A DNA stretch of 64,000 nt from Myxococcota bacterium (GCA_963169045.1 CAUJDF010000029.1:1-64000); one strand, 5' to 3'; shown: positions 1 to 64,000, numbered from the stretch's first letter. The notes: a model not told the origin generated them from the letters alone. Made by a program: numbers and translations.

Positions 1-2
1 CC

Positions 3-1304
<1,302 letters not shown>

Positions 1305-1308
1305 CCGA

Positions 1309-1833
1309 TCAGAGCGCCGTGGCGCAGTGATACGCCTCGTAGCCGTTGTCGCCCCGGCGGTCGAGGCTGCTCTTCTCCCAGCCGATGGGACAGCGCTCGA
1401 CGGACCGCTCCTTGGTGTCGACGTTCTCCTTCACGCACATGTCTTCTTTGCCGCGGAAATCGATCTTCAACGTCTTGGAGTTCAGGCCGCTGCAGCTCAG
1501 CGCGCCCTTGTGCGTGCCCTTGCAGCCCTGCTTGCTATAACACTGGTCGGCGCCGTTCTTCTCGCACTTCCAGTTGCCGATGGAGCACTTGGGGCTCGTG
1601 GCGTTCTCGAGCGTCTCGCGGGTGCACTTGCCACCCTGGAACTTGAAGCCGGCGTCGCACTTCAGCACGTACCGCTCCGACTTGTGACGGCACTCGTAGC
1701 GACCGGCGTCCTGGTCGATCCAGTGCAGCTCGGCGTTCGAGTTCTTGCAGACCGCCTTCTCCTTGGCCGATACCACCGGGGCCGAAGCCACGACCGACAA
1801 CACGGCGACACACGCGAGGCGCACGATCCCCAT
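1309..1833 (-). CDS. Small exported cysteine-rich protein, unknown function
   Basis: A 174-residue protein beginning MGIVRLACVAVLSVVASAP, a classic Sec signal peptide with a likely cleavage after VVSA. The mature part contains about 14 cysteines, suggesting a disulfide-stabilised extracellular or periplasmic domain, and ends in YHCATAL. I chose the ATG at 1833 because an AAGGGGAG ribosome site lies about 8 bases upstream; a GTG at 1860 in frame would place extra charged residues before the signal. The protein is richer in Lys and Asn than its neighbours. It follows ppdK on the same strand after a 77-base gap. I do not recognise the family. Confidence 0.8.
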   Translation of the reverse strand: MGIVRLACVAVLSVVASAPVVSAKEKAVCKNSNAELHWIDQDAGRYECRHKSERYVLKCDAGFKFQGGKCTRETLENATSPKCSIGNWKCEKNGADQCYSKQGCKGTHKGALSCSGLNSKTLKIDFRGKEDMCVKENVDTKERSVERCPIGWEKSSLDRRGDNGYEAYHCATAL

Positions 1834-1910
1834 GGCGAACACTCCCCTTCGATGTCTCACTGTCCGGGTGACACCTGTACGGCGGGGCGTACGCCGAACA
1901 TGAGGGGGGG

Positions 1911-4556
1911 TCAGTCGTCGATCGCGGCGCGGGCGGCGGCGAGGCGGGCGATGGGCACGCGGAACGGCGAGCAGCTCACCGAGTCGAGGCCGGCGCGGTG
2001 GCAGAAGGCGATGCTCGCCGGGTCGCCGCCGTGCTCGCCGCAGATGCCGATGTCGAGGTCGGGCTTCGTCGCGCGGCCGCGCTCGGCGCCGATCGCCACG
2101 AGGCGGCCCACGCCGTCCTGGTCCAGCGTCCGGAACGGATCGAAGTCGAGCACGCCGCGCCGCGCATAGTCGGCGAGGAAGCCGGCGGCGTCGTCGCGGC
2201 TGATGCCGAGCGCGGTCTGCGTCAGGTCGTTGGTGCCGAAGCTGAAGAAGTCGGCGTGGCGGGCGATCTCGTCCGCCATGAGCGCCGCCCGCGGCAGCTC
2301 GATCATCGTGCCCACCGGGATCGCCAGCGGCAGGTCGGCGGCGGCGATCAGCGCGTCGATGTGCGCGCGCAACACCGCGAGCTCGCTGGCGAAACCGACG
2401 AGCGGGATCATGATCTGCGGCCGCGGATCACCGCCCGTCGCCGCCACCTCGCGCGTCGCCTCGAGGATGGCCTGCACCTGCATCTCGTAGATCTCGGGGT
2501 ACGAGATGCCGAGGCGGCAGCCGCGGTGGCCCAGCATCGGGTTGGCCTCGTGCAGCGCGGCGGTGCGCCGGCGCACGCGGTCCTCGGTCACGCCGGCGAG
2601 CGCGGCGACCTCGGCGATCTCCTCGTCGGACTTCGGCAGGAACTCGTGCAGCGGCGGGTCGAGCAGGCGGATCGTCACCGGCAGCCCGTCCATGGCCCGC
2701 AGCAGCGCGGCGAAGTCGTCCCGCTGGAACGGCAGCAGCTTCGCCAGCGCGCGCCGCCGCCCGTCCTCGTCGTCGGCCACGATCATCTGTTGCATGGCCG
2801 GCAGGCGCTCGGCGTCGAAGAACATGTGCTCGGTGCGACACAGGCCGATGCCTTCGGCGCCGAGCCGGCGCGCGGTCTCGGCGTCGCGGGGCGTGTCGGC
2901 GTTGGCCTTGACGCGCAGCCGCCGCACGTCGTCGGCCCAGCGCAGCAACGCCTCGAGCTCCGGCGTCGCCTCGGGGGCCACGGTGGGCAGCCGGCCGAGC
3001 ACGACCTCGCCGGTGCCGCCGTCGAGCGACAGCCAGTCGCCCTCCCGCACCACGCCGCCGTCGGGCAGGGTGATCACGCGCGCCCGCGGGTCGATGCGCA
3101 GCTCGCCGGCGCCGGCCACGCAGCAGCGGCCCATGCCGCGCGCCACGACGGCGGCGTGGCTCGTCAGGCCGCCGCGCGCGGTGAGGATGCCGCGCGCCGC
3201 CTGCATGCCGTGGATGTCCTCGGGGCTCGTGTCGGGGCGCGCGAGCACGACCGCCTCGCCGCGCTCCGCCCATGCCTCGGCGTCGTCGGCGGTGAACACG
3301 ACGCGCCCGACGGCCGCGCCCGGCGACGCCGCGAGGCCGCGCGCGACCACCTCGCGCGGCGCCTCGGGATCGAACGCCGGGTGCAGCAGCGTCTCGAGCG
3401 CCTTCGGCTCGACGCGCCGCAGCGCGGTCCGCTCGTCGATGCGGCCCTCGCGCACGAGGTCCACGGCGATGCGCAGCGCCGCACGGGCGGTGCGCTTGCC
3501 GGTGCGCGTCTGGAGGATCCACAGGCGGCCGCGCTCGACGGTGAACTCCACGTCCTGCATGTCGCCGTAGTGGGACTCGAGGGCGCGCAGGTGTCCGGCG
3601 AGCGCGCGGAAGGCCTCGGGGTGGGATTCCTCCATCGGCGCCGCCGAGACGCGCGTGGCGGCGGCGCAGGTGAGCGGGCGGGGCGTGCGGATGCCGGCGA
3701 CGACGTCCTCGCCCTGCGCGTTCGGCAGGAACTCGCCGACGAGGTCCGGCGCGCCGGTGGCCGGATCGCGCGTGAAGGCGACGCCGCTGCCGCTGTCCGC
3801 GCCGAGGTTGCCGAAGACCATCGCCTGTACGTTCACCGCGGTGCCCCAGTCGTCCGGGATGCCGTTGAGGCGGCGGTAGCGCACGGCGCGGTCGCCCATC
3901 CACGAGCCGAACACGGCCTCGACGGCGCCGCGGAGCTGCGCCTCGGGCGCCTGCGGGAACGGCGCCCCGGTGCGCTCGGCCACGAGCGCCTCGTAGTCGG
4001 ACACGAGCGCGCGCAGGTCGCCGGCGTCGAGGCCGGTGTCGTCCTGCACGCCGCGGGCCTTCTTGCGCGCCTCCAGGCGGGCCTCGAAGAGCTCGCGGTC
4101 GACCCCCAGCACCACCGCGCCGTAGAGCTGGACGAAGCGGCGGTAGCTGTCCCAGGCGAAGCGGTCGTCACCGCTCTGCCGCGCCAGGCCCTCCACCGTC
4201 TCGTCGTTCAGGCCGAGGTCGAGCACCGTGTCCATCATGCCGGGCATGGAGGCGCGGGCGCCGGAGCGCACCGAGAGCAGCAGCGGGTCGCGCGGGTCGC
4301 CGAAGCGGCGCCCGGTGGCCGCCTCGAGGTGGGCGACGCCGGCGGCGATCTCGTCGGCGGCCTCGTCCCAGAACCGGCTGGCGCTCTCGATGAAGTGCCG
4401 GCAGGCCGCAGTGGTGATGGTGAAGCCGGGCGGCACGGGCAGGCCGAGCCGACTCATCTCAGCCAGGTGCGCGCCCTTGTTGCCGAGCAGCTCGCCGTCG
4501 TCCTTGCCGCCGTCCGCGCGTCCGCCCCCGAACATCCACACCGCTCGTTCGCTCAT
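1911..4556 (-). CDS. ppdK: Pyruvate, phosphate dikinase
   Basis: Interconverts pyruvate + ATP + Pi and PEP + AMP + PPi in the cytoplasm. The 881-residue length is normal for the family. The N-terminal ATP-grasp domain starts with WMFGGG..GNKGAHLAEM. The swivelling phosphohistidine domain has TSHAAVVARGMG with the catalytic His at about residue 467. The C-terminal PEP-binding barrel shows GTNDLTQT and GICGEHGGDP, with the catalytic Cys near residue 839. The start MSERAVWMFGG at 4556 is preceded by GGAGGAG; an in-frame ATG 33 codons upstream adds a non-conserved tail. Divergent from the astacin gene. PPDK versus PEP synthase is decided by the architecture (GxxGGNKGA N-terminus, 880 residues). 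Confidence 0.97.
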   Translation of the reverse strand: MSERAVWMFGGGRADGGKDDGELLGNKGAHLAEMSRLGLPVPPGFTITTAACRHFIESASRFWDEAADEIAAGVAHLEAATGRRFGDPRDPLLLSVRSGARASMPGMMDTVLDLGLNDETVEGLARQSGDDRFAWDSYRRFVQLYGAVVLGVDRELFEARLEARKKARGVQDDTGLDAGDLRALVSDYEALVAERTGAPFPQAPEAQLRGAVEAVFGSWMGDRAVRYRRLNGIPDDWGTAVNVQAMVFGNLGADSGSGVAFTRDPATGAPDLVGEFLPNAQGEDVVAGIRTPRPLTCAAATRVSAAPMEESHPEAFRALAGHLRALESHYGDMQDVEFTVERGRLWILQTRTGKRTARAALRIAVDLVREGRIDERTALRRVEPKALETLLHPAFDPEAPREVVARGLAASPGAAVGRVVFTADDAEAWAERGEAVVLARPDTSPEDIHGMQAARGILTARGGLTSHAAVVARGMGRCCVAGAGELRIDPRARVITLPDGGVVREGDWLSLDGGTGEVVLGRLPTVAPEATPELEALLRWADDVRRLRVKANADTPRDAETARRLGAEGIGLCRTEHMFFDAERLPAMQQMIVADDEDGRRRALAKLLPFQRDDFAALLRAMDGLPVTIRLLDPPLHEFLPKSDEEIAEVAALAGVTEDRVRRRTAALHEANPMLGHRGCRLGISYPEIYEMQVQAILEATREVAATGGDPRPQIMIPLVGFASELAVLRAHIDALIAAADLPLAIPVGTMIELPRAALMADEIARHADFFSFGTNDLTQTALGISRDDAAGFLADYARRGVLDFDPFRTLDQDGVGRLVAIGAERGRATKPDLDIGICGEHGGDPASIAFCHRAGLDSVSCSPFRVPIARLAAARAAIDD

Positions 4557-4672
4557 GGCTCGCACCCGCTCCTCCGTTCGCCCGGAACGAGTTGCACGGG
4601 GCGTGCCGCGTGGGCGGAGCGCGACGCCGCGCGGACCGGGCGCCGTACCGGACACCCCGCCGGCGTCTGCGA

Positions 4673-4688
4673 GTCACCGTTCGGTGAC
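4673..4688. promoter_or_regulatory. 16-bp palindrome, possible activator/operator site
   Basis: GTCACCGTTCGGTGAC is a perfect inverted repeat with 7-bp arms and a TT centre. It lies about 105 bases upstream of the sigma-54-like -24 element at 4793, a distance typical of enhancer sites, and about 117 bases upstream of ppdK on the other strand. Role is inferred from position and symmetry only. Confidence 0.4.
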
Positions 4689-4700
4689 GGGCCGCACAGC

Positions 4701-4729
4701 CGTTGTGCGCGACCTGTGCGCGCACAACG
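4701..4729. promoter_or_regulatory. Perfect 11-bp inverted repeat (7-bp spacer), possible operator
   Basis: Left arm CGTTGTGCGCG (4701-4711) and right arm CGCGCACAACG (4719-4729) are perfect reverse complements around ACCTGTG. It stands between the divergent ppdK and astacin genes. There is no T-tract, so it is not an intrinsic terminator. Either a protein-binding dyad or an RNA hairpin in a leader is possible; position favours a DNA-binding site. Confidence 0.45.
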
Positions 4730-4766
4730 CCGCACCGCCGCGCACGGCGTCTCGTGTGTCGTAAGT

Positions 4767-4789
4767 CATTGAAATTAATTGTCTCAATG
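4767..4789. promoter_or_regulatory. AT-rich segment with inverted repeat CATTGA/TCAATG
   Basis: This is the most AT-rich stretch of the intergenic region (GAAATTAATT). It is flanked by CATTGA (4767-4772) and TCAATG (4784-4789) with an 11-base spacer. It abuts the sigma-54-like element, where a DNA-bending site or a repressor operator would be expected. Function is inference. Confidence 0.35.
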
Positions 4790-4792
4790 CGC

Positions 4793-4808
4793 TGGCACCC
4801 CCGCTGCA
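4793..4808 (+). promoter_or_regulatory. Candidate sigma-54 (-24/-12) promoter for the astacin gene
   Basis: TGGCACCCCCGCTGCA matches TGGCAC-N5-TTGCA except for one base (CTGCA), and the invariant GG (4794-4795) and GC (4806-4807) are separated by exactly 10 bases. Expected transcription start is near 4819, leaving a leader of about 32 bases before the ATG at 4851. Two dyads lie 80-140 bases upstream, as expected for an activator. In very high G+C DNA, GG-N10-GC alone arises often by chance; the TGGCAC hexamer and position raise the odds. Confidence 0.5.
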
Positions 4809-4850
4809 TTCGTCCTCCGCACACGACGACCCGACACACGGAGACACGAC

Positions 4851-7319
4851 ATGCGCCTGCGACTCGCCCTGCCCGCCATCGCCCTCGCCGCCTGCGCGTC
4901 CGAGGTCACCGAGACGAAGACGTCCGCGCCCGCCGCCGCGGCCCGCGACGGCGAGATCGTCTTCGCGAAGGGGACGGGCGAGACCGGCGAGGCGCTCGTG
5001 CGCACGATCCACGGCGTCACCCGCATGCGCTACTCGGTGGTGGGGGACCTGGCGATCGCCCAGGGCGACATGGTGCTCGGCCGCGTCTCGGACCTGCGCT
5101 CGCGCCAGAAGGCGGGGGTCGGCATCACCGATCTGAGCGACCGGTGGGAGAACACGACGATCCCGGTCAAGCGCGGCGACGACCTCCTCGACGAGACGTG
5201 GGCCGACATCGAGCTCGCCATCGCCGAGTGGGAGGCCAAGACGCCCTTCCGCTTCCCCACCTACGACGAGGACAAGCACGACGACTACGTGCTCTTCACC
5301 GACACCGAGCGGGCCTGCTGGTCGTCGGTGGGCCGCCAGGGCGGCGAGCAGGTCATCAACATCGCCAACTGGGAGGACAGCGACGACGACGGCATGGTCG
5401 ACACGCCGGTGTGCGGCGTGGGCGCGGTCATCCACGAGATCGGCCACGCGGTCGGGCTCGTCCACGAGCAGTCCCGCCAGGACCGCGACGAGCACCTGCG
5501 CGTGCTCCTCGAGAACGTCGAGGAGGACATGGAGCACAACTTCGACGTCGAAGCCGAGCACGACGTGGGCGAGTTCGACTGGAACTCGGCGATGCTCTAC
5601 GGCCCGATGTCCTTCTCGGTCGGCGGCAAGCCGACGCTGATCCGTCGCGACGCCTGGTCGTGGCGCAAGATCGGGGTCGGCTTCCAGACGCTGGCCTTTC
5701 CGACGAACGGCGTCAGCCTGATCGGCCAGTACGGCGACTTCAACAACGACGGGCGCGACGACCTCTTCACCGCCGACGGCAAGGAGTGGGCGTTCACCTC
5801 GGTGCTCACCGGCACCCGCGTCGTCCTGCGCCAGGCCACGGAGACGAAGGACCTCAAGGTCGGCGACTTCACGGGCGACGGCGTCGCCGACGTGATGTGG
5901 ATGAGCGGCGCGAACTGGTACCTGTCCGAGTCCGGCACGCAGCCGTTCGTGGTCGTCGTGCCTGGCGCCACCGAGAGAGTCCGGGACCTGCTCTTCGGCG
6001 ACTTCGACGGCGACGATCGCCTCGACGCGGTCAAGACCGACGCGAAGAGCATCTGGTACGTGTCGTGGGGCTGCGCCGAGCGCTTCGTGTTCCTGAACGC
6101 GGGCAACGCGACGCTGAAGTCCATGGCCGCGGGGCAGTTCGACGACGTCCCCGGCGACGAGATCTTCGTCGCCGACGGGAAGCGCTGGACGACCTGGTCC
6201 TACACCGGTCTCCTCGGCAAGACGCAGGTCCTCAAGGCGTCCGACATCACCCGCGACAAGATGCTGGTGGGCAACTTCGTGGGCGACTTCCGGGCGGACG
6301 TCCTCGCGCACGTCGACGACGAGTGGCAGGTCAGCGACCGCGGGGTCGGCGACCTGTCCGCCTATTCCGAGTACGTGCACCCCAACTGGTTCCGCACGCC
6401 GGACCTCGACGGCGACGGCGTCCTCGACTGGGCGGCCGACGGCTTCTACCCCACCCGGCGCCTGCTGAGCGCCGGGGACGTCGCCGCCGTCGCCGCCACC
6501 TACTTCGGGAGCTTCAACGTCTCGTACTCGGGCACGTCGAGCTGGCAGAAGATCAACGCCTCCAACGTCGACGTCTCGAAGCTGCACGTGGCCGACTTCA
6601 CGGGCGACGGCCGCGCGGACCTCTTCCACGCGAACGGCGATGCCTTCCTGCTCTCGGACGCCGGCACCGGCGCTTGGGAGACGCTCCAGGCGTCCGGGCA
6701 CGCCCTCGAGGACCTGCTCTTCGGCGACTTCGACGGCGACGGCGACACCGACGTGCTCTACGCCGACGGCACCCACTGGAAGGTCTCGAACGGCGGCCGC
6801 GAGCCGTGGGTGGTCGTCAACACTTCGTCGTACACCGCCGCGGACGGCTTGCGGATCGGCGACTTCGACGACGACGACCACGACGACGTGTTCCGCGCCG
6901 ATGGCACCGAGTGGCACGTGAGCTACGGGGCGACGTCGACCTGGTCGTTCCTCAACACCTCCGGCTACACGGTGGACGACGGCCTGCGGCTCGGCGACTT
7001 CGACGGCGACGGCCGGGCCGACGTCTTCCGCGCCGACGGCACCGAGTGGCTGATGTCGAGCGGAGGCACCGCGCCCTGGCAGTTCCTCAACACTTCGGGC
7101 TTCGGCGTCGACGACTTGCTGTTCGGCGACTTCGACGGCGACGACCACACGGACGTCCTGCAGTCGGGCGCCGGTCAGTGGAAGCTCTCGTCGGGCGCCG
7201 TGTCGAAGTGGAAGCCGATCAACACCTCCGCGCGGGCGGTCGAGTTCCTGCGCGCCGGCGACTTCGACAACGACGGCGCCGACGACGTGTTCACGACCTT
7301 CGAGGCCCTCGCGAACTGA
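4851..7319 (+). CDS. Astacin-family zinc metalloprotease lipoprotein with FG-GAP/VCBS repeats
   Basis: An 822-residue exported protease. The N-terminus MRLRLALPAIALAACASE ends in a lipobox (LAAC, lipidated Cys15). The catalytic domain (~residues 110-280) has the full astacin zinc site HEIGHAVGLVHEQ (first His at 195, catalytic Glu196) and a Met-turn SAMLYGPMSF. From about residue 290 to the end there are roughly a dozen repeats of the type GDFDGDG.. DVLYADGTHW, Ca-binding beta-propeller blades usual in surface or secreted proteins. Start at 4851 is supported by GGAG nine bases upstream and by the lipobox. Bacterial astacins digest extracellular protein; the substrate here is unknown. A sigma-54-like promoter lies just upstream. 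Confidence 0.95.
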   Translation: MRLRLALPAIALAACASEVTETKTSAPAAAARDGEIVFAKGTGETGEALVRTIHGVTRMRYSVVGDLAIAQGDMVLGRVSDLRSRQKAGVGITDLSDRWENTTIPVKRGDDLLDETWADIELAIAEWEAKTPFRFPTYDEDKHDDYVLFTDTERACWSSVGRQGGEQVINIANWEDSDDDGMVDTPVCGVGAVIHEIGHAVGLVHEQSRQDRDEHLRVLLENVEEDMEHNFDVEAEHDVGEFDWNSAMLYGPMSFSVGGKPTLIRRDAWSWRKIGVGFQTLAFPTNGVSLIGQYGDFNNDGRDDLFTADGKEWAFTSVLTGTRVVLRQATETKDLKVGDFTGDGVADVMWMSGANWYLSESGTQPFVVVVPGATERVRDLLFGDFDGDDRLDAVKTDAKSIWYVSWGCAERFVFLNAGNATLKSMAAGQFDDVPGDEIFVADGKRWTTWSYTGLLGKTQVLKASDITRDKMLVGNFVGDFRADVLAHVDDEWQVSDRGVGDLSAYSEYVHPNWFRTPDLDGDGVLDWAADGFYPTRRLLSAGDVAAVAATYFGSFNVSYSGTSSWQKINASNVDVSKLHVADFTGDGRADLFHANGDAFLLSDAGTGAWETLQASGHALEDLLFGDFDGDGDTDVLYADGTHWKVSNGGREPWVVVNTSSYTAADGLRIGDFDDDDHDDVFRADGTEWHVSYGATSTWSFLNTSGYTVDDGLRLGDFDGDGRADVFRADGTEWLMSSGGTAPWQFLNTSGFGVDDLLFGDFDGDDHTDVLQSGAGQWKLSSGAVSKWKPINTSARAVEFLRAGDFDNDGADDVFTTFEALAN

Positions 7320-7408
7320 GCCCGCCCGCCTCCCTTCCCGCCGACGCCCGCCGATTCGACGCCCGCCCCCCGCGAACCGCTGCTACGGTCTTCGGCGCGG
7401 GAGGAACG

Positions 7409-9679
7409 ATGCGGGGCGACGCCTTTCGGACGGTGTTCGTGCTGGCGCTGCTGGCAGGGTGCGAGGCGCCGACGCCCGCCGATCTGGCGACGCGGGCGGA
7501 CGAGATCGTCGGCGGCCGGCCCGAGGCGGGGCATCCCGCGGTCGGCGCGGTCGCGCAGATGGACGGCGCGCGCTACCTCGGCCCGTTCTGCACCGGCACG
7601 CTCGTCGCGCCGCGCTGGGTGCTGACGGCGGCGCACTGCTTCACACCCCTCCGCGACGCGAACGGCGCGGTGAACGTGGCCGCCGTCGCCTTCTACGTCG
7701 GTCCGGATGCGCGCCCCACGGCCAACGGCGGGCGGCCCGCGGCGGGGACGCTGCACGCCTCCGCCGCCGTGGCCGTACACCCCGGCTTCCGGGCCGGCGC
7801 GGCGGTGCCGTTCTTCGACCTGGCGCTCGTGCGGCTGGCGATGCCGGTGCCCGACGTCGCGCCGTACGCGCTGGCGGCGGTGGGGGCCGCGGCGGGCGAC
7901 ACGCTGCTCTTCGTCGGGTACGGGGTCGACGACGGCGAGCGCCGGAGCGGCGGCGGACCCAAGCGCGCCGCCGACCTGCGCGTCGGCGCGGCGCACGCGT
8001 CGCTCTACCGCGTGGACGCCGACGACGCAGGCACGTGCTTCGGCGACTCGGGCGGGCCCTCGCTGCGCCTCGACGCGGGGCGGTGGTCGGTGCTCGGCGT
8101 GAACAGCTTCGTGCTCGGCGAGCCCATCTGCCGGGCGTACTCGGTGCAGTCGCGCGTCGACGCCGGCCGCGACTGGATCGCGGCGCACATCGCCGGCGGG
8201 TCGGCCTGCGACGTCGATCCCGCCGTGTGCGCCTGCCCGGCGGCGTGCACCGGCGGCGGCTGGTGCGACGACGCGCGGTGCCACCCGGGCGCCGGCTGCC
8301 GCGCCCTGAACGACTGCCTGTCGCAGTGTCGGGATCCACTGTGCAGCGTCGCGTGCTTCGACGCGGCGCACGCGGACGGGCGCCGGCGCTACGACAACGT
8401 GCTCGCGTGCGCCCAAGACCGGTGCGCCGGCGCGCGCGACCGCGACGCGTGCCTCCGCGACCGCTGCGCGGACGCCGTGAACGCCTGCGTCGCCGACATC
8501 GGCAACGGCGACGCCGACTGCGGCGAGACGCTCGCGTGCCTCGGCGCGTGCGGCGACCGGGTCTGCGCCTTCGGCTGTTACGAGGCGGCCTCGCGCGGCG
8601 CCCAGCGCGCCTACGATGCGCTCGACGCGTGCGGGCGACGCGAGTGCGGCGACGTCGCGGCGGACGCCTTCGCCGCCTGTACCCACGAGCGATGCGGCGA
8701 CGCCTGGCGCGGATGCCTGCCACCCGACGACTGCCGGCTCACCGGCGGCGACTGCGCCGGCGGCACGGCGTGCCTGCCGGCGCCGTGGGGCGATACCTAC
8801 TGCCAGGAGAGCGACGGGCGCGGTGCCGGCGCGGCCTGCGATCCCGCGCGGGTGGCGTGCGCCGACGGCGCGATGTGTCTCGATGATGGGCGATGCCATG
8901 TGGCATGCACGGAGGACGCAGACTGCCCGCCGCGGCAGACGTGCACGCTCGATCCGGAGGCGCCCGTGCCGTTCGGCGGCTGCACGGGGTGCCTCGACCG
9001 CGATCGGGACGGCGTGTGCGCGGATCGGGACTGCGACGACGGCGCCGCCGACGTGCGGCCGGGGGCGCGCGAGGCCTGCGACGACGGCGTCGACCAGGAC
9101 TGCGACGGCGAGTTCGACGAGGGGTGCTTCGCGCCGGACGCGGCGCCGGCGGACGCCGGTGTGCCGCGCGACGCGGCGGTGGGCGACGCGGCGCTGCCGG
9201 ACGCGGCGGTGGGCGACGGCGCTCCAGCCGGTGATGGCGCCGCGAGCGATGCGGCGAGCGACGCGGCGGTGGGCGACGGCGCGGCGAGCGATGCGGCGGT
9301 GGGCGACGGCGCCGCGAGCGATGCGGCGAGCGACGCGGCGGTGGGCGACGGCGCGGCGAGCGACGCGGCGGTGGGCGACGGCGCGGCGAGCGACGCGGCG
9401 GTGGGCGATGGCGCGGCGAGCGACGCGGCGCCCGGCGACGGCGGCCGCACGGACGCGGGCCCGACCGACGACGCGGCGCGGGCCGACGGCGGAGCGAGCG
9501 ACGCGGCGCGGGCCGACGGCGCGGCGCCGGGCGGCGACGCGGCGCCCGGCAGGGACGGCGGCTGCGACGGCTGCGCCAGCGCCGCAGGACCGGGCGCGCC
9601 CTGGGTGGCGCTCCTGCTGCTCGGCGTCCTCCGGCCCCGCCGAACGCGCCGGGCCCATCCCGAGGGGGAGCGTCGATGA
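7409..9679 (+). CDS. Trypsin-like serine protease with Cys-rich, MopE-like and MYXO-CTERM-like regions
   Basis: A 756-residue exported protein. It starts with a lipobox (LLAGC, Cys18). The trypsin domain begins at IVGGRPEAGHP; the catalytic triad is His76 (LTAAHC), Asp137 (FDLALVRL) and Ser214 (FGDSGGP). A long Cys-rich region follows, then a MopE-type metal-binding segment (DRDRDGVC..DCDDG, GVDQDCDGEFDEGC). A low-complexity Asp-Ala-Ala linker leads to a C-terminus of GCDGC, a hydrophobic stretch (WVALLLLGVL) and a basic tail (RPRRTRR), resembling the MYXO-CTERM sorting signal. GGGAGGAAC precedes the ATG at 7409. The presence of both a lipobox and a C-terminal sorting-like signal is odd. A preceding 89-base gap could allow co-transcription with the astacin gene. 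Confidence 0.93.
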   Translation: MRGDAFRTVFVLALLAGCEAPTPADLATRADEIVGGRPEAGHPAVGAVAQMDGARYLGPFCTGTLVAPRWVLTAAHCFTPLRDANGAVNVAAVAFYVGPDARPTANGGRPAAGTLHASAAVAVHPGFRAGAAVPFFDLALVRLAMPVPDVAPYALAAVGAAAGDTLLFVGYGVDDGERRSGGGPKRAADLRVGAAHASLYRVDADDAGTCFGDSGGPSLRLDAGRWSVLGVNSFVLGEPICRAYSVQSRVDAGRDWIAAHIAGGSACDVDPAVCACPAACTGGGWCDDARCHPGAGCRALNDCLSQCRDPLCSVACFDAAHADGRRRYDNVLACAQDRCAGARDRDACLRDRCADAVNACVADIGNGDADCGETLACLGACGDRVCAFGCYEAASRGAQRAYDALDACGRRECGDVAADAFAACTHERCGDAWRGCLPPDDCRLTGGDCAGGTACLPAPWGDTYCQESDGRGAGAACDPARVACADGAMCLDDGRCHVACTEDADCPPRQTCTLDPEAPVPFGGCTGCLDRDRDGVCADRDCDDGAADVRPGAREACDDGVDQDCDGEFDEGCFAPDAAPADAGVPRDAAVGDAALPDAAVGDGAPAGDGAASDAASDAAVGDGAASDAAVGDGAASDAASDAAVGDGAASDAAVGDGAASDAAVGDGAASDAAPGDGGRTDAGPTDDAARADGGASDAARADGAAPGGDAAPGRDGGCDGCASAAGPGAPWVALLLLGVLRPRRTRRAHPEGERR
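9160..9440 (+). repeat. Coding tandem repeat (30-bp unit, Asp-Ala-Ala linker)
   Basis: Tandem copies of a 30-base unit, with partial units interspersed, encode DAAVGDGAAS repeats inside the trypsin-like protease gene. They form a flexible linker between the Cys-rich body and the C-terminal anchor. Third-position differences between copies are few, so the array is young or kept homogeneous and could vary in length between strains. Confidence 0.85.
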
Positions 9680-9814
9680 GCGAGACGCGGCGATGCCGCC
9701 GCCGTGCCCTTCCCGCGGGGCGCCGGCGATGCGGGGGCGGCATCTGACTCTTGTGGCGGCCCCGCCTTTCCGCCTTCAATCGCCTGCGAACAATCCACGG
9801 GAGCGCGGCCGACA

Positions 9815-10141
9815 ATGGACGCACGGCACATCGGGCGGAAGTCACTCCGCTGGCTCACCGGCAAGAGCCTGAACTTCGAAGAGCTCGCGCGGGACTGCGT
9901 GTCCCTCGCCAACGGCGGCGGCGGCGCGCTCGTCATCGGGTTCGAGGACGGCGAGGAGGACCCGCCCCCCCACCAGCACATCGAGCGCGGCCTGCTCGAT
10001 CGCATCCGCCAGCGCATCGGCGAGCTCACCGTCGGCGTGCAGGCGCTCCCCGAGCTGCAGCGGCACGAGAACGGCGGCGAGTACATCTTGTTGTCGGTGC
10101 CGCCGTCGGCGGGCGTCGCCACGCTGGTCGCCGACCGCTGA
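9815..10141 (+). CDS. Short AlbA_2/Schlafen-type DNA-binding domain protein, probably truncated
   Basis: A 108-residue reading frame starting at the ATG of MDARHIGRKSLRWL. The sequence LARDCVSLANGGGGALVIGF matches the core of the AlbA_2 (divergent AAA_4, Schlafen-like) domain, in which an AFANTxGGxLxIGV-like motif precedes an acidic loop. Family members are usually 350-500 residues, with C-terminal winged-helix regions; here the frame stops right after LLSVPPSAGVATLVADR. I found no continuation in the other two frames. It may be a single-domain version or a gene remnant. No clear ribosome site (GGGAG about 11 bases upstream). Confidence 0.55.
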   Translation: MDARHIGRKSLRWLTGKSLNFEELARDCVSLANGGGGALVIGFEDGEEDPPPHQHIERGLLDRIRQRIGELTVGVQALPELQRHENGGEYILLSVPPSAGVATLVADR

Positions 10142-10333
10142 CGGACGCGGTCTGCCCGACGCGCGCGGGGCTGCGGACTCACAGCGGCGTGCGTCCAAGT
10201 TGGCGGAAGCCTCGCTTGTCCGGCGAGGCGATGCCGGCGTCTTGCGGCTCGCCGGGCTCCTGCCCGGCGCCGCCCGCCCCCCTCGCCATCGGCTCGGCGA
10301 TGCCGGCGCGCTGTCAGGGGGCGCCGCTCGGCG

Positions 10334-11308
10334 TCAGCGTGACCAGACCACGCCGACGCCGCCGGCGGGGCCGGGCACGAGGGCGACGCCCGCGTCGTCG
10401 AACGGCCACGCGAGCAGGAGGGCGCCCCCCGCGGCGAAGACCGCCCCCGAGACGAACCCGATCGCCGCGAGGCCGTTCTGATCGTCGACATCGGCGGCGA
10501 GCACGTCGTAGCGATCGCGGTCGCCCGAGGGCAGGTCGTCGATCTCGTCGGCGGTCCCGCGCGCCTGCAACACGAACCACACGCCGGCGCCCAGGCCCGC
10601 CGCGCCGAGGCCCACCGCGGCCCACCCCGTGGGGGTGGCCCAGGCGGGCGGCCCGCTCGCCGGCGGCGGCGCGGCGAGGACCGCGGGCGGCGGCGCGCTC
10701 GGCGGCGGGGGAGGCTCGCGTGGCACCGCGGGCAGGGCGACACGCACCTTCGCGGGAACACCGGCCTCGACCACGAGCGACGTCTCGGTCGTCTGCCGGC
10801 CGTCCGCGCGCAGCTCGAGGCGGTGCGCGCCCGGCGTCAGCTGGATCGTGGCCGGCGCGCGGTCGGCGGCGTCGGGCGCGCCGTCCACGCGGATCTCGGC
10901 GCCCGGCGGCTCGGTCTCCACGACCACCGCGACCGGCGCGGTGGCCAGCCGCGCCTCGATGTGGGCGATGACCGCGGCGACGGCGGCGTGATCGGGCGCC
11001 GCCGGGGCGAGCTCGAGGTACCGGCGATAGAAGACGACGGCCTGCCCCAGGTTGCCGAGCCGCTCGTTGATGCGCGCGATGTTGAAGGCCAGCTTGGGCG
11101 ACGTCGGAAACATCGCGTAGGCGACCTGAAGCTCGGTGAGGGAATCGGCCAGCTGACCCTCCGCATACAGCTCGGCGGCGATCCGGTACCTCTGTACGGC
11201 GAGCGGCGGCGCGCCCGGTTCGAGGTCGACGGCGCCCGCGGCCCGCGCCGGCGAGCCGAGGCAGGCGAGCAGCGCGAGGACATGCACGGCATGGCTACCT
11301 GAAGTCAC
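10334..11308 (-). CDS. Exported TPR and PEGA-domain protein
   Basis: A 324-residue protein with signal peptide (HVLALLACLGSPARAAGA). It has two to three TPR-like helices (AAELYAEGQLADSLTELQVA, FNIARINERLGNLGQAVVFY), then a PEGA-type beta domain (VVVETEPPGAEIRVDG..PGAHRLELRADG). A Pro-rich spacer and two C-terminal hydrophobic segments (TGWAAVGLGAAGLGAGVWFV and AAIGFVSGAVFAAGGALLL) follow. Its start overlaps the kinase stop by 14 bases, so translation is likely coupled. This kinase-plus-TPR/PEGA pairing is common in myxobacteria. Probably an envelope scaffold rather than an enzyme; its molecular role is not known. Confidence 0.85.
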   Translation of the reverse strand: MTSGSHAVHVLALLACLGSPARAAGAVDLEPGAPPLAVQRYRIAAELYAEGQLADSLTELQVAYAMFPTSPKLAFNIARINERLGNLGQAVVFYRRYLELAPAAPDHAAVAAVIAHIEARLATAPVAVVVETEPPGAEIRVDGAPDAADRAPATIQLTPGAHRLELRADGRQTTETSLVVEAGVPAKVRVALPAVPREPPPPPSAPPPAVLAAPPPASGPPAWATPTGWAAVGLGAAGLGAGVWFVLQARGTADEIDDLPSGDRDRYDVLAADVDDQNGLAAIGFVSGAVFAAGGALLLAWPFDDAGVALVPGPAGGVGVVWSR

Positions 11309-12809
11309 TGAACCCTGCCTTTGTGCGGCGGGACGGTGCCGCCTCCGAGGCGCCAGCGGTCGGTTCCGACGTGGGCCGCGGCGGCGGCGGCCGCGGACCG
11401 GTCGCGCGGGGGGGCGACGGGCGCGGCGCGGCGGCCGGGAGCGCCTGCAGCGTCACCGAGACGCTGTGCGGCGCCTCGGCCTGCGAGCTCGCCGACACCG
11501 GCGCGTGGCCCTCGAGCGTGAAGCGGGCGTCCACGCTCGCGCCCCGTGGAAGCTCGGCGACGAAGGGGGTCGAGCCGCGGCGCGGCGTGGCCGTCGCGCC
11601 GTCGACCACGACCTCCACGGCGGCGCCGGCGGGCGTCGACTCGAACGTGAGGGCGACCGGCAGCGGCGCCGTCGCCGGAGCGTCGCTGGCCGGCGGGGGC
11701 ACCTCGGAGGGCGGCGCCACGGACGTGGGCGGCGCGACCGCGGCCGTCGGCTGCGGCGGCGTCCCGGAGAGCCGCCACGCGGTGGCCGCGCCGGCGATCA
11801 GCACCGCCGCGCCGGCGACCCAGGGCCAGCGAGACGAGCCGGGGGCCGCGCGTACGGGTCCCGACGAAGCGGGGCCGGAGACGATCCCCGAGATGATGGC
11901 GCCGGGGGGCTCGCTCGGTGGGACGGTCTCCGCCATCTCGTCGGCCGTCGCGGACGACGGGTCGCACGCCGCGACCAATGCCGCGCTCATCTCCGCGGCC
12001 GACGCATAGCGCGCGTCGGGGAACTTCGCGAGCGCCCGCATCACCACGTCGTTCAGGCGCGGCGGGACGCCCGGGAGCGCGGGCGGCGGCTCGTGCACGT
12101 GCTTGTAGAGCAGCGAGAGCGGCGTCTGGGCCTCGAAGGGAACGCGGCCGCACAGCATCTCGTAGAGCACGATCCCGAGCGAGTACAGGTCGGCGCGCGG
12201 GTCGGTCGCCCTGCCGAGCGCTTGTTCGGGCGCCATGTACGCCGGGGTGCCGAACACCGCCCCGGTGCGGGTCAGGGAACCGCTCGCCTCGGCGAGGTGC
12301 GCCAGCCCGAAGTCGAGCACCTTGACGAATTCGGGATTGCTGCCGCGCCGGACGAGCATCACGTTGTCGCTCTTCAGGTCGCGGTGGACGATGCCGTTCG
12401 CGTGCGCGTCGCCCATGGCGTCGAGCATCATCGTCGCGACGCGCACCGCCCGCTCGATCGGCATCGCGCCGGTGCGACGCAGCACGTCTCGCAGCGTCTC
12501 GCCCGAGAGCAGCTCCATCACGAGGTAGAGGATGCCGTCGGCGGTCTGCCCGAAGTCGTGGATGGTCACGACGTGGGGGTGCGCAAGCCTGCTCGACGCC
12601 TGCGCCTCCTGCATGAACCGGCGGACCCCGATCTGGTCCTCGCTCAAGGCGGCGGGCAGCACCTTGATCGCCACCGGTCGGTTCACGGCGGTCTGTCGGC
12701 CGGCGTAGACCACGCCCATGCCACCGGCGCCGAGGCGTCGCTCGATCACATAGCGGCCGTCCAGGACCTTCCCCACCAGAGGGTCGCCGGAAGGCGCCGT
12801 CTCCTCCAT
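11295..12809 (-). CDS. Eukaryotic-type Ser/Thr protein kinase with one transmembrane segment
   Basis: A 504-residue membrane kinase. All catalytic motifs are present: glycine loop LGAGGMGVVY, ATP-binding Lys49 (VAIKVLP), catalytic loop HRDLKSDN (Asp144), DFG at 166-168 and the activation segment end GTPAYMAPEQ. One transmembrane helix at about 328-348 (WPWVAGAAVLIAGAAT) separates the cytoplasmic kinase from an exterior region. That region carries a PEGA-like beta domain (FESTPAGAAVEVVVDG) and a basic Pro-rich tail. Its downstream partner is the TPR/PEGA protein, also with a PEGA domain, suggesting a joint envelope-sensing unit. GGAG lies upstream of the ATG at 12809. Confidence 0.95.
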   Translation of the reverse strand: MEETAPSGDPLVGKVLDGRYVIERRLGAGGMGVVYAGRQTAVNRPVAIKVLPAALSEDQIGVRRFMQEAQASSRLAHPHVVTIHDFGQTADGILYLVMELLSGETLRDVLRRTGAMPIERAVRVATMMLDAMGDAHANGIVHRDLKSDNVMLVRRGSNPEFVKVLDFGLAHLAEASGSLTRTGAVFGTPAYMAPEQALGRATDPRADLYSLGIVLYEMLCGRVPFEAQTPLSLLYKHVHEPPPALPGVPPRLNDVVMRALAKFPDARYASAAEMSAALVAACDPSSATADEMAETVPPSEPPGAIISGIVSGPASSGPVRAAPGSSRWPWVAGAAVLIAGAATAWRLSGTPPQPTAAVAPPTSVAPPSEVPPPASDAPATAPLPVALTFESTPAGAAVEVVVDGATATPRRGSTPFVAELPRGASVDARFTLEGHAPVSASSQAEAPHSVSVTLQALPAAAPRPSPPRATGPRPPPPRPTSEPTAGASEAAPSRRTKAGFSDFR

Positions 12810-12879
12810 GTGCCTCGACCCGATCTGCGAGCGTTTTCCGGAGTTATACGTCCGTCGCCGCGGTCCATCAACGGGGACG

Positions 12880-15800
12880 TCAGTGGCAGTTCACGGCCTG
12901 CGCGCTGACGCGGCCGTCGACGTCGATCGTGGCCCAGACCATGCGGCTGCGGTCGGGAAACACCGCGTGCCAGCCGGGCGAGCCCAGGGACACCGTCACC
13001 GTCAGCTCCGGCAGGGCACCCTCGGACCACACGTTGAACACCATCTCGTCGGGACCCGTGGGAAACACGTATGCGACCCGGTCCGGCGCGTACTTGAACA
13101 GCGATGGCACGGACCAGTGTACCGGGAGCTCTTCGGACAAGGGCCTCTGCCCGCTGCCTTCCCAGATCAGAGCGCGCGATGTGCGCCCGGCCTCACAGAT
13201 CGCCACGAAGACATCGCGGGCGGAGACCGCACGCCGGCACTGGTTGGCGGGGACGTCGGCGGTCGGCAACACGGCCTCGGCGCCGGCGGGTACGCCGTCG
13301 AGCGTGAAGCGGAGGGCGTGGATCGCCGCCCGGCCGTCGGCGTCCGTCGTCCAGTACCAGTCGTAACCCGTCGGATCGAGGCGGGCGTCCACCGATGCCT
13401 GCAGGAGCGCCGGGTGGTCCGAGAGGGTCGTCGTCACCTCGTGCGTCCCCGCCGCCACGCGAAGGAAGCGCGGGCCGCGCACGAGGTAGAGGTCTCCGTC
13501 CGCGCCGACGACCGCGTCGCGGGGGAAACGGTCCCGGGTGTCGTCGACGACCACCACCGGCGCCCCCGCCGGGCGCAGGTCGGCACCCAGCGGTAACAGG
13601 ACGATCCGCCCCTGGCCCTCCCGGTCCGGCATCCAGGCCCCGAGCCACACCCCGCCGTCCCAGAAGAAGATCTGGCCGACCTCGGGAGGCTCCTCGCTGC
13701 CGTCCGTCCGCGGCAGTCGATGGCGCACGACGCGCGTGGCGCGCAGGAGCGCGTCGGTCTCCACCGCGACGTAGGTCTGGTCGTACGGGAGCTCCGGCGC
13801 GTAGACGATGTGGCGTCCGGGCTCCGCGACGTGGCGCAGCGAGGCGGGGTCGCGGGGGAAATACGGCCACCAGCCCGTGGTCGCGACGGGCGCGGACGTC
13901 GCGTCGTCGTCGTTCGAATCGAACGCGCCGAACCCCGTGATCCGGATGCGGCCGAGCGCCCCGCGGAAGGCGATGTAACCCGACTCGAGGAAGAGCATGC
14001 CGCGCAGGTCGGTGGCCTCCGCGGGGACCGGCTCCGCGGCGACCTCGGCGCACTCGTCGGCCGACTGGCCGAGCGTCAGCAGGTGCGCCGTCCGCGGCCG
14101 GGCCTCGTCGTCGACGACCGTCAGCGCGTGGCGCGGGCTGTCGGGGAACTCGCCGTCGTCCTCCATGGAGAGCAGCGCGATCGCGCTGATGTGGTCCACC
14201 GTCGCGAGGCAGCCCTCGTCGAGGTCGCCGTTGTCGGTCATCAGGCCGCGCAGATTGAACCGCGCGCGGCGGACCTTGCGACTTTCGCCGCGCCGGGTCT
14301 CGATCCACATCGCCAGCGCGCCGCGCAGCGTCGCCGACGCGGTGACCGACTCGACGCGCTCTCCGGCCTGCCGCAGGTCGGCGAGCGTCTCCGGCGCCGT
14401 CATGACCCCGTCGTCGCCGACCAGCCGCGTCCGCACCCTGCCGCCGTCCTCTTGCCAGAAGACCCGCGTGGCCGGCGTCCCTTCGTCGGCGTAGCGGGCG
14501 GCGGCCGGCGGCCCGACGGCGCCCCCGTCGTCGACCGTCTGCGGCCCGAAGCGCAGCTGGCCGTCGTCGGCGAAGCCCGCTGCGCGGACGTGGCGCGCGC
14601 CGTCGAGCGTCTCGCGCCACACGACGACGTACCCGTCGACGACCTCGGTGATGCGGACGTCGGACGCGTCGGCGCGGGAGGGCACCTCCACCGCGCGGTC
14701 GAGGGCCGGGGTGCCGAGATCCACCCGGGCGACGCGCAGCGGGTTCAGCTCGCCCTGGGGCCGGAGCCAGGCCGCGACAGTGTACGCCCTCGACCACCGG
14801 ACGTCGGCCGTGCGCGCGCCGCCGTCGTCCAGTCGGAGCGCCTCGCCTTCCACCACGTCCACCTGGGGCTCGGCGCGCTCGACGTACACCTCGTTCGCGC
14901 CGTCGAGATCGGTGTCGGCGGCGTAGAGCACCGCCCCCTGCGACGGATCGGCTCCGTTGCGGTGGTCGGCCAGCGACAGGCGCGCGTCGACGGGGTCCGG
15001 CGTCTCGTTGAAGGGGCGGATGGGGCCGATCTCGATCTCGTCGCGTACCCCGTCGCAGTCGTCGTCCTCCCCGTTGCACGTGGGCGCATGGCGAGCGGGC
15101 GAGCAGCGGCCGTCGCAGGCGGCGCTGCCGCGGTCGGCGGCGCACGTGAGGCGGCCCGGCTGCTCGCAGTCGACGTCGGCGCGCCCCGGCTCGTCGGCGC
15201 AGCAGAAGCCGCCGACGTCGCCGAAGTCCTCGTCGACGCGGCCGTCGCAGTCGTTGTCGTGCGCATCGCAGAGCCGCTCGTTCGCGCTCTCGCGCGCGCA
15301 CTCGCAGCCGTTCGCAGGGAGGCCGTCGACGTCGACGAAGTCCGGCAGGCACAGCCCGGGCTGGCATCGGCCGTCGAAGCACGCGTCCGCGCGGTTGGGC
15401 GCGCCGCACGCCCGCCCGCACTCGCCGCAGTCCGTGAGGCTCGTGTCGAGGTCGACGCAACGGTCGGCGCAGCGGTCGAGCCCGACGCACGCACAGGCGG
15501 CGTCCACGCACTGCAGGTCGCCCGGGCACGTCGCCGTTTCGTCGACGGCGCCGTCGCAGTCGTCGTCGGCGCCATCGCAACGTTCCGTGGCGCCGGGGCG
15601 ACGCTCGGGATCGCGATCGTCGCAGTCGGGGTCCGGGCAGCCGGCGAGCGGGGAGGCGCCGTCCTCGTCGCCGTCGACCTCGCCGCAGGCGGCGTGGGCC
15701 ACGATGGGGAGCGCGGCGCCGCCGGCGGGCCCACCGCCCGCGCGGCGAACGGTGACAGTGATCGAGGCCGGACCGGGGGCCGCCGCGCGCCACCCGACGA

Positions 15801-16341
15801 CCGCGCCGTCGGTGGCGGTCGTGAAGTCGCCGCCCTCGGTGGCCCAGGCGTATGCCAAGGGGGCGTCCGGCGGGCCGTCGACGCGCGCCGTGTACTCGAG
15901 CGTGGCGCCGGCGAGGACCCGCGCGGGGCCGTCGATGCCGAGCACCTCGGGGGCGCCGAGGTCCGGCGGCGCCGCATCGTCGATCGCGGCGGCGTCGATG
16001 CCGGCGTCGGCGGAGACGGCGGCGTCGATGCCGGCGTCGGCGGGGACGGCAGCGTCGGTGTCGGCGGCGGCGTCGGCGGGGGCGGCGGCGTCGAGGACGG
16101 CAGCGTCGCTGCCCGAGTCGGCGGGAACGGCGGCGTCGGCGGGGCTCGCGTCGCGCGTCGCGGCGTCGGGACGCAGCGCGTCGCCGGTGAGCGCATCGAC
16201 CGACGCCGCGTCCGGTGAACCCTGACACACACCGCGGACACACGCCCCCGGCAGGCAGTCTGCGTCGGCGTCACAGGGCCGGAACGCAGGCGTCTCGACG
16301 CACGCGGCCAGCAGCAACGCCAGAACGACGATTCGCCTCAC
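12880..16341 (-). CDS. Large Cys-rich MopE-type lipoprotein with propeller-like C-terminal region
   Basis: A 1153-residue lipoprotein. GTG start at 16341, with GAGGGAT just upstream, encodes MRRIVVLALLLAACVE; the lipobox is LAAC. An Asp-Ala linker (~residues 45-125) is followed by an Ig-like segment. A Cys-rich block (~210-420) has repeated MopE-type motifs such as GADDDCDGAVDE, AHDNDCDGRVDE and GEDDDCDGVRDE, predicted metal-binding loops. The remaining ~730 residues contain no enzyme motif I recognise; spaced blocks such as TRVFWQEDGGRVRTRLVG look like beta-propeller blades. Likely outer-surface. Lies upstream of the kinase gene on the same strand with a 70-base gap. Confidence 0.88.
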   Translation of the reverse strand: MRRIVVLALLLAACVETPAFRPCDADADCLPGACVRGVCQGSPDAASVDALTGDALRPDAATRDASPADAAVPADSGSDAAVLDAAAPADAAADTDAAVPADAGIDAAVSADAGIDAAAIDDAAPPDLGAPEVLGIDGPARVLAGATLEYTARVDGPPDAPLAYAWATEGGDFTTATDGAVVGWRAAAPGPASITVTVRRAGGGPAGGAALPIVAHAACGEVDGDEDGASPLAGCPDPDCDDRDPERRPGATERCDGADDDCDGAVDETATCPGDLQCVDAACACVGLDRCADRCVDLDTSLTDCGECGRACGAPNRADACFDGRCQPGLCLPDFVDVDGLPANGCECARESANERLCDAHDNDCDGRVDEDFGDVGGFCCADEPGRADVDCEQPGRLTCAADRGSAACDGRCSPARHAPTCNGEDDDCDGVRDEIEIGPIRPFNETPDPVDARLSLADHRNGADPSQGAVLYAADTDLDGANEVYVERAEPQVDVVEGEALRLDDGGARTADVRWSRAYTVAAWLRPQGELNPLRVARVDLGTPALDRAVEVPSRADASDVRITEVVDGYVVVWRETLDGARHVRAAGFADDGQLRFGPQTVDDGGAVGPPAAARYADEGTPATRVFWQEDGGRVRTRLVGDDGVMTAPETLADLRQAGERVESVTASATLRGALAMWIETRRGESRKVRRARFNLRGLMTDNGDLDEGCLATVDHISAIALLSMEDDGEFPDSPRHALTVVDDEARPRTAHLLTLGQSADECAEVAAEPVPAEATDLRGMLFLESGYIAFRGALGRIRITGFGAFDSNDDDATSAPVATTGWWPYFPRDPASLRHVAEPGRHIVYAPELPYDQTYVAVETDALLRATRVVRHRLPRTDGSEEPPEVGQIFFWDGGVWLGAWMPDREGQGRIVLLPLGADLRPAGAPVVVVDDTRDRFPRDAVVGADGDLYLVRGPRFLRVAAGTHEVTTTLSDHPALLQASVDARLDPTGYDWYWTTDADGRAAIHALRFTLDGVPAGAEAVLPTADVPANQCRRAVSARDVFVAICEAGRTSRALIWEGSGQRPLSEELPVHWSVPSLFKYAPDRVAYVFPTGPDEMVFNVWSEGALPELTVTVSLGSPGWHAVFPDRSRMVWATIDVDGRVSAQAVNCH

Positions 16342-16392
16342 GAATCCCTCGATGGTCTGCGGCCCAGATCACGCGCCAATCGCTGCGCGGCG

Positions 16393-16764
16393 TCAAGGTC
16401 CGCGCGGCGCGCCCGGCGCGGAGCAGTCACGCGTCGGCGATGGCTGGAGATGGGTGCCCGCCGTGGAAACGTCCGGGCCGCGATCGGCGTCCGCGTCGGC
16501 CTGGCCGGGGTCGGCGTGGCTCGGGCAGTCTTCGCCGGCGTCCAGCACGTGGGCGGCGGGGCCCGCGCCGCAGGCCTCGATGGGGAGGGCGGCGTCGCGG
16601 GCGCCGTCGGTGTCGGCGCCGACGACCCGGCGCGTCCGGACGAGGCTCGTCCCGTCGGTCGCGTCCACGACCACCACGCGGTTCGCCGTGTCGCAGGTGG
16701 CGACGTCGAGCCCTCCGCGCGGAGCTCCGCCGAGATGGCGCGCACGGCGGCCGCGCGGCAGCAT
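16393..16764 (-). CDS. Possible small protein, propeller-like fragment
   Basis: An open frame of 123 residues from an ATG at 16764. Part reads like a propeller blade (CDTANRVVVVDATDGTSLV), and the rest has an acidic Cys-containing tail. The sense of the frame is more protein-like than the opposite strand. It lies between the divergent lipoprotein and methyltransferase genes, with no clear ribosome site. It may be a remnant of a longer propeller gene or not coding at all. Confidence 0.35.
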   Translation of the reverse strand: MLPRGRRARHLGGAPRGGLDVATCDTANRVVVVDATDGTSLVRTRRVVGADTDGARDAALPIEACGAGPAAHVLDAGEDCPSHADPGQADADADRGPDVSTAGTHLQPSPTRDCSAPGAPRGP

Positions 16765-16797
16765 GGCGCAAGGCGCGTGGAAGGCCGCGGGGGTGAC

Positions 16798-17427
16798 ATG
16801 TCGACGCCGAGCTTCGATCAGGACTTCTGGGAGCGGCTGTGGACGAAGACGCTGCGCGCGCACGGCGACGCCGTGGCGCGGCGCCCGCCGAACGCGCACC
16901 TGACCGCCGAGGCGGCCGGAGTGCCGCCGGGACGCGCCCTCGACGCCGGCTGCGGTCATGGGGCCGAGACGCTCTGGCTCGCCGCCCACGGCTGGCAGGT
17001 CACGGCGGTCGATTTCTCCGCCGCGGCGCTGGCGCACGCGCAGTCGATGGCCGCGGTCGCGGGGCCCGAGGTCGCCGCGCGCGTCGAGTGGATCGAGGGC
17101 GACCTCTCGACGTGGACACCGCCGCCGGGGCGCTTCGATCTCGTCACCTGCCTGTACGTCCACGTGGCGGGCGCCGTCGGAGACTTCGTGCGGCGCATGG
17201 CGACCGCGGTCGCGCCGCGCGGGACGCTGTTCCTCGTCGGCCACCGCCCTTTCGACCCCGACACCGGCGCCCCCACGGCGGCGGCGAACCAGGTGCAGGT
17301 CTCGGTCGAGGCGGCCGTCGCCGCGCTCGATCCCGCGGAGTGGTCGCTGGACGTCGCCGAGGAGCGTCCGCGCGCCGTCGCCGGCACGGGCGTCGACGCC
17401 GTGATCCGCGCCCACCGGCGATCCTGA
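16798..17427 (+). CDS. Class I SAM-dependent methyltransferase
   Basis: A 209-residue cytoplasmic enzyme. The SAM-binding motif I is RALDAGCGHGAETLWLA and motif II is VTAVDFSAAALAHAQ; the later strand reads RFDLVTCLYVHVAG, giving a complete Rossmann-like methyltransferase fold (methyltransf_25-like/tellurite-resistance-like). The N-terminus DQDFWERLWTKTLRAHG resembles small-molecule methyltransferases of this group. The substrate cannot be inferred. The ATG at 16798 follows a G-rich stretch (GCGGGGGTGAC). The stop is followed one base later by the ankyrin gene, so the two are an operon. Confidence 0.88.
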   Translation: MSTPSFDQDFWERLWTKTLRAHGDAVARRPPNAHLTAEAAGVPPGRALDAGCGHGAETLWLAAHGWQVTAVDFSAAALAHAQSMAAVAGPEVAARVEWIEGDLSTWTPPPGRFDLVTCLYVHVAGAVGDFVRRMATAVAPRGTLFLVGHRPFDPDTGAPTAAANQVQVSVEAAVAALDPAEWSLDVAEERPRAVAGTGVDAVIRAHRRS

Positions 17428-17428
17428 G

Positions 17429-18688
17429 ATGGAGCAGCGCTTGCTGGCGGCCGTCCGCGCGGGTGACGAAGCGGGTCTGCGCCGGGTGCTCGCCGAGGGC
17501 GCCGACGTCGAGGTCGACTGCTCGGCGGGCCAGGTTCGGGCCTCGCCGAGCCGCTTCATCCCTTCCGACGGCTGGCGCGCGCTGCACCACGCGGCGTTCG
17601 CGGGGCTCGTGGGCGTCGGTCGGCTGCTCCTGGCCGCCGGCGCGCGCGGCGACCCGGTCGCCCGCTTCGGGGCCACGCCGCTCGTCGAGGCGGCGCGCAT
17701 GGGCCACGCGGAGTTCGTGGATCTCCTGCTCGAGCACGGCGCGTCGCCCGATCCGCGCGCCCTCGCCGAGGCGACGCCGCACCCCGCCTGCGTCGCGCGC
17801 CTGCTCGCCGCCGGCGCCGATCCGACCCCGGCGATTCACGCCACGGTGATCTACGGCCGCGCCGCATCGCTGCGCCTGTTGCTCGAAGCCGGCGCCGATC
17901 CCCGCGGCACGCGGGCGGCGCACCCGGACGGCCGGATCGTGGCCAGCCCGCGCATGACCGCGCTGCGCTCCGGCCACGACGCGTGCGTGGCGCTCCTCGC
18001 CGGACGGCCGCCGTACGCGTCGTTGTCCGACGCCGTGACGGACGGGAACCTCGCGGCCGCGGCCTCGTTCGTCGCCGCCGGCGCCTCGGTCGAGGAGGTC
18101 GAGACCTACGGCTTCCGACCGCTCTGGTGGGCAATCCGCGCCGGGCAGGTCGACGCCGTGACATGGCTGCTCGAGCGTGGCGCGCAACTGGCGCAGGCCG
18201 GCACGCCCCACGACGGCGCGGCGCAGGCCGGCATCGCCAGCGGCTCGCTCGCGATGCTCGAGCTGCTGCGACATCAGGGCGTCTCGTGGCGCGGCGTGCT
18301 GCGCGCGGCGGTGGCCCACTCGGAGGCGCCGGTGCTCCGCTGGCTGCTCGCGCACGTCCCCATCGACGCCGCCGACGCGCGCCACGCGGTCTCGCTGTGC
18401 GCCGCCGGCGACCGCGCCGCGACCCTCCGCCTCCTGGTCGAGCACGGGCTCCCGATCGACGGTGCCCTCGCGACCGCCGCGCGGCACCACGCCGCCGCCG
18501 TCTTCGACCTGCTGCTCTCGCGCGGGGCGGATCCGCATGCGGAGCTCCATGGGCAGACGTTGCTGGATCTGGCGCTCGAGGGCGCCGACTGGGAGGTGGA
18601 GTACACGTTCAGCCCCGAAGACCTCGAGGAGCCGTTCGTGCGGCGGCTGCTCGAGATGGGCGTGCGGTCGAAGTGGCTCGCGGGATGA
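17429..18688 (+). CDS. Ankyrin-repeat protein
   Basis: A 419-residue protein built almost wholly from ankyrin repeats, with about ten helix-turn-helix units. Clear examples are GWRALHHAAFAGLVGVGRLL, ATPLVEAARMGHAEFVDLLL and LRLLVEHGLPIDGALATAA. No signal peptide, membrane helix or catalytic motif is visible, so a cytoplasmic protein-binding role is likely. The ATG is one base after the methyltransferase stop, implying translational coupling. The repeats are divergent rather than recent duplications. Confidence 0.93.
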   Translation: MEQRLLAAVRAGDEAGLRRVLAEGADVEVDCSAGQVRASPSRFIPSDGWRALHHAAFAGLVGVGRLLLAAGARGDPVARFGATPLVEAARMGHAEFVDLLLEHGASPDPRALAEATPHPACVARLLAAGADPTPAIHATVIYGRAASLRLLLEAGADPRGTRAAHPDGRIVASPRMTALRSGHDACVALLAGRPPYASLSDAVTDGNLAAAASFVAAGASVEEVETYGFRPLWWAIRAGQVDAVTWLLERGAQLAQAGTPHDGAAQAGIASGSLAMLELLRHQGVSWRGVLRAAVAHSEAPVLRWLLAHVPIDAADARHAVSLCAAGDRAATLRLLVEHGLPIDGALATAARHHAAAVFDLLLSRGADPHAELHGQTLLDLALEGADWEVEYTFSPEDLEEPFVRRLLEMGVRSKWLAG

Positions 18689-18709
18689 GCGAGCCCGAGA
18701 AGGCCCGGG

Positions 18710-19162
18710 TCAGTTGGAGCGCTGCCCGGGGTCGGCGGCGGGCGCGCGGCGGGTGGCGGCGACGGCGGTCGTCACGACGGCGGCGACGAACGCGAGGCCG
18801 CCGAGCGGGGCGAGCGCGACGCCGACGCCCGGGTCGCCGCCGTGCGTCCACGCCCCGCCGAGCAGGAAGCCGCCGGGGAGCAGGACGGTGGCGGCCTTCA
18901 GGAGGCGGCCCGCGCGCGCCGGGCCGGCCCGCCAGGCGAGCGCCGGCGCGGTCAGCGCGAACGCGAGGTGGAGCAGGCCGAGCAGGCCGCCGTGGGCGTG
19001 GGCGAGGCGCCACAGCAGGCGGCGCGTCTCGTTGTCCGCGTCCAGGTAGAAGCCGAGCTTCAGCCCGTGCAGCACCTCGAGCGCGAGGCCGGCAAAGACC
19101 GAGACGGCCAGGGTGACCCAGCCCCAGGCGAGGTGGGTGCGGAGGGGAGAGTGTCCGTTCAT
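18710..19162 (-). CDS. Small four-helix membrane protein linked to a multiheme cytochrome
   Basis: A 150-residue integral membrane protein with four predicted helices: WGWVTLAVSVFAGLALEVL, AHGGLLGLLHLAFALTAPAL, LLKAATVLLPGGFLLGGAW and LGGLAFVAAVVTTAVAA. His residues sit in or near helices 1-3 (HAHGG, LLHL), so quinone or heme contacts are possible but unproven. Its ATG overlaps the cytochrome stop by four bases (ATGA), so it is translated with it and probably acts as its membrane anchor or electron-transfer partner. No named family recognised. Confidence 0.82.
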   Translation of the reverse strand: MNGHSPLRTHLAWGWVTLAVSVFAGLALEVLHGLKLGFYLDADNETRRLLWRLAHAHGGLLGLLHLAFALTAPALAWRAGPARAGRLLKAATVLLPGGFLLGGAWTHGGDPGVGVALAPLGGLAFVAAVVTTAVAATRRAPAADPGQRSN

Positions 19163-21267
19163 TCGCTCACCACGATGGGACGGACGTCGCGGCCGGCGCG
19201 CATCCGCTCGATGGCCGCGTCGTCGGCGCGGCCGGGGCCGAGCACGAGCACCGCGGGGCCGGTGCGATCGGGCGTGACGGTCGCCCAGCGGCGCCGGGCG
19301 TCGGCGGCGGCGGCCCGGCGTGTCTCGGGCGGCGCCACGTAGTCGAAGGTCCAGTCCGCGAAGCCGGGCAGCGCGCGCAGCGTCTCGCCCGCCACGGCGC
19401 GCACGGCCGCGTAGTCGTCGTCGAGCAGCGCCGCCAGCAGTGGCGCGGCCCAGGCCTCGCCGGACGCGCGCCGCGCCGGCCCGTAGCGGAACGCCCAGGC
19501 CGCGATGGCACGCTGTGCCCCGTCGCCCTCGAGCAGCCAGCGCACGGCCGCCGAGACGGTCCGGTCGGCCTCGGAGAGGGCCGGCGGCGGCTGGCGATAC
19601 CATCGCTCGAGCCACTCCGCCGTCCAGGCGAGCGTGCGGTCGAGGTGGCACAGGTTGCACGCGTTCGGACGTCCGTGCCGGGTGCTCATCTCGGCCGTCG
19701 GACTGTCGACGCGGTGCGCGCGGATGGCGCCGAGCAGCCCGAACGTCGTGTGCGGCATGTGACAGTCGGCACAGGCGACCGCGGCGTGGCGCGCGTGATC
19801 CGCGGGGACGTCCGCGTGGCACTGCGTGCAGGCGCGGTCGCCGTCCATGCCCGGCGCGAGCAGGTCCGCGGGCGCGGCGGCGCCGTGCATGGCATGGCAC
19901 GAGCCGCAGGTCATGTCGCCCCGCGTCGCGCAGGCGCTGCGGGCGAGCCCATTGGCTTCGCGGCCGGTGCTGCGGACGGTGCCGTCGCCCCAGAAGCCGC
20001 CGAGGTCGTAGGCGGAGGGCGTCTGTCCCCGCCATCCCAGCGCGTCGGCGAGGCTCTGCCAGAGCCCCGGATTGTCGCCGAGGGCGAGCGGCAGGTGGCT
20101 CCCGCCCGCATGCGTCGACAGGGTGCCGGGCAGGCGCAGCCCGCCGATGTCAACGCTTCCGCGGCCGCCGGGCAGGACGCGGTCGAAGTACACGCCCTCC
20201 TCGTCGAAGCCGCGGACCACGGCGTCGACCGCGCTGCCGTCGGCGAGCGTGACGCGCGCCCGCGGGTCGCCGGCCGGGGGCACGAGGACGCGGCCGGCGC
20301 GGAAGGGATGCGGCGCCGGCAGCAGCAGCCGCCGCGTCGGGTCGAGCGTGTCGCCCGCCGTGAACGCGTCGCTCTCGCGGTTCAGCCGCGCGTAGTCCGT
20401 GCGCAGGAAGATGCCGTGGCACCGGCCGCACACCGCGCTCGCGCGCGTCGCGTCGAGGCGGCCGGGGTGGGCGGTCGTCGGGTCCTCGCCCGCGCCGAGG
20501 TGCAGCCCGTAGCGCCGGACCGGGTTGCGGTTCGCCGCGACGTGCGCCGCGCCCGGGCCGTGGCACGCCTCACAAGCGATGCCCAGCTCCGCCACGCCGG
20601 TCGCGGCGCGCCGGCCGTCGTCGCTGACGCCGCCGGCGCCGCCGACCGCGTGGCAGTAGACGCACCCGTCGTTCCAGGTGACGAACGGGGTGGTGCCGGC
20701 GGTGTCCGGCTGCAGGAAGCTGTCGGGCGTCGGCACCCAGCGCCCGTCGCGGATGTGCCAGGTGAAGGGGAGCGGCGCGTACCAGCCGTCGTCCTCGGCC
20801 AGCCAGTAGTTCTGCAGGTGGTGCGAGCCGGTGGTCATCACCGTCCGCAGCGTGCGGCGGACCTCGCCGCCCGGCCGGTCGAGCAGGTGCGCGAGGAACC
20901 GCCCGTCGGCGGTCGTCTCGAGGCGGAACGTCAGGCCGCGGTCGCTCAGCTCGCCGTCGAACCGGGCGCGCACCGTGTCCGGGGTCGCCGCCTGGGTCAT
21001 CGTGCGGTGGTAGCTCGCGTACCACGTCGCGTGCTCCTTCGGGTGACAGGCGCGGCACGCGTCCGAGCCCGCGTAGCCGGCGCGCGGCGAGGGGCCGGGC
21101 AGGTCGGGGTCGGGCGCCGGCGGCGCGGGGCGCAGGAGGTGGGCGGCGCCGGCGGCCGCCACGCCCGCGGCGAGCGCGGCGGCCAGACCGGCGCGTCCCG
21201 GCGCGAACACACGCACCGCCGCGGCCACGGCCATGCCGACGCCGGCGATCTCGAGAGCGGAGAGCAC
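19159..21267 (-). CDS. Octaheme c-type cytochrome with C-terminal HEAT-like region
   Basis: About 702 residues. Eight CxxCH heme-attachment motifs are visible in order: CRACH, CVYCH, CEACH, CGRCH, CGSCH, CTQCH, CADCH and CNLCH. Two N-terminal hydrophobic stretches probably act as anchor or signal. After the last heme the chain has HEAT-like helices (AAPLLAALLDDDYAAVRAVA). Similar multiheme-plus-HEAT cytochromes occur in Myxococcota and Planctomycetota; substrate unknown. Start is uncertain: I used the GTG at 21267, as the first to include both hydrophobic segments, but no good ribosome site is seen; an ATG at 21234 is an alternative. Overlaps the small membrane protein by ATGA. Confidence 0.9.
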   Translation of the reverse strand: MLSALEIAGVGMAVAAAVRVFAPGRAGLAAALAAGVAAAGAAHLLRPAPPAPDPDLPGPSPRAGYAGSDACRACHPKEHATWYASYHRTMTQAATPDTVRARFDGELSDRGLTFRLETTADGRFLAHLLDRPGGEVRRTLRTVMTTGSHHLQNYWLAEDDGWYAPLPFTWHIRDGRWVPTPDSFLQPDTAGTTPFVTWNDGCVYCHAVGGAGGVSDDGRRAATGVAELGIACEACHGPGAAHVAANRNPVRRYGLHLGAGEDPTTAHPGRLDATRASAVCGRCHGIFLRTDYARLNRESDAFTAGDTLDPTRRLLLPAPHPFRAGRVLVPPAGDPRARVTLADGSAVDAVVRGFDEEGVYFDRVLPGGRGSVDIGGLRLPGTLSTHAGGSHLPLALGDNPGLWQSLADALGWRGQTPSAYDLGGFWGDGTVRSTGREANGLARSACATRGDMTCGSCHAMHGAAAPADLLAPGMDGDRACTQCHADVPADHARHAAVACADCHMPHTTFGLLGAIRAHRVDSPTAEMSTRHGRPNACNLCHLDRTLAWTAEWLERWYRQPPPALSEADRTVSAAVRWLLEGDGAQRAIAAWAFRYGPARRASGEAWAAPLLAALLDDDYAAVRAVAGETLRALPGFADWTFDYVAPPETRRAAAADARRRWATVTPDRTGPAVLVLGPGRADDAAIERMRAGRDVRPIVVSE

Positions 21268-21504
21268 GGCCGCAGGATAGGGACGCAGCGGCCGGCGCGC
21301 GAACTCGCGGCCAGGCCAGGCGCGCTCGCGGCGCGTCCGGCCATCGTCGTGCCACGCGCGACAGGCGTCGTGCAGCACGCCCCGGGCGTCGCGCGCCTGC
21401 CTCGCGCCGGTGCCGTGGGCGAGCCCGGCGTCGCTCATCGCCGCGCCATCGGGGGGGCGACCGCGGCGGGGGCGCGGGCCCGGAAGATGCAACACCCTCG
21501 TGAC

Positions 21505-23034
21505 ATGGAACCCGCCCGCCTGTCGGCGCTCGACGCCGCCTTCCTCGCGCTCGACCAGCCCACGGCGCCGTTCGTCGTCGGCGCGCTCCTGACGTTCGAG
21601 CGCGTGCCCCTTCGCCTGCCCGACGGGGCGCTCGACCTCGCCGCATTCAGCGCGTGGCTCGAGGCGGAGCTCGATCGCGAGCCGCGTTACCGGCAGCGGA
21701 TCGGGCGCGTTCCCGTACTGCGGCATCCGGTCTGGGTCGACGACGCGGCCTTCGACCTGGCGCGCCACCTGCGCGTCGTGCGGGCGCCGCCGCCCGGGGA
21801 CCGCGACGCGCTCTTCGCCCTCGCCGGCGACCTGCTGGGGCGCGACCTCGACCTCGCGCACCCCCCCTGGGAGTTGTGGCTCGTCGACGGCCTCGCCGGC
21901 GGGGCGTTCGCCATCGTGGCGAAGGTCCACCACGCCCTGGTCGACGGCGTGGCCGGGGTGCGGCTGGTCGAGGCGCTGCTCTCGCCGTCGCCGGGACGGG
22001 CGATGCCGGCGCGCACGGGCTGGACGGCGTCGCCGCCGCCGTCGGGCGTCCGGCTGCTGGCCGCCGAGGTGGCGCACCGGGCGCGGACGCTGCGCGGTCT
22101 CGCCACGCCCGGCGACGTCCGCGACGCCGCGATGGTGGCCGCCGGCCTCGGCTCGCTGCTCGTCCGCGGCCTCACGCCGGCACCCGATGTCGGCCTCAAT
22201 CCGTGGCCCCCGCACCGGAACCGCCGCTTCGCCGGCCTCGTGCAGCCGCTCGCCCGGGTGCGCGCCGCCGGCGAGCGCCGCGGCGCGACCGTGAACGACG
22301 TGGTGCTCACGCTGGCCAGCGGCGGCCTGCGCCGCCTGCTCGAAGGCCGCGGCGTCGACACCGGGGCCCTGCGCGGCTTCCGGGCGATGGTGCCGGTCAA
22401 CGCCCGCGCGCGGGGCGACGCGGCCACGTCCGGCAACCGCGTCGTGCTGCTGCTCGTCCCGCTACCGGTCGACGAACCCGATCCGGTGCGGCGCCTCGAG
22501 CGCGTGCGCGCGGCGACCGGGCGCATGAAGCACGGCTCCCGCGACGTCGACGCCGGCGGCCTGCTCCTGCGCGCCGGCGACGCCACGTCGCCGCATCTCG
22601 TCAGCCGCGTCGTGGGCCTCACCCTGCGCCGACGCGCCTTCAACGTGGTGGTCACCAACATCCCCGGCCCGGCCCGCCCGCTCTACCTGCTCGACGCGTG
22701 CCTCATCGCCTTCCACCCCGTGATCAACCTGTGGCCCGGTCAGTCGATCGGCTTCGCGCTGTTCAGCTACGACGACCACCTCTACTGGGGCCTGAACGCC
22801 GACGCCGAGGGGATGCCCGATCTCGACACCGTCGTCGCCGGCATCGAGGCCGACTTCGCCGTCCTTCGAGGACGCGGGCTGGCGACGCGCCGGGCGGGCG
22901 CCGAGGCGACGAACGCGGGGGCGCCTCCTCGCGCGCCTGCCCTCAGGGCGGCGACAGCTCGACCCAGAAGAGGCCGCGCAGGTCGCCCTCGCGGAAGCCG
23001 CGGGCGGCGTCGTTCGGATAGCGCGCGGCGATGA
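21505..23034 (+). CDS. WS/DGAT-type wax ester synthase / diacylglycerol acyltransferase
   Basis: A 509-residue acyltransferase that joins acyl-CoA to a long-chain alcohol or diacylglycerol for storage lipid. The catalytic HHxxxDG motif is HHALVDG (His142-His143, Asp147), preceded by the family's PPWELWLVDGL. The C-terminal domain has TVNDVVLTLASGGLR, VVVTNIPGPARPLYL and QSIGFALFSYDDHLY. The N-terminus MEPARLSALDAAFLALDQ matches family starts; an ATG six codons upstream (21487) is the alternative. The last ~50 residues are Arg/Ala-rich and overlap the 3' end of the convergent heme lipoprotein by 92 bases. Wax ester or triacylglycerol storage is inference. Confidence 0.92.
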   Translation: MEPARLSALDAAFLALDQPTAPFVVGALLTFERVPLRLPDGALDLAAFSAWLEAELDREPRYRQRIGRVPVLRHPVWVDDAAFDLARHLRVVRAPPPGDRDALFALAGDLLGRDLDLAHPPWELWLVDGLAGGAFAIVAKVHHALVDGVAGVRLVEALLSPSPGRAMPARTGWTASPPPSGVRLLAAEVAHRARTLRGLATPGDVRDAAMVAAGLGSLLVRGLTPAPDVGLNPWPPHRNRRFAGLVQPLARVRAAGERRGATVNDVVLTLASGGLRRLLEGRGVDTGALRGFRAMVPVNARARGDAATSGNRVVLLLVPLPVDEPDPVRRLERVRAATGRMKHGSRDVDAGGLLLRAGDATSPHLVSRVVGLTLRRRAFNVVVTNIPGPARPLYLLDACLIAFHPVINLWPGQSIGFALFSYDDHLYWGLNADAEGMPDLDTVVAGIEADFAVLRGRGLATRRAGAEATNAGAPPRAPALRAATARPRRGRAGRPRGSRGRRRSDSARR

Positions 23035-23488
23035 GGGTGGCGACCTCGGGGGCGATGGACTCGCCGTGGCAGGTGAGGCACGGCTTCTCGACCCAGATGG
23101 GCTCGACATAACCCAGGCCGCGGTCGCCGAGGCGGACGGCGCGGTGCGGCGGGGCCTGGTCGCGGGGCTCGGTGCGGTAGGCCTCGAGGAGGGGCGTGGC
23201 CCAGGGGCGCGGCGCGTTCGCGGGGTTGCGCAGGCGGTGGCTGGTACGTCCCAGCGCGACGCCCGGCCGCGCGGCGGCGGCGGCGATCGAGGGCGCCTGC
23301 GCGGCGCACACCTCGACGGCGGCCACCGGACCGCCGCCCGCGAGCGCCGATTGCAGCGCCTGCCGGAGGCCCTGCCGGAGCGGGGTCAGGGCGTCGCGCG
23401 CCTGCTGGATCTCGGCTTCGGACGGGGCGGGCGGCGTCGACCTGCACGCGGCGAGCAGCAGGACCGCGAGGACGAATCGGGTCTTCAT
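22943..23488 (-). CDS. DUF3365-like single-heme lipoprotein
   Basis: A 181-residue exported protein. The lipobox is LLAAC (Cys15). The body LRQGLRQALQSALAGGGPVAAVEVCA and the later VGLGRTSHRLRNPANAP-like stretch are typical of the DUF3365/Tll0287-like heme family. One c-heme site, CLTCH (138-142), is followed by the family's end pattern LIAARYPNDAARGFREGDLRG. Proteins of this type bind a c heme and are proposed redox or gas sensors. Convergent with the acyltransferase, and within 4 kb of the octaheme cytochrome. Confidence 0.88.
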   Translation of the reverse strand: MKTRFVLAVLLLAACRSTPPAPSEAEIQQARDALTPLRQGLRQALQSALAGGGPVAAVEVCAAQAPSIAAAAARPGVALGRTSHRLRNPANAPRPWATPLLEAYRTEPRDQAPPHRAVRLGDRGLGYVEPIWVEKPCLTCHGESIAPEVATLIAARYPNDAARGFREGDLRGLFWVELSPP

Positions 23489-23583
23489 GGGGGCGAGTGT
23501 AGCGCCGCTCCTCGCGTCCCGGCGCCGGCGAGGGCATTGAGCGGCGCGGCCGCTCGTGCGTATCGTCGGGGCGCGGAGATTCC

Positions 23584-25128
23584 ATGGAAGGTCGCAGAGG
23601 GATCGTGCTCTGGGTGTTGCTCGTCGGCTGCGGCGCCGACGAGCCGGCGCAGAAGCTCGCGGTCGACCGGCAGGATGCCGCGCCGGCGAATGCCGACGGG
23701 GCGGGCGGCCCCGCGGACGGCGCGCCCGGCGACGCGCGGGCGGCCGGAGACGCGGCCGCCGCCGATGGCGCGGCGCCCGCCGACGCCGCGCCTCCCGCCG
23801 ACGCCGCGCCTCCCACCGACGCCGCGCCTCCCGCCGACGGGGCGACGGCCGACGCGCGCGCGGCGCCCGACGCCGCCGTCCCCGGCTGCGAGACGCCCGT
23901 CAACGCCCCGCCCATCGACACACCGCCGGGCGTGTGGGCGTGGGTGCCGGTCGATGGCATGCGCTGCGCCGATGGCACCCCCACCGGCATCGGCGTCAAC
24001 CGGGCGCCCGGCGGCGGTCGCCGTCTGTTCCTGCATCTGATCGGCGGCGGCGCCTGTTGGGACGAGGCGAGCTGCTACGAGGACGATCGCGCCGCGTTCA
24101 TCGAGGCCGGCTTCGGCGCCGAGGAGTTCGCGCAGCTCGGCCTCGGCGGCTTCTGGTTCTTCGACCGGGCCCACCCCGGCAACCCGTTCGCGGACCACCA
24201 CCAGGTCTTCGTGCCGTACTGCACCGGCGACCTGCACGCGGGCGACCGCGAGGCGCGCTACGGCGGGCGGGTGACGCGGCACGTGGGCGCCCGCAACTAC
24301 GAGGCGCTCATGGCGCGGCTGGCGGCCACCTTCCCCGAAGTGGAGCGGGTGGTCGTCTCCGGCGGCAGCGCCGGCGGCTACGGGGCGCTGTTCAGCGCGG
24401 CGCGGACGCGGGCGGCCTTCCCGTGCGCGCGCGTCGACATCGTCGACGACTCCGGCCCGCCGCTGCCGTCCCCGCACCTGCCTCCGGCGCTGCAGGCGAC
24501 GTGGAGCGACGCGTGGGGCCTTGCCGGGACGCTGCCGCCGGGCTGTCCCGAGTGCGTGCGCGACTGGTCGCGGCTGGTACCGGAGCACCTGGCGGCGCAG
24601 CCGTCCGCGCGGGTGGCGCTGCTGACGACGATGCGTGACGGGGTGATCGCGAGCTACATGGGGCTGACCGGCGGCGCGTTCGAGCGCGGCATCGAGGCGC
24701 TGGTCGGGGCCGTGGCGGCGCCGCGCTTCGGCGCCTTCCTCGTCGAGGGCGACCAGCACGTGCTCATGGCGGCGCCCGCGATCGCCGGCGGGCAGGACGT
24801 CCCCGGGTGGCTGCGCGCGATGCAGGCCGACGACCCGGCGTGGGGCACCGTCGGCCCGGATCCGGTGCCTGAGTGCCACACCTTCGCCGACTGCGGCGCG
24901 TGCGCGCTGTGCGCCGCCCGGGGCCCGTGCGCCGCGCAACACCGCGCCTGCGACCGCCTGGACGGGTGCGTCGACGCGGTGGTGTGCGCGCTGCGCTGCG
25001 CCGCCGACGACGTCGCCTGCGTGCTCGCGTGCGGCGCCGTGTTCCCCGGGGTTGGTGAGCAGGCCCTCGCCCTCTACACGTGCGCCCGCTGCGAGCAGTG
25101 CCCGGACGACTGCGGCCGCTGTCCCTGA
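23584..25128 (+). CDS. Pectinacetylesterase-family lipoprotein
   Basis: A 514-residue exported alpha/beta hydrolase. Lipobox LLVGC (Cys16) is followed by an Asp-Ala-Pro-Pro linker to residue ~100. The catalytic domain has the family signature LHLIGGGACWDEASCY, the nucleophile elbow VVSGGSAGGYGALF (Ser262) and a likely catalytic His in EGDQHVLM. A C-terminal Cys-rich tail (CGACALCAARGPC..CARCEQCPDDCGRCP) is unusual for the family and may be a small disulfide domain. Ester substrate unknown; plant pectin is not implied. Start supported by the lipobox. Confidence 0.9.
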   Translation: MEGRRGIVLWVLLVGCGADEPAQKLAVDRQDAAPANADGAGGPADGAPGDARAAGDAAAADGAAPADAAPPADAAPPTDAAPPADGATADARAAPDAAVPGCETPVNAPPIDTPPGVWAWVPVDGMRCADGTPTGIGVNRAPGGGRRLFLHLIGGGACWDEASCYEDDRAAFIEAGFGAEEFAQLGLGGFWFFDRAHPGNPFADHHQVFVPYCTGDLHAGDREARYGGRVTRHVGARNYEALMARLAATFPEVERVVVSGGSAGGYGALFSAARTRAAFPCARVDIVDDSGPPLPSPHLPPALQATWSDAWGLAGTLPPGCPECVRDWSRLVPEHLAAQPSARVALLTTMRDGVIASYMGLTGGAFERGIEALVGAVAAPRFGAFLVEGDQHVLMAAPAIAGGQDVPGWLRAMQADDPAWGTVGPDPVPECHTFADCGACALCAARGPCAAQHRACDRLDGCVDAVVCALRCAADDVACVLACGAVFPGVGEQALALYTCARCEQCPDDCGRCP

Positions 25129-25134
25129 GAGGGT

Positions 25135-25298
25135 GTTCCCATGAAAGTGCCTGCTGCGCGAACCGCTGACCGGCTGCGCCCGCGTCGCCTCGGTCGGCCG
25201 GCCCTCGACGTGCCTTGGGCACGCCTGCGGCCGTCCTCGGCCGGCGCCACGGGCTCGCTCGGCCATCCGTCCGCTCGCGGCGACATTTTCATGGGAAC
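25135..25298. repeat. 164-bp imperfect palindromic element
   Basis: The ends are inverted repeats: GTTCCCATGAAA at 25135-25146 and its exact complement at 25287-25298, with further matches inward. The midpoint of the two ends (25216) coincides with a perfect small hairpin, CGTGCC-TTG-GGCACG (25209-25223), so the whole unit is one long imperfect dyad. It begins six bases after the pectinacetylesterase stop. It may be a MITE-like or REP-like repeat or a structured 3' region. Short frames across it look non-coding. Confidence 0.6.
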
Positions 25299-25574
25299 AA
25301 GCGCCGGCGTGAGCGCGCGCTGCGCGGCGTGGTCGCCCGAGAGAGCGCGGTCGACGTCTTCTCGGGAGAGGGCGCCGGAGGCGGAGGGCGGTGCCGGCAC
25401 GCCGGACGGACTCCCAGGGCTTCGTGGTCGGACGAGGATAGGCCGCCCCACCCGCCGGCTGCGTTTTCGACAGATTCGCCGAGGTCCTCGCGAAGGGGAG
25501 GTCAGACGACACACTGCGGAGGACCCCATGCGATCCCTGCCGCCCACGCCCCGAACGGAGGGCGACCCGCGGTC

Positions 25575-26163
25575 TTCCCCGGCAAGAAGTGGCAGACCGG
25601 CAAACCCGCGAAGGCAGGTCTGTCGAAGGCCGGCCTGGCGCGGATGAACGCCGTCGCCGAGGACCTCGGATCGACCTGCATGCTCGTCATCCACGACGGC
25701 CGTGTGGTCAGCGAGTGGTACGCCCCCAGCGATGAACCCGAGGTGTGTCGACCTCCTGTCACGACATCGCCCGCTTCGGCTGGCTGATGCTCAACCAAGG
25801 CAGCTGGGACGGACAGCAGGTCGTGCCGCAGGCCGATGTGGGCGAGGCGACGGCGCCGAGCACCGACCTGAACGACGCCTACGGATACATGTTCCGGTTG
25901 AACCGCGAGGGCCACGTGGTCGAGCCGACGTTCCCCTTCCGCAGCGAGTACGACGGCCGCCTCGTCCCCGCGTCCTCCGAGTCGGTCTCGCCGCGCTCGG
26001 CGCGTTCGGGCAGCTCGTGATCGTCGATCCGGCCGACGGCTACGTCATCGTGCGCCTGCAGGACCTGCTCGACCTGAACGAGGCCCTGGCCACCGATCCC
26101 GACCCGCTCGGCGTGACCAGGCTCGACCTCGTGATGACCGCCTTCGAGCAGGCGAAGCTTTGA
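25575..26163 (+). pseudogene. Decayed beta-lactamase-family serine hydrolase
   Basis: Three pieces in three frames read as one broken gene. An N-terminal piece (GLSKAGLARMNAVAEDLGST, MLVIHDGRVVSEWY) is followed at about 25740 by a piece in another frame (STSCHDIARFGWLMLNQGSW, GYMFRLNREGHVV). After about 26000 there is a third frame (GQLVIVDPADGYVIVRLQDL) ending at 26163. The pattern is typical of beta-lactamase/transpeptidase-like hydrolases, but the SxxK and YxN region that should lie between pieces 1 and 2 (~100+ residues) is deleted. Not functional as it stands. Confidence 0.75.
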
Positions 26164-26243
26164 TCATGCCCGGAGGGAGGGCGCTTCGTCGCGACGCAAC
26201 TCGCGCGCGAGCGCCGGCGCGCCCCGTCGCCGCGGCGGTGCTG

Positions 26244-26861
26244 TCAGGCGCGGCGGATGCCGTCGAAGAGCGTCCTGTACTCGATCTGGTAGTCGTTGCT
26301 CACGAACATGTGGGCGCCCTGCGGAGGCCGGACGACGGCCAGCCGGCCGGTGAGCAGGACGAAGTAGCCGCGGTCCTGCAGTCGCGACCGCATGATGTCG
26401 GTGCCCGCGGTCATGGTGGGCGTGTAGAGGGCCCTCACCTTGCGCATGTGGTTGACCTGCGCGAAGAACCCGATCGGCTGCCGGACGGGCTGCATGGCCG
26501 CGCGGCCGAGCCCGCCCAGGCTGAGCGCGCCGTACGACCCGAAGAGCGCAGTGACGACGCCCAGCCCCTTCGCGCCGATCGCCGCCACCCCCTGACGGTT
26601 GCGTGCCGCCAGCTCGAGCGCCTCGAGCATGGTGTCGCGCGACTTCGCAATCAGAAGGACGCCTGCGATGTGGTGGCGATCGAGGTCAAGCTGGACGCCC
26701 ACGGAATCGGCGTCCTTGGCGAAGGAACCGCGGTCGTTGGCGAAGTGCCCTCAGCCCGCGATGGAGGCGTTGGCGCCCATCCCCATGAAGTGCATGACGC
26801 CGCCGTCCTCGGCGACGACGCGGGTTTCTTCGAGCGAGAGATTGGTCCAGCCGACGAACAT
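26244..26861 (-). pseudogene. Conserved-looking hypothetical gene interrupted by an in-frame TGA
   Basis: From the ATG at 26861 the frame encodes MFVGWTNLSLEETRVVAEDG, reaches ANASIAG and meets TGA at 26751-26753. It then continues in the same frame as GHFANDRGSFAKDADSVGVQ for 168 more codons to DYQIEYRTLFDGIRRA. Both sides read as normal protein, so a single base change (for example TGG to TGA) is the simplest explanation; full length would be 205 residues. A sigma-70-like promoter precedes it. Downstream reinitiation at GTG 26702 is possible. Family not recognised; no signal peptide or catalytic motif. Confidence 0.7.
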
Positions 26862-26911
26862 GACGCCCCCCCGATTGCTGTCGTCTTCCCGGTGTCCAGG
26901 TCGACCGGCTG

Positions 26912-26940
26912 AAAGTAGAGACACCCCCCGATTGAGTCAA
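26912..26940 (-). promoter_or_regulatory. Candidate sigma-70-like promoter with overlapping palindrome
   Basis: On the minus strand TTGACT, a 17-base spacer and TACTTT lie about 50 bases upstream of the ATG at 26861. The -35 matches five of six consensus bases; the -10 is weak (three of six). A 13-bp perfect palindrome GATTGAGTCAATC (26930-26942) covers the -35, the position expected of a repressor operator. A CCCCCCGATTG string occurs twice nearby (26867 and 26924). Confidence 0.45.
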
Positions 26941-26992
26941 TCGGAACTCGTCCAGCCGTAGGTCATTCGACCGATGGCGCCGCCGGAGGGGC

Positions 26993-27676
26993 CTATACGC
27001 CCTCGTCGAAGCGGTAGCCCACGCCGTGGACGGTGCGGATGATCTCCGGGTGGCGCGGATCGCGCTCGATGCGCCGCCGCAGCTTCGACACGTGCTGGTC
27101 GAGCGTGCGGCTGTTCGGCAGGTGGTCGTAGCCCCAGCACTCGCGGAAGAAGGCGTCGCGGTCCACGACGCGCCCGCGCTCCCGATGCAGCAGCTCGAGG
27201 ATGCGGACGTCGCGCAGGCTCAGGTCGATGACCTCGTCGCCGCGGCGCGCCCGCAGCTCCGCCGGCGCGATCTCGAGGTCGATCATGCGAAAGGTGCGCG
27301 GCGCCGCCGGCGCCTTCAGGCAGCGCCGTGTCACCGCGCGGATGCGCGCGATGACCTCCTTCACCCCGAAGGGCTTCTGGATGTAATCGTCGCCGCCGAG
27401 CTCGAGGCCCAGCACGCGATCGATCTCTTCGGAGCGCGCGCTGAGGAAGAGGATCGGCACGTCCGCGTTCGCCCGCCGGATCTCCCGACACACGTCGTAC
27501 CCGTTGACTCGAGGCATCATGATGTCGAGCAGCACGATGTCGGGCGTCTCGGCCCGGAACACATCGAGCGCCGCGCGTCCGTCCGGCGCGACCACCGGGC
27601 GGTAGCCCTCGGCCTCGAGGATCTCGGCGAGGCCGCGCGCGATGTTCGGGTCGTCCTCGGCGATGAGCACCTTCAT
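26993..27676 (-). CDS. OmpR/PhoB-family response regulator
   Basis: A 227-residue DNA-binding regulator. The receiver domain has the acidic pair EDD (7-9), phosphoacceptor Asp51 (IVLLDIMMPR) and Lys101 (YIQKPFG). The winged-helix C-terminal domain has VIDLSLRDVRILELLHRERG and the recognition region SRTLDQHVSKLRRRI, ending TVHGVGYRFDEGV. All key residues are present. Its start overlaps the kinase stop by ATGA, so it is the kinase's partner. It is the third gene of a VWA protein-kinase-regulator operon. Confidence 0.97.
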   Translation of the reverse strand: MKVLIAEDDPNIARGLAEILEAEGYRPVVAPDGRAALDVFRAETPDIVLLDIMMPRVNGYDVCREIRRANADVPILFLSARSEEIDRVLGLELGGDDYIQKPFGVKEVIARIRAVTRRCLKAPAAPRTFRMIDLEIAPAELRARRGDEVIDLSLRDVRILELLHRERGRVVDRDAFFRECWGYDHLPNSRTLDQHVSKLRRRIERDPRHPEIIRTVHGVGYRFDEGV

Positions 27677-29169
27677 GGGATCCCCAACGTGATTTCGAAC
27701 GTGGCGCCGTCGGGCGAGGGGCGCAGGACGAGGTCGCCGCCGTGCAGGCGGGCGAGCTCGCGGGCGATGGTGAGGCCGATGCCGGTGCCGGTGGCGCCCT
27801 CGGTCGAGTCATCGACGCGCTCGAACGGCGCGAACACACGCTCGCGCCACGCCGGCGGGATGCCCGGCCCGCCATCGGCGACGGTGATCGTCGTGCGTCC
27901 GTCGCGCTGGCGCGTGGTCACGTCGAGGCGCCCGCCGGCGGCGGCGTACTTCTCCACGTTGCTCACGAGGTTGCCGAGGATCTGGCCGAGCGCGTCGGCG
28001 TCGACCGGCACGGTGTCCGGCGCGCCGGCGTCGAAGCCCACCGCGATGCCACGGGCGGCGAGCGCGGGGCCGAAGCCTTCGAGCACGTCGCGGACGATGG
28101 CATCCACGACGTGCGGCGCCGGGTGCAGGCGCTCGGCGCGGCGCTGCTGGCGCGCGAACGTGAGCAGGTTGCCGATCAGGCGGCTGAGGCGGCGGCTCTC
28201 GGCGACGATGACGCCGAGGTGGCGCCCGGCGCGCTCGTCCTCGGGGTCGAGGTCCTCGGCGAGCAGCTCGGCGTACAGGCGAATGTTGGTGAGCGGCGTC
28301 TTCAGCTCGTGGGACACGCGGTTGACGAAGCTGACGCGGCGCGCGGCCTCGGAGAGCGCGCGGGCGCTCTCGCGGCCGAAGAAGACGGCGAGGCCGACGA
28401 GGGCGAGGCCGGCGGCGGCGAGGCCGGCCCACAGGTTGAAGTCCACGAGCCCTCCGTCGGCCGGGAAGCGCGCCCACCGGCGCAGGCGCCAGGCGTCGAG
28501 CGGGGCGGCGAGCGCCCGGTCGATCGGCGTGCCGTCCGCGGCGTCGCCCCACGCGTAGAGCACCTCGCCGCGCTCGTCGAGCAGCGCGGTGCGCGCCTCC
28601 TCGTCGGCGGTGGCCGGGAGCGCGGCGATGACGTCGGCGAGCAGCCGCGTCCGGTCGAGCTCGACGCCGACGAGGCGGCCGTCGGCGAGGCGGCGCCAGT
28701 AGAGGAGCTGCAGGCCGCGGCCCCAATACCAGGTCGTCCAACCCGACGCCGTCGGCGCCGTCACGCCCTCGGCCGCGGGCGGGGCGAGCGCGCCGCCGGC
28801 CCACAGCTCGCGCGTGCGCTCGACGAAGGCCTGCTCGGCCTCGCTGCGCTCCCGCGGCGGAAACGCGAGCCTGCCCGACGGGTCGAGCACCAGCGCGTGC
28901 CGGGCGTGGACCTCGCGGCGCAGGCGGGCGCGCAGCGCCTCGGCGTCCTGCGGCACCTCGTCGGTCAGCGCGCGGATGCCGCGCTCCCGCTCGGTCACGA
29001 GGCGCGCGATCGTGCCGTCCACTTCGCGCAGGCGCTCTTCGGCCACCCGCGTGATCTGCCGGCGCACGCCCTCGGCCTGGTCGCGCGCGAGGCGCACCCC
29101 GACCCAGGCCAGCGCGAGCAGCGGGACCACCGTCAGGAGCACCAGCGCGACGAGGAGCTTCGGTCGCAA
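27673..29169 (-). CDS. Membrane sensor histidine kinase
   Basis: About 498 residues. Start taken at TTG 29169, five bases after the VWA gene stop, because it places the first membrane helix (LLVALVLLTVVPLLALAWVG) at the N-terminus; no ribosome site is visible and coupling is likely. A ~220-residue periplasmic sensor region (TTWYWGRGLQLLYW) lies between that helix and a second at ~247-264 (AGLAAAGLALVGLAVFF). The HisKA motif is VSHELKTPLTNIRLYAE, with the phospho-His at about 287. The ATPase has NLVSNVEKYA, VADGGPGIP and GTGIGLTIA. Complete orthodox kinase; signal unknown. Confidence 0.94.
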   Translation of the reverse strand: MRPKLLVALVLLTVVPLLALAWVGVRLARDQAEGVRRQITRVAEERLREVDGTIARLVTERERGIRALTDEVPQDAEALRARLRREVHARHALVLDPSGRLAFPPRERSEAEQAFVERTRELWAGGALAPPAAEGVTAPTASGWTTWYWGRGLQLLYWRRLADGRLVGVELDRTRLLADVIAALPATADEEARTALLDERGEVLYAWGDAADGTPIDRALAAPLDAWRLRRWARFPADGGLVDFNLWAGLAAAGLALVGLAVFFGRESARALSEAARRVSFVNRVSHELKTPLTNIRLYAELLAEDLDPEDERAGRHLGVIVAESRRLSRLIGNLLTFARQQRRAERLHPAPHVVDAIVRDVLEGFGPALAARGIAVGFDAGAPDTVPVDADALGQILGNLVSNVEKYAAAGGRLDVTTRQRDGRTTITVADGGPGIPPAWRERVFAPFERVDDSTEGATGTGIGLTIARELARLHGGDLVLRPSPDGATFEITLGIP

Positions 29170-29174
29170 GGCGG

Positions 29175-30479
29175 TCAGTACATCTGCTGCATGTCGAGCT
29201 CGATCTGGCGCTTGCGCATCGTCTTGCGCTGCTTGTTCCAGTCCTTGGACTCGAGATTCTGGGCGTCCTGGACGTTGGACTGGCCGAGCTGCTTCAGCGC
29301 CGGCGCCCGGTAGCGCGCGGAGTTCTCGTCGAGCCACGCCGCGTTCTTGCGCAGCAGGTCGCGCGCCTCTTCGACCCGACCCTGGTCGCGCAGCGACAGC
29401 GCCATCTCGTTCTGGTCGTTGGCGACGAGCTGCACCGCCGACACGATGACCTCGCGGTGCGCGCGCGCCTCCACGAGCGCCGGATCGGTCGTGTACTCGG
29501 CGCGCACGACCGCCTGTTGCTGCTCGGTGGCGCGCGTCGCCATGTTGCCGTAGCTCACGTCCACCTGGGCGACGTCGCGCGAGGTGTGCGGCTGGCCCGC
29601 GGGCAGCTCCACCTCGATCAGGACGAACTGCTCCTGGCGGCCGTACACCTGGTTGAGACTCGTGCGCACGTCGCTGCCGGTGATGTCGGCGCTGCGCCCG
29701 AGCACGCGCACCGGCCGCACGCCCTCCGCGCAGCGGATGTGCAGGTGGACGTCCTGCGCGACCACGGCGACGGCGGTGCCGAGCTCGAGGTCGAAGAAGC
29801 GCGCCAGATCGGACGCGTCCTCGATGAAGGCGTGGTTGCCGTCGCTCCGGCGGGCCAGCTCGACCATGAGGTCCTCATTGTAGTCGAGGCCCAGGCCGAA
29901 GGTCGTGACCGAGATGCCCTCGCGGCCGAGCGACGCGCCGAGCGCCGAGAGGTCGCCGGGCGACGACGGGCCCACGTTGGCGAGGCCGTCCGACAGCAGG
30001 ATCACGCGGTTCACGCGCTGCCGGTCGGCGAACTTGCGCACCTCCTCGGCGCCCTTCGACACGCCGGCGAACAGGGCGGTGTCGCCGCCGGCCGAGATGC
30101 CCTGGATGCCGGCGCGCAGCGTCGACTGGTCCGAGGCCTTGGTGGCCGGGACGACGACGCGCACCGTCGTGTCGTAGGCCACGATCGACACGATGTCGTC
30201 GGGGCGCAGGCGCGCGACGGCGTGCAGCGCCGCCTCCTTCGCCCGCGCCAGCTTGTGGCCGGACATCGAGCCCGACTTGTCGAGCACGATCGCCACGTTG
30301 AGCGGCGGCCGCGGCCCCGCGGTGCCGAGCCCCGTCAGCCCCACCTTGAGCCACGCCGGCTGCTTCAGCCCGGCCACCACCACCGGCGTCCCGAGCCGCG
30401 CGTCCAGCACGACCGCCTGTTGCGCGCACGCCGTTCCCGCGAACAGCAGCAGTGACAACGCCACGAAAACCTTGCGCAT
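29175..30479 (-). CDS. Exported von Willebrand factor A domain protein
   Basis: A 434-residue protein with signal peptide (VFVALSLLLFAGTACAQQ). The N-terminal domain holds an Ig-like strand set, then a VWA domain (~60-240) with an intact MIDAS metal site: DKSGSMSG, a Thr in GDTALFAG and Asp in LLSDGLANVG. The C-terminal ~190 residues are charged and helical (EEARDLLRKNAAWLDENSAR), resembling YfbK-type VWA proteins. GGAGGTGG precedes the ATG at 30479. It is the first gene of an operon with a sensor kinase and a regulator, so it may present a ligand or be a regulated target. Confidence 0.92.
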   Translation of the reverse strand: MRKVFVALSLLLFAGTACAQQAVVLDARLGTPVVVAGLKQPAWLKVGLTGLGTAGPRPPLNVAIVLDKSGSMSGHKLARAKEAALHAVARLRPDDIVSIVAYDTTVRVVVPATKASDQSTLRAGIQGISAGGDTALFAGVSKGAEEVRKFADRQRVNRVILLSDGLANVGPSSPGDLSALGASLGREGISVTTFGLGLDYNEDLMVELARRSDGNHAFIEDASDLARFFDLELGTAVAVVAQDVHLHIRCAEGVRPVRVLGRSADITGSDVRTSLNQVYGRQEQFVLIEVELPAGQPHTSRDVAQVDVSYGNMATRATEQQQAVVRAEYTTDPALVEARAHREVIVSAVQLVANDQNEMALSLRDQGRVEEARDLLRKNAAWLDENSARYRAPALKQLGQSNVQDAQNLESKDWNKQRKTMRKRQIELDMQQMY

Positions 30480-30633
30480 GATCCACCTCCGTTGCCGCCT
30501 CGACGTTAGGCGGCGCCGGCGGAGGAAGGGTCAGCGCACCCTCACGAATTTGTAAAAGAATCGTGCGCGGCGCGATCAGCGCGCGGTGGAGGCGGCCGGG
30601 CGCCGTGGGTCGCGACCGATCGACCGTGGCGGG

Positions 30634-31989
30634 TCAGGCGCGCAGCAGGGCGCCGATGGCGGGGACACGCAGGTCCGGGGCGTCGCCGACGCCCACCTCG
30701 TCGAAGAGCGTCTGCAGGACGTGCTCGGGCCTCAGGACCTCGCCCTCGGGCGTCGGCTCGCCCGTCCGCAGGTCGACGGCGGTCGGGCCCATGCCGACGT
30801 CGGTGGAGCGGCCGATGACCTGCCCGCCGCGCACGTTGCCGCCGATGACGAAGCTGGCGTTGGTGAGCGAGTGGTCGCGGCCGCCGCGGTCGTTGAGCAT
30901 CGCGGTGCGGCTGAACTCGCTGAAGCCGACGATGACCGTGTGGTCGAGCCACGAGGTGCCGGTGCCGCGGTACTCGCGGCGCGCCAGATCGCTGACGAGA
31001 CGGGAAACGGCATTGAATCCGCGCATCTGGCGCGGTCCCTGGTCGGTGGACCACTCGGTGAAGTGGGTGTCGAGGCCGCTCGCGACCTCGATGCTGACGC
31101 AGCGGGAGACGCCGCCGGTGATCGCCTGCGCGGCGAAGGCGGCGTGGACCTCGGGCGTGCGCAGGTCGTTGGTGATGCCGTAGTGGTCGCGCAAGGCCGC
31201 CATGGCGTCGGTGCGCGCGGCGAAGTCGAAGAGGCGGTCGTAGCCGCCGCTCACCATGTCGAGGACCTTGCGGCGGGCGGCTTCGGCGGCGCGCCAGAGC
31301 GGCGACTGGCGCGCGCCCTCGCAGTCGGCGGTCTCGGCGAGCGTCTCGCCCACCTGTCGGCGCACGCCGTCCGGGAGGAGCGGCTGCGACGGGCGCAGCG
31401 CGCGCAGCAGATCGGCGACGCTGTCGACCTGCAGGGCGCTGGCGAAGTGGGGCAGGTCGCGGTTGTACGACTCGACGCGCAGCGCGAGGTTCGGGATGGG
31501 CGCGCGCTCGCCGAGGTGAGACGCGAGCCACGTGGCGCCCGAGGAGCCGCGCGCCTGCAGGCCGCTCGGCGGCTTGCCGGTGAGGAAGCGGCGGCGGCCG
31601 ACCTCGTGGGTGAGCGTGTCCATGCTCATGCCGCGGATGACGGCGAGGCGGTCCACGTGCTGGGCGAGCTCGCCGATGTACGGGCCGAAGGTGATGCCCG
31701 CGGGCGTCTCGACGAGGCGCCCGTCGCTGCCCTGCAGCTGGTCGTAGCCCGGCTGGATGCGCGTCGTGCGCAGGTTGCCCTCGTTGAAGCGCCGCGGGTC
31801 GCGCGGGTCGAGGCCCAGCAGGATGTCCCAGCCGCCGTTGAAGTAGCAGAAGACGTAGTGGCGTTCGGGCGCGTCCGGCTGCACCGCCTGCGCGTTCGCG
31901 AGGCGGGCGAGCGAGGAGAGGCCGCCGAACGAGGCGAGGCCGCCGCCGGCGACGAGGATGCCCCGCAGGAAGTCGCGTCGGGTCTGCAT
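30634..31989 (-). CDS. Tat-exported DUF1501 protein
   Basis: A 451-residue protein starting MQTRRDFLRGILVAGGGL, a twin-arginine signal. The body matches the DUF1501 (sulfatase-like, alkaline-phosphatase-fold) family: HYVFCYFNGGWDILLGLDPR, IGELAQHVDRLAVIRGM, a central GLDTHFTEWSTDQG and the end motif TVIVGFSEFSRTAMLNDRGG followed by RDHSLTNASFVIGG. Catalytic activity is unproven for the family. GAGGGGAC lies upstream of the ATG at 31989. It is the last gene of a four-gene operon with two cytochrome-containing exported proteins; DUF1501 genes normally accompany such partners. Confidence 0.93.
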   Translation of the reverse strand: MQTRRDFLRGILVAGGGLASFGGLSSLARLANAQAVQPDAPERHYVFCYFNGGWDILLGLDPRDPRRFNEGNLRTTRIQPGYDQLQGSDGRLVETPAGITFGPYIGELAQHVDRLAVIRGMSMDTLTHEVGRRRFLTGKPPSGLQARGSSGATWLASHLGERAPIPNLALRVESYNRDLPHFASALQVDSVADLLRALRPSQPLLPDGVRRQVGETLAETADCEGARQSPLWRAAEAARRKVLDMVSGGYDRLFDFAARTDAMAALRDHYGITNDLRTPEVHAAFAAQAITGGVSRCVSIEVASGLDTHFTEWSTDQGPRQMRGFNAVSRLVSDLARREYRGTGTSWLDHTVIVGFSEFSRTAMLNDRGGRDHSLTNASFVIGGNVRGGQVIGRSTDVGMGPTAVDLRTGEPTPEGEVLRPEHVLQTLFDEVGVGDAPDLRVPAIGALLRA

Positions 31990-31999
31990 CGGCGTCCCC

Positions 32000-32971
32000 T
32001 CAGTACGAGTAGAAATCGGGGTGGGAGAACAGGCCGACGCAGACCGCGTTCCAGCCGAGGAGCGGGTCGCCGCCGACGAAGGCGGCGGAGCGGAACAGCC
32101 AGCGCCACGGGGCGAGCGTCGGGCCCGCGGCCTCCTCGGGGACGAGGCGCCCGTGGAAGCGCGCGAGCAGGCGGCGCAGGTTGGCGTCGACGGCCTCCGG
32201 CGCGAAGTCGTAGTCGTCGTCGGGGCCGACGTCGTGCAGGAGCACGGCCGTGCCCGCGGCGACATCGCGCTCGATCACGCGGGCGCAGACGGCGCGCGCC
32301 GCGTCGTCCAGGAACTTCAGGAACAGCGCCGAGGGCTCGAGGTTCTCGGTGGTGATCTGGATGTAGTCGGGCTTGCCGAGCGTGGCGGCGAGCTCGACGA
32401 AGAGGTTCACGTCGACGTTGCCCCGGCGCTCCGTCCAGCCGATGCCGTCGCTGACCTGGCGCATGGCGGCGTCGAGCTGGTCGAGGTTCATGCGGCGGCG
32501 GGCGCGGGGCGCGGGCTCGTGCGCCGGCGCGGGGGCCGGCGCGGGGGCCAGGTCGGCGGGGGCGCCGGGGTCGACCTCGACGACGACCGGCGGGCGGGGC
32601 GGCGCGGCGTCCGCGGCGCCGGCGTCGGCCTCCTCGGGCGGTCGCGCGCTGCAGTCACCGCCGGGGGGCGCCTCCGTCCCGGGACCGCAGGGCGCGGCGG
32701 CGTCGGGGACCGGGGCGGCGTCGGGCGCGGGGGCCGCGGCGTCGGGGGCGGCGGTGGCCGCGTCGGGCGCGGGGGCCGCGGCGTCGGGGGCGGCGGTGGC
32801 CGCGTCGGTCGCAGGGGCCGCGGCGTCGGGGGCGGCGACCGCGCCGTCGGGCGGGCTCGGCGCCGCCAGGTTCGCGGCGTCGGCCGACCGGTTGCCGGCG
32901 AGCTCCGGCCGGCGGCCCTCTTCGCAGGCGGCGAGCGCCAGGGCGGCGAACAGCAGGGCGCGGCGGTTCAT
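32000..32971 (-). CDS. Lipoprotein with Asp-Ala-Pro linker and 13-residue Cys motif
   Basis: A 323-residue exported protein. Lipobox LALAAC (Cys16), then an Asp-Ala-Ala/Ala-Pro linker to about residue 95. A short Cys pair CGPGTEAPPGGDC (95-107) follows, then a Pro-rich spacer and a ~165-residue helical domain (MNLDQLDAAMRQVSDGIGW to the C-terminus). Its phrase ALFLKFLDDAARAVCARVI and WLFRSAAFVGGDPLLGW resemble the accessory lipoproteins encoded beside DUF1501 genes. GGAGGGTCC precedes the ATG, which overlaps the upstream stop (ATGA). The next gene starts 11 bases after its stop. No enzymatic motif recognised. Confidence 0.87.
   Translation of the reverse strand: MNRRALLFAALALAACEEGRRPELAGNRSADAANLAAPSPPDGAVAAPDAAAPATDAATAAPDAAAPAPDAATAAPDAAAPAPDAAPVPDAAAPCGPGTEAPPGGDCSARPPEEADAGAADAAPPRPPVVVEVDPGAPADLAPAPAPAPAHEPAPRARRRMNLDQLDAAMRQVSDGIGWTERRGNVDVNLFVELAATLGKPDYIQITTENLEPSALFLKFLDDAARAVCARVIERDVAAGTAVLLHDVGPDDDYDFAPEAVDANLRRLLARFHGRLVPEEAAGPTLAPWRWLFRSAAFVGGDPLLGWNAVCVGLFSHPDFYSY
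32700..32835 (-). repeat. Coding tandem repeat (~42-bp unit, Asp-Ala-Pro linker)
   Basis: Near-identical ~42-base units encode PDAAAPAPDAATAA repeats in the linker of the lipoprotein gene at 32000-32971. The nucleotide identity between units is high, so the linker length may vary between strains. Confidence 0.7.
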
Positions 32972-34521
32972 CGGACCCTCCGGTAGCGCGCGTCGGTGAC
33001 GATGGCGCGCACCAGCCAGCGGTAGCGGTACCCGTGGGCGACGAAGCCGCGCGCGAGCTCGTCGAGCCACGCGCGGTCGTCGGCGCCGGTCACGTCGCGG
33101 CCGAGGAGCCACTCGGCGGCGCGGCGCGCGATGCAGGCGGGCAGGCGCCCGTCGGCGACGGCGGTGAGCGCGAGCAGGCGCGGGCCGCGCTCCACGTGGC
33201 GCACGTGGTCCTCGCGGCGGAACTCGTAGGCGCGGAGCATCCCGAGGAACGGCTCTTCGGCTTCGCTGAGCGCCCGGGTGACGTAGAAGTCGCGGCACTC
33301 GGCGCTGCAGGCGGTGCCGCGCAGGGCGCAGAGGCGGCAGTCCTCGCGCTGCGGCGGGAAGCGCGCCGGATCGAGCCAGGCGAAGCCCTGCTCCGCCCAG
33401 CGGCCCCAGTGCGCGGCGGCCGGCTCGAGCAGCGCGTGGCAGTACTTGCAGCCGGCGCGCGCCTGCAGGTCGGGGTCGAGCGCGCTCGCCTCGTCGGCGA
33501 CGGGCAGACCACCGTCCGGCGGCTGGAAGGGGCTGCACAGGAAGGCGTCGAAGAAGCGGTTGGCGCGGGCGCGGTTCGTCTGGAAGCGCAGCAGCCAGGC
33601 CGGGCGCGTGAGCAGGCCGGCGTGCTCGGCCGGCAGCGCGATCTCGACCCAGCGGTCGCGGTCCGTGAAGGCCAGGTCCGGCAGACGGCGCGCGTCGAGC
33701 GGCGCCGGCTCGAACGCGAAGCCGCGCGGCAGGCCCGTCTGGTACTTATAGAAGTACGTGAGCGGCCCGTTGACGAGCTCGCGGCGCGTCTCGAAGAGCT
33801 CGGTGTACGGGCGGTCCTCGCGGACGAGCGCATACAGGACGCGGTCGACCGATTCGCCGAGCGCCTCGACGACCGGGCGGTGGCTGGCGCCGCTGAAGCA
33901 CCAGCGCAGGTCCGGACCGCAACCGCACGCGGCGTCGGCGTGGCCGGCGAGCGTGCCGCAGTCGGTGCCGGTCGGCGAGACCTCGTTCGCCTGGGCGTCG
34001 AAGGCGCAGACGCGCAGCGTGAGCGCGGGATCCCAGTACGGCCGCACCTCCACCCAGCCCTCGCGCCGGGCGCCGTCCTCGCCGGCGCGCGTCAGGATGC
34101 GGCCGTCGTCGCCGAAGCGCGCCGGCTCGTCGAGGCACGGCACGATCTGCCCGCGGTACATGCGCGCGAGGTTGCGCCGGAAGTACACGCCCCCGTTGCG
34201 CTCGAGGCCCGAGTTGACGGCCAGCAGCGACAGGTTGGTGAGGTTGTTCCACAGCAGGGCGCGGTGGCGGCGCACGACCTGCCCGGCGAACGCGTCGGTG
34301 TCGAGCCACGCGTCGACGAAGGCCTCGATCGTGCCCTCCGCGTCGTCGTCGAGCGCCGCGAGCTCGTCCGCGGTGGGCAGGGTGCCGCGCAGGTCGAGGC
34401 TGAGCGCGCGCAGGTGGCGCTGCGGGTCGAGCTCGACGGCGTCGGGCGGGCAGCGCTCGGCCTCCTCTGCGGCGGCGGGGCCGGCGAGCAGGAGCGGGAG
34501 GAGGAGGGTGGGGCGAATCAT
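32968..34521 (-). CDS. Secreted single-CxxCH cytochrome-like protein (DUF1588-like), operon partner of DUF1501
   Basis: A 517-residue protein with signal peptide (MIRPTLLLPLLLAGPAAAEE). Early text LRALSLDLRGTLPTADELAA and TDAFAGQVVRRHRALLWNNL follows the pattern of DUF1549/DUF1588 proteins of Planctomycetota and Myxococcota. A later segment RANRFFDAFLCSPFQPPDGG precedes a single heme site CKYCH and LLEPAAAHWGRWAEQG. Cys pairs elsewhere (CGCG, CRLC) may form disulfides. Both ends overlap neighbours by ATGA, so expression is tightly linked. Role unknown; a surface redox or polymer-processing complex with DUF1501 is the usual guess. Confidence 0.83.
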   Translation of the reverse strand: MIRPTLLLPLLLAGPAAAEEAERCPPDAVELDPQRHLRALSLDLRGTLPTADELAALDDDAEGTIEAFVDAWLDTDAFAGQVVRRHRALLWNNLTNLSLLAVNSGLERNGGVYFRRNLARMYRGQIVPCLDEPARFGDDGRILTRAGEDGARREGWVEVRPYWDPALTLRVCAFDAQANEVSPTGTDCGTLAGHADAACGCGPDLRWCFSGASHRPVVEALGESVDRVLYALVREDRPYTELFETRRELVNGPLTYFYKYQTGLPRGFAFEPAPLDARRLPDLAFTDRDRWVEIALPAEHAGLLTRPAWLLRFQTNRARANRFFDAFLCSPFQPPDGGLPVADEASALDPDLQARAGCKYCHALLEPAAAHWGRWAEQGFAWLDPARFPPQREDCRLCALRGTACSAECRDFYVTRALSEAEEPFLGMLRAYEFRREDHVRHVERGPRLLALTAVADGRLPACIARRAAEWLLGRDVTGADDRAWLDELARGFVAHGYRYRWLVRAIVTDARYRRVR

Positions 34522-36251
34522 GGCCACGACTCCGGGAAGCCCGCGGCGCGCCAGGCTTCGATGCGGTCGATGTCTGCGGCTCCGAGGGGCGGGTTCGGCG
34601 CGAGCGGCATGCGGCGGGCGCGCACGGCCGCCAGGATGCGGTCGATCTCGGCGCGCCAGGACGCGGACGTCTCGAGTCGGTGCGCGTACCCGCGGGGACC
34701 GTGGCACGCGTCGCAGTGGGCCGCATAGAGGGGCTGGACGTCGGCCTCCCAGGTGGGCGGCCCGACGAGGCGGACGCTGAAGCGGCGGCGGGCGCGCGCA
34801 CGCTCGCCGTCGCGCCAGGTGACCGCGATCTCGAGCGCATGGGGACCGTCGCCGAGCGCGGCCGGGTCGAGCGCCCATGTCCAGCCGGCGGCGAGCGCGA
34901 AGGGCGCGGCGCCGTCGAGCGAGAGGGTGACGGCGTCGACGTTCTCCGGCTCGGAGGGCCGCACCTCGAGGACGGCGGCGGCGGCGAGCGCCTCGCCGTC
35001 GCGCACGCCGGCGACGTCGAGGTGGCGGCCTGGATGGACGCGGAAGAGGCCCTCGGGGCTGGCCACGAGCACGGCGCCGCCGGCGTCCGGGGCGAGCGTG
35101 GCGGGCGGGGGGACGCCCTCCACGGGGCGGAAGCGGCCATCGCGGGCCTGCCAGAGGCCGTCCGCGGCCGCGAGCCACAGGTCGGGCACGCCGGGGGCCG
35201 CGGCGAGGTCGCGCACCGCGACCGGGAGGGGGATCGGGTCGGGATCGGCGGCGCGGTACAGCGCGCCGTCGACGACCACCCAGGCCTGGCCGGCGCCGTC
35301 GACGGCGAGGGCGGCGACGGCGCCGGCGCCTTCACGGACCGGCCAGGCGCGCAGGCCGCCGCCCGGGCACGCGTCCGGAGCGCAGTCGGCGATCGCGTAC
35401 ACCGCGTCTCCGGCGGCGACCCAGAGCGCGGCGTCGCTCTCCAGGTGCGGCCCGAGGGCGAAGCGCGCGTCGGCGACGGGCAGGCCGCCGGCGCGGACGG
35501 CGTGGAGCCGGCCGGCGCGCCAGCGGTGCAGGCCGTCGGCGGCGCCGAGCCACAGGTCGCCCTCCGGGTGGGTGCGCAGGGCGACGACGGCGCGGACGTG
35601 GGCATCGAGGGGCGAGCGGACGAGCGCGCCGTCGCGGATCACGAACAGACCGGCGTCGCCGGCGACGAGGTCGACCTCGGGCGCGGCGGCGCGGAGGGCG
35701 CCGGCGTCGCCGCCGAGCGTCTCGGGCGCGGCGCCCTCGCGCGCGACGCGGACGAGGCCGGCGGGCGTGTCGGCGAGGAAGCCGCCGCCGGGGAGCGCGG
35801 CGGCGAAGGCGACCGGGCCGTCGAGGAGGCGCTGCGGCGTCACCGCGCGGGGCGGATCGACGGGCGGCTCGGGCGGCGGCGTTTCGCAGCCGCCACCGGG
35901 CCGCGGTCCGACGCCTGCGGGGCAGGGCGCGGCGTCGGGCGCGGGGGGGGCGGCGTCCGGGACGTCCGGCGCAGCGGCGTCCGCGACTTCGCCGCCGTCG
36001 GAGGTCGCCGCGTCGGCGCCTGCGCGCGGTTGCGCGCCGCAATCCCCGTCGGGGGGCGGCTCCGTTCCGGAACCGCAGGGCGTGGCGTCCGCGTCGGCCT
36101 CGGCGGCGTCCGCGCCGACGTCGGACGCGTCGCCAAACGGCGCCGCGTCGGGGCCGAGCGAGACGGTCTCGGGCGCCCCGCACGCGATCAACAGCGCGAG
36201 CGCGCCCCAGAGGGCGCCCCGTCTCGCGCGCGGTGCACGTGCCCCGACCAT
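34518..36251 (-). CDS. Propeller lipoprotein with C-terminal c-type cytochrome domain
   Basis: A 577-residue lipoprotein: lipobox LLIAC (Cys24), Asp-Ala linker, and two copies of a 13-residue Cys motif, CGSGTEPPPDGDC (59-71) and CPAGVGPRPGGGC (110-122). The middle ~300 residues hold repeated blades such as VVALRTHPEGDLWLGAADGL and DLWLAAADGLWQARDG, like the ligand-reading propellers of two-component sensors. After an Ig-like part, the C-terminus has one heme site CDACH and MPLAPNPPLGAADIDRIEAW, typical of DUF1588-adjacent cytochromes. First gene of a four-gene operon; a candidate promoter lies 174-202 bases upstream. Confidence 0.88.
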   Translation of the reverse strand: MVGARAPRARRGALWGALALLIACGAPETVSLGPDAAPFGDASDVGADAAEADADATPCGSGTEPPPDGDCGAQPRAGADAATSDGGEVADAAAPDVPDAAPPAPDAAPCPAGVGPRPGGGCETPPPEPPVDPPRAVTPQRLLDGPVAFAAALPGGGFLADTPAGLVRVAREGAAPETLGGDAGALRAAAPEVDLVAGDAGLFVIRDGALVRSPLDAHVRAVVALRTHPEGDLWLGAADGLHRWRAGRLHAVRAGGLPVADARFALGPHLESDAALWVAAGDAVYAIADCAPDACPGGGLRAWPVREGAGAVAALAVDGAGQAWVVVDGALYRAADPDPIPLPVAVRDLAAAPGVPDLWLAAADGLWQARDGRFRPVEGVPPPATLAPDAGGAVLVASPEGLFRVHPGRHLDVAGVRDGEALAAAAVLEVRPSEPENVDAVTLSLDGAAPFALAAGWTWALDPAALGDGPHALEIAVTWRDGERARARRRFSVRLVGPPTWEADVQPLYAAHCDACHGPRGYAHRLETSASWRAEIDRILAAVRARRMPLAPNPPLGAADIDRIEAWRAAGFPESWP

Positions 36252-36424
36252 CGGCTCGCTCGCCGTCGCGACGCCCGGTGCTCCCCCCGGCGTCGCAGCG
36301 GAGCTGGTAGGCCCCGCCGAGAAGATGCGAAGGACGCGCGAGCCCCCCTGATGCCCGCGCGCCCGGGCGCGCCCGGCGGGCCGCTCCCCCCCGGGCCGGC
36401 CGCGTCGATTTCGCGCTTGTTGAA

Positions 36425-36453
36425 AGATTACACAAGGCGCGCCACATTGTCAG
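36425..36453 (-). promoter_or_regulatory. Candidate sigma-70-like promoter for the cytochrome/DUF1501 operon
   Basis: The 332-base gap between divergent genes is G+C-rich except here. On the minus strand CTGACA, a 17-base spacer and TAATCT read like -35/-10 boxes. The -35 is five of six, the -10 about three of six. It would give a leader of about 165 bases before the ATG at 36251. I saw nothing else recognisable in 36252-36583. Confidence 0.35.
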
Positions 36454-36583
36454 CAAGTTCGCCACGAGGGGGGCGGCGGCGGTCAGGGGGTGGCCGTCGC
36501 CGGGCCGGCGGACGGGAGCCGTGCCGGGGTCGACGACGCGCAGGGGAGCGGCGGCGGCCGGGGCACGCGCGGAGTGTCGCCCC

Positions 36584-39500
36584 ATGCGCCTGGTCGCCCT
36601 CCTTGCCGTCGCCGCGCTCGCCGGCTGCGACGCCACCGACGTCGGAAGCGGCGCGAGCGCGCCCGACGCGGTGGTCTTCGTCCCCGACGCCCTCCCGGCG
36701 GCGGACGCGGCTGCGCCGTCGGGCGACGCCCGGCCCGGCGCGGACGCGGCGGCGACGTGCGCCGACGGGACCTCGCCCCGCCCTGGCGGCGAATGCGCGG
36801 CGCCGCCGGACGCGGGGGCCGCCGACGCGTCGCCGGACACGGGCGTGGCCGACGCGTCGCCGGACGCAGGGCCGGACACGGGCGTGGCCGACGCAGCGCC
36901 GGACGCGACCGTCCCCGACGCGGCGGCCGACGCGGAGGCGCCCGACGCGGCGACGCCCGACGCGACCGATCCGGGCCCGCCGCCCTGCGACCCGCCGCTG
37001 GCGCTCGAGCCGCCGGAGGCCGTGGCCCGCGCCTTCGATCTCGTCACGTTCCACGCCGACGGCGGCACCGGCGCGTGGCGCTTCACCCTGGCCGACGACA
37101 CCTCCGGCGCGCTCCTCAATCACGCGACCGGCGCCTACCTGGCCGGCGAGACCGTCGGCGGCGTCGACCGCGTGCGCCTCACCGACGCCCGCTGCGCCGG
37201 CGAGGCGGTCGCCACCGTCCGCGTCGTGCCCGACATGGTCGTGCGCCCGCGCGAGATCGAGGTCGCCTTCGGCGCGCACTTCACCTTCGCGCCCACGCTC
37301 GGGTCCGGCGAGTACGCCTACGAGATGGTCGAGGTCGGCGCCGGCGGGCGGATCGAGCCCGACGGCACGTACACCGCCGGGATGGCCGCCGGCAGCGACG
37401 TCGTCCGGGTGCGCGACGCGCGCACCGGCCAGTCCGAGGACGCGCTGGTGCGCGTCGCCGCCGCCGCGCCGCTCCGCCCGCGCCCGCCGGCCCTCTTCCT
37501 CCCCGTGGGCGCGCGGCACCCGCTCGAGGTGGCGGGCGGCTCCGGCCACTTCGAGGCCACCGTCGAGGGCGACGGCGTGCGCTACGACGCGGGCGCGGTC
37601 GTCGCCGAGGCCCCCGGGACGGCGGTCGTCGCCCTGCGTGACGCCTTCACCGGCCAGCGCACCGCCGTCACGGTCACCGCCGTGCCGGCGCAGCAGGCGC
37701 CGCTCCCGCGCGTCGGCGACGCCTCGTCGTCGAGCACCGCCCTCGGCCCCGGCGACCTGGACGGCGACGGCTTCGCCGACGCGCTGCTCGGCATGCCCGA
37801 GGCGGACCTCGGCGGCGTCGACGCCGGCGCCGTGTACGTCTACCGCGGCGGCCCGGCCGGACTGCGCCCGGAGCCGGCGCTGGTCCTCGGCACGGGCGAG
37901 CGTCGCGCCGGCTTCGGCCGCGCGCTCGCCGTCGCGGACTTCGACGGCGACGGGCGGCGCGACCTCGCCGTCGGGGCCGCCGGCGCCGACATCGCCACCA
38001 GCGACACGGGCGCCGTCTACCTCTACCCCGGCGTCGACGGCGGCCTCTTCGCCGTCGAGCCGGCGCGCGTCCTCGCCGCGCCCAACGCCGGCGACCAGCT
38101 CGGCTTCGCGCTCGCCGCCTGCGACTTCAACGGCGACGGCCGCGCCGACCTCGCCGCCACCGCCCTGCGCGCCGAGGACCGCGACCGCACGCCCCAAGCG
38201 ACGAACCAGGGCGGCGTCTTCGTGTTCCTCGGGTACGAGGATGGCCTGCTCGCGCGGCCCGACCGCGTCGTGTGGGGGGAGGCGCCCGACGCGAACGGGA
38301 CGTGGGACGCCGTCGCCAACCTCGGGCTGGGCTCCGCCCTCGCCGCGGGCGACGTCGACGGCGACGGCCTCTGCGACCTCGTCGCCGGCGCCGCCGACTT
38401 CGCCGCCGGGCCCGGTCGCAGCCGCGACGGCGCGGTGTTCGTCTTCCCCGGCGTCGCGCCGGACGACGTCGCGCCGGGGGGCGTCCGCCCGCTGCCCGCG
38501 CGGGCCTGGGCCGGCCTGCATCCCGACGACAACACTTCGGAATTCGGCCGCCGCCTCGCCGTCGCCGATCTCGACGGCGACGGCCTCGCCGAGGTGGTCG
38601 CCGGCCAGTACCGCCACGACCGCGACGCGAACCGCCGCGACGCCGGCGCCGTGCGCGTGTTCGCCGGCGCGCCGTTCGGCGGCGAGGACGCGCCGGCGCT
38701 CCTCCCTGCCGAGAGCGCCGCCTGGACGTGGGCCGGCGAGGCCGGCTTCGACAACGTCGGCTGGGACCTCTCGGTGGCCGACGTCACCGGCGACGGCCTG
38801 CCCGACGTCGTGAGCGCCGACTGGGCCGACGAGGTGGCGGGCGGCGGGGGCGACGCCGGCGTGATCCGCGCGTTCGCCGCCGTGGCGGGCGGATGGCCCG
38901 CGCTCGCGCCGGTGGCCGTCCGGGCGGGCGGCGCCGCGGGCGACCGCCTCGGCGAGTCGGTCGTCGTCCTGGGCGACGCGGATGGCGACGGCCGCGCCGA
39001 TCTGCTCGCGCACGCGGGCCGCAACGACGCGCTCGGTCCCGATGTGGGCCGACCCTTCTTCCTCGCGGGCGATCCGGAGATCGCCCCCGTCGCGCTCGAC
39101 ATCCCCGCCGACCCCACCGCCGGCGGCCGCCTCGGCTGGACTGCCGCCGTCGTCGGCGACGCGGACGGCGACGGCCGCGCGGACCTGGTGCTCGGGGCGC
39201 CCTTCCTGAACACCGCCCGCGGCGGGGCGCGCACCGGCGCCGCCTTCGTCTATCGGGGCGGAGAGGCCGGGTTCTCGGTCGCGCCCGACCTCGACCTCAC
39301 CGAGGTGCCGGGACAGACCGCCTCGGACCTGTTCGGCTACGCGGTCGCGCCCGCGGGCGCCTTCGACGGCGACGACGACCCCGACTACGCGCTCGCCGCG
39401 CGCGCCGACGAGGCGCCGTCCGCGCTGGGCAACGACTACGTCGCCGATCCCGACTGCGCGACGCGGCGGAGCAACGGCGGCGGCGTGCACGTGTTCCGCG

Positions 39501-40501
39501 GGCGGACGGATCTGGCGCTGCCGGCGCGGCCCGGCTTCGTCTACTTCGCGCCCGAGAACAACGTGAACCTCCAGACCGTCGCCGGCGGCGCGGACGTGGA
39601 CGGCGACGGCTACGACGACCTGATCGCCGGCTCGTATCAGTGGAACGTCGACGGCCGCAGCGAGGCGGGCGGCGTGGTCGTCGTCCGCGGCCGCGGTCCG
39701 GCGCCCGACGGCCGGATCCGCTTGATCTGCGACGCGATCTTTCGTCACTCCGGCGCCGCCGCCTCGGACCGCGTCGGCTGGAGCGTCGCCGCCCTGGGCG
39801 ACGTGGACGGCGACGGCTGCGACGAGGTGGCGTTCGGCGCGCCGCTCGAGAGCGCGGGCGGCGTGACGCGCCAGGGCGCGGTGCGCGTCCTCTTCGGATG
39901 GGGCGGCCCGGGCTGCCGGGCGGCGCCCGCGTTGCTCCACCTCGCGCCCGGCGAGGCCAACGCGCAGGCCGGCCACGCGCTGGCGGCGGGCGACCTCGAC
40001 GGCGACGGCGTGCCCGAGCTCGTCGTCGGCGCCGTCAACCACGCGCGCGACCGGCAGGCCGTGGGGGGCGCCTGGGTGGTGACCGGCCGCTTCATGGCGG
40101 GCCTGACCCCCGATCCCGTGGGGACGACGACGTGGCAGCCGTTCACCCCGCCCGGTCAGGCGGCGTGGATCGTCGAGGGCCGGGTGAGCGGGGAGCGCTT
40201 CGGCAGCTCGGTGGCGGTCCTGCCCGGCGGCCGCTTCGCGGTCGGCGCGCCGCTCGGCGCCTACAGCGGGGTGCCCCAGGTCGGCGGCGCGCGCGTGTAC
40301 CGCGTCGAACGGGGGGCGCTCGACCCCGAGCCTGTCGCGGCGCTCGTCGGCGAGACGTGGCGGCCGGGCGACCGCCTCGGCGAGGCCCTCGCCGCCGGCG
40401 TCCTCGGCGGTCGCCCCGTCCTCGTCGTCGGCGGCTACGACGGCAGCGGCGCCGGCGTCGACAGCGGCTCCGCGTACGTCCTCACCTTCGAGCCGAACTG
40501 A
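36584..40501 (+). CDS. Large FG-GAP (integrin-alpha-like) repeat lipoprotein
   Basis: A 1305-residue exported protein. MRLVALLAVAALAGC gives the lipobox LAGC (Cys15), followed by an Asp-Ala linker that holds the 13-residue Cys pair CADGTSPRPGGEC (59-71). Two Ig/bacterial-adhesin-like segments lie at ~140-360. The remaining ~930 residues carry about twelve FG-GAP units with DxDGDG-type calcium loops (VADFDGDGRRDLAVGAAGAD, GGADVDGDGYDDLIAGSY), forming one or two propellers. ATG at 36584 follows GGAG. Likely a surface adhesin or binding platform; no protease or hydrolase motif seen. Confidence 0.93.
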   Translation: MRLVALLAVAALAGCDATDVGSGASAPDAVVFVPDALPAADAAAPSGDARPGADAAATCADGTSPRPGGECAAPPDAGAADASPDTGVADASPDAGPDTGVADAAPDATVPDAAADAEAPDAATPDATDPGPPPCDPPLALEPPEAVARAFDLVTFHADGGTGAWRFTLADDTSGALLNHATGAYLAGETVGGVDRVRLTDARCAGEAVATVRVVPDMVVRPREIEVAFGAHFTFAPTLGSGEYAYEMVEVGAGGRIEPDGTYTAGMAAGSDVVRVRDARTGQSEDALVRVAAAAPLRPRPPALFLPVGARHPLEVAGGSGHFEATVEGDGVRYDAGAVVAEAPGTAVVALRDAFTGQRTAVTVTAVPAQQAPLPRVGDASSSSTALGPGDLDGDGFADALLGMPEADLGGVDAGAVYVYRGGPAGLRPEPALVLGTGERRAGFGRALAVADFDGDGRRDLAVGAAGADIATSDTGAVYLYPGVDGGLFAVEPARVLAAPNAGDQLGFALAACDFNGDGRADLAATALRAEDRDRTPQATNQGGVFVFLGYEDGLLARPDRVVWGEAPDANGTWDAVANLGLGSALAAGDVDGDGLCDLVAGAADFAAGPGRSRDGAVFVFPGVAPDDVAPGGVRPLPARAWAGLHPDDNTSEFGRRLAVADLDGDGLAEVVAGQYRHDRDANRRDAGAVRVFAGAPFGGEDAPALLPAESAAWTWAGEAGFDNVGWDLSVADVTGDGLPDVVSADWADEVAGGGGDAGVIRAFAAVAGGWPALAPVAVRAGGAAGDRLGESVVVLGDADGDGRADLLAHAGRNDALGPDVGRPFFLAGDPEIAPVALDIPADPTAGGRLGWTAAVVGDADGDGRADLVLGAPFLNTARGGARTGAAFVYRGGEAGFSVAPDLDLTEVPGQTASDLFGYAVAPAGAFDGDDDPDYALAARADEAPSALGNDYVADPDCATRRSNGGGVHVFRGRTDLALPARPGFVYFAPENNVNLQTVAGGADVDGDGYDDLIAGSYQWNVDGRSEAGGVVVVRGRGPAPDGRIRLICDAIFRHSGAAASDRVGWSVAALGDVDGDGCDEVAFGAPLESAGGVTRQGAVRVLFGWGGPGCRAAPALLHLAPGEANAQAGHALAAGDLDGDGVPELVVGAVNHARDRQAVGGAWVVTGRFMAGLTPDPVGTTTWQPFTPPGQAAWIVEGRVSGERFGSSVAVLPGGRFAVGAPLGAYSGVPQVGGARVYRVERGALDPEPVAALVGETWRPGDRLGEALAAGVLGGRPVLVVGGYDGSGAGVDSGSAYVLTFEPN

Positions 40502-40618
40502 CAGCGGCGGGCGTCCGAAAGGCTCGGCGATGACTGCGGGTTCGCGCCTTGGCCTCGCCTCGCCGTCCGGCGCGATCCTTCGTCGACTTGGACGCCCGCC
40601 GCTGTGGCTCGCCCGCCG

Positions 40619-42241
40619 TCAGTTCACGGCACAGGCGACGTCGGCGCAGCGTTCCTCGATGCACGCGAAGCACGCCTGGGGGTCGGCGCGATCCGCGCAG
40701 GCGGGGCAGCGCTCGCTGGCGCAGAAGTTGTTGGCGAGGAGCTCGGCGGACTGGTCGAAGGCCGTCTGCTCCGCGCAGGCGCACGTGCAGTCGCGGCCCT
40801 CGAGGACGCACTGGCCCTCGCAGGCCGCGGCCTCGGCGCAAGCGAGCGCACCCGACGGCGGCTCGCCGCACTGCTGCACGAATGCGCAGGCGGCGACGGC
40901 GTCGCATTCGTCCGGCGACTGCCGCCCGCACTCGAGGAACGCCGGGGAGAGGAGGCAACCGTCGTGGCACAGCGGCAGGTCGAGCCCGGTGCACGTCCGC
41001 ATGCGGGCGCAGGCGCGCAGGCAGACCGCGTCGTCGCCGTCCTCGCCCCCGGTCGGCTGCGTGCGATCGAGCAGCACCGACACCTCGCCCGTGTGCGCGT
41101 TCGCCACCGCGACGTCGGGGCGGCCGTCGCCGTCGAAGTCCCCGCCCGCCAGGGCGCTCGCCGTGTCGAACATGCCGAAGAACAGGTCGGGCGCGCGCAC
41201 GCGGCCCGCGCCGTCGCCGCGCAGCACCGTCACCGCGCCCGGCCCCGCGCCGAACGTGACGAGCGCCGCGAGGTCGAGGTGGCCGTCGCCGTCGTAGTCG
41301 CCGGTGGCGAGCGCGATCGGGACGCCGCCGCGCCCGCGGTCCACGGCGACGAAGCGCTCGAACGCCAGCGTCGCGCCGCGGCCGATCGCCGCCGCGTCCG
41401 CGCCGATCGCCAGCTCCGGCGCGCCGTCGCCGTCGAAGTCGCCGGTGGCGAGCGCCTGCACCTCGGGGCCGGGGATCATCGGCCCCTCGGCGGGCGCCGC
41501 GAAGGTGCCGTCCCCCGCGCCCGCCAGGACCGCGACGTATCCGGCGCGGTCGAGGCCGCCGCCGGCGACGAGGTCCAGGTCGCCGTCGCGGTCCACGTCG
41601 AGCGCGGCGAGCGAAAGCGGCGCGCGGGGCACGGGGACGCGGAGCGGTTGCTGCGCGCCCCCGACGAGCACCGCGATCTGCGGGTCGCCGCGCGACGCCA
41701 CGGCGAGGTCGTCGCCGCCGCGGCCGTCGAGCTGCGCCGCGACGAGCGCGGTCACGTCGGCGCCGGCGTCGAAGACGAGCGGCGCCGCCAGCGCGCCCGC
41801 CCCGTCGCCGAGCAGCACCGCCGCGCCGCCCGCGCGCAGCCCGACCGCGACATCGGGGTGTCCGTCGCCGTCGAAGTCGCCGGTGGTCAGCGCGGTCGGC
41901 AGGCCCCCCGCCTCGAAGCGGCGCGCGGCGCCGAACGTGCCGTCGCCGGCGCCGCGCAGCACGACGACGCCCTCGTCGACCGCCTGCTGCGCGCAGGCGA
42001 CGACCAGGTCGAGGTGGCCGTCGCCGTCGAGATCCGCAGCGCCGATGGCGCTCGGCTGTCCGCAGGCCGGGTAGCGGACCTCCGGCGTCAGGAAGAGGGC
42101 CGGCACCCCGCCGCCGGCACCCCCGCCCCCGCCGTCGCCGCCGCCGCCGTCGGCGCCCGGCGGGCCGCCATCCGACGAGCCGGAGCCGCCGTCGTCACAC
42201 CCCACGAGCCACACTGCCGCCACCAGCCACCCGCACCGCAT
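40619..42241 (-). CDS. VCBS/FG-GAP repeat lipoprotein with Cys-rich C-terminus
   Basis: A 540-residue exported protein. Start MRCGWLVAAVWLVGCDD gives lipobox LVGC; a Gly/Asp-rich linker replaces the Asp-Ala linker of its neighbours. About eight propeller repeats follow (IGAADLDGDGHLDLVVACA, TTGDFDGDGHPDVAVGLRAG, LATGDYDGDGHLDLAALV). The last ~120 residues are Cys-rich (CLRACARMRTC..CLLSPAFLECG) and resemble Cys-rich tails on other myxobacterial lipoproteins. GGGGGGGAC precedes the ATG at 42241; an ATG 16 codons upstream is rejected because it lies before the signal. Confidence 0.92.
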   Translation of the reverse strand: MRCGWLVAAVWLVGCDDGGSGSSDGGPPGADGGGGDGGGGGAGGGVPALFLTPEVRYPACGQPSAIGAADLDGDGHLDLVVACAQQAVDEGVVVLRGAGDGTFGAARRFEAGGLPTALTTGDFDGDGHPDVAVGLRAGGAAVLLGDGAGALAAPLVFDAGADVTALVAAQLDGRGGDDLAVASRGDPQIAVLVGGAQQPLRVPVPRAPLSLAALDVDRDGDLDLVAGGGLDRAGYVAVLAGAGDGTFAAPAEGPMIPGPEVQALATGDFDGDGAPELAIGADAAAIGRGATLAFERFVAVDRGRGGVPIALATGDYDGDGHLDLAALVTFGAGPGAVTVLRGDGAGRVRAPDLFFGMFDTASALAGGDFDGDGRPDVAVANAHTGEVSVLLDRTQPTGGEDGDDAVCLRACARMRTCTGLDLPLCHDGCLLSPAFLECGRQSPDECDAVAACAFVQQCGEPPSGALACAEAAACEGQCVLEGRDCTCACAEQTAFDQSAELLANNFCASERCPACADRADPQACFACIEERCADVACAVN

Positions 42242-42309
42242 CGTCCCCCCCGCACGCCTCGCGAGCCACCCCGAGCCACCATTGGGCATCCCACGGGCAA
42301 GAGCCCGCC

Positions 42310-42791
42310 ATGAAGGAAATTCTGCCCGGCGTCCACCACCGGTCGACGATCCACCCGGTCGTCCACCAGCGCGTGCACTCGTACTCCATCACCGCGACCG
42401 GCACGCGTTCGTGATCGACCCGATGGTGCCCGACGACGGGCTCGAAGCGTTCCGGACGCAGCCGCCCGTCCATTCATTCTTGACGGATCGCCACCACCAT
42501 CGGGGGAGCGCGCGCTTCCGGCGGGCGTTCGGCACCCAGGCCTGGGTGCACCTGGTGCCGCTCGGCGACGACGCGGCCCTGGCGATCGGCGACGCGCTCA
42601 GGCGAGAGGGCGACCGCCTCGACCTCATGCCCGACTGGCTGCTCGGCGACGAGCCGGCGGCGGTGAAGCGCGCGCTCACCGAGAGCCTGCGGGCGCTCCT
42701 GCGCCACGAGTTCACCCACCCGCTGCTCGGCCACGGCGCGCCGTGGATCGGGGGCGGGCGCGACGCGCTGCGCCGCTTCGTGGGCGCGTGA
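42310..42791 (+). pseudogene. Metallo-beta-lactamase-fold protein with a one-base frameshift
   Basis: An ATG at 42310 begins MKEILPGVHHRSTIHPVVHQ..HSYSITATGT and then stops at TGA 42415 in its own frame. From about 42402 the next frame continues as HAFVIDPMVPDDGLEAF, VHSFLTDRHHHRGSARFRRA and PLLGHGAPWIGGGRDALRRF to 42791. Restoring one missing base at about 42401-42407 gives a 160-residue protein with the fold's start (LPGV..SYSITATGTAFVIDP) and a histidine cluster. Whether this is a true mutation or a sequencing error cannot be told from the window. Confidence 0.7.
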
Positions 42792-42892
42792 TCAGCGGGC
42801 GCTGGCCTCACCCCGAGGGATTCTCCCGATGCGACCGGTCGTGGCCCGTCCGCATCTCGATCCTTCGGGGAGTCACCGCACGGTTGATCCGC

Positions 42893-44455
42893 ATGGCTCA
42901 CGACCAACGCCCCTCCGGCTGCCCCTTCCACGAGAGCCGACCGGCCGAACAGGCACTCCAGGAGAGCGAAGCGCGCACGCGCGCCATCCTCGAGACCGCC
43001 GTCGACGCCATCATCACCATCGACGAACACGGCATCATCGACTCGGTCAATCCGGCCGCGGTCCGCCTGTTCGGGTACACGACCGAAGAGGTGGTCGGCC
43101 GGAACGTGAAGATGCTCATGCCCTCGCCCTACCGCGAGGAGCACGATGAGTACCTGTCCAACTACGTCACCACCGGCCGCAAGAAGATCATCGGCATCGG
43201 TCGCGAGGTCGTCGGCCTGCGCAAGGACGGCAGCACCTTCCCGATGCACCTCGCCGTCAGCGAGCTGTGGCTCGGTCCGCGCCGCATGTTCACGGGCATC
43301 ACCCGCGACATCACCCCGCTGCGGTCGGCGATGCAGCGCCTGCAGGACAGCGAGGCGCGCAACCGGGCCATCCTCGAGACCGCCGTCGACGCGATCATCA
43401 CCATCGACGAGCACGGCACCATCGAGTCGGTCAATCCGTCCGCCGAGCGGCTGTTCGGCTATCCCAGCGCCGACATGGTCGGGCGCAACGTGAAGATGCT
43501 GATGCCCTCGCCCTATCGCGAGGAGCATGACGGCTATCTCCACAACTACGTCACCACCGGCCGCAAGAAGATCATCGGCATCGGCCGCGAGGTCGTGGGC
43601 CTGCGCAAGGACGGCACGACCTTCCCGATGGACCTCGCCGTCAGCGAGGTCCGCCTCGAGGGGCGGCGCCTGTTCACCGGCATCGTGCGCGACGTCAGCG
43701 AGCGCAAGGCGGCGGAGGAGCGCCTGCACTACTACGCGCAGGAGCTCCAGGAGCGCAACGCGGAGCTGCTGCGCAGCAACCAGGAGCTCGACGACTTCGC
43801 CTACATCGCCTCGCACGACCTGAAGGAGCCGCTGCGCGGCATCCACAACTACGCGACCTTCCTGCTCGAGGACTACGCGGCGCGCCTCGACGAGGAGGGC
43901 CGCGGCAAGCTCCACACGCTGACGTACCTGACGCAGCGGATGGACGCCTTCATCGACTCGCTGCTCGAGTTCTCGCGCGTCGGGCGGCTCGACCTCGCCA
44001 TCCAGGAGACCGACCTCGACCGCGTGCTGGCCGACGTGGTCGACTCGCTCCGCATCGGGCTCGACGAGCGGGGCGTCGAGGTGCGGATTCCGCGCCCGCT
44101 GCCGACGATCCGTTGCGATCGCGTCCGCGTGGGCGAGATCTTCCGGAACCTCGTCACGAACGCGATGAAGTACAACGACAAGCCCGAGAAATGGGTCGAG
44201 GTCGGCTTCGACGACGGCGGCGGGCCGGTCGTGCTGTACGTGCGCGACAACGGCATCGGCATCCGCGAGAAGCACCAGGACGCCATCTTCCGGATCTTCA
44301 AGCGACTGCACGCCCGCGACAAATACGGGGGCGGGACCGGCGCCGGGCTGACGATCGTGAAGAAGATCGTCGAGCGCCACGGCGGCCGCATCTGGGTCGA
44401 GTCCACACCGGACGTCGGCACGACCTTCCGTTTCACGCTCGCGCCGGATCGATAG
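42893..44455 (+). CDS. Soluble PAS-PAS histidine kinase
   Basis: A 520-residue cytoplasmic kinase. Two PAS domains (from residues ~31 and ~159) share AILETAVDAIITIDEHG and NVKMLMPSPYREEHD, FixL-like in pattern. A coiled region (HYYAQELQERNAELLRSNQE) leads to HisKA with SHDLKEPLRGIHNYA, His308. The ATPase has NLVTNAMKYN, RDNGIGI and GTGAGLTIVKKI. This HDLKEPL kinase type usually signals to a Rcp1-like regulator, exactly what follows eight bases after its stop. ATG at 42893 chosen; a TTG at 42884 is possible. No membrane helix. Confidence 0.94.
   Translation: MAHDQRPSGCPFHESRPAEQALQESEARTRAILETAVDAIITIDEHGIIDSVNPAAVRLFGYTTEEVVGRNVKMLMPSPYREEHDEYLSNYVTTGRKKIIGIGREVVGLRKDGSTFPMHLAVSELWLGPRRMFTGITRDITPLRSAMQRLQDSEARNRAILETAVDAIITIDEHGTIESVNPSAERLFGYPSADMVGRNVKMLMPSPYREEHDGYLHNYVTTGRKKIIGIGREVVGLRKDGTTFPMDLAVSEVRLEGRRLFTGIVRDVSERKAAEERLHYYAQELQERNAELLRSNQELDDFAYIASHDLKEPLRGIHNYATFLLEDYAARLDEEGRGKLHTLTYLTQRMDAFIDSLLEFSRVGRLDLAIQETDLDRVLADVVDSLRIGLDERGVEVRIPRPLPTIRCDRVRVGEIFRNLVTNAMKYNDKPEKWVEVGFDDGGGPVVLYVRDNGIGIREKHQDAIFRIFKRLHARDKYGGGTGAGLTIVKKIVERHGGRIWVESTPDVGTTFRFTLAPDR
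42983..43750 (+). repeat. Direct duplication of a PAS module (384-bp period)
   Basis: The segment from 42983 is repeated at 43367 with an offset of exactly 384 bases (128 codons). The first ~60 bases differ at only a few positions, and the PSPYREEHD..VTTGRKKIIGIGREVV regions are nearly identical. It arose by recent in-frame duplication inside the kinase gene at 42893-44455. Confidence 0.85.
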
Positions 44456-44463
44456 GGAGCCCG

Positions 44464-44907
44464 ATGTCCGCCCAGCACCCGATCCTGCTCGTCGAGGACA
44501 GCCCCGAGGACGCCGAGGCGACGCTCCGCGCCTTCAGCCGGGCGCACCTCGCGAACCCCGTGCGCCACTGCACCGACGGCGACGACGCGCTCGACTACCT
44601 GTTCCGGCGCGGCGCCTACGCCGACCCGGCCACGTCGCCGCGGCCGGCCGTCGTGCTGCTCGACCTGAACCTGCCCGGCACCGACGGGCGCGAGGTCCTC
44701 GCCGAGATCAAGGCCGACGCGAGCCTGAAGACGATCCCGGTCATCGTGCTCACGACCTCGACGGACCGGCGCGACATCGACGCCTGCTATCGCGCCGGCG
44801 CCAACAGCTACGTGAAGAAGCCGGTGAACCTCGAGGGCTTCCTCTCGGCCATCCGCCGGATGTCCGAGTTCTGGTTCGACGTGGCGGTCCTGCCGCGAAC
44901 GGATTGA
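44464..44907 (+). CDS. Single-domain Rcp1-like response regulator
   Basis: A 147-residue receiver domain without output domain. Acidic pair VEDSPED, phosphoacceptor Asp67 (VVLLDLNLPG), Thr in IVLTTSTDRRDI and Lys in YVKKPVNLEGF are intact. The long insert LDYLFRRGAYADPATSPRP is typical of cyanobacterial-phytochrome Rcp1-type regulators. AGGGAG lies five bases before the ATG. It sits between two kinases and probably shuttles phosphate between them or to an unseen target. Confidence 0.95.
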   Translation: MSAQHPILLVEDSPEDAEATLRAFSRAHLANPVRHCTDGDDALDYLFRRGAYADPATSPRPAVVLLDLNLPGTDGREVLAEIKADASLKTIPVIVLTTSTDRRDIDACYRAGANSYVKKPVNLEGFLSAIRRMSEFWFDVAVLPRTD

Positions 44908-44909
44908 CC

Positions 44910-47225
<2,316 letters not shown>

Positions 47226-47241
47226 ACGCCTCGGACGCCCG

Positions 47242-48489
47242 CTACTCGGGCTCGATCCCGTCGGCGCGCAGCTCCTCGGCGGTCGCCGCCCGCGCCACCG
47301 TCCCCGCGGGGTGCTCGTACCACCCGACCTCGCCGTCCACGCGCGCGCGCACCTTGAGCAGCGTGGTCATGCCGCCGAGGTCGAAGTGCCCGAACGGGCC
47401 CGGTGCCACCTTCATCGCCACGCTGTTCTCGGGCGCCGGCATCTGCATCGCGCCCATCTCGGCCATGCCCGACGTCCCCATCGTCATGTAGCCGGGCACG
47501 AGCCGCCGCAGCCGCGCCTCGAGCTCGTCGGGGATGTGCGCGCCGACCATCGCCGGGCGGGCGTGCCCCATCTGGTTCATCATGTGGTGGGTCATGTGGC
47601 AGTGCATCGCCCAGTCGCCCGGCTCGCCGGCGACGAATTCGATGGTCCGCACGTCGCCCACCGGCACGAGCACCGTCGTCTCGGGGACGCGCGCCGCCGG
47701 CGGCACCGGCCCGCCGTTCGTGGCCACCACCTCGAACACGTGCCCGTGCAGATGGATGGGGTGGTGGTCCATCGGGCTCAGGTTGCCGATGCGGATGCGC
47801 ACGCGCTCGCCACTCTGCGCCACCATCGGCGTCGTGCCGGGGTAGGCGCGCCCGTTGATCGTCAACACGTTGAAGTCGCTCGGCGCCTGCGGCTCGGGGC
47901 GCGACTGGCCCGCGGGCACCAAGAACTCGGCGAGCAGCAGCGCGTAGTCGCGGTCGACGCGCGGCCCGGTCGGCCGCCGCGGGTGCACGACGATGAGGCC
48001 CATCATCCCGAGTCCCACCTGCGTCATCTCGTCGATGTGCGGGTGGTAGAGGAAGGTGCCCGCGCGGTCGAAGGTGAACTCGTACCGGAAGGTGGCGCCC
48101 GGCGGGATCGGCGGCTGCGTGAGGCCGCCGACCCCGTCCATGCCGTTCGGGAGCAGCACGCCGTGCCAGTGCACGGACGTGGCCTCGGGCAGCCGGTTGG
48201 TCACGTAGATGCGGCAGCGGTCGCCCTCGGTGGCCTCGAGCGTCGGGCCGGGGACGCGCCCGTTGTAGGCCCAGGCGTGGATGCGCAGGCCGTCGACCAC
48301 CTCGTGCATCGCCGGCGCGGCGACGAGGTGGAAGACCTTGACGCCGCCGACCGCGCGCCAGGGCAGGGGCTCGCCGTCCGGGGTGACGACGCGCCCCCGC
48401 CCCCTCGGCGCGCCCGCGGCGGGCGCGGCGCCGAGGACGGCGCCCCCGGCGGCGGCGGCGAAGAACTCACGCCGGTTGGGCCCGCTCAC
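47242..48489 (-). CDS. Tat-exported multicopper oxidase
   Basis: A 415-residue periplasmic oxidase. The GTG start at 48489, with AAGGAGAG upstream, encodes MSGPNRREFFAAAAGGAVLG, a twin-arginine signal. Copper ligand motifs are HWHG, YHPH, HPIHLHGH and HCHMTHHM (the type 1/2/3 cluster near the C-terminus). The C-terminal ~110 residues hold a Met-rich patch (MTMGTSGMAEMGAMQM), seen in copper-tolerance oxidases such as CueO. Likely oxidises Cu(I) or phenolics. The start overlaps the stop of the outer-membrane-factor gene (GTGA), so the two are co-translated. Confidence 0.93.
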   Translation of the reverse strand: MSGPNRREFFAAAAGGAVLGAAPAAGAPRGRGRVVTPDGEPLPWRAVGGVKVFHLVAAPAMHEVVDGLRIHAWAYNGRVPGPTLEATEGDRCRIYVTNRLPEATSVHWHGVLLPNGMDGVGGLTQPPIPPGATFRYEFTFDRAGTFLYHPHIDEMTQVGLGMMGLIVVHPRRPTGPRVDRDYALLLAEFLVPAGQSRPEPQAPSDFNVLTINGRAYPGTTPMVAQSGERVRIRIGNLSPMDHHPIHLHGHVFEVVATNGGPVPPAARVPETTVLVPVGDVRTIEFVAGEPGDWAMHCHMTHHMMNQMGHARPAMVGAHIPDELEARLRRLVPGYMTMGTSGMAEMGAMQMPAPENSVAMKVAPGPFGHFDLGGMTTLLKVRARVDGEVGWYEHPAGTVARAATAEELRADGIEPE

Positions 48490-49823
48490 TCGCGCTCTCC
48501 TTCCCGCGGGGCGGAGGCCCCGACCGGCGAGCCGCCCGCCAGCAGACGGTCGAGATCGGCGCGCGCGAGCCAGTACTCGCGCAGCGCGAAGGCGTGCCGC
48601 ACGCCCGCCTCCGCGACGGCCCGGCGCGCGCGCAGCAGCTCGAAGATGCCGAGGTTCATCGCGTTGAACTGCAGGACGCTCTGCTCGAGGATGCGCTGCC
48701 GCAGGGGCACGACGACGCGGGCGAACCGGACCGCGCGCGCCCGCGCCGCGCGCAGCCGCGCCGCGGCCTGCCGGGCGGCGCTGCGCACGTCGAGCGCGCC
48801 GGCCTGCAGGCGCAGCCCGGCCTCGCGCTGACGCGCCTCGGCGAGGGCGACCCCCCGGTCGAAGAACGGCAGGCCGAGGGACAGCGCCGGGCCCACCGCC
48901 CACGCGCCGTCGGCCTCCCGCTCCGCCGACGCCCCGAGCGCCAGCCGCGGCACCCGGCCCGCGATGCGCGCGTGCGTCGCGCCCGCGTCGGCCTCCGCCT
49001 CCTCCCGGCGCAGCGCCGCGAGCGCCAGGCTGCGCTCGACGGCGCGGCCCTCCGCAGCCTCGAGATCGACGCCGTCGTCCGCCGGCACCTCGAGCAGCGG
49101 CTCCGCGGGCTGCCACTCGGCGCCCGACAGGCCGAGCAGGCGCTCGAGCCGCGCGCGGCCCAGGCCCAGCGCGGCCTCCGCCGCCACCAGCGCCAGCCGG
49201 GCCTCCTCGACCTCCGCCTGCTCGAGATCCACCTCGAGCGCCGTGACGTTGCCCGCCGCATACAGCCGTCGCGCCACGTCGAGCGCGGCGCTCGTCACCT
49301 CGAGGGCGGTGCGGCGCAGCTCGACCACGCGCAGGTCCGCCTGGACGGCGGCATAGGCGGCGCGCGCGGCGCCCGCCCGGTCGACGGCGGCCTCCACCGC
49401 GCGCAGCCGGGCCGCGTCGAGGCGTGCCGTCGCCGCGCGCCGCGCCGAGGGCAGCGCGAGGAAGCCCGTCACGTCCTGCAGCAAGGCCAGCTCGAGCGAG
49501 GAGCCCTCGCCGTCGAGCGCGAAACGCAGCTCGGCGTCGATCTCCGGGTCGGGCGGCGCGCCGGCGCGGACCCACTCGCCGCGCGCGACCCCGAGCGCGG
49601 CGAGCGCCACCTCCGCGTCCGGGGCGTTCGCCAGCGCGAGGCGCACCGCCTCGTCGGGCGTGAGGCCGTCGGCGAGCAGCCGCGCGCGCTCGTCGTCCGC
49701 CGCGGCGACCGCGTCCGCGCCGATCCGGGCCGCGGTCTCCCGCCGCACGGCGTCCGCGAGCTCCCGCGCCGGCGGGGCGCCGCATCCGCACGCGAGGAAG
49801 AACGCCCAGAGCGTCCGGCGCAC
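48486..49823 (-). CDS. Outer-membrane-factor (TolC/CusC-like) lipoprotein
   Basis: A 445-residue protein. GTG at 49823 after GGAGGGC encodes MRRTLWAFFLACGCG; lipobox is FLAC. The first domain has DGLTPDEAVRLALANAP, the classic start of TolC-family repeats. Long helices follow with VELRRTALEVTSAALDVARR, YAAGNVTALEVDLEQAEVEE and a second repeat ending NAMNLGIFELLRARRAVAEA. Such proteins form trimeric outer-membrane channels. It overlaps the multicopper oxidase gene and likely serves metal export, but no inner-membrane RND or adaptor gene is next to it in this window. Confidence 0.9.
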   Translation of the reverse strand: MRRTLWAFFLACGCGAPPARELADAVRRETAARIGADAVAAADDERARLLADGLTPDEAVRLALANAPDAEVALAALGVARGEWVRAGAPPDPEIDAELRFALDGEGSSLELALLQDVTGFLALPSARRAATARLDAARLRAVEAAVDRAGAARAAYAAVQADLRVVELRRTALEVTSAALDVARRLYAAGNVTALEVDLEQAEVEEARLALVAAEAALGLGRARLERLLGLSGAEWQPAEPLLEVPADDGVDLEAAEGRAVERSLALAALRREEAEADAGATHARIAGRVPRLALGASAEREADGAWAVGPALSLGLPFFDRGVALAEARQREAGLRLQAGALDVRSAARQAAARLRAARARAVRFARVVVPLRQRILEQSVLQFNAMNLGIFELLRARRAVAEAGVRHAFALREYWLARADLDRLLAGGSPVGASAPREGERE

Positions 49824-49964
49824 GCCGCCCTCCACCGACCACGTCGCTCCCTGCTCTCGACGGTCCGCCACGCGCGCGGGTCGCGTCCGACGGTCACGGG
49901 GGCGACGATCGATTGGTGAAGAATTCCCGCGACGCCGCCCGCGGGTCCTGCATCGACGACCCAG

Positions 49965-51974
<2,010 letters not shown>

Positions 51975-51994
51975 CCGCGGTTACCCTCTGCCGC

Positions 51995-52696
51995 GTGAGA
52001 CGCGGCCTCGAACACGCCCGGACCCGCCACGTCGCCGTCGCCCGCGGCGAGACGGTCGCGCCGTTCGGCGACGGCTTCATCGTGCGCGACGCGCGCGGCT
52101 TCGCGCCGTGCCCGTGGGCCTTCGACCTCGCGCGGTTCGCGCCGGCGCGGCCCGGCGACCGCGTCCTCGACCTCGGCTGCGGCGGCGGCGCGCTCCTGCT
52201 GGCGCTGGCGCAGGTCCACCCCGAGGCGCGGCTGCGGCTCGGCGTCGAGCTCGACGCGCGCGCCGCGGACCAGGCCGCCCGCAACGCGCGGCTGAACGAC
52301 GCGCGCTACGCCGTCGTCGTCGGCGACGTGCGCGCCCTGCCGGTGCCGCCGCGCGCCTTCGACCTCGTCGTCTCGAACCCGCCATTCTACCCCGCGGGGT
52401 GGGGCCGCCAGAGCGGTGACGCGCGCGTGGCCGGCGCGACGCACGCCCTCGCCGGCGACGTGGCCGACTTCGCGCGCGCCGCCGCCCACGCGCTCGCGCC
52501 CCACGGCCGCGCCGTCTTCGTCTTCGACGCCGGCCACCTGACCGCGCTGCTGCTCGCGCTCGACGCGGCGGGCCTCGTCACGCGCGCGCTGCGCTTCCTC
52601 GACGACGACCGCGGCGTGCCGGCGCGCGTGCTCGCCCTCGCCGGCGGGGACGGCGGCGGCCTCGCCGTCGATCGCCGCCCGTTCGCCGGCCCTTGA
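51995..52696 (+). CDS. tRNA1(Val) adenine-N6-methyltransferase-like enzyme (TrmN6 family)
   Basis: A 233-residue class I methyltransferase. SAM motif I is RVLDLGCGGGALLLALA; the catalytic motif IV is VVSNPPFYP, typical of N6-adenine methylation of RNA. The arrangement (~50 N-terminal residues, then the fold) fits the TrmN6/YfiC group; other NPPF methyltransferases such as RsmC are also possible. Start is uncertain: GTG at 51995 gives MRRGLEHARTRHVAV; no ribosome site is seen and it starts 20 bases after the kinase stop, so it may be read through from it. Confidence 0.83.
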   Translation: MRRGLEHARTRHVAVARGETVAPFGDGFIVRDARGFAPCPWAFDLARFAPARPGDRVLDLGCGGGALLLALAQVHPEARLRLGVELDARAADQAARNARLNDARYAVVVGDVRALPVPPRAFDLVVSNPPFYPAGWGRQSGDARVAGATHALAGDVADFARAAAHALAPHGRAVFVFDAGHLTALLLALDAAGLVTRALRFLDDDRGVPARVLALAGGDGGGLAVDRRPFAGP

Positions 52697-52784
52697 AACC
52701 GGCGGCGTCTCCCGAGCGTCTCAACGGCCCGCCCCCGCGGCACGGTGCCGCGACGGCGGCTCCACGTCACCCGTCGAGGTTCCC

Positions 52785-53261
52785 ATGACCATCCAGGTCG
52801 GACAGAAGCTGCCCGCCATCGAGCTCCACGAAGGTTCCCCCGCGTCGAAGGTCGACATCGCGCAGCTCTTCGCCGGCAAGCGGGGCGTCCTGTTCGCCGT
52901 GCCCGGCGCCTTCACCCCCGGCTGCTCGAAGACGCACCTGCCCGGATACGTGAACGATTACGAGAAGATGCGAGCGAAGGGCGTCGACGAGATCGTTTGC
53001 GTCGCGGTGAACGACGCCTTCGTGATGGGCGCGTGGGGCGAGGCGCAGGGCGCGACGGGCAAGGTCCGCATGCTCGCCGATCCGCAGGCGGCCTTCACCA
53101 AGGCGCTCGGCCTCGACGTGCAGGCGCCCAACCTCGGCGGCACCCGCTCGAAGCGCTACTCGATGATCATCGAGGACGGCGTCGTGAAGGCGCTCAACGT
53201 CGAGCCCGACGGCTTCGGCCTGACCTGCAGCCTCTCGAACGCCCTGCTCGACACGCTCTGA
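52785..53261 (+). CDS. Atypical 2-Cys/Prx5-type peroxiredoxin
   Basis: A 158-residue thiol peroxidase, the normal family length. Active-site motif is PGAFTPGCSKTHLPGY with the peroxidatic Cys in GCS. C-terminal GLTCS supplies a likely resolving Cys. Other family phrases are VDEIVCVAVNDAFVMGAWG and KRYSMIIEDGVVK. It reduces hydrogen and organic peroxides with thiol donors. Ribosome site GAGG five bases before the ATG at 52785. Monocistronic with no obvious terminator. Confidence 0.95.
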   Translation: MTIQVGQKLPAIELHEGSPASKVDIAQLFAGKRGVLFAVPGAFTPGCSKTHLPGYVNDYEKMRAKGVDEIVCVAVNDAFVMGAWGEAQGATGKVRMLADPQAAFTKALGLDVQAPNLGGTRSKRYSMIIEDGVVKALNVEPDGFGLTCSLSNALLDTL

Positions 53262-53463
53262 TCGGGCGAGCCCGCGTCCGTCGCCTGAACCCGTCGCCTT
53301 CATCACTCCGCCTGCTGCGACCGGCGATCCTGGCCGCTGGCCGGCCCGCGGCGGATCCCTTCGAGCGCGTGAAAGACCCTCGGGTGTCATTGGCGGGGCC
53401 TTCTCCGCCGGTCGAAGCGCGGTGCCATGCCCCAGGGAGGCCCGCGTCGCGCGGCCGCCCCTT

Positions 53464-53703
53464 TCAGGCGGTGACGATCGGATCGGCGTCGGCGTCGGCG
53501 TCCTCGCGGGCCGGCAGACCCCGCTCGGCCGCCCGCCGGAGCTGTTCGGCGTCCAGCGTGGTGCGCAGACGGTTCACGCCGTCCTTCCACTCTTCGACGT
53601 CGAGGGCGTACAGCAGCGACTGCCCCGGCGCGATGACCCTCCTGTGCCTGCCCCATCCCTGTGTTGTGGCGCGACGATGTCTCGTCGCGCGTGGGCCCGT
53701 CAA
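53464..53703 (-). CDS. Possible small protein or gene remnant
   Basis: A 79-residue open frame in a 572-base gap. Its central part (SLLYALDVEEWKDGVNRLRT, LDAEQLRRAAERGLP) is helical and protein-like, ending in a run of Asp-Ala repeats (ADADADPIVTA). The opposite strand gives only Arg/Ser-rich shadow text. The first 20 residues are Arg-rich and less credible, so it might be the 3' remnant of a longer gene. No ribosome site and no family recognised. Confidence 0.35.
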   Translation of the reverse strand: MTGPRATRHRRATTQGWGRHRRVIAPGQSLLYALDVEEWKDGVNRLRTTLDAEQLRRAAERGLPAREDADADADPIVTA

Positions 53704-53833
53704 TCACACCGTCTCGAACCATCGCGACACACGTCGCCGCTGCGTCCGGTTGCGGGCGCGCCCCCTCGTGCGATCGAACATCGGAGCGACCCGCCCGCCG
53801 CCGCGCGTCTCCCATCGACGGAGGTGAAGGCCG

Positions 53834-54961
53834 ATGGGCAGCCGCGAGCTCGCGTCGGGCCCCTTCGCGTTCATTCCCGCGGGCGGCGGGCCGGTCGACC
53901 GGCTCGAGCACCGGCTCGGACTGCGGCGCGACGACGCGCGCGACCCGGCGCGGCAGGCGCTCGCGTTCATCGCGCTCACGTGGGTGCCGCTGCTCGTGCT
54001 CGGCGCCGCGCAGCGCTGGACGTCGGGCGCGTGGGATCCGCTGCTGAGTCGCTTCGAGGTCCACGTGCGGCCCCTCGTCGCCGCGCCCCTCCTCTTCGCC
54101 GCGTCGGCGATCATCGCGCAGCGCGCGCGGCTCGGCATCGAGTACCTGGCCGAGCACCGCATCCTCCCCGAGGCGCGCTGGGAGGACCTGCGCCGCCTGC
54201 GCGCCCGCGTGGAGCGCCTGCGCGACTCGGTCATCGCCGAGGGCGCCGTGGCCGCGCTCGCCCTGTCCACCTCGGTGGTCGCCGGGGCCACCGCCGAGGC
54301 CCTGCCCCTGCGGCTCTGGCACGAGCTCGTGAGCCTCCCGCTCATGCGCTATGTGACGCTGCGCATGCTCTGGCGCTGGCTGCTGTGGTGCTACTTCCTC
54401 TTTCGGCTGTCGCGGCTCGACCTGCGCCTGCTCGCGAGCCACCCGGACCGCGTGGGCGGCCTCGCGCCGCTGAGCGGGCCGTCGGCGTCGTTCGGGCTGG
54501 TCGTGATGGCCATGAGCGCCGCCGCGGCGGCGGGCTGGGCGACGCTCGTCCGCGGCACCGAGCTGCGCGCCGCGGACCTGCAGGACGAGGCGACGGCGAT
54601 GATCGCCCTCTCGACGTTGCTGGCGCTGCTGCCGCTGTTGTCGTTCGCGGGTCCGCTGCGCCGCCTCGCACGGCAGGGAACGCTGACCTTCGGCGGGCTC
54701 GCGGCCCGCTACTGCGGCGACTTCGAGCGGAAGTGGGCCGGCGCCCGCCGCGAGGACCTGCTCGGCACGCCCGACCTGCAGTCGCTCGCCGATCTCGGCG
54801 GCAGCTACGAGGTCGTCGCCGGCCTGCGGCCCCTCCCGATCACGGGCCGCCTCGTCGTCCGGCTCGTCGCCGCCGGGATGCTGCCGCTCGTGCCCCTGCT
54901 CCTGACGGAGGTGCCGCTCACCGTCCTGCTGCAGCGCATCGCCAAGGCGGCGCTGACGTGA
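53834..54961 (+). CDS. Integral membrane protein, about seven helices, unknown function
   Basis: A 375-residue protein with clear hydrophobic helices, among them ALAFIALTWVPLLVLGAA, PLVAAPLLFAASAIIA, GAVAALALSTSVVAGAT, SFGLVVMAMSAAAAAGWATL, MIALSTLLALLPLLSFAG and LVAAGMLPLVPLLLTEV. No transporter or enzyme motif is visible. It contains charged inter-helix loops such as EHRILPEARWEDLRRLRARV. GGAGGTGAAGGCCG precedes the ATG. Adjacent to and convergent with the next membrane protein. Confidence 0.85.
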   Translation: MGSRELASGPFAFIPAGGGPVDRLEHRLGLRRDDARDPARQALAFIALTWVPLLVLGAAQRWTSGAWDPLLSRFEVHVRPLVAAPLLFAASAIIAQRARLGIEYLAEHRILPEARWEDLRRLRARVERLRDSVIAEGAVAALALSTSVVAGATAEALPLRLWHELVSLPLMRYVTLRMLWRWLLWCYFLFRLSRLDLRLLASHPDRVGGLAPLSGPSASFGLVVMAMSAAAAAGWATLVRGTELRAADLQDEATAMIALSTLLALLPLLSFAGPLRRLARQGTLTFGGLAARYCGDFERKWAGARREDLLGTPDLQSLADLGGSYEVVAGLRPLPITGRLVVRLVAAGMLPLVPLLLTEVPLTVLLQRIAKAALT

Positions 54962-54965
54962 CCCG

Positions 54966-56495
54966 TCAGCGGGCGCCTTCGGCCGCCGCGAGCGACGCCT
55001 CGTTGGCCTTCAGCGTCGGCAGCAGGCTCTCGAATCCCGCACGCTCCGCCTGCTGGCGCGCCAGCTCCAGCCACGCGCGGGCCTCGTCCACGCGACCGGT
55101 GCGCGCGCACACGATCGCGCCGGCGTTGAGCAGGACGGGATCCTGCCAGGCCGCCTCGGCCTGCAGCAGCCCGAGCAGCGACTGCTCCATGCCGAGCGCC
55201 AGGTACGGTCGCACGAGCACTCGTCGCGCCAACATGCGCGCGATGCCCCCGGCGCCGCGCTCCGCTTCGCGGGAGCCGGCGAGCACCCGCAGGGCGAGCC
55301 GGATGGCCCGCGCCTGATCGCCGGCGCCGCGCTCCGCCTCCGCCGCCACCGCGAGACGCAGCCAGAGCAGCCCCGGGAGCGATGCCCCGGCGGGAGGGTC
55401 CCACGCGCCGAGAGCGTTGGCCCGGCCGTCGCGCGCGAAGAGCGTCCATGCCTCCAGCGCCTCTGCCATCGAGCGGTCGTGAAGCCGGACGTCCAGCACC
55501 GCCGCCCGCCGCGCCAGGGCCTCGAGCGCCGCCCACGCCCCGGCGCGCTCGAGCCCCATCACCAACCACGTGAAGGTCTCGCGCTCCATCAGGCCGCGGA
55601 CCTCCTCGTCGCGGATGTGGTCCAGGGCGCGCGCGAGGGCCGCCGGCGCGTGGGGGTCGCCCCAAGCGATCAGCATGAGGAGGCGCACGATGACGGACTT
55701 CGCCGGCCGCCCGGCGAGCCGGAACCCCGCCTCACGCGCCCGATCGGTCATCCCGCCCGCCGTGCGCCGCAGCTCCTCCCCATACTCGCCGGTCCACTCG
55801 CGCTCCCGTTCCGCGATCTCTTCCAGGAACCACGTGTCCTGAGCGTCCGGTTCGGCGGGAAGGGTTCGCAGCAGGTCGTCGAGCGAGCGAAGGAACTCGG
55901 TGTATTCGCGCGTGGGCGTCACGGGCGCTTCGGCCAGCACGGCGCCGTCGGCCTGGACGCGGCCGAGGTCGAGGTCGTCGCCGCGGAGCGGCACGTGCTT
56001 CCAGAGCAGACGGGCCTGGGAGGTCCCGAGCGGGAGCAGGTCGCGCAACGGCGCGCGCTCGTCCCCGAGCGCCAGCGTCACCTCGCCGACCTTCACCGTC
56101 CTCGCCCGGTCGGCGAGTCGCTCGATGAGCCTCGCGAGCGCCGGGCCGAGGACCAGCAGCCCGACGACCACCGCGATCGCCGCGCCCGAGCGGAGGACGT
56201 CGGCGAGGAGCTGGAGGAGGCCGTGCAGCGCGACGACGAACGGATTGGACCAGGCCTGTGTCGCCGCGGCGATCAGGCTCGCGATGCCGAGCCAGGCGAG
56301 GAACAGCAACAGCATCGGCGCCGGACGGCGCAACCCGACCCAGCAGTTCCGCCACGTCGCCAGCCAGAGGACGGCGAGGAGCGCGCCGCCCGACCACAGC
56401 CAGACCGCGGCTGTCACTTCCCAGAATCCCCACGCTTCCACGGCGCTGGTGCCCACCCCGTCCCATGCTGATTCGTGATGCGCCGCGAGTCTCAC
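54966..56495 (-). CDS. Membrane protein with C-terminal TPR-like domain
   Basis: A 509-residue protein. Three hydrophobic stretches occur within the first ~130 residues (WSGGALLAVLWLAT, MLLLFLAWLGIASLIAAA, AIAVVVGLLVLGPALARL). A large helical domain follows with TPR-like pairs such as AWAALEALARRAAVLDVRL and ARTGRVDEARAWLELARQQA. GTG start at 56495 is the first in frame; no convincing ribosome site is visible. Convergent with the seven-helix protein (stop four bases apart). Function unknown; no domain recognised besides the TPR-like repeats. Confidence 0.78.
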   Translation of the reverse strand: MRLAAHHESAWDGVGTSAVEAWGFWEVTAAVWLWSGGALLAVLWLATWRNCWVGLRRPAPMLLLFLAWLGIASLIAAATQAWSNPFVVALHGLLQLLADVLRSGAAIAVVVGLLVLGPALARLIERLADRARTVKVGEVTLALGDERAPLRDLLPLGTSQARLLWKHVPLRGDDLDLGRVQADGAVLAEAPVTPTREYTEFLRSLDDLLRTLPAEPDAQDTWFLEEIAEREREWTGEYGEELRRTAGGMTDRAREAGFRLAGRPAKSVIVRLLMLIAWGDPHAPAALARALDHIRDEEVRGLMERETFTWLVMGLERAGAWAALEALARRAAVLDVRLHDRSMAEALEAWTLFARDGRANALGAWDPPAGASLPGLLWLRLAVAAEAERGAGDQARAIRLALRVLAGSREAERGAGGIARMLARRVLVRPYLALGMEQSLLGLLQAEAAWQDPVLLNAGAIVCARTGRVDEARAWLELARQQAERAGFESLLPTLKANEASLAAAEGAR

Positions 56496-56820
56496 CGGCA
56501 GGAGAGCGTGTCGTCAACTCGCCCGAAGCGCGGTGGCACCGCGTCACCCACCGACGGTCGAGCGCATGGCCAGCGAGAGAGCGACGGCGGGGCCACCAGG
56601 AGGCGCAGCAGGTGCGTGCCCCTTCGCCGGGGGCAGGCGACCGGCGTCACCGGAGCGGTCGACCCGCCTCGCGACGCGACCGACCCCCCTCGCGACGCAG
56701 CGGAACCCTCTTTCCCGGCGTCGAAGCGCGGGAAGCACCTCGGGCCGAGATCGCCGCGAAGCGCCCCGTGCCCGTGGATGCCTTCGTAATCGTTGATGAA
56801 ATTTCTGCAGCGCCCCGCGC

Positions 56821-57054
56821 CATCGCGACGATGGGACGCATGCCGCCCAGCGCCGCCCCGATGCCGGCGCCGACGAACGCCGTCTCCGAGAGCGGCGTAT
56901 CGCGCACGCGCTCCGGCCCGAACTCTTCGAGGAGCCCCCTGCCGACGACGTAGGCGCCGCCGTAGCGGCCCAGGTCCTCGCCCATCAGGAACACGCGCTC
57001 GTCGCGGCGCAGCGCGAAACGAGGCGCCCGGTTCGTACCCCCTCCGGCGCCCAT
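56821..57054 (-). pseudogene. Remnant of pyruvate dehydrogenase E1-beta gene
   Basis: About 78 residues match the N-terminal part of E1-beta (transketolase-like, pyrimidine-binding): [39 protein letters not shown] and [19 protein letters not shown]. After about 56821 similarity ends and the frame continues as unrelated residues. The remaining ~250 residues, with the rest of the active site, are missing. No alpha subunit is next to it. Probably a fragment left by the rearrangement that put the restriction-modification genes here. Confidence 0.8.
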
Positions 57055-57168
57055 TCGGAATGCACGACGACGCCTTCTCGGGCCGACCGTGACGCTGAAG
57101 GCCGCGTCCGACCCGAGCTCTGGTCAACGCGAGCGGGCTGTGCTTCCATTCGCCCGGTCATCGAGGGC

Positions 57169-58998
57169 GTGGAGCGTCGCGTGTCCCGGGGCATCGACAG
57201 TGTGGAGGGCAGTGAGCAGCTCAGGCTGTTCGCCGAGTCGCCCGACCCCGAGGCAGGGCGGCGCCTGCTCCTTCGGCTGTCGGCGGCGAGCCGTGGCCAC
57301 GTCGACGAGCTGGCGTGGGCGCGGGCGGTCTGTGCCGCGACGATCGAGGGCTATTGGGGCGCCATGCGGCGACGCCACGCGTCCGTATGGGATCTCGTCG
57401 CGTTCGAGAGCGCCCGCGACGTGGTCCTCGGAGCCGAGCTCACCGAGGCGGCGCACGACCTCGGACGCGCGTCGGCCGGTCTGCCGGTCGTGGAAGCGGC
57501 CGACCTGCTGGGGACGCTCTACGCGGCGCTCCTGCCCGAAGACCACCGCGCTCGCCACGGCGTCTACTTCACCCCGCCCGCGCTCGTCGCACGCCTCCTC
57601 GACCAGGCGGAGTCCGCAGGTCTCGACTGGCGCACCGCCCGCGTCCTCGATCCCGCGTGCGGAGCCGGCATGTTCCTCGTCGCCGCCGCCGCACGGATGC
57701 TCGACGTCCTCGCGGAGGCCGAACCCGCCATCGCGGTGCAGAACGTCGCCGCCCGCCTCCAGGGATGGGACCTCGATCCGTTCTCGGCCTGGCTCTCTCA
57801 GGTCTTCCTCGAGTCCATCCTGGTGACCCGAGCCGGAGCCTCGGCGCGGCGACCGCAGCAGATGGCATCGCAGCGCGACAGCCTCGAGCCCATCACCGCA
57901 GGTGGGTTCGATCTGGTCGTGGGCAATCCGCCTTACGGACGCTGCCGTCTCGAGCCGGATCGTCGCAGCTACTTCCGACGTGGACTGTACGGACACGCCA
58001 ATCTCTATGGCCTCTTCATGGATCAGGCGATCCGACTGACTCGCCCCGGCGCATTGGTGTCGCTCCTGACGCCCGCGAGCTTCCTCGGTGGGGAGTACTT
58101 CAAGAGCCTGCGTGCGCTGTTGTCCCGTGAAGCCCCTCCCGTGCAGATCGATTTCGTCGATGCGCGACGCGAAGTGTTCGACGGCGTCCTCCAGGAGACC
58201 GTCCTGGCGACCTATCACCGGCGGTCTGCCCGTGCGACCGAGGGGGGCATGACCTGCCGCGTCCGGTACATCAGTCGCGCCCGATCGAGTGCCGTCCAAG
58301 TGGAGCTCGGGGGCGACTTCGTGCTGCCGGTCGACTCCCAGGATCCGTGGCTGCTGCCTCGAACGGCCGTGGACGCCGAGTTCGCTGCTCGCCTCGGCGA
58401 CCTGCCGGGTCGACTCCGCGACTGGGGATACAGTGTGAGCACCGGCCCCCTGGTGTGGAACCGGCACAAGCATCAGCTCCGTGACGAACCCGGGCCCGGA
58501 TGCATTCCACTGGTGTGGGCCGAGTGCATCGGCTCGGATGGGACGTTCACTCTCCGTTGCGAGAAGCGAAATCACCGGCCGTTCATTCACCTCGGTCCGA
58601 GCGATGGCTGGCTCCGCGTCGACAAGTCCTGTGTGTTGCTTCAGCGGACGACCGCCCGTGAGCAATCTCGACGCCTCGTCGCAGCGGAGATGCCGGGGGC
58701 GCTCATCGCGGAGCACGGCGGGGTGAGCGTCGAAAACCACGTGAACATGCTGCTTCCCCAGCAGGCGTCGCCCCTCGTCGCACCAGCGGTTCTCGCCGCC
58801 TTCCTCAACACGCAGGCGGCTGATCGCGCCTTCCGCTGCCTGAGCGGGAGCGTCGCCGTTTCAGCCTACGAGCTCGAGGCCATGCCCTTGCCGAGCCCGG
58901 AGGCGCTCTCCACGTTCCGACAGCTCGTCGAGCAAGGGGCGCCGAGGCTGGACCTCGAGCGTGAAGCGGCGCGTGTCTACGAGAGTCCGCCGAGATGA
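57169..58998 (+). CDS. Type II N6-adenine DNA methyltransferase (M.PstI-like)
   Basis: A 609-residue modification enzyme of a two-gene restriction-modification system. SAM motif I is VLDPACGAGMFLV (161-167 core) and the catalytic motif is GNPPY (253-256), in gamma-class order (motif I before NPPY). GVYFTPPALV precedes motif I, as in Eco57I/M.PstI-type enzymes. The C-terminal half is the target-recognition part, with HKHQLRDEPGPGCIP and NHVNMLLPQ. GTG at 57169 or at 57181 (GGAG six bases before it) may be the start. Its stop overlaps the nuclease start (ATGA). Adenine methylation is inference from the NPPY motif. Confidence 0.93.
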   Translation: MERRVSRGIDSVEGSEQLRLFAESPDPEAGRRLLLRLSAASRGHVDELAWARAVCAATIEGYWGAMRRRHASVWDLVAFESARDVVLGAELTEAAHDLGRASAGLPVVEAADLLGTLYAALLPEDHRARHGVYFTPPALVARLLDQAESAGLDWRTARVLDPACGAGMFLVAAAARMLDVLAEAEPAIAVQNVAARLQGWDLDPFSAWLSQVFLESILVTRAGASARRPQQMASQRDSLEPITAGGFDLVVGNPPYGRCRLEPDRRSYFRRGLYGHANLYGLFMDQAIRLTRPGALVSLLTPASFLGGEYFKSLRALLSREAPPVQIDFVDARREVFDGVLQETVLATYHRRSARATEGGMTCRVRYISRARSSAVQVELGGDFVLPVDSQDPWLLPRTAVDAEFAARLGDLPGRLRDWGYSVSTGPLVWNRHKHQLRDEPGPGCIPLVWAECIGSDGTFTLRCEKRNHRPFIHLGPSDGWLRVDKSCVLLQRTTAREQSRRLVAAEMPGALIAEHGGVSVENHVNMLLPQQASPLVAPAVLAAFLNTQAADRAFRCLSGSVAVSAYELEAMPLPSPEALSTFRQLVEQGAPRLDLEREAARVYESPPR

Positions 58999-60095
58999 GC
59001 TTCCCAACGCTCCTGGATCGCGAGTCGATCCGCGATCGCCTGGCCGCGATCTTCCCCGAGGGTACGCCCGAACGTGAGAAGTGCGTGCGCGATGCGGCCG
59101 CAGCCACCATCTACGCCGCGCTGTACGTCGGAGCCGTGGCGGGCGCCGACCGCTGGCTGGGTCCGGCGCACGTCTACCGTATGACCGAGGAGCGCGCCCG
59201 CACGCTCGTCGACGACGCGGCTCGCGACGCATACCGCCGGCGCCCGAAGCTCGTCGGGAAGGGCCGCTGGTACGAAGACAACAGTCGCGAGCAGATTCGG
59301 GACGAGGTCTTACGACAGGGGCTGATCCTGAACAACGCGGTCGTCTTGCGCCCGAACGTCGCGACCACCTCGGGCCTGCCGCGATACGCGCTCGATGCGG
59401 GCTTCGCCGCGCTCTTCGGTTCGGACCTGAGCTCACCCGCCTTCGAGGCGGCGGCCGAGACGTGGCGTGACGGCCATCTCTCGCCTGCGGCCCTCGCCCG
59501 CCTTCACGTCGTCCGCTTGGGCGCAGCAGCGACCGGAGAAGGCGTCCTCGTCGCCTTTCCGAACGGCGAGACACGACGCATGGCGGCCGGCCCGAGCTCG
59601 ACCATCTCGCGCGCGGTGATCGAGGAGTTCGCACCGCGGTTCCTCGCCGATCCGGTCGTGCTCTGGCTCAGCGAGAGCGGCGCGAAGGTCGTGCAGCGCG
59701 ACGATGGGCTGGCGGCCGCCCTGAACCTGCGAATCGAGGCCGATCGCAACCTTCCGGACATCATTCTCGTGGACCGCGGCGAGACGGCGGCGGACTTCCT
59801 TCTGGTCTTCGTCGAAGTGGTCGCGAGCGACGGGCCGGTGACGCCCCAGCGAGTCGAAGCCCTGCTGGAGATCGCAACGAGCGGCGGATACTCGGCCGAC
59901 CAGCTCGCCTTCGTCACCGCGTTCCTCGATCGATCCCGCGCGGAGTTCAAGAGGGCGATTGCTTCCATCGCGTGGCGGACGTTCATCTGGTTTGCATCCG
60001 AACCCGACAACGTCATCGTGCTGCACGACGGGAAGCAGCAGGCGGCGACGCTCGGCGAGCTGCTGGCGCGGGCTGGTCGCCGAAGTTCACGATAG
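58995..60095 (+). CDS. BsuBI/PstI-family type II restriction endonuclease
   Basis: A 366-residue nuclease. The C-terminal catalytic region has the family signatures LPDIILVDRGE (Asp255), LVFVEVVASDGPVTPQR (Glu274) and IASIAWRTFIWFASEPDN. The N-terminal ~200 residues (ECVRDAAAATIYAALYVGA-like and HVYRMTEERARTLVDD) fit the family's helical domain. The family cuts CTGCAG, so that site is predicted but unproven. ATG overlaps the methyltransferase stop by four bases, so methyltransferase is made first. No controller protein is visible. Confidence 0.92.
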   Translation: MSFPTLLDRESIRDRLAAIFPEGTPEREKCVRDAAAATIYAALYVGAVAGADRWLGPAHVYRMTEERARTLVDDAARDAYRRRPKLVGKGRWYEDNSREQIRDEVLRQGLILNNAVVLRPNVATTSGLPRYALDAGFAALFGSDLSSPAFEAAAETWRDGHLSPAALARLHVVRLGAAATGEGVLVAFPNGETRRMAAGPSSTISRAVIEEFAPRFLADPVVLWLSESGAKVVQRDDGLAAALNLRIEADRNLPDIILVDRGETAADFLLVFVEVVASDGPVTPQRVEALLEIATSGGYSADQLAFVTAFLDRSRAEFKRAIASIAWRTFIWFASEPDNVIVLHDGKQQAATLGELLARAGRRSSR

Positions 60096-60461
60096 AGCGT
60101 GGAGACGTCGGAGCGGCCCGGTCTTCGGCGAAGGTGGCAGGGACCGGCACGGCCGAGTGTCGTCGCGGTGCGCGGCATGGGAGTGACGAAGGGCAGGCGC
60201 GCGTCGCCGTGACGTGTGCGGCCTCAGGGCGTCCGATGTCGGGGCAGCAGCGCACGCCGAGCCGGTCGGGTTGGCCGCGGCAGAACGGGGATCTCTGGTC
60301 AGTGGCCGCCGAGGTGGCGACGGTCGACCCCGATCGACGACGACCGGCGTCACTTCAGGCGCTGCCAGGGACGGCGGCGTCTTGCGCAACGTCGACGCGG
60401 AGGCGGCCGCGGTCATCCCGGCGGCCGCGACGATGCCGGCGCGGCCGAGCTGCCGTGGATC
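60096..60461. other. Non-coding or eroded 366-base stretch
   Basis: Several open frames cross this segment on both strands but read only as Arg/Ala/Pro-rich shadow text without family motifs or ribosome sites. I see no promoter, repeat or RNA gene in it. It separates the nuclease gene from the decayed exported-protein gene. Confidence 0.4.
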
Positions 60462-61129
60462 CTACATCGCCTGCAGTGTGTCGCCGATCCACCCGCCCTC
60501 GGGCGCGACCAGATAGACAGCGTCGCCCGCGAACGCGCTCGCCGGAAGCGGAGCCCGCCGGCCGCGCGGCCGGCGCCGCCGTTCACGATCCGCGGGCGGG
60601 CCTCGTCGAACGCCGGGTACGCGCCCGACGCGAACACGTGCACGCCCCGGCCTCGCAGCGGTCGACGGTGCACCCGCGCCCGTCGTTGCAGTCGGCGTCG
60701 GCGCGACAGCCGCCGCCGGCGACCGGCGCGCTGCGCCAGGCCGCCCCGAACGCGTCGGGTACGGAGACGAGCAGGCCCTCCGGGTTGATGTGCCCGGGCT
60801 CGGCAGCATCTTGTCGTCGGCCCAGGCGCTGCCATTGAGCGCCGTGACCGCGGCCGCGCCCGGCTGCAGGCGGAACGTCGCGCGGGCGTCGCGCAGCGTG
60901 TCGTGGAGCGGGTCGGGGTGGTTCGTGCCGGTGTTGTTGGCCGCGTCCCATCCGGTGGTGTTGATCCACTGGGCGCCCGCCGGCGCGTCGTGCCAGGGGC
61001 CGACGCACTCCTGCACGACCAGCGCCCGGCGGCTGAAGTCGACGTCGGCCGCAACTCGGCCGGGGCGTCCCCGTCGGGGCCGAGCGCGCCCTCGGCCCAC
61101 GACCAGACCGTGTCCTCGGCGCCGCTCAC
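60462..61129 (-). pseudogene. Frameshifted exported protein with Cys-rich motif
   Basis: Protein-like text jumps between frames at least four times on this strand: DTVWSWAEGALGPDGDAPAE, then RRALVVQECVGPWHDAPAGA and LNGSAWADDKMLPSP, then HINPEGLLVSVPDAFGAAW with the Cys block CRADADCNDGRGCTVDRC, then VHVFASGAYPAFDEARP and finally SAFAGDAVYLVAPEGGWIGD. Joined, these give a ~220-residue protein with a C..DADC.DG..CT.DRC motif common in myxobacterial lipoproteins. It begins with GTG overlapping the stop of the efflux lipoprotein (GTGA), so it was once in that operon. Not functional now. Confidence 0.75.
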
Positions 61130-62481
61130 TCGGCCGGGCGTGCGCTCTCCCACCCGCCGCCGAGCGCCTTGAACAGGCCCGTCGACGCGGTGAAGCGCGC
61201 GAGCTCCGCCTGCACGAGGCTGTCCTCGGTCTGCAGCTGCGTGCGCTGCGTGTCGAGCAGCGTCAGCAGGTCCTCGGCGCCCTCCTGGTAGCGCGTGGTG
61301 GCGATGCGCAGCGCCTCGCGCGCCTGCTCGGCCGCCTGGGCGAGCGCGGCCGCGCGGGCCCGGCTCTTCTCCACCTGCACCAGGCTGTCCTGCACCTCGC
61401 GGTAGCTCGTCAGCACCGCCTGCGCGTACTGCTCGACGAGCTCCTCGCGCTGCCCTTCGGCCACCTCCACCTGCCCGCGCAGCCGCCCGCCGTCGAAGAT
61501 CGTCTGCGCCAGCGAGGCGGCGAGCGTGGCGACGGCGCTCGTGCCGCCGCCGAGCAGGCCCGCCGCGCCCGCCGAGGCCGAGAGTCGGAGCTGCGGATAG
61601 AGCGCGGCGCGCGCCGCGCCGATGTCGGCGTTCGCGGCCACGAGCCGCGCCTCCGTCCGCCGCACGTCCGGCCGCCGCTCGAGCAGGGCCGCCGGCGGCC
61701 CGGGATCGACCGCCGGCAGCGTCACCTCGCGCAACGTCTCGCCGCGGATGGCGAATCCCTGCGGCGGCCGCCCGAGCAGCACCGCCAGCGCGTGCACCGT
61801 CAGCCGCAGCTGCTCCTCGAGCGCGGGGAGCGTCGCCTCGAACTGGTGCACCGCGGCGCTTTGCTGCGCCAGCTCGAGGCCGGTGGTCGCGCCCTCGTCG
61901 AAGCGCACCTTTACGAGCGCGAGCACCTGCCGCGCCCACTCGAGGTTCTGCCGGGCGAACTTCAGCCGGTCCTTGAGCGCCAGGGCCTGGAGGTAGTTGA
62001 GCGCCACGTCGGACTGGAGCACGAGCGCCACCGCGTCGCGGTCGAACGTCGTGGCCTGCAGCCGCGATCCGGCGGCCTGCGCGGCGCTGTCGTTGCCGCC
62101 CCACAGGTCCACCTCGTAGCTCACGTCGAGCGTCGCCGATGCGTCGGTGCTCGATGGCGCGTCGCCGCTGCGCCACGTGCGCGACGCGCCCGCCGACGCG
62201 CCCACCTGCGGCAGGCGGTCCGCCCCGGCGATGCGCGCCTGCGCCCGCGCCTGGCGGATGCGCGCCGCCGCCGCGCCGAGGTCGTGGTTGGCCTTCACCG
62301 CCTCCTCGATCAGCGCGTCGAGCTCGGCGCTGCCGTAGCGACGCCACCAGCCCGGCGCCACCGCCTCCCCCGGGGACGCGGCGTCCCATCCGGCCGGCAC
62401 GGGGACCTCGGGGCGCTCGTAGGTCGGCGCCACGCTGCACCCGGCGCACACTGCCATCGCCAGCAAGACCGTCGATCTCAT
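61126..62481 (-). CDS. OprM/NodT-like outer-membrane efflux lipoprotein
   Basis: A 451-residue protein. [20 protein letters not shown] has lipobox CAGC and the family's Cys-Ser-Val-Ala-Pro. Both TolC-type repeats are visible ([40 protein letters not shown]), with [19 protein letters not shown] typical of the NodT subfamily. Its ATG overlaps the macB stop (ATGA). With MacB it would complete a tripartite exporter, but the periplasmic adaptor (MacA) is not in the window and is expected upstream of macB. Confidence 0.95.
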
Positions 62482-64000
62482 TCGGATGCCAATGCCACCA
62501 CCGGGTCCATGTGGGCCGCCTTGCGCGCGGGCAGGTAGCCGAACAACAGACCGGTGGCGAACGCCGACGAGAACGCCAGCAGCGCGGGGCCCGGCTCGAA
62601 CACGACCGGCTTGCCGAAGGCCTCGACGAGGGCGCCGATCGCCATGCCGAGGCCCACGCCCACCAGTCCGCCGATGCCGCACACCACGAGCGCCTCGGTG
62701 TTGAACTGCAGCAGGATGTTCTTCCGGCGCGCGCCGGTGGCCATGCGCACGCCGATCTCGCGCGTGCGCTCCGTCACGCTCACCAGCATGATGTTCATCA
62801 CGCCGATGCCGCCGACGAGCAGCGAGATCGCGGCCACCGATCCCAGCAGCACCGTCAGCGTGTTCTGGGTCTCCTCGGCCGTCTGCAGGATGGACGCGGT
62901 GTTGCGGACGTTGAAGTCCTCGACGCCGTGCCGCTGCCGCAGCAGGTCCTCGATGGCCGCCTGCGTCTCGTCGAGCCGCGCGGCGTCCTCGACCTTCACC
63001 GTCAGCGAGTTCAGGTGCTGCTTGCCGAACAAGCGCATGAAGCCCGTCGACAGCGGCACGAACGCGGCGTCGTCCTGGTCGTTGCCCCAGGGCGTCGCGC
63101 CCTTCACGGCCATCACCCCGACCACCTCGAAGGGCACGTTCTTCACGAGCACGTACTGGCCGATGGGATCGCGTCCGTCCGGGAACAGGTTGTCGACCAC
63201 CGTCTGGCCGAGCACGATCACCGGCGCGTAGCCGTCCACGTCGTCCTGCGTGACGAAGCCGCCGCGGGCCACGGGCCAGTCGCGGGCGGCGGCGGCGCCC
63301 GGCCAGACGCCGGTGACGCTGGTCTGGGCGTCGACGTTGCCGAAGCGCAGCGTGGCGCGCGTGCTGCGCTCGGGGGCGACCACGGCGACGTTCGGGAGGG
63401 TGGCGATGGCGGTGGCGTCCGCGGGCACGAGCGTGGCGATGTCGCCGTCGCCGCGGAAGCCGCGCAGGCCCGGCCGCACCGCCAGCACGTTCGTGCCCAT
63501 CGCCTGGATGCTCTGCAGCACGGTCTGCTTGCTGCCCTCGCCGATGGCGAGCATCGCCACCACCGCCGCCACGCCGATGACCACGCCGAGCAGCGTGAGC
63601 GCGCTGCGGAAGAGGTTCGCGCGCAGCGAGCGCAGCGCCATCTTCACCGCCTCGCCGAGGTCGGGCAGCCACGCCGGGTGGCGGTGGCCGCGGCCGTCGG
63701 GCGCGGTGGCGACGAGGCGGCGCTTGGGGCCGGTGTCCTCGAGGATCTTGCCGTCCTTGATGGTGATCACGCGGTCGGCGTGGCCCGCGACCTCGGCGTC
63801 GTGGGTGATCAGCAGGATGGTGCGGCCCTCGGCGTTGAGCTGCTGCAGCAGCGCCAGCACCTCGGCCCCGCTGCGGCTGTCGAGCGCGCCGGTGGGCTCG
63901 TCGGCGAGGATGACCTCGGCGCCGTTCATCAGCGCGCGCGCGATCGACACCCGCTGCTGCTGGCCGCCGGAGAGCTGCGGCGGCCGGTGGTCCGTGCGGT
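62478..64000 (-). CDS. macB: MacB-type ABC exporter, N-terminus beyond window
   Basis: The visible ~506 residues start inside the ATP-binding domain. The ABC signature [15 protein letters not shown] lies at the window edge, Walker B is [13 protein letters not shown] and the switch His is in [11 protein letters not shown]. Four membrane helices follow: [20 protein letters not shown] after the ATPase, then three in the C-terminal third ([55 protein letters not shown]). The large periplasmic MacB/FtsX-like domain lies between. The C-terminus [17 protein letters not shown] matches MacB. Exports macrolides, peptides or lipoprotein-like substrates; the real one is unknown. Confidence 0.95.

Follow-up and report, generated by a model that had tools for sequence, protein, structure and literature searches.

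The window analyzed here is a 64,000-nucleotide stretch of DNA from a Myxococcota bacterium (GCA_963169045.1, CAUJDF010000029.1:1-64000). Four genes lie on its minus strand at positions 30634 to 36251, with ATGA overlaps at the gene 1/gene 2 and gene 2/gene 3 junctions and a gap of 10 bases between genes 3 and 4 (Table 1). An earlier note, made from the sequence alone, had read these genes as a four-gene envelope operon. Its gene coordinates, junctions, and motifs all agree with our analysis, but the unit is larger than the note allowed, as a divergently oriented FG-GAP gene (gene F) had been overlooked. The intervening region is presumed to hold the promoters of both transcription units on the basis of gene orientation only, since a scan of the locus for promoters and terminators (sigma-70 consensus) found no site.

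Table 1. Features of the locus, in window coordinates
Feature	Position	Strand	Description
Gene 1 (P0001)	34518..36251	-	Lipoprotein: PDA-rich linker, Reg_prop-like beta-propeller, Ig-like segment, C-terminal domain of mono-heme cytochrome c type
Gene 2 (P0002)	32968..34521	-	Putative Sec-exported protein of the PSCyt2/PSD superfamily; one invariant CxxCH (C358-C361-H362), then LEP
Gene 3 (P0003)	32000..32971	-	Lipoprotein; conserved domain of ~160 amino acids, best read as the split-off C-terminal part of the gene 2 protein family
Gene 4 (P0004)	30634..31989	-	Tat-exported DUF1501 protein; predicted alkaline-phosphatase-superfamily fold
Gene F	36584..40501	+	FG-GAP-repeat lipoprotein of 1305 amino acids, oriented divergently to gene 1; the set's fifth member
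Divergent intergenic region	36252..36583	.	332 bp; presumed promoters of both transcription units
Linker motif, gene 3	32651-32689	-	13 residues, CGPGTEAPPGGDC
Linker motif, gene 1	36039-36077	-	13 residues, CGSGTEPPPDGDC
Linker motif, gene F	36758-36796	+	13 residues, CADGTSPRPGGEC

Downstream of the operon on the same strand (26993-30479) lie a VWA protein gene and, as read from the sequence, histidine-kinase-like and response-regulator-like genes, none of which were recognized as conserved neighbors. A second FG-GAP protein is encoded tail to tail with gene F (40622-42106, minus strand), and the gene at 4851-7319 (plus strand) specifies a lipoprotein in which FG-GAP repeats follow an astacin metallopeptidase domain.

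Each product of the set carries a signal for export. The lipobox of gene 1 reads LIAC and that of gene 3 LAAC (with an invariant Cys16); gene 1 also carries CDACH in its C-terminal part, with RMP after it. Gene 2 combines a Sec signal with CKYCH, and gene 4 has the twin-arginine signal TRRDFL, in agreement with the earlier descriptions of gene 2 as a secreted CxxCH protein and of gene 4 as Tat exported. Gene F likewise has a lipobox, and its FG-GAP score of 199.9 bits, spread over nine stretches, far exceeds the cutoff of 22.1. These signals support the predicted envelope location of all products, and the genome has the genes for TatC and for the assembly of cytochrome c. The linkers of the gene 3, gene 1, and gene F lipoproteins share a Cys-flanked motif of 13 residues, which may have arisen by exchange or duplication of a linker or may act as a docking tag. 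No further copy turned up in the 9-Mb genome with a DNA pattern built from the three, nor did a looser protein pattern match the set's proteins in relatives.

Gene 2 as a query has strong homologues within its own family, order, and class, and 131 of 379 Myxococcota genomes match a gene 3 profile. We read 104 loci with a recognizable gene 3, including that of the window and a few that are copies of one locus; 90 of these are split like that of the window and come nearly all from Myxococcota genomes, and 14 have a one-open-reading-frame (one-ORF) form. Relatives were placed by a scan of named genomes in metagenome-assembled genomes labeled Polyangia, Myxococcaceae, and Deltaproteobacteria. The trio of genes 2, 3, and 4 is intact in 89 of the 90 split loci, the remaining locus ending at a contig end, so that the linkage on which the earlier note had made its reading depend is kept in relatives. 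Their gene order is 1-2-3-4 with junctions mostly of -4 or -1 base; ten split loci (L106, L108, L109, L126, L128, L163, L164, and L167-L169) have the alternative order 1-3-4-2. The recurrence of the set across Myxococcota, the predominance of such junctions, and dN/dS values of 0.13 to 0.47 (from pairs with unsaturated dS only), which indicate purifying selection on the set, argue that it is not a product of chance.

Gene 1 is present in 70 of the 90 split loci. The FG-GAP gene, which belongs to the set, adjoins it in 48, standing divergent to it in most of the relatives that have this gene and downstream on the same strand in the others. A second trio of genes 2, 3, and 4 is encoded in the genome from which the window comes (L038, G000:C40:48301-51740), with neither gene 1 nor an FG-GAP gene beside it. 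As both genes are absent from some loci, L038 included, we regard them as accessories rather than essential parts. Clustering of genes in the wider neighborhood gave only scattered families, with no polysaccharide genes or regulators common to the loci: a kinase-like cluster and a few unresolved ORF clusters recur, in 12 loci at most, and some of these clusters are probably shadow frames. Glycan-degradation genes were not seen as conserved neighbors. The search for plasmid-borne copies gave a single weak and partial match.

The gene 2 product falls under every curated Pfam cutoff. It scores 25.2 bits against PSCyt2/DUF1549 (PF07583; cutoff, 29.8), and we therefore treat it as a divergent relative of the superfamily and not as a PSCyt2 member; the match to PSD1/DUF1553 (PF07587) reaches 17.9 bits (cutoff, 28.5) over 33 residues only. 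Among 25 members of the gene 2 family (E values up to 0.1), matches were found to PSCyt2 in 25, PSD2 in 24, PSD1 in 19, PSCyt3 in 14, PSD4 in 12, and DUF1800 in 4. The family is thus a divergent branch that mixes PSCyt2-type and PSCyt3-type features. All the homologues listed have CxxCH, for the most part as CxxCHxxLEP in split forms and CxxCHxSLDP in one-ORF forms. The AlphaFold2 model of gene 2, although confident (pLDDT, 84.5), gave only weak matches in Foldseek and VIA-align, to phycobilisome linker domains (best Z, 4.3), which we do not interpret, and sequence searches of the PDB with gene 2 and with DUF1501 returned no meaningful match.

The nature of gene 3 emerges from its distant relatives. 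A Pfam scan of 24 members of its family found no credible match (PSD5 was hit in one member with E = 0.16), and the weaker matches of the gene 3 profile fall at the C-terminal end of larger ORFs. At the 14 one-ORF loci, segments of gene 2 are followed by the gene 3 domain in an ORF of about 550 to 740 amino acids that adjoins DUF1501. Three of these proteins were scanned and scored 35.0 and 33.1 bits for PSCyt2 (cutoff, 29.8) or 33.9 bits for PSD2 (cutoff, 25.8); weak PSD4 and PSCyt3 matches and, once, a PSD5-like match at the C terminus were also found among the one-ORF proteins. It is therefore from the one-ORF relatives, not from Pfam, that gene 3 is identified as the C-terminal portion of a protein that has been split, and genes 2 and 3 are best read as one PSCyt2/PSD-type protein divided in two. 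The earlier description of gene 3 as a lipoprotein holds for its lipobox, but the 14 one-ORF loci argue against an independent lipoprotein partner. A search for PSD1 in relatives found a single bona fide protein.

A tree of DUF1501 with 101 rows (FastTree, midpoint root) requires one change each for the one-ORF form and for the order 1-3-4-2; the direction of change is not given by this tree, and we infer the split to be the derived state. In ten of the 14 one-ORF loci a separate gene nearby encodes a mono-heme cytochrome c with CxxCH and a distal MP, so both architectures have a cytochrome c beside the core. The one-ORF loci (L090-L104) also include a conserved lipoprotein outside known Pfam families in 12 loci (e.g., L095:3652-4542, with no Pfam match).

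Both domains proposed earlier for gene 1 proved to be real. Its profile matches the HTCS sensor propellers 4a2l, 3ott, and 3v9f in the PDB, designed propellers, and cytochromes c, and members of its family match Cytochrome_CBB3 (16 of 18), Big_7 (6 of 18), and Reg_prop (3 of 18), although the window protein itself scores 22.9 bits for CBB3 against a cutoff of 27. The propeller, of Reg_prop/YWTD-like type by its repeats, is thus related to Reg_prop sensor propellers. The heme motif C513-x-x-C516-H517 and the distal M548-P549 are invariant among 18 sequences, and by its motif the C-terminal domain is assigned to class-I-type mono-heme cytochromes c. CX2-4CH with a distal MP occurs in every complete gene 1 homologue, which makes the fusion of propeller and cytochrome the standard form in relatives and not, as had been supposed, a peculiarity of this genome. 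Several gene 1 proteins of the 1-3-4-2 branch have CX4CH in place of CX2CH, and heme-less homologues of gene 1 were rejected as a class because the candidates carry this longer motif.

Gene 4 scores 86.8 bits against DUF1501 (PF07394; cutoff, 27). All 24 members of its family match DUF1501, with a weak DUF1552 match as well. Its AlphaFold2 model (pLDDT, 82.3) retrieved nucleotide pyrophosphatases (NPP), phosphodiesterases, sulfatases, and phosphatases (Foldseek E values down to 2.7e-6; VIA-align Z up to 20.6), the highest Z belonging to a nucleotide pyrophosphatase aligned over 247 residues with an rmsd of 3.1 Å at 12% identity, and the protein is predicted to have the alkaline-phosphatase-superfamily fold. 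Residues D55, D307, H309, E358, D372, and H373 are conserved in 91 to 97% of 106 sequences and H128 in 99%, and most DUF1501 proteins outside the set have these site residues too. By its spacing to a following TG, and with the sulfatase signature that we take as a guide, H128 falls at the inferred position of the nucleophile, which is Ser, Thr, or Cys in sulfatases and phosphatases. A weak profile alignment pairs SEF of gene 4 with SDH of sulfatases and puts Phe359 at the position of an inferred metal-ligand His. Should this mapping hold, DUF1501 would have other residues in place of the usual nucleophile and of one metal ligand. The family as a whole keeps His at the nucleophile place of the superfamily, as judged by spacing (P0004 residues 55, 128, 307, 309, 358, 359, and 373).

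The gene anatomy is well supported, and the analysis also shows the linkage of the set, the one-ORF and two-ORF forms of the gene 2/3 protein, the heme motifs, and the predicted fold of gene 4. The surface redox or polysaccharide-handling complex suggested earlier stays plausible; the substrate and the reaction, as well as the physical complex, heme occupancy, and the electron route, are what we infer in the following model. Genes 2 and 3 would be made as two translationally coupled polypeptides, a Sec-exported CxxCH part and a lipid-anchored C-terminal part, and gene 4, with its predicted fold and conserved metal-type pocket, would be their constant partner. Gene 1 would supply the electron carrier, a class-I-type mono-heme cytochrome c carried on a lipid-anchored propeller protein, and the FG-GAP protein a further lipid-anchored binding module. 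The propellers may bind a ligand outside the cell or in the periplasm, a glycan or another polymer being the likeliest, and on this ligand the core of genes 2, 3, and 4 would perform a redox or redox-coupled modification, with electrons passing between the gene 2 heme and the gene 1 cytochrome and then to the respiratory chain. As a whole, this reading, in which a single extracytoplasmic complex of the envelope does redox chemistry on a glycan-like extracellular ligand and heme c carries the electrons, is one we favor tentatively, as possible but short of probable. In its favor are the linkage of the set, the one-ORF form, a cytochrome c in both architectures, the invariant heme motifs, the kinship of the propeller with sensor propellers, the modeled fold of gene 4, the TatC and cytochrome c assembly genes, and purifying selection. 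Against it stand the lack of glycan-degradation genes among conserved neighbors, the gene 2 scores under the Pfam cutoffs, and the loci without gene 1 or gene F, and the mixed export routes (Sec, Tat, and lipoproteins) do not prove a single location.

The predicted fold also lends itself to a hydrolase complex, in which DUF1501 would be a sulfatase- or phosphatase-like esterase on sulfated or phosphorylated glycans, genes 1 to 3 and the FG-GAP protein would bind or scaffold, and the hemes would be structural or regulatory. The best structural matches of the model are phosphodiesterases, phosphatases, and sulfatases, the acidic and His residues of the site are conserved, and PSCyt genes often neighbor sulfatases in Verrucomicrobia (PMC5615132). 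Such a complex does not account for the mono-heme cytochrome c in both architectures, and His128 at the nucleophile place and Phe359 at that of a metal-binding His, a sequence-based placement from a weak alignment, speak against it; we consider it rather unlikely. His at the nucleophile place allows a bolder version of the redox complex, in which DUF1501 would pair the alkaline phosphatase fold, with His for the nucleophile, with a nonhydrolytic metal center and form, together with a PSCyt2/PSD heme protein and a dedicated cytochrome c, an unrecognized class of extracytoplasmic oxidoreductases, the split myxobacterial version with propeller and FG-GAP receptors being one branch. We hold this broader proposal to be distinctly improbable.

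Two further readings give the heme or the binding folds the leading part. Exported proteins of the set bear two distinct heme-c motifs, one of them on a lipoprotein, and these could point to an extracellular electron conduit or terminal-reductase module, in which cytochrome lipoproteins would exchange electrons with an external acceptor to which the propellers dock. With one heme per protein, no multiheme cytochrome or outer membrane porin recognized among the conserved neighbors, and a constant partner of predicted alkaline phosphatase fold, which known electron conduits to our knowledge lack, this seems very unlikely. FG-GAP and propeller domains are typical binding folds, and they might instead build or anchor an extracellular structure in a nonenzymatic matrix or adhesion assembly, for which the PSCyt/DUF1501 core would be a maturation or anchoring device. 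The lipoboxes on gene 3, gene 1, and gene F fit this, as do the DUF1800-DUF1501 pairs reported beside bacterial chitin-synthase genes (PMC5122149). The strict conservation of the heme ligands, distal Met included, argues for redox use, and the core exists without gene F and gene 1, which leaves such an assembly an improbable candidate. In the redox complex that we favor, the myxobacterial version places the electron carrier, heme core, C-terminal piece, predicted alkaline-phosphatase-fold partner, and receptors on single genes in conserved order. Such separated genes are tractable for copurification and knockouts, with the prediction that the products of genes 2 and 3 form a single protein partnered by DUF1501.

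PSCyt/PSD genes, PSCyt being short for planctomycete-specific cytochrome, were described from Rhodopirellula and also occur in Verrucomicrobia, beside families of unknown function and in some cases with carbohydrate-binding domains (PMC5615132, PMC2754498). Their proteins abound in Planctomycetes and Verrucomicrobia, Rhodopirellula baltica having 41 copies of PSCyt2 and 41 of PSD1 (PMC2754498), yet their function is entirely unknown (PMC5615132). In Planctomycetes, WD40 genes are often found next to DUF1501 (PMC5587647). The earlier note had placed sets of the present kind in both Planctomycetota and Myxococcota. The linkage in Myxococcota stands, and the planctomycetal counterparts are, by the literature, related PSCyt/PSD modules (PMC5615132, PMC2754498); the exact split set was not found in Planctomycetota, a phylum not covered systematically here, nor described in the literature that we found. 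With the PSCyt2-PSD1 (DUF1549-DUF1553) proteins of Planctomycetes and Verrucomicrobia the locus shares a PSCyt2-like N terminus of gene 2 (25 of 25 members), a DUF1501 partner, export, and an association with heme c, but here the PSD1 match is weak and short, the heme motif is internal and in a PSCyt3-like context, the protein is divided between two genes, a propeller lipoprotein of its own carries the cytochrome, and an FG-GAP partner is present.

PSCyt3 proteins usually have DUF1552 as their partner. The PSCyt3/PSD2/PSD4/PSD5 (DUF1588/1585/1592/1595) proteins resemble gene 2 in the PSCyt3, PSD2, and PSD4 matches of its family (14, 24, and 12 of 25 members) and in the motif CxxCH-x3-(D/E)P, whereas here the N terminus is PSCyt2-like, gene 4 matches DUF1501 far better than DUF1552, and a PSD5-like match occurs at the C terminus of one one-ORF form. 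The DUF1800-DUF1501 pair of Proteobacteria likewise joins a Tat-signal DUF1501 to a second protein, and 4 of 25 gene 2 members match DUF1800 weakly, but gene 2 is not DUF1800 by score, and the accessible part of the source describes no heme-c or propeller partner there. From the alkaline phosphatase superfamily (NPP and sulfatases), whose fold its model has, gene 4 differs in its low identity, in the His at the inferred nucleophile position, and in the Phe at one inferred metal-ligand position. The locus is a split myxobacterial form of the PSCyt/PSD-DUF1501 modules, which are already known as a kind.
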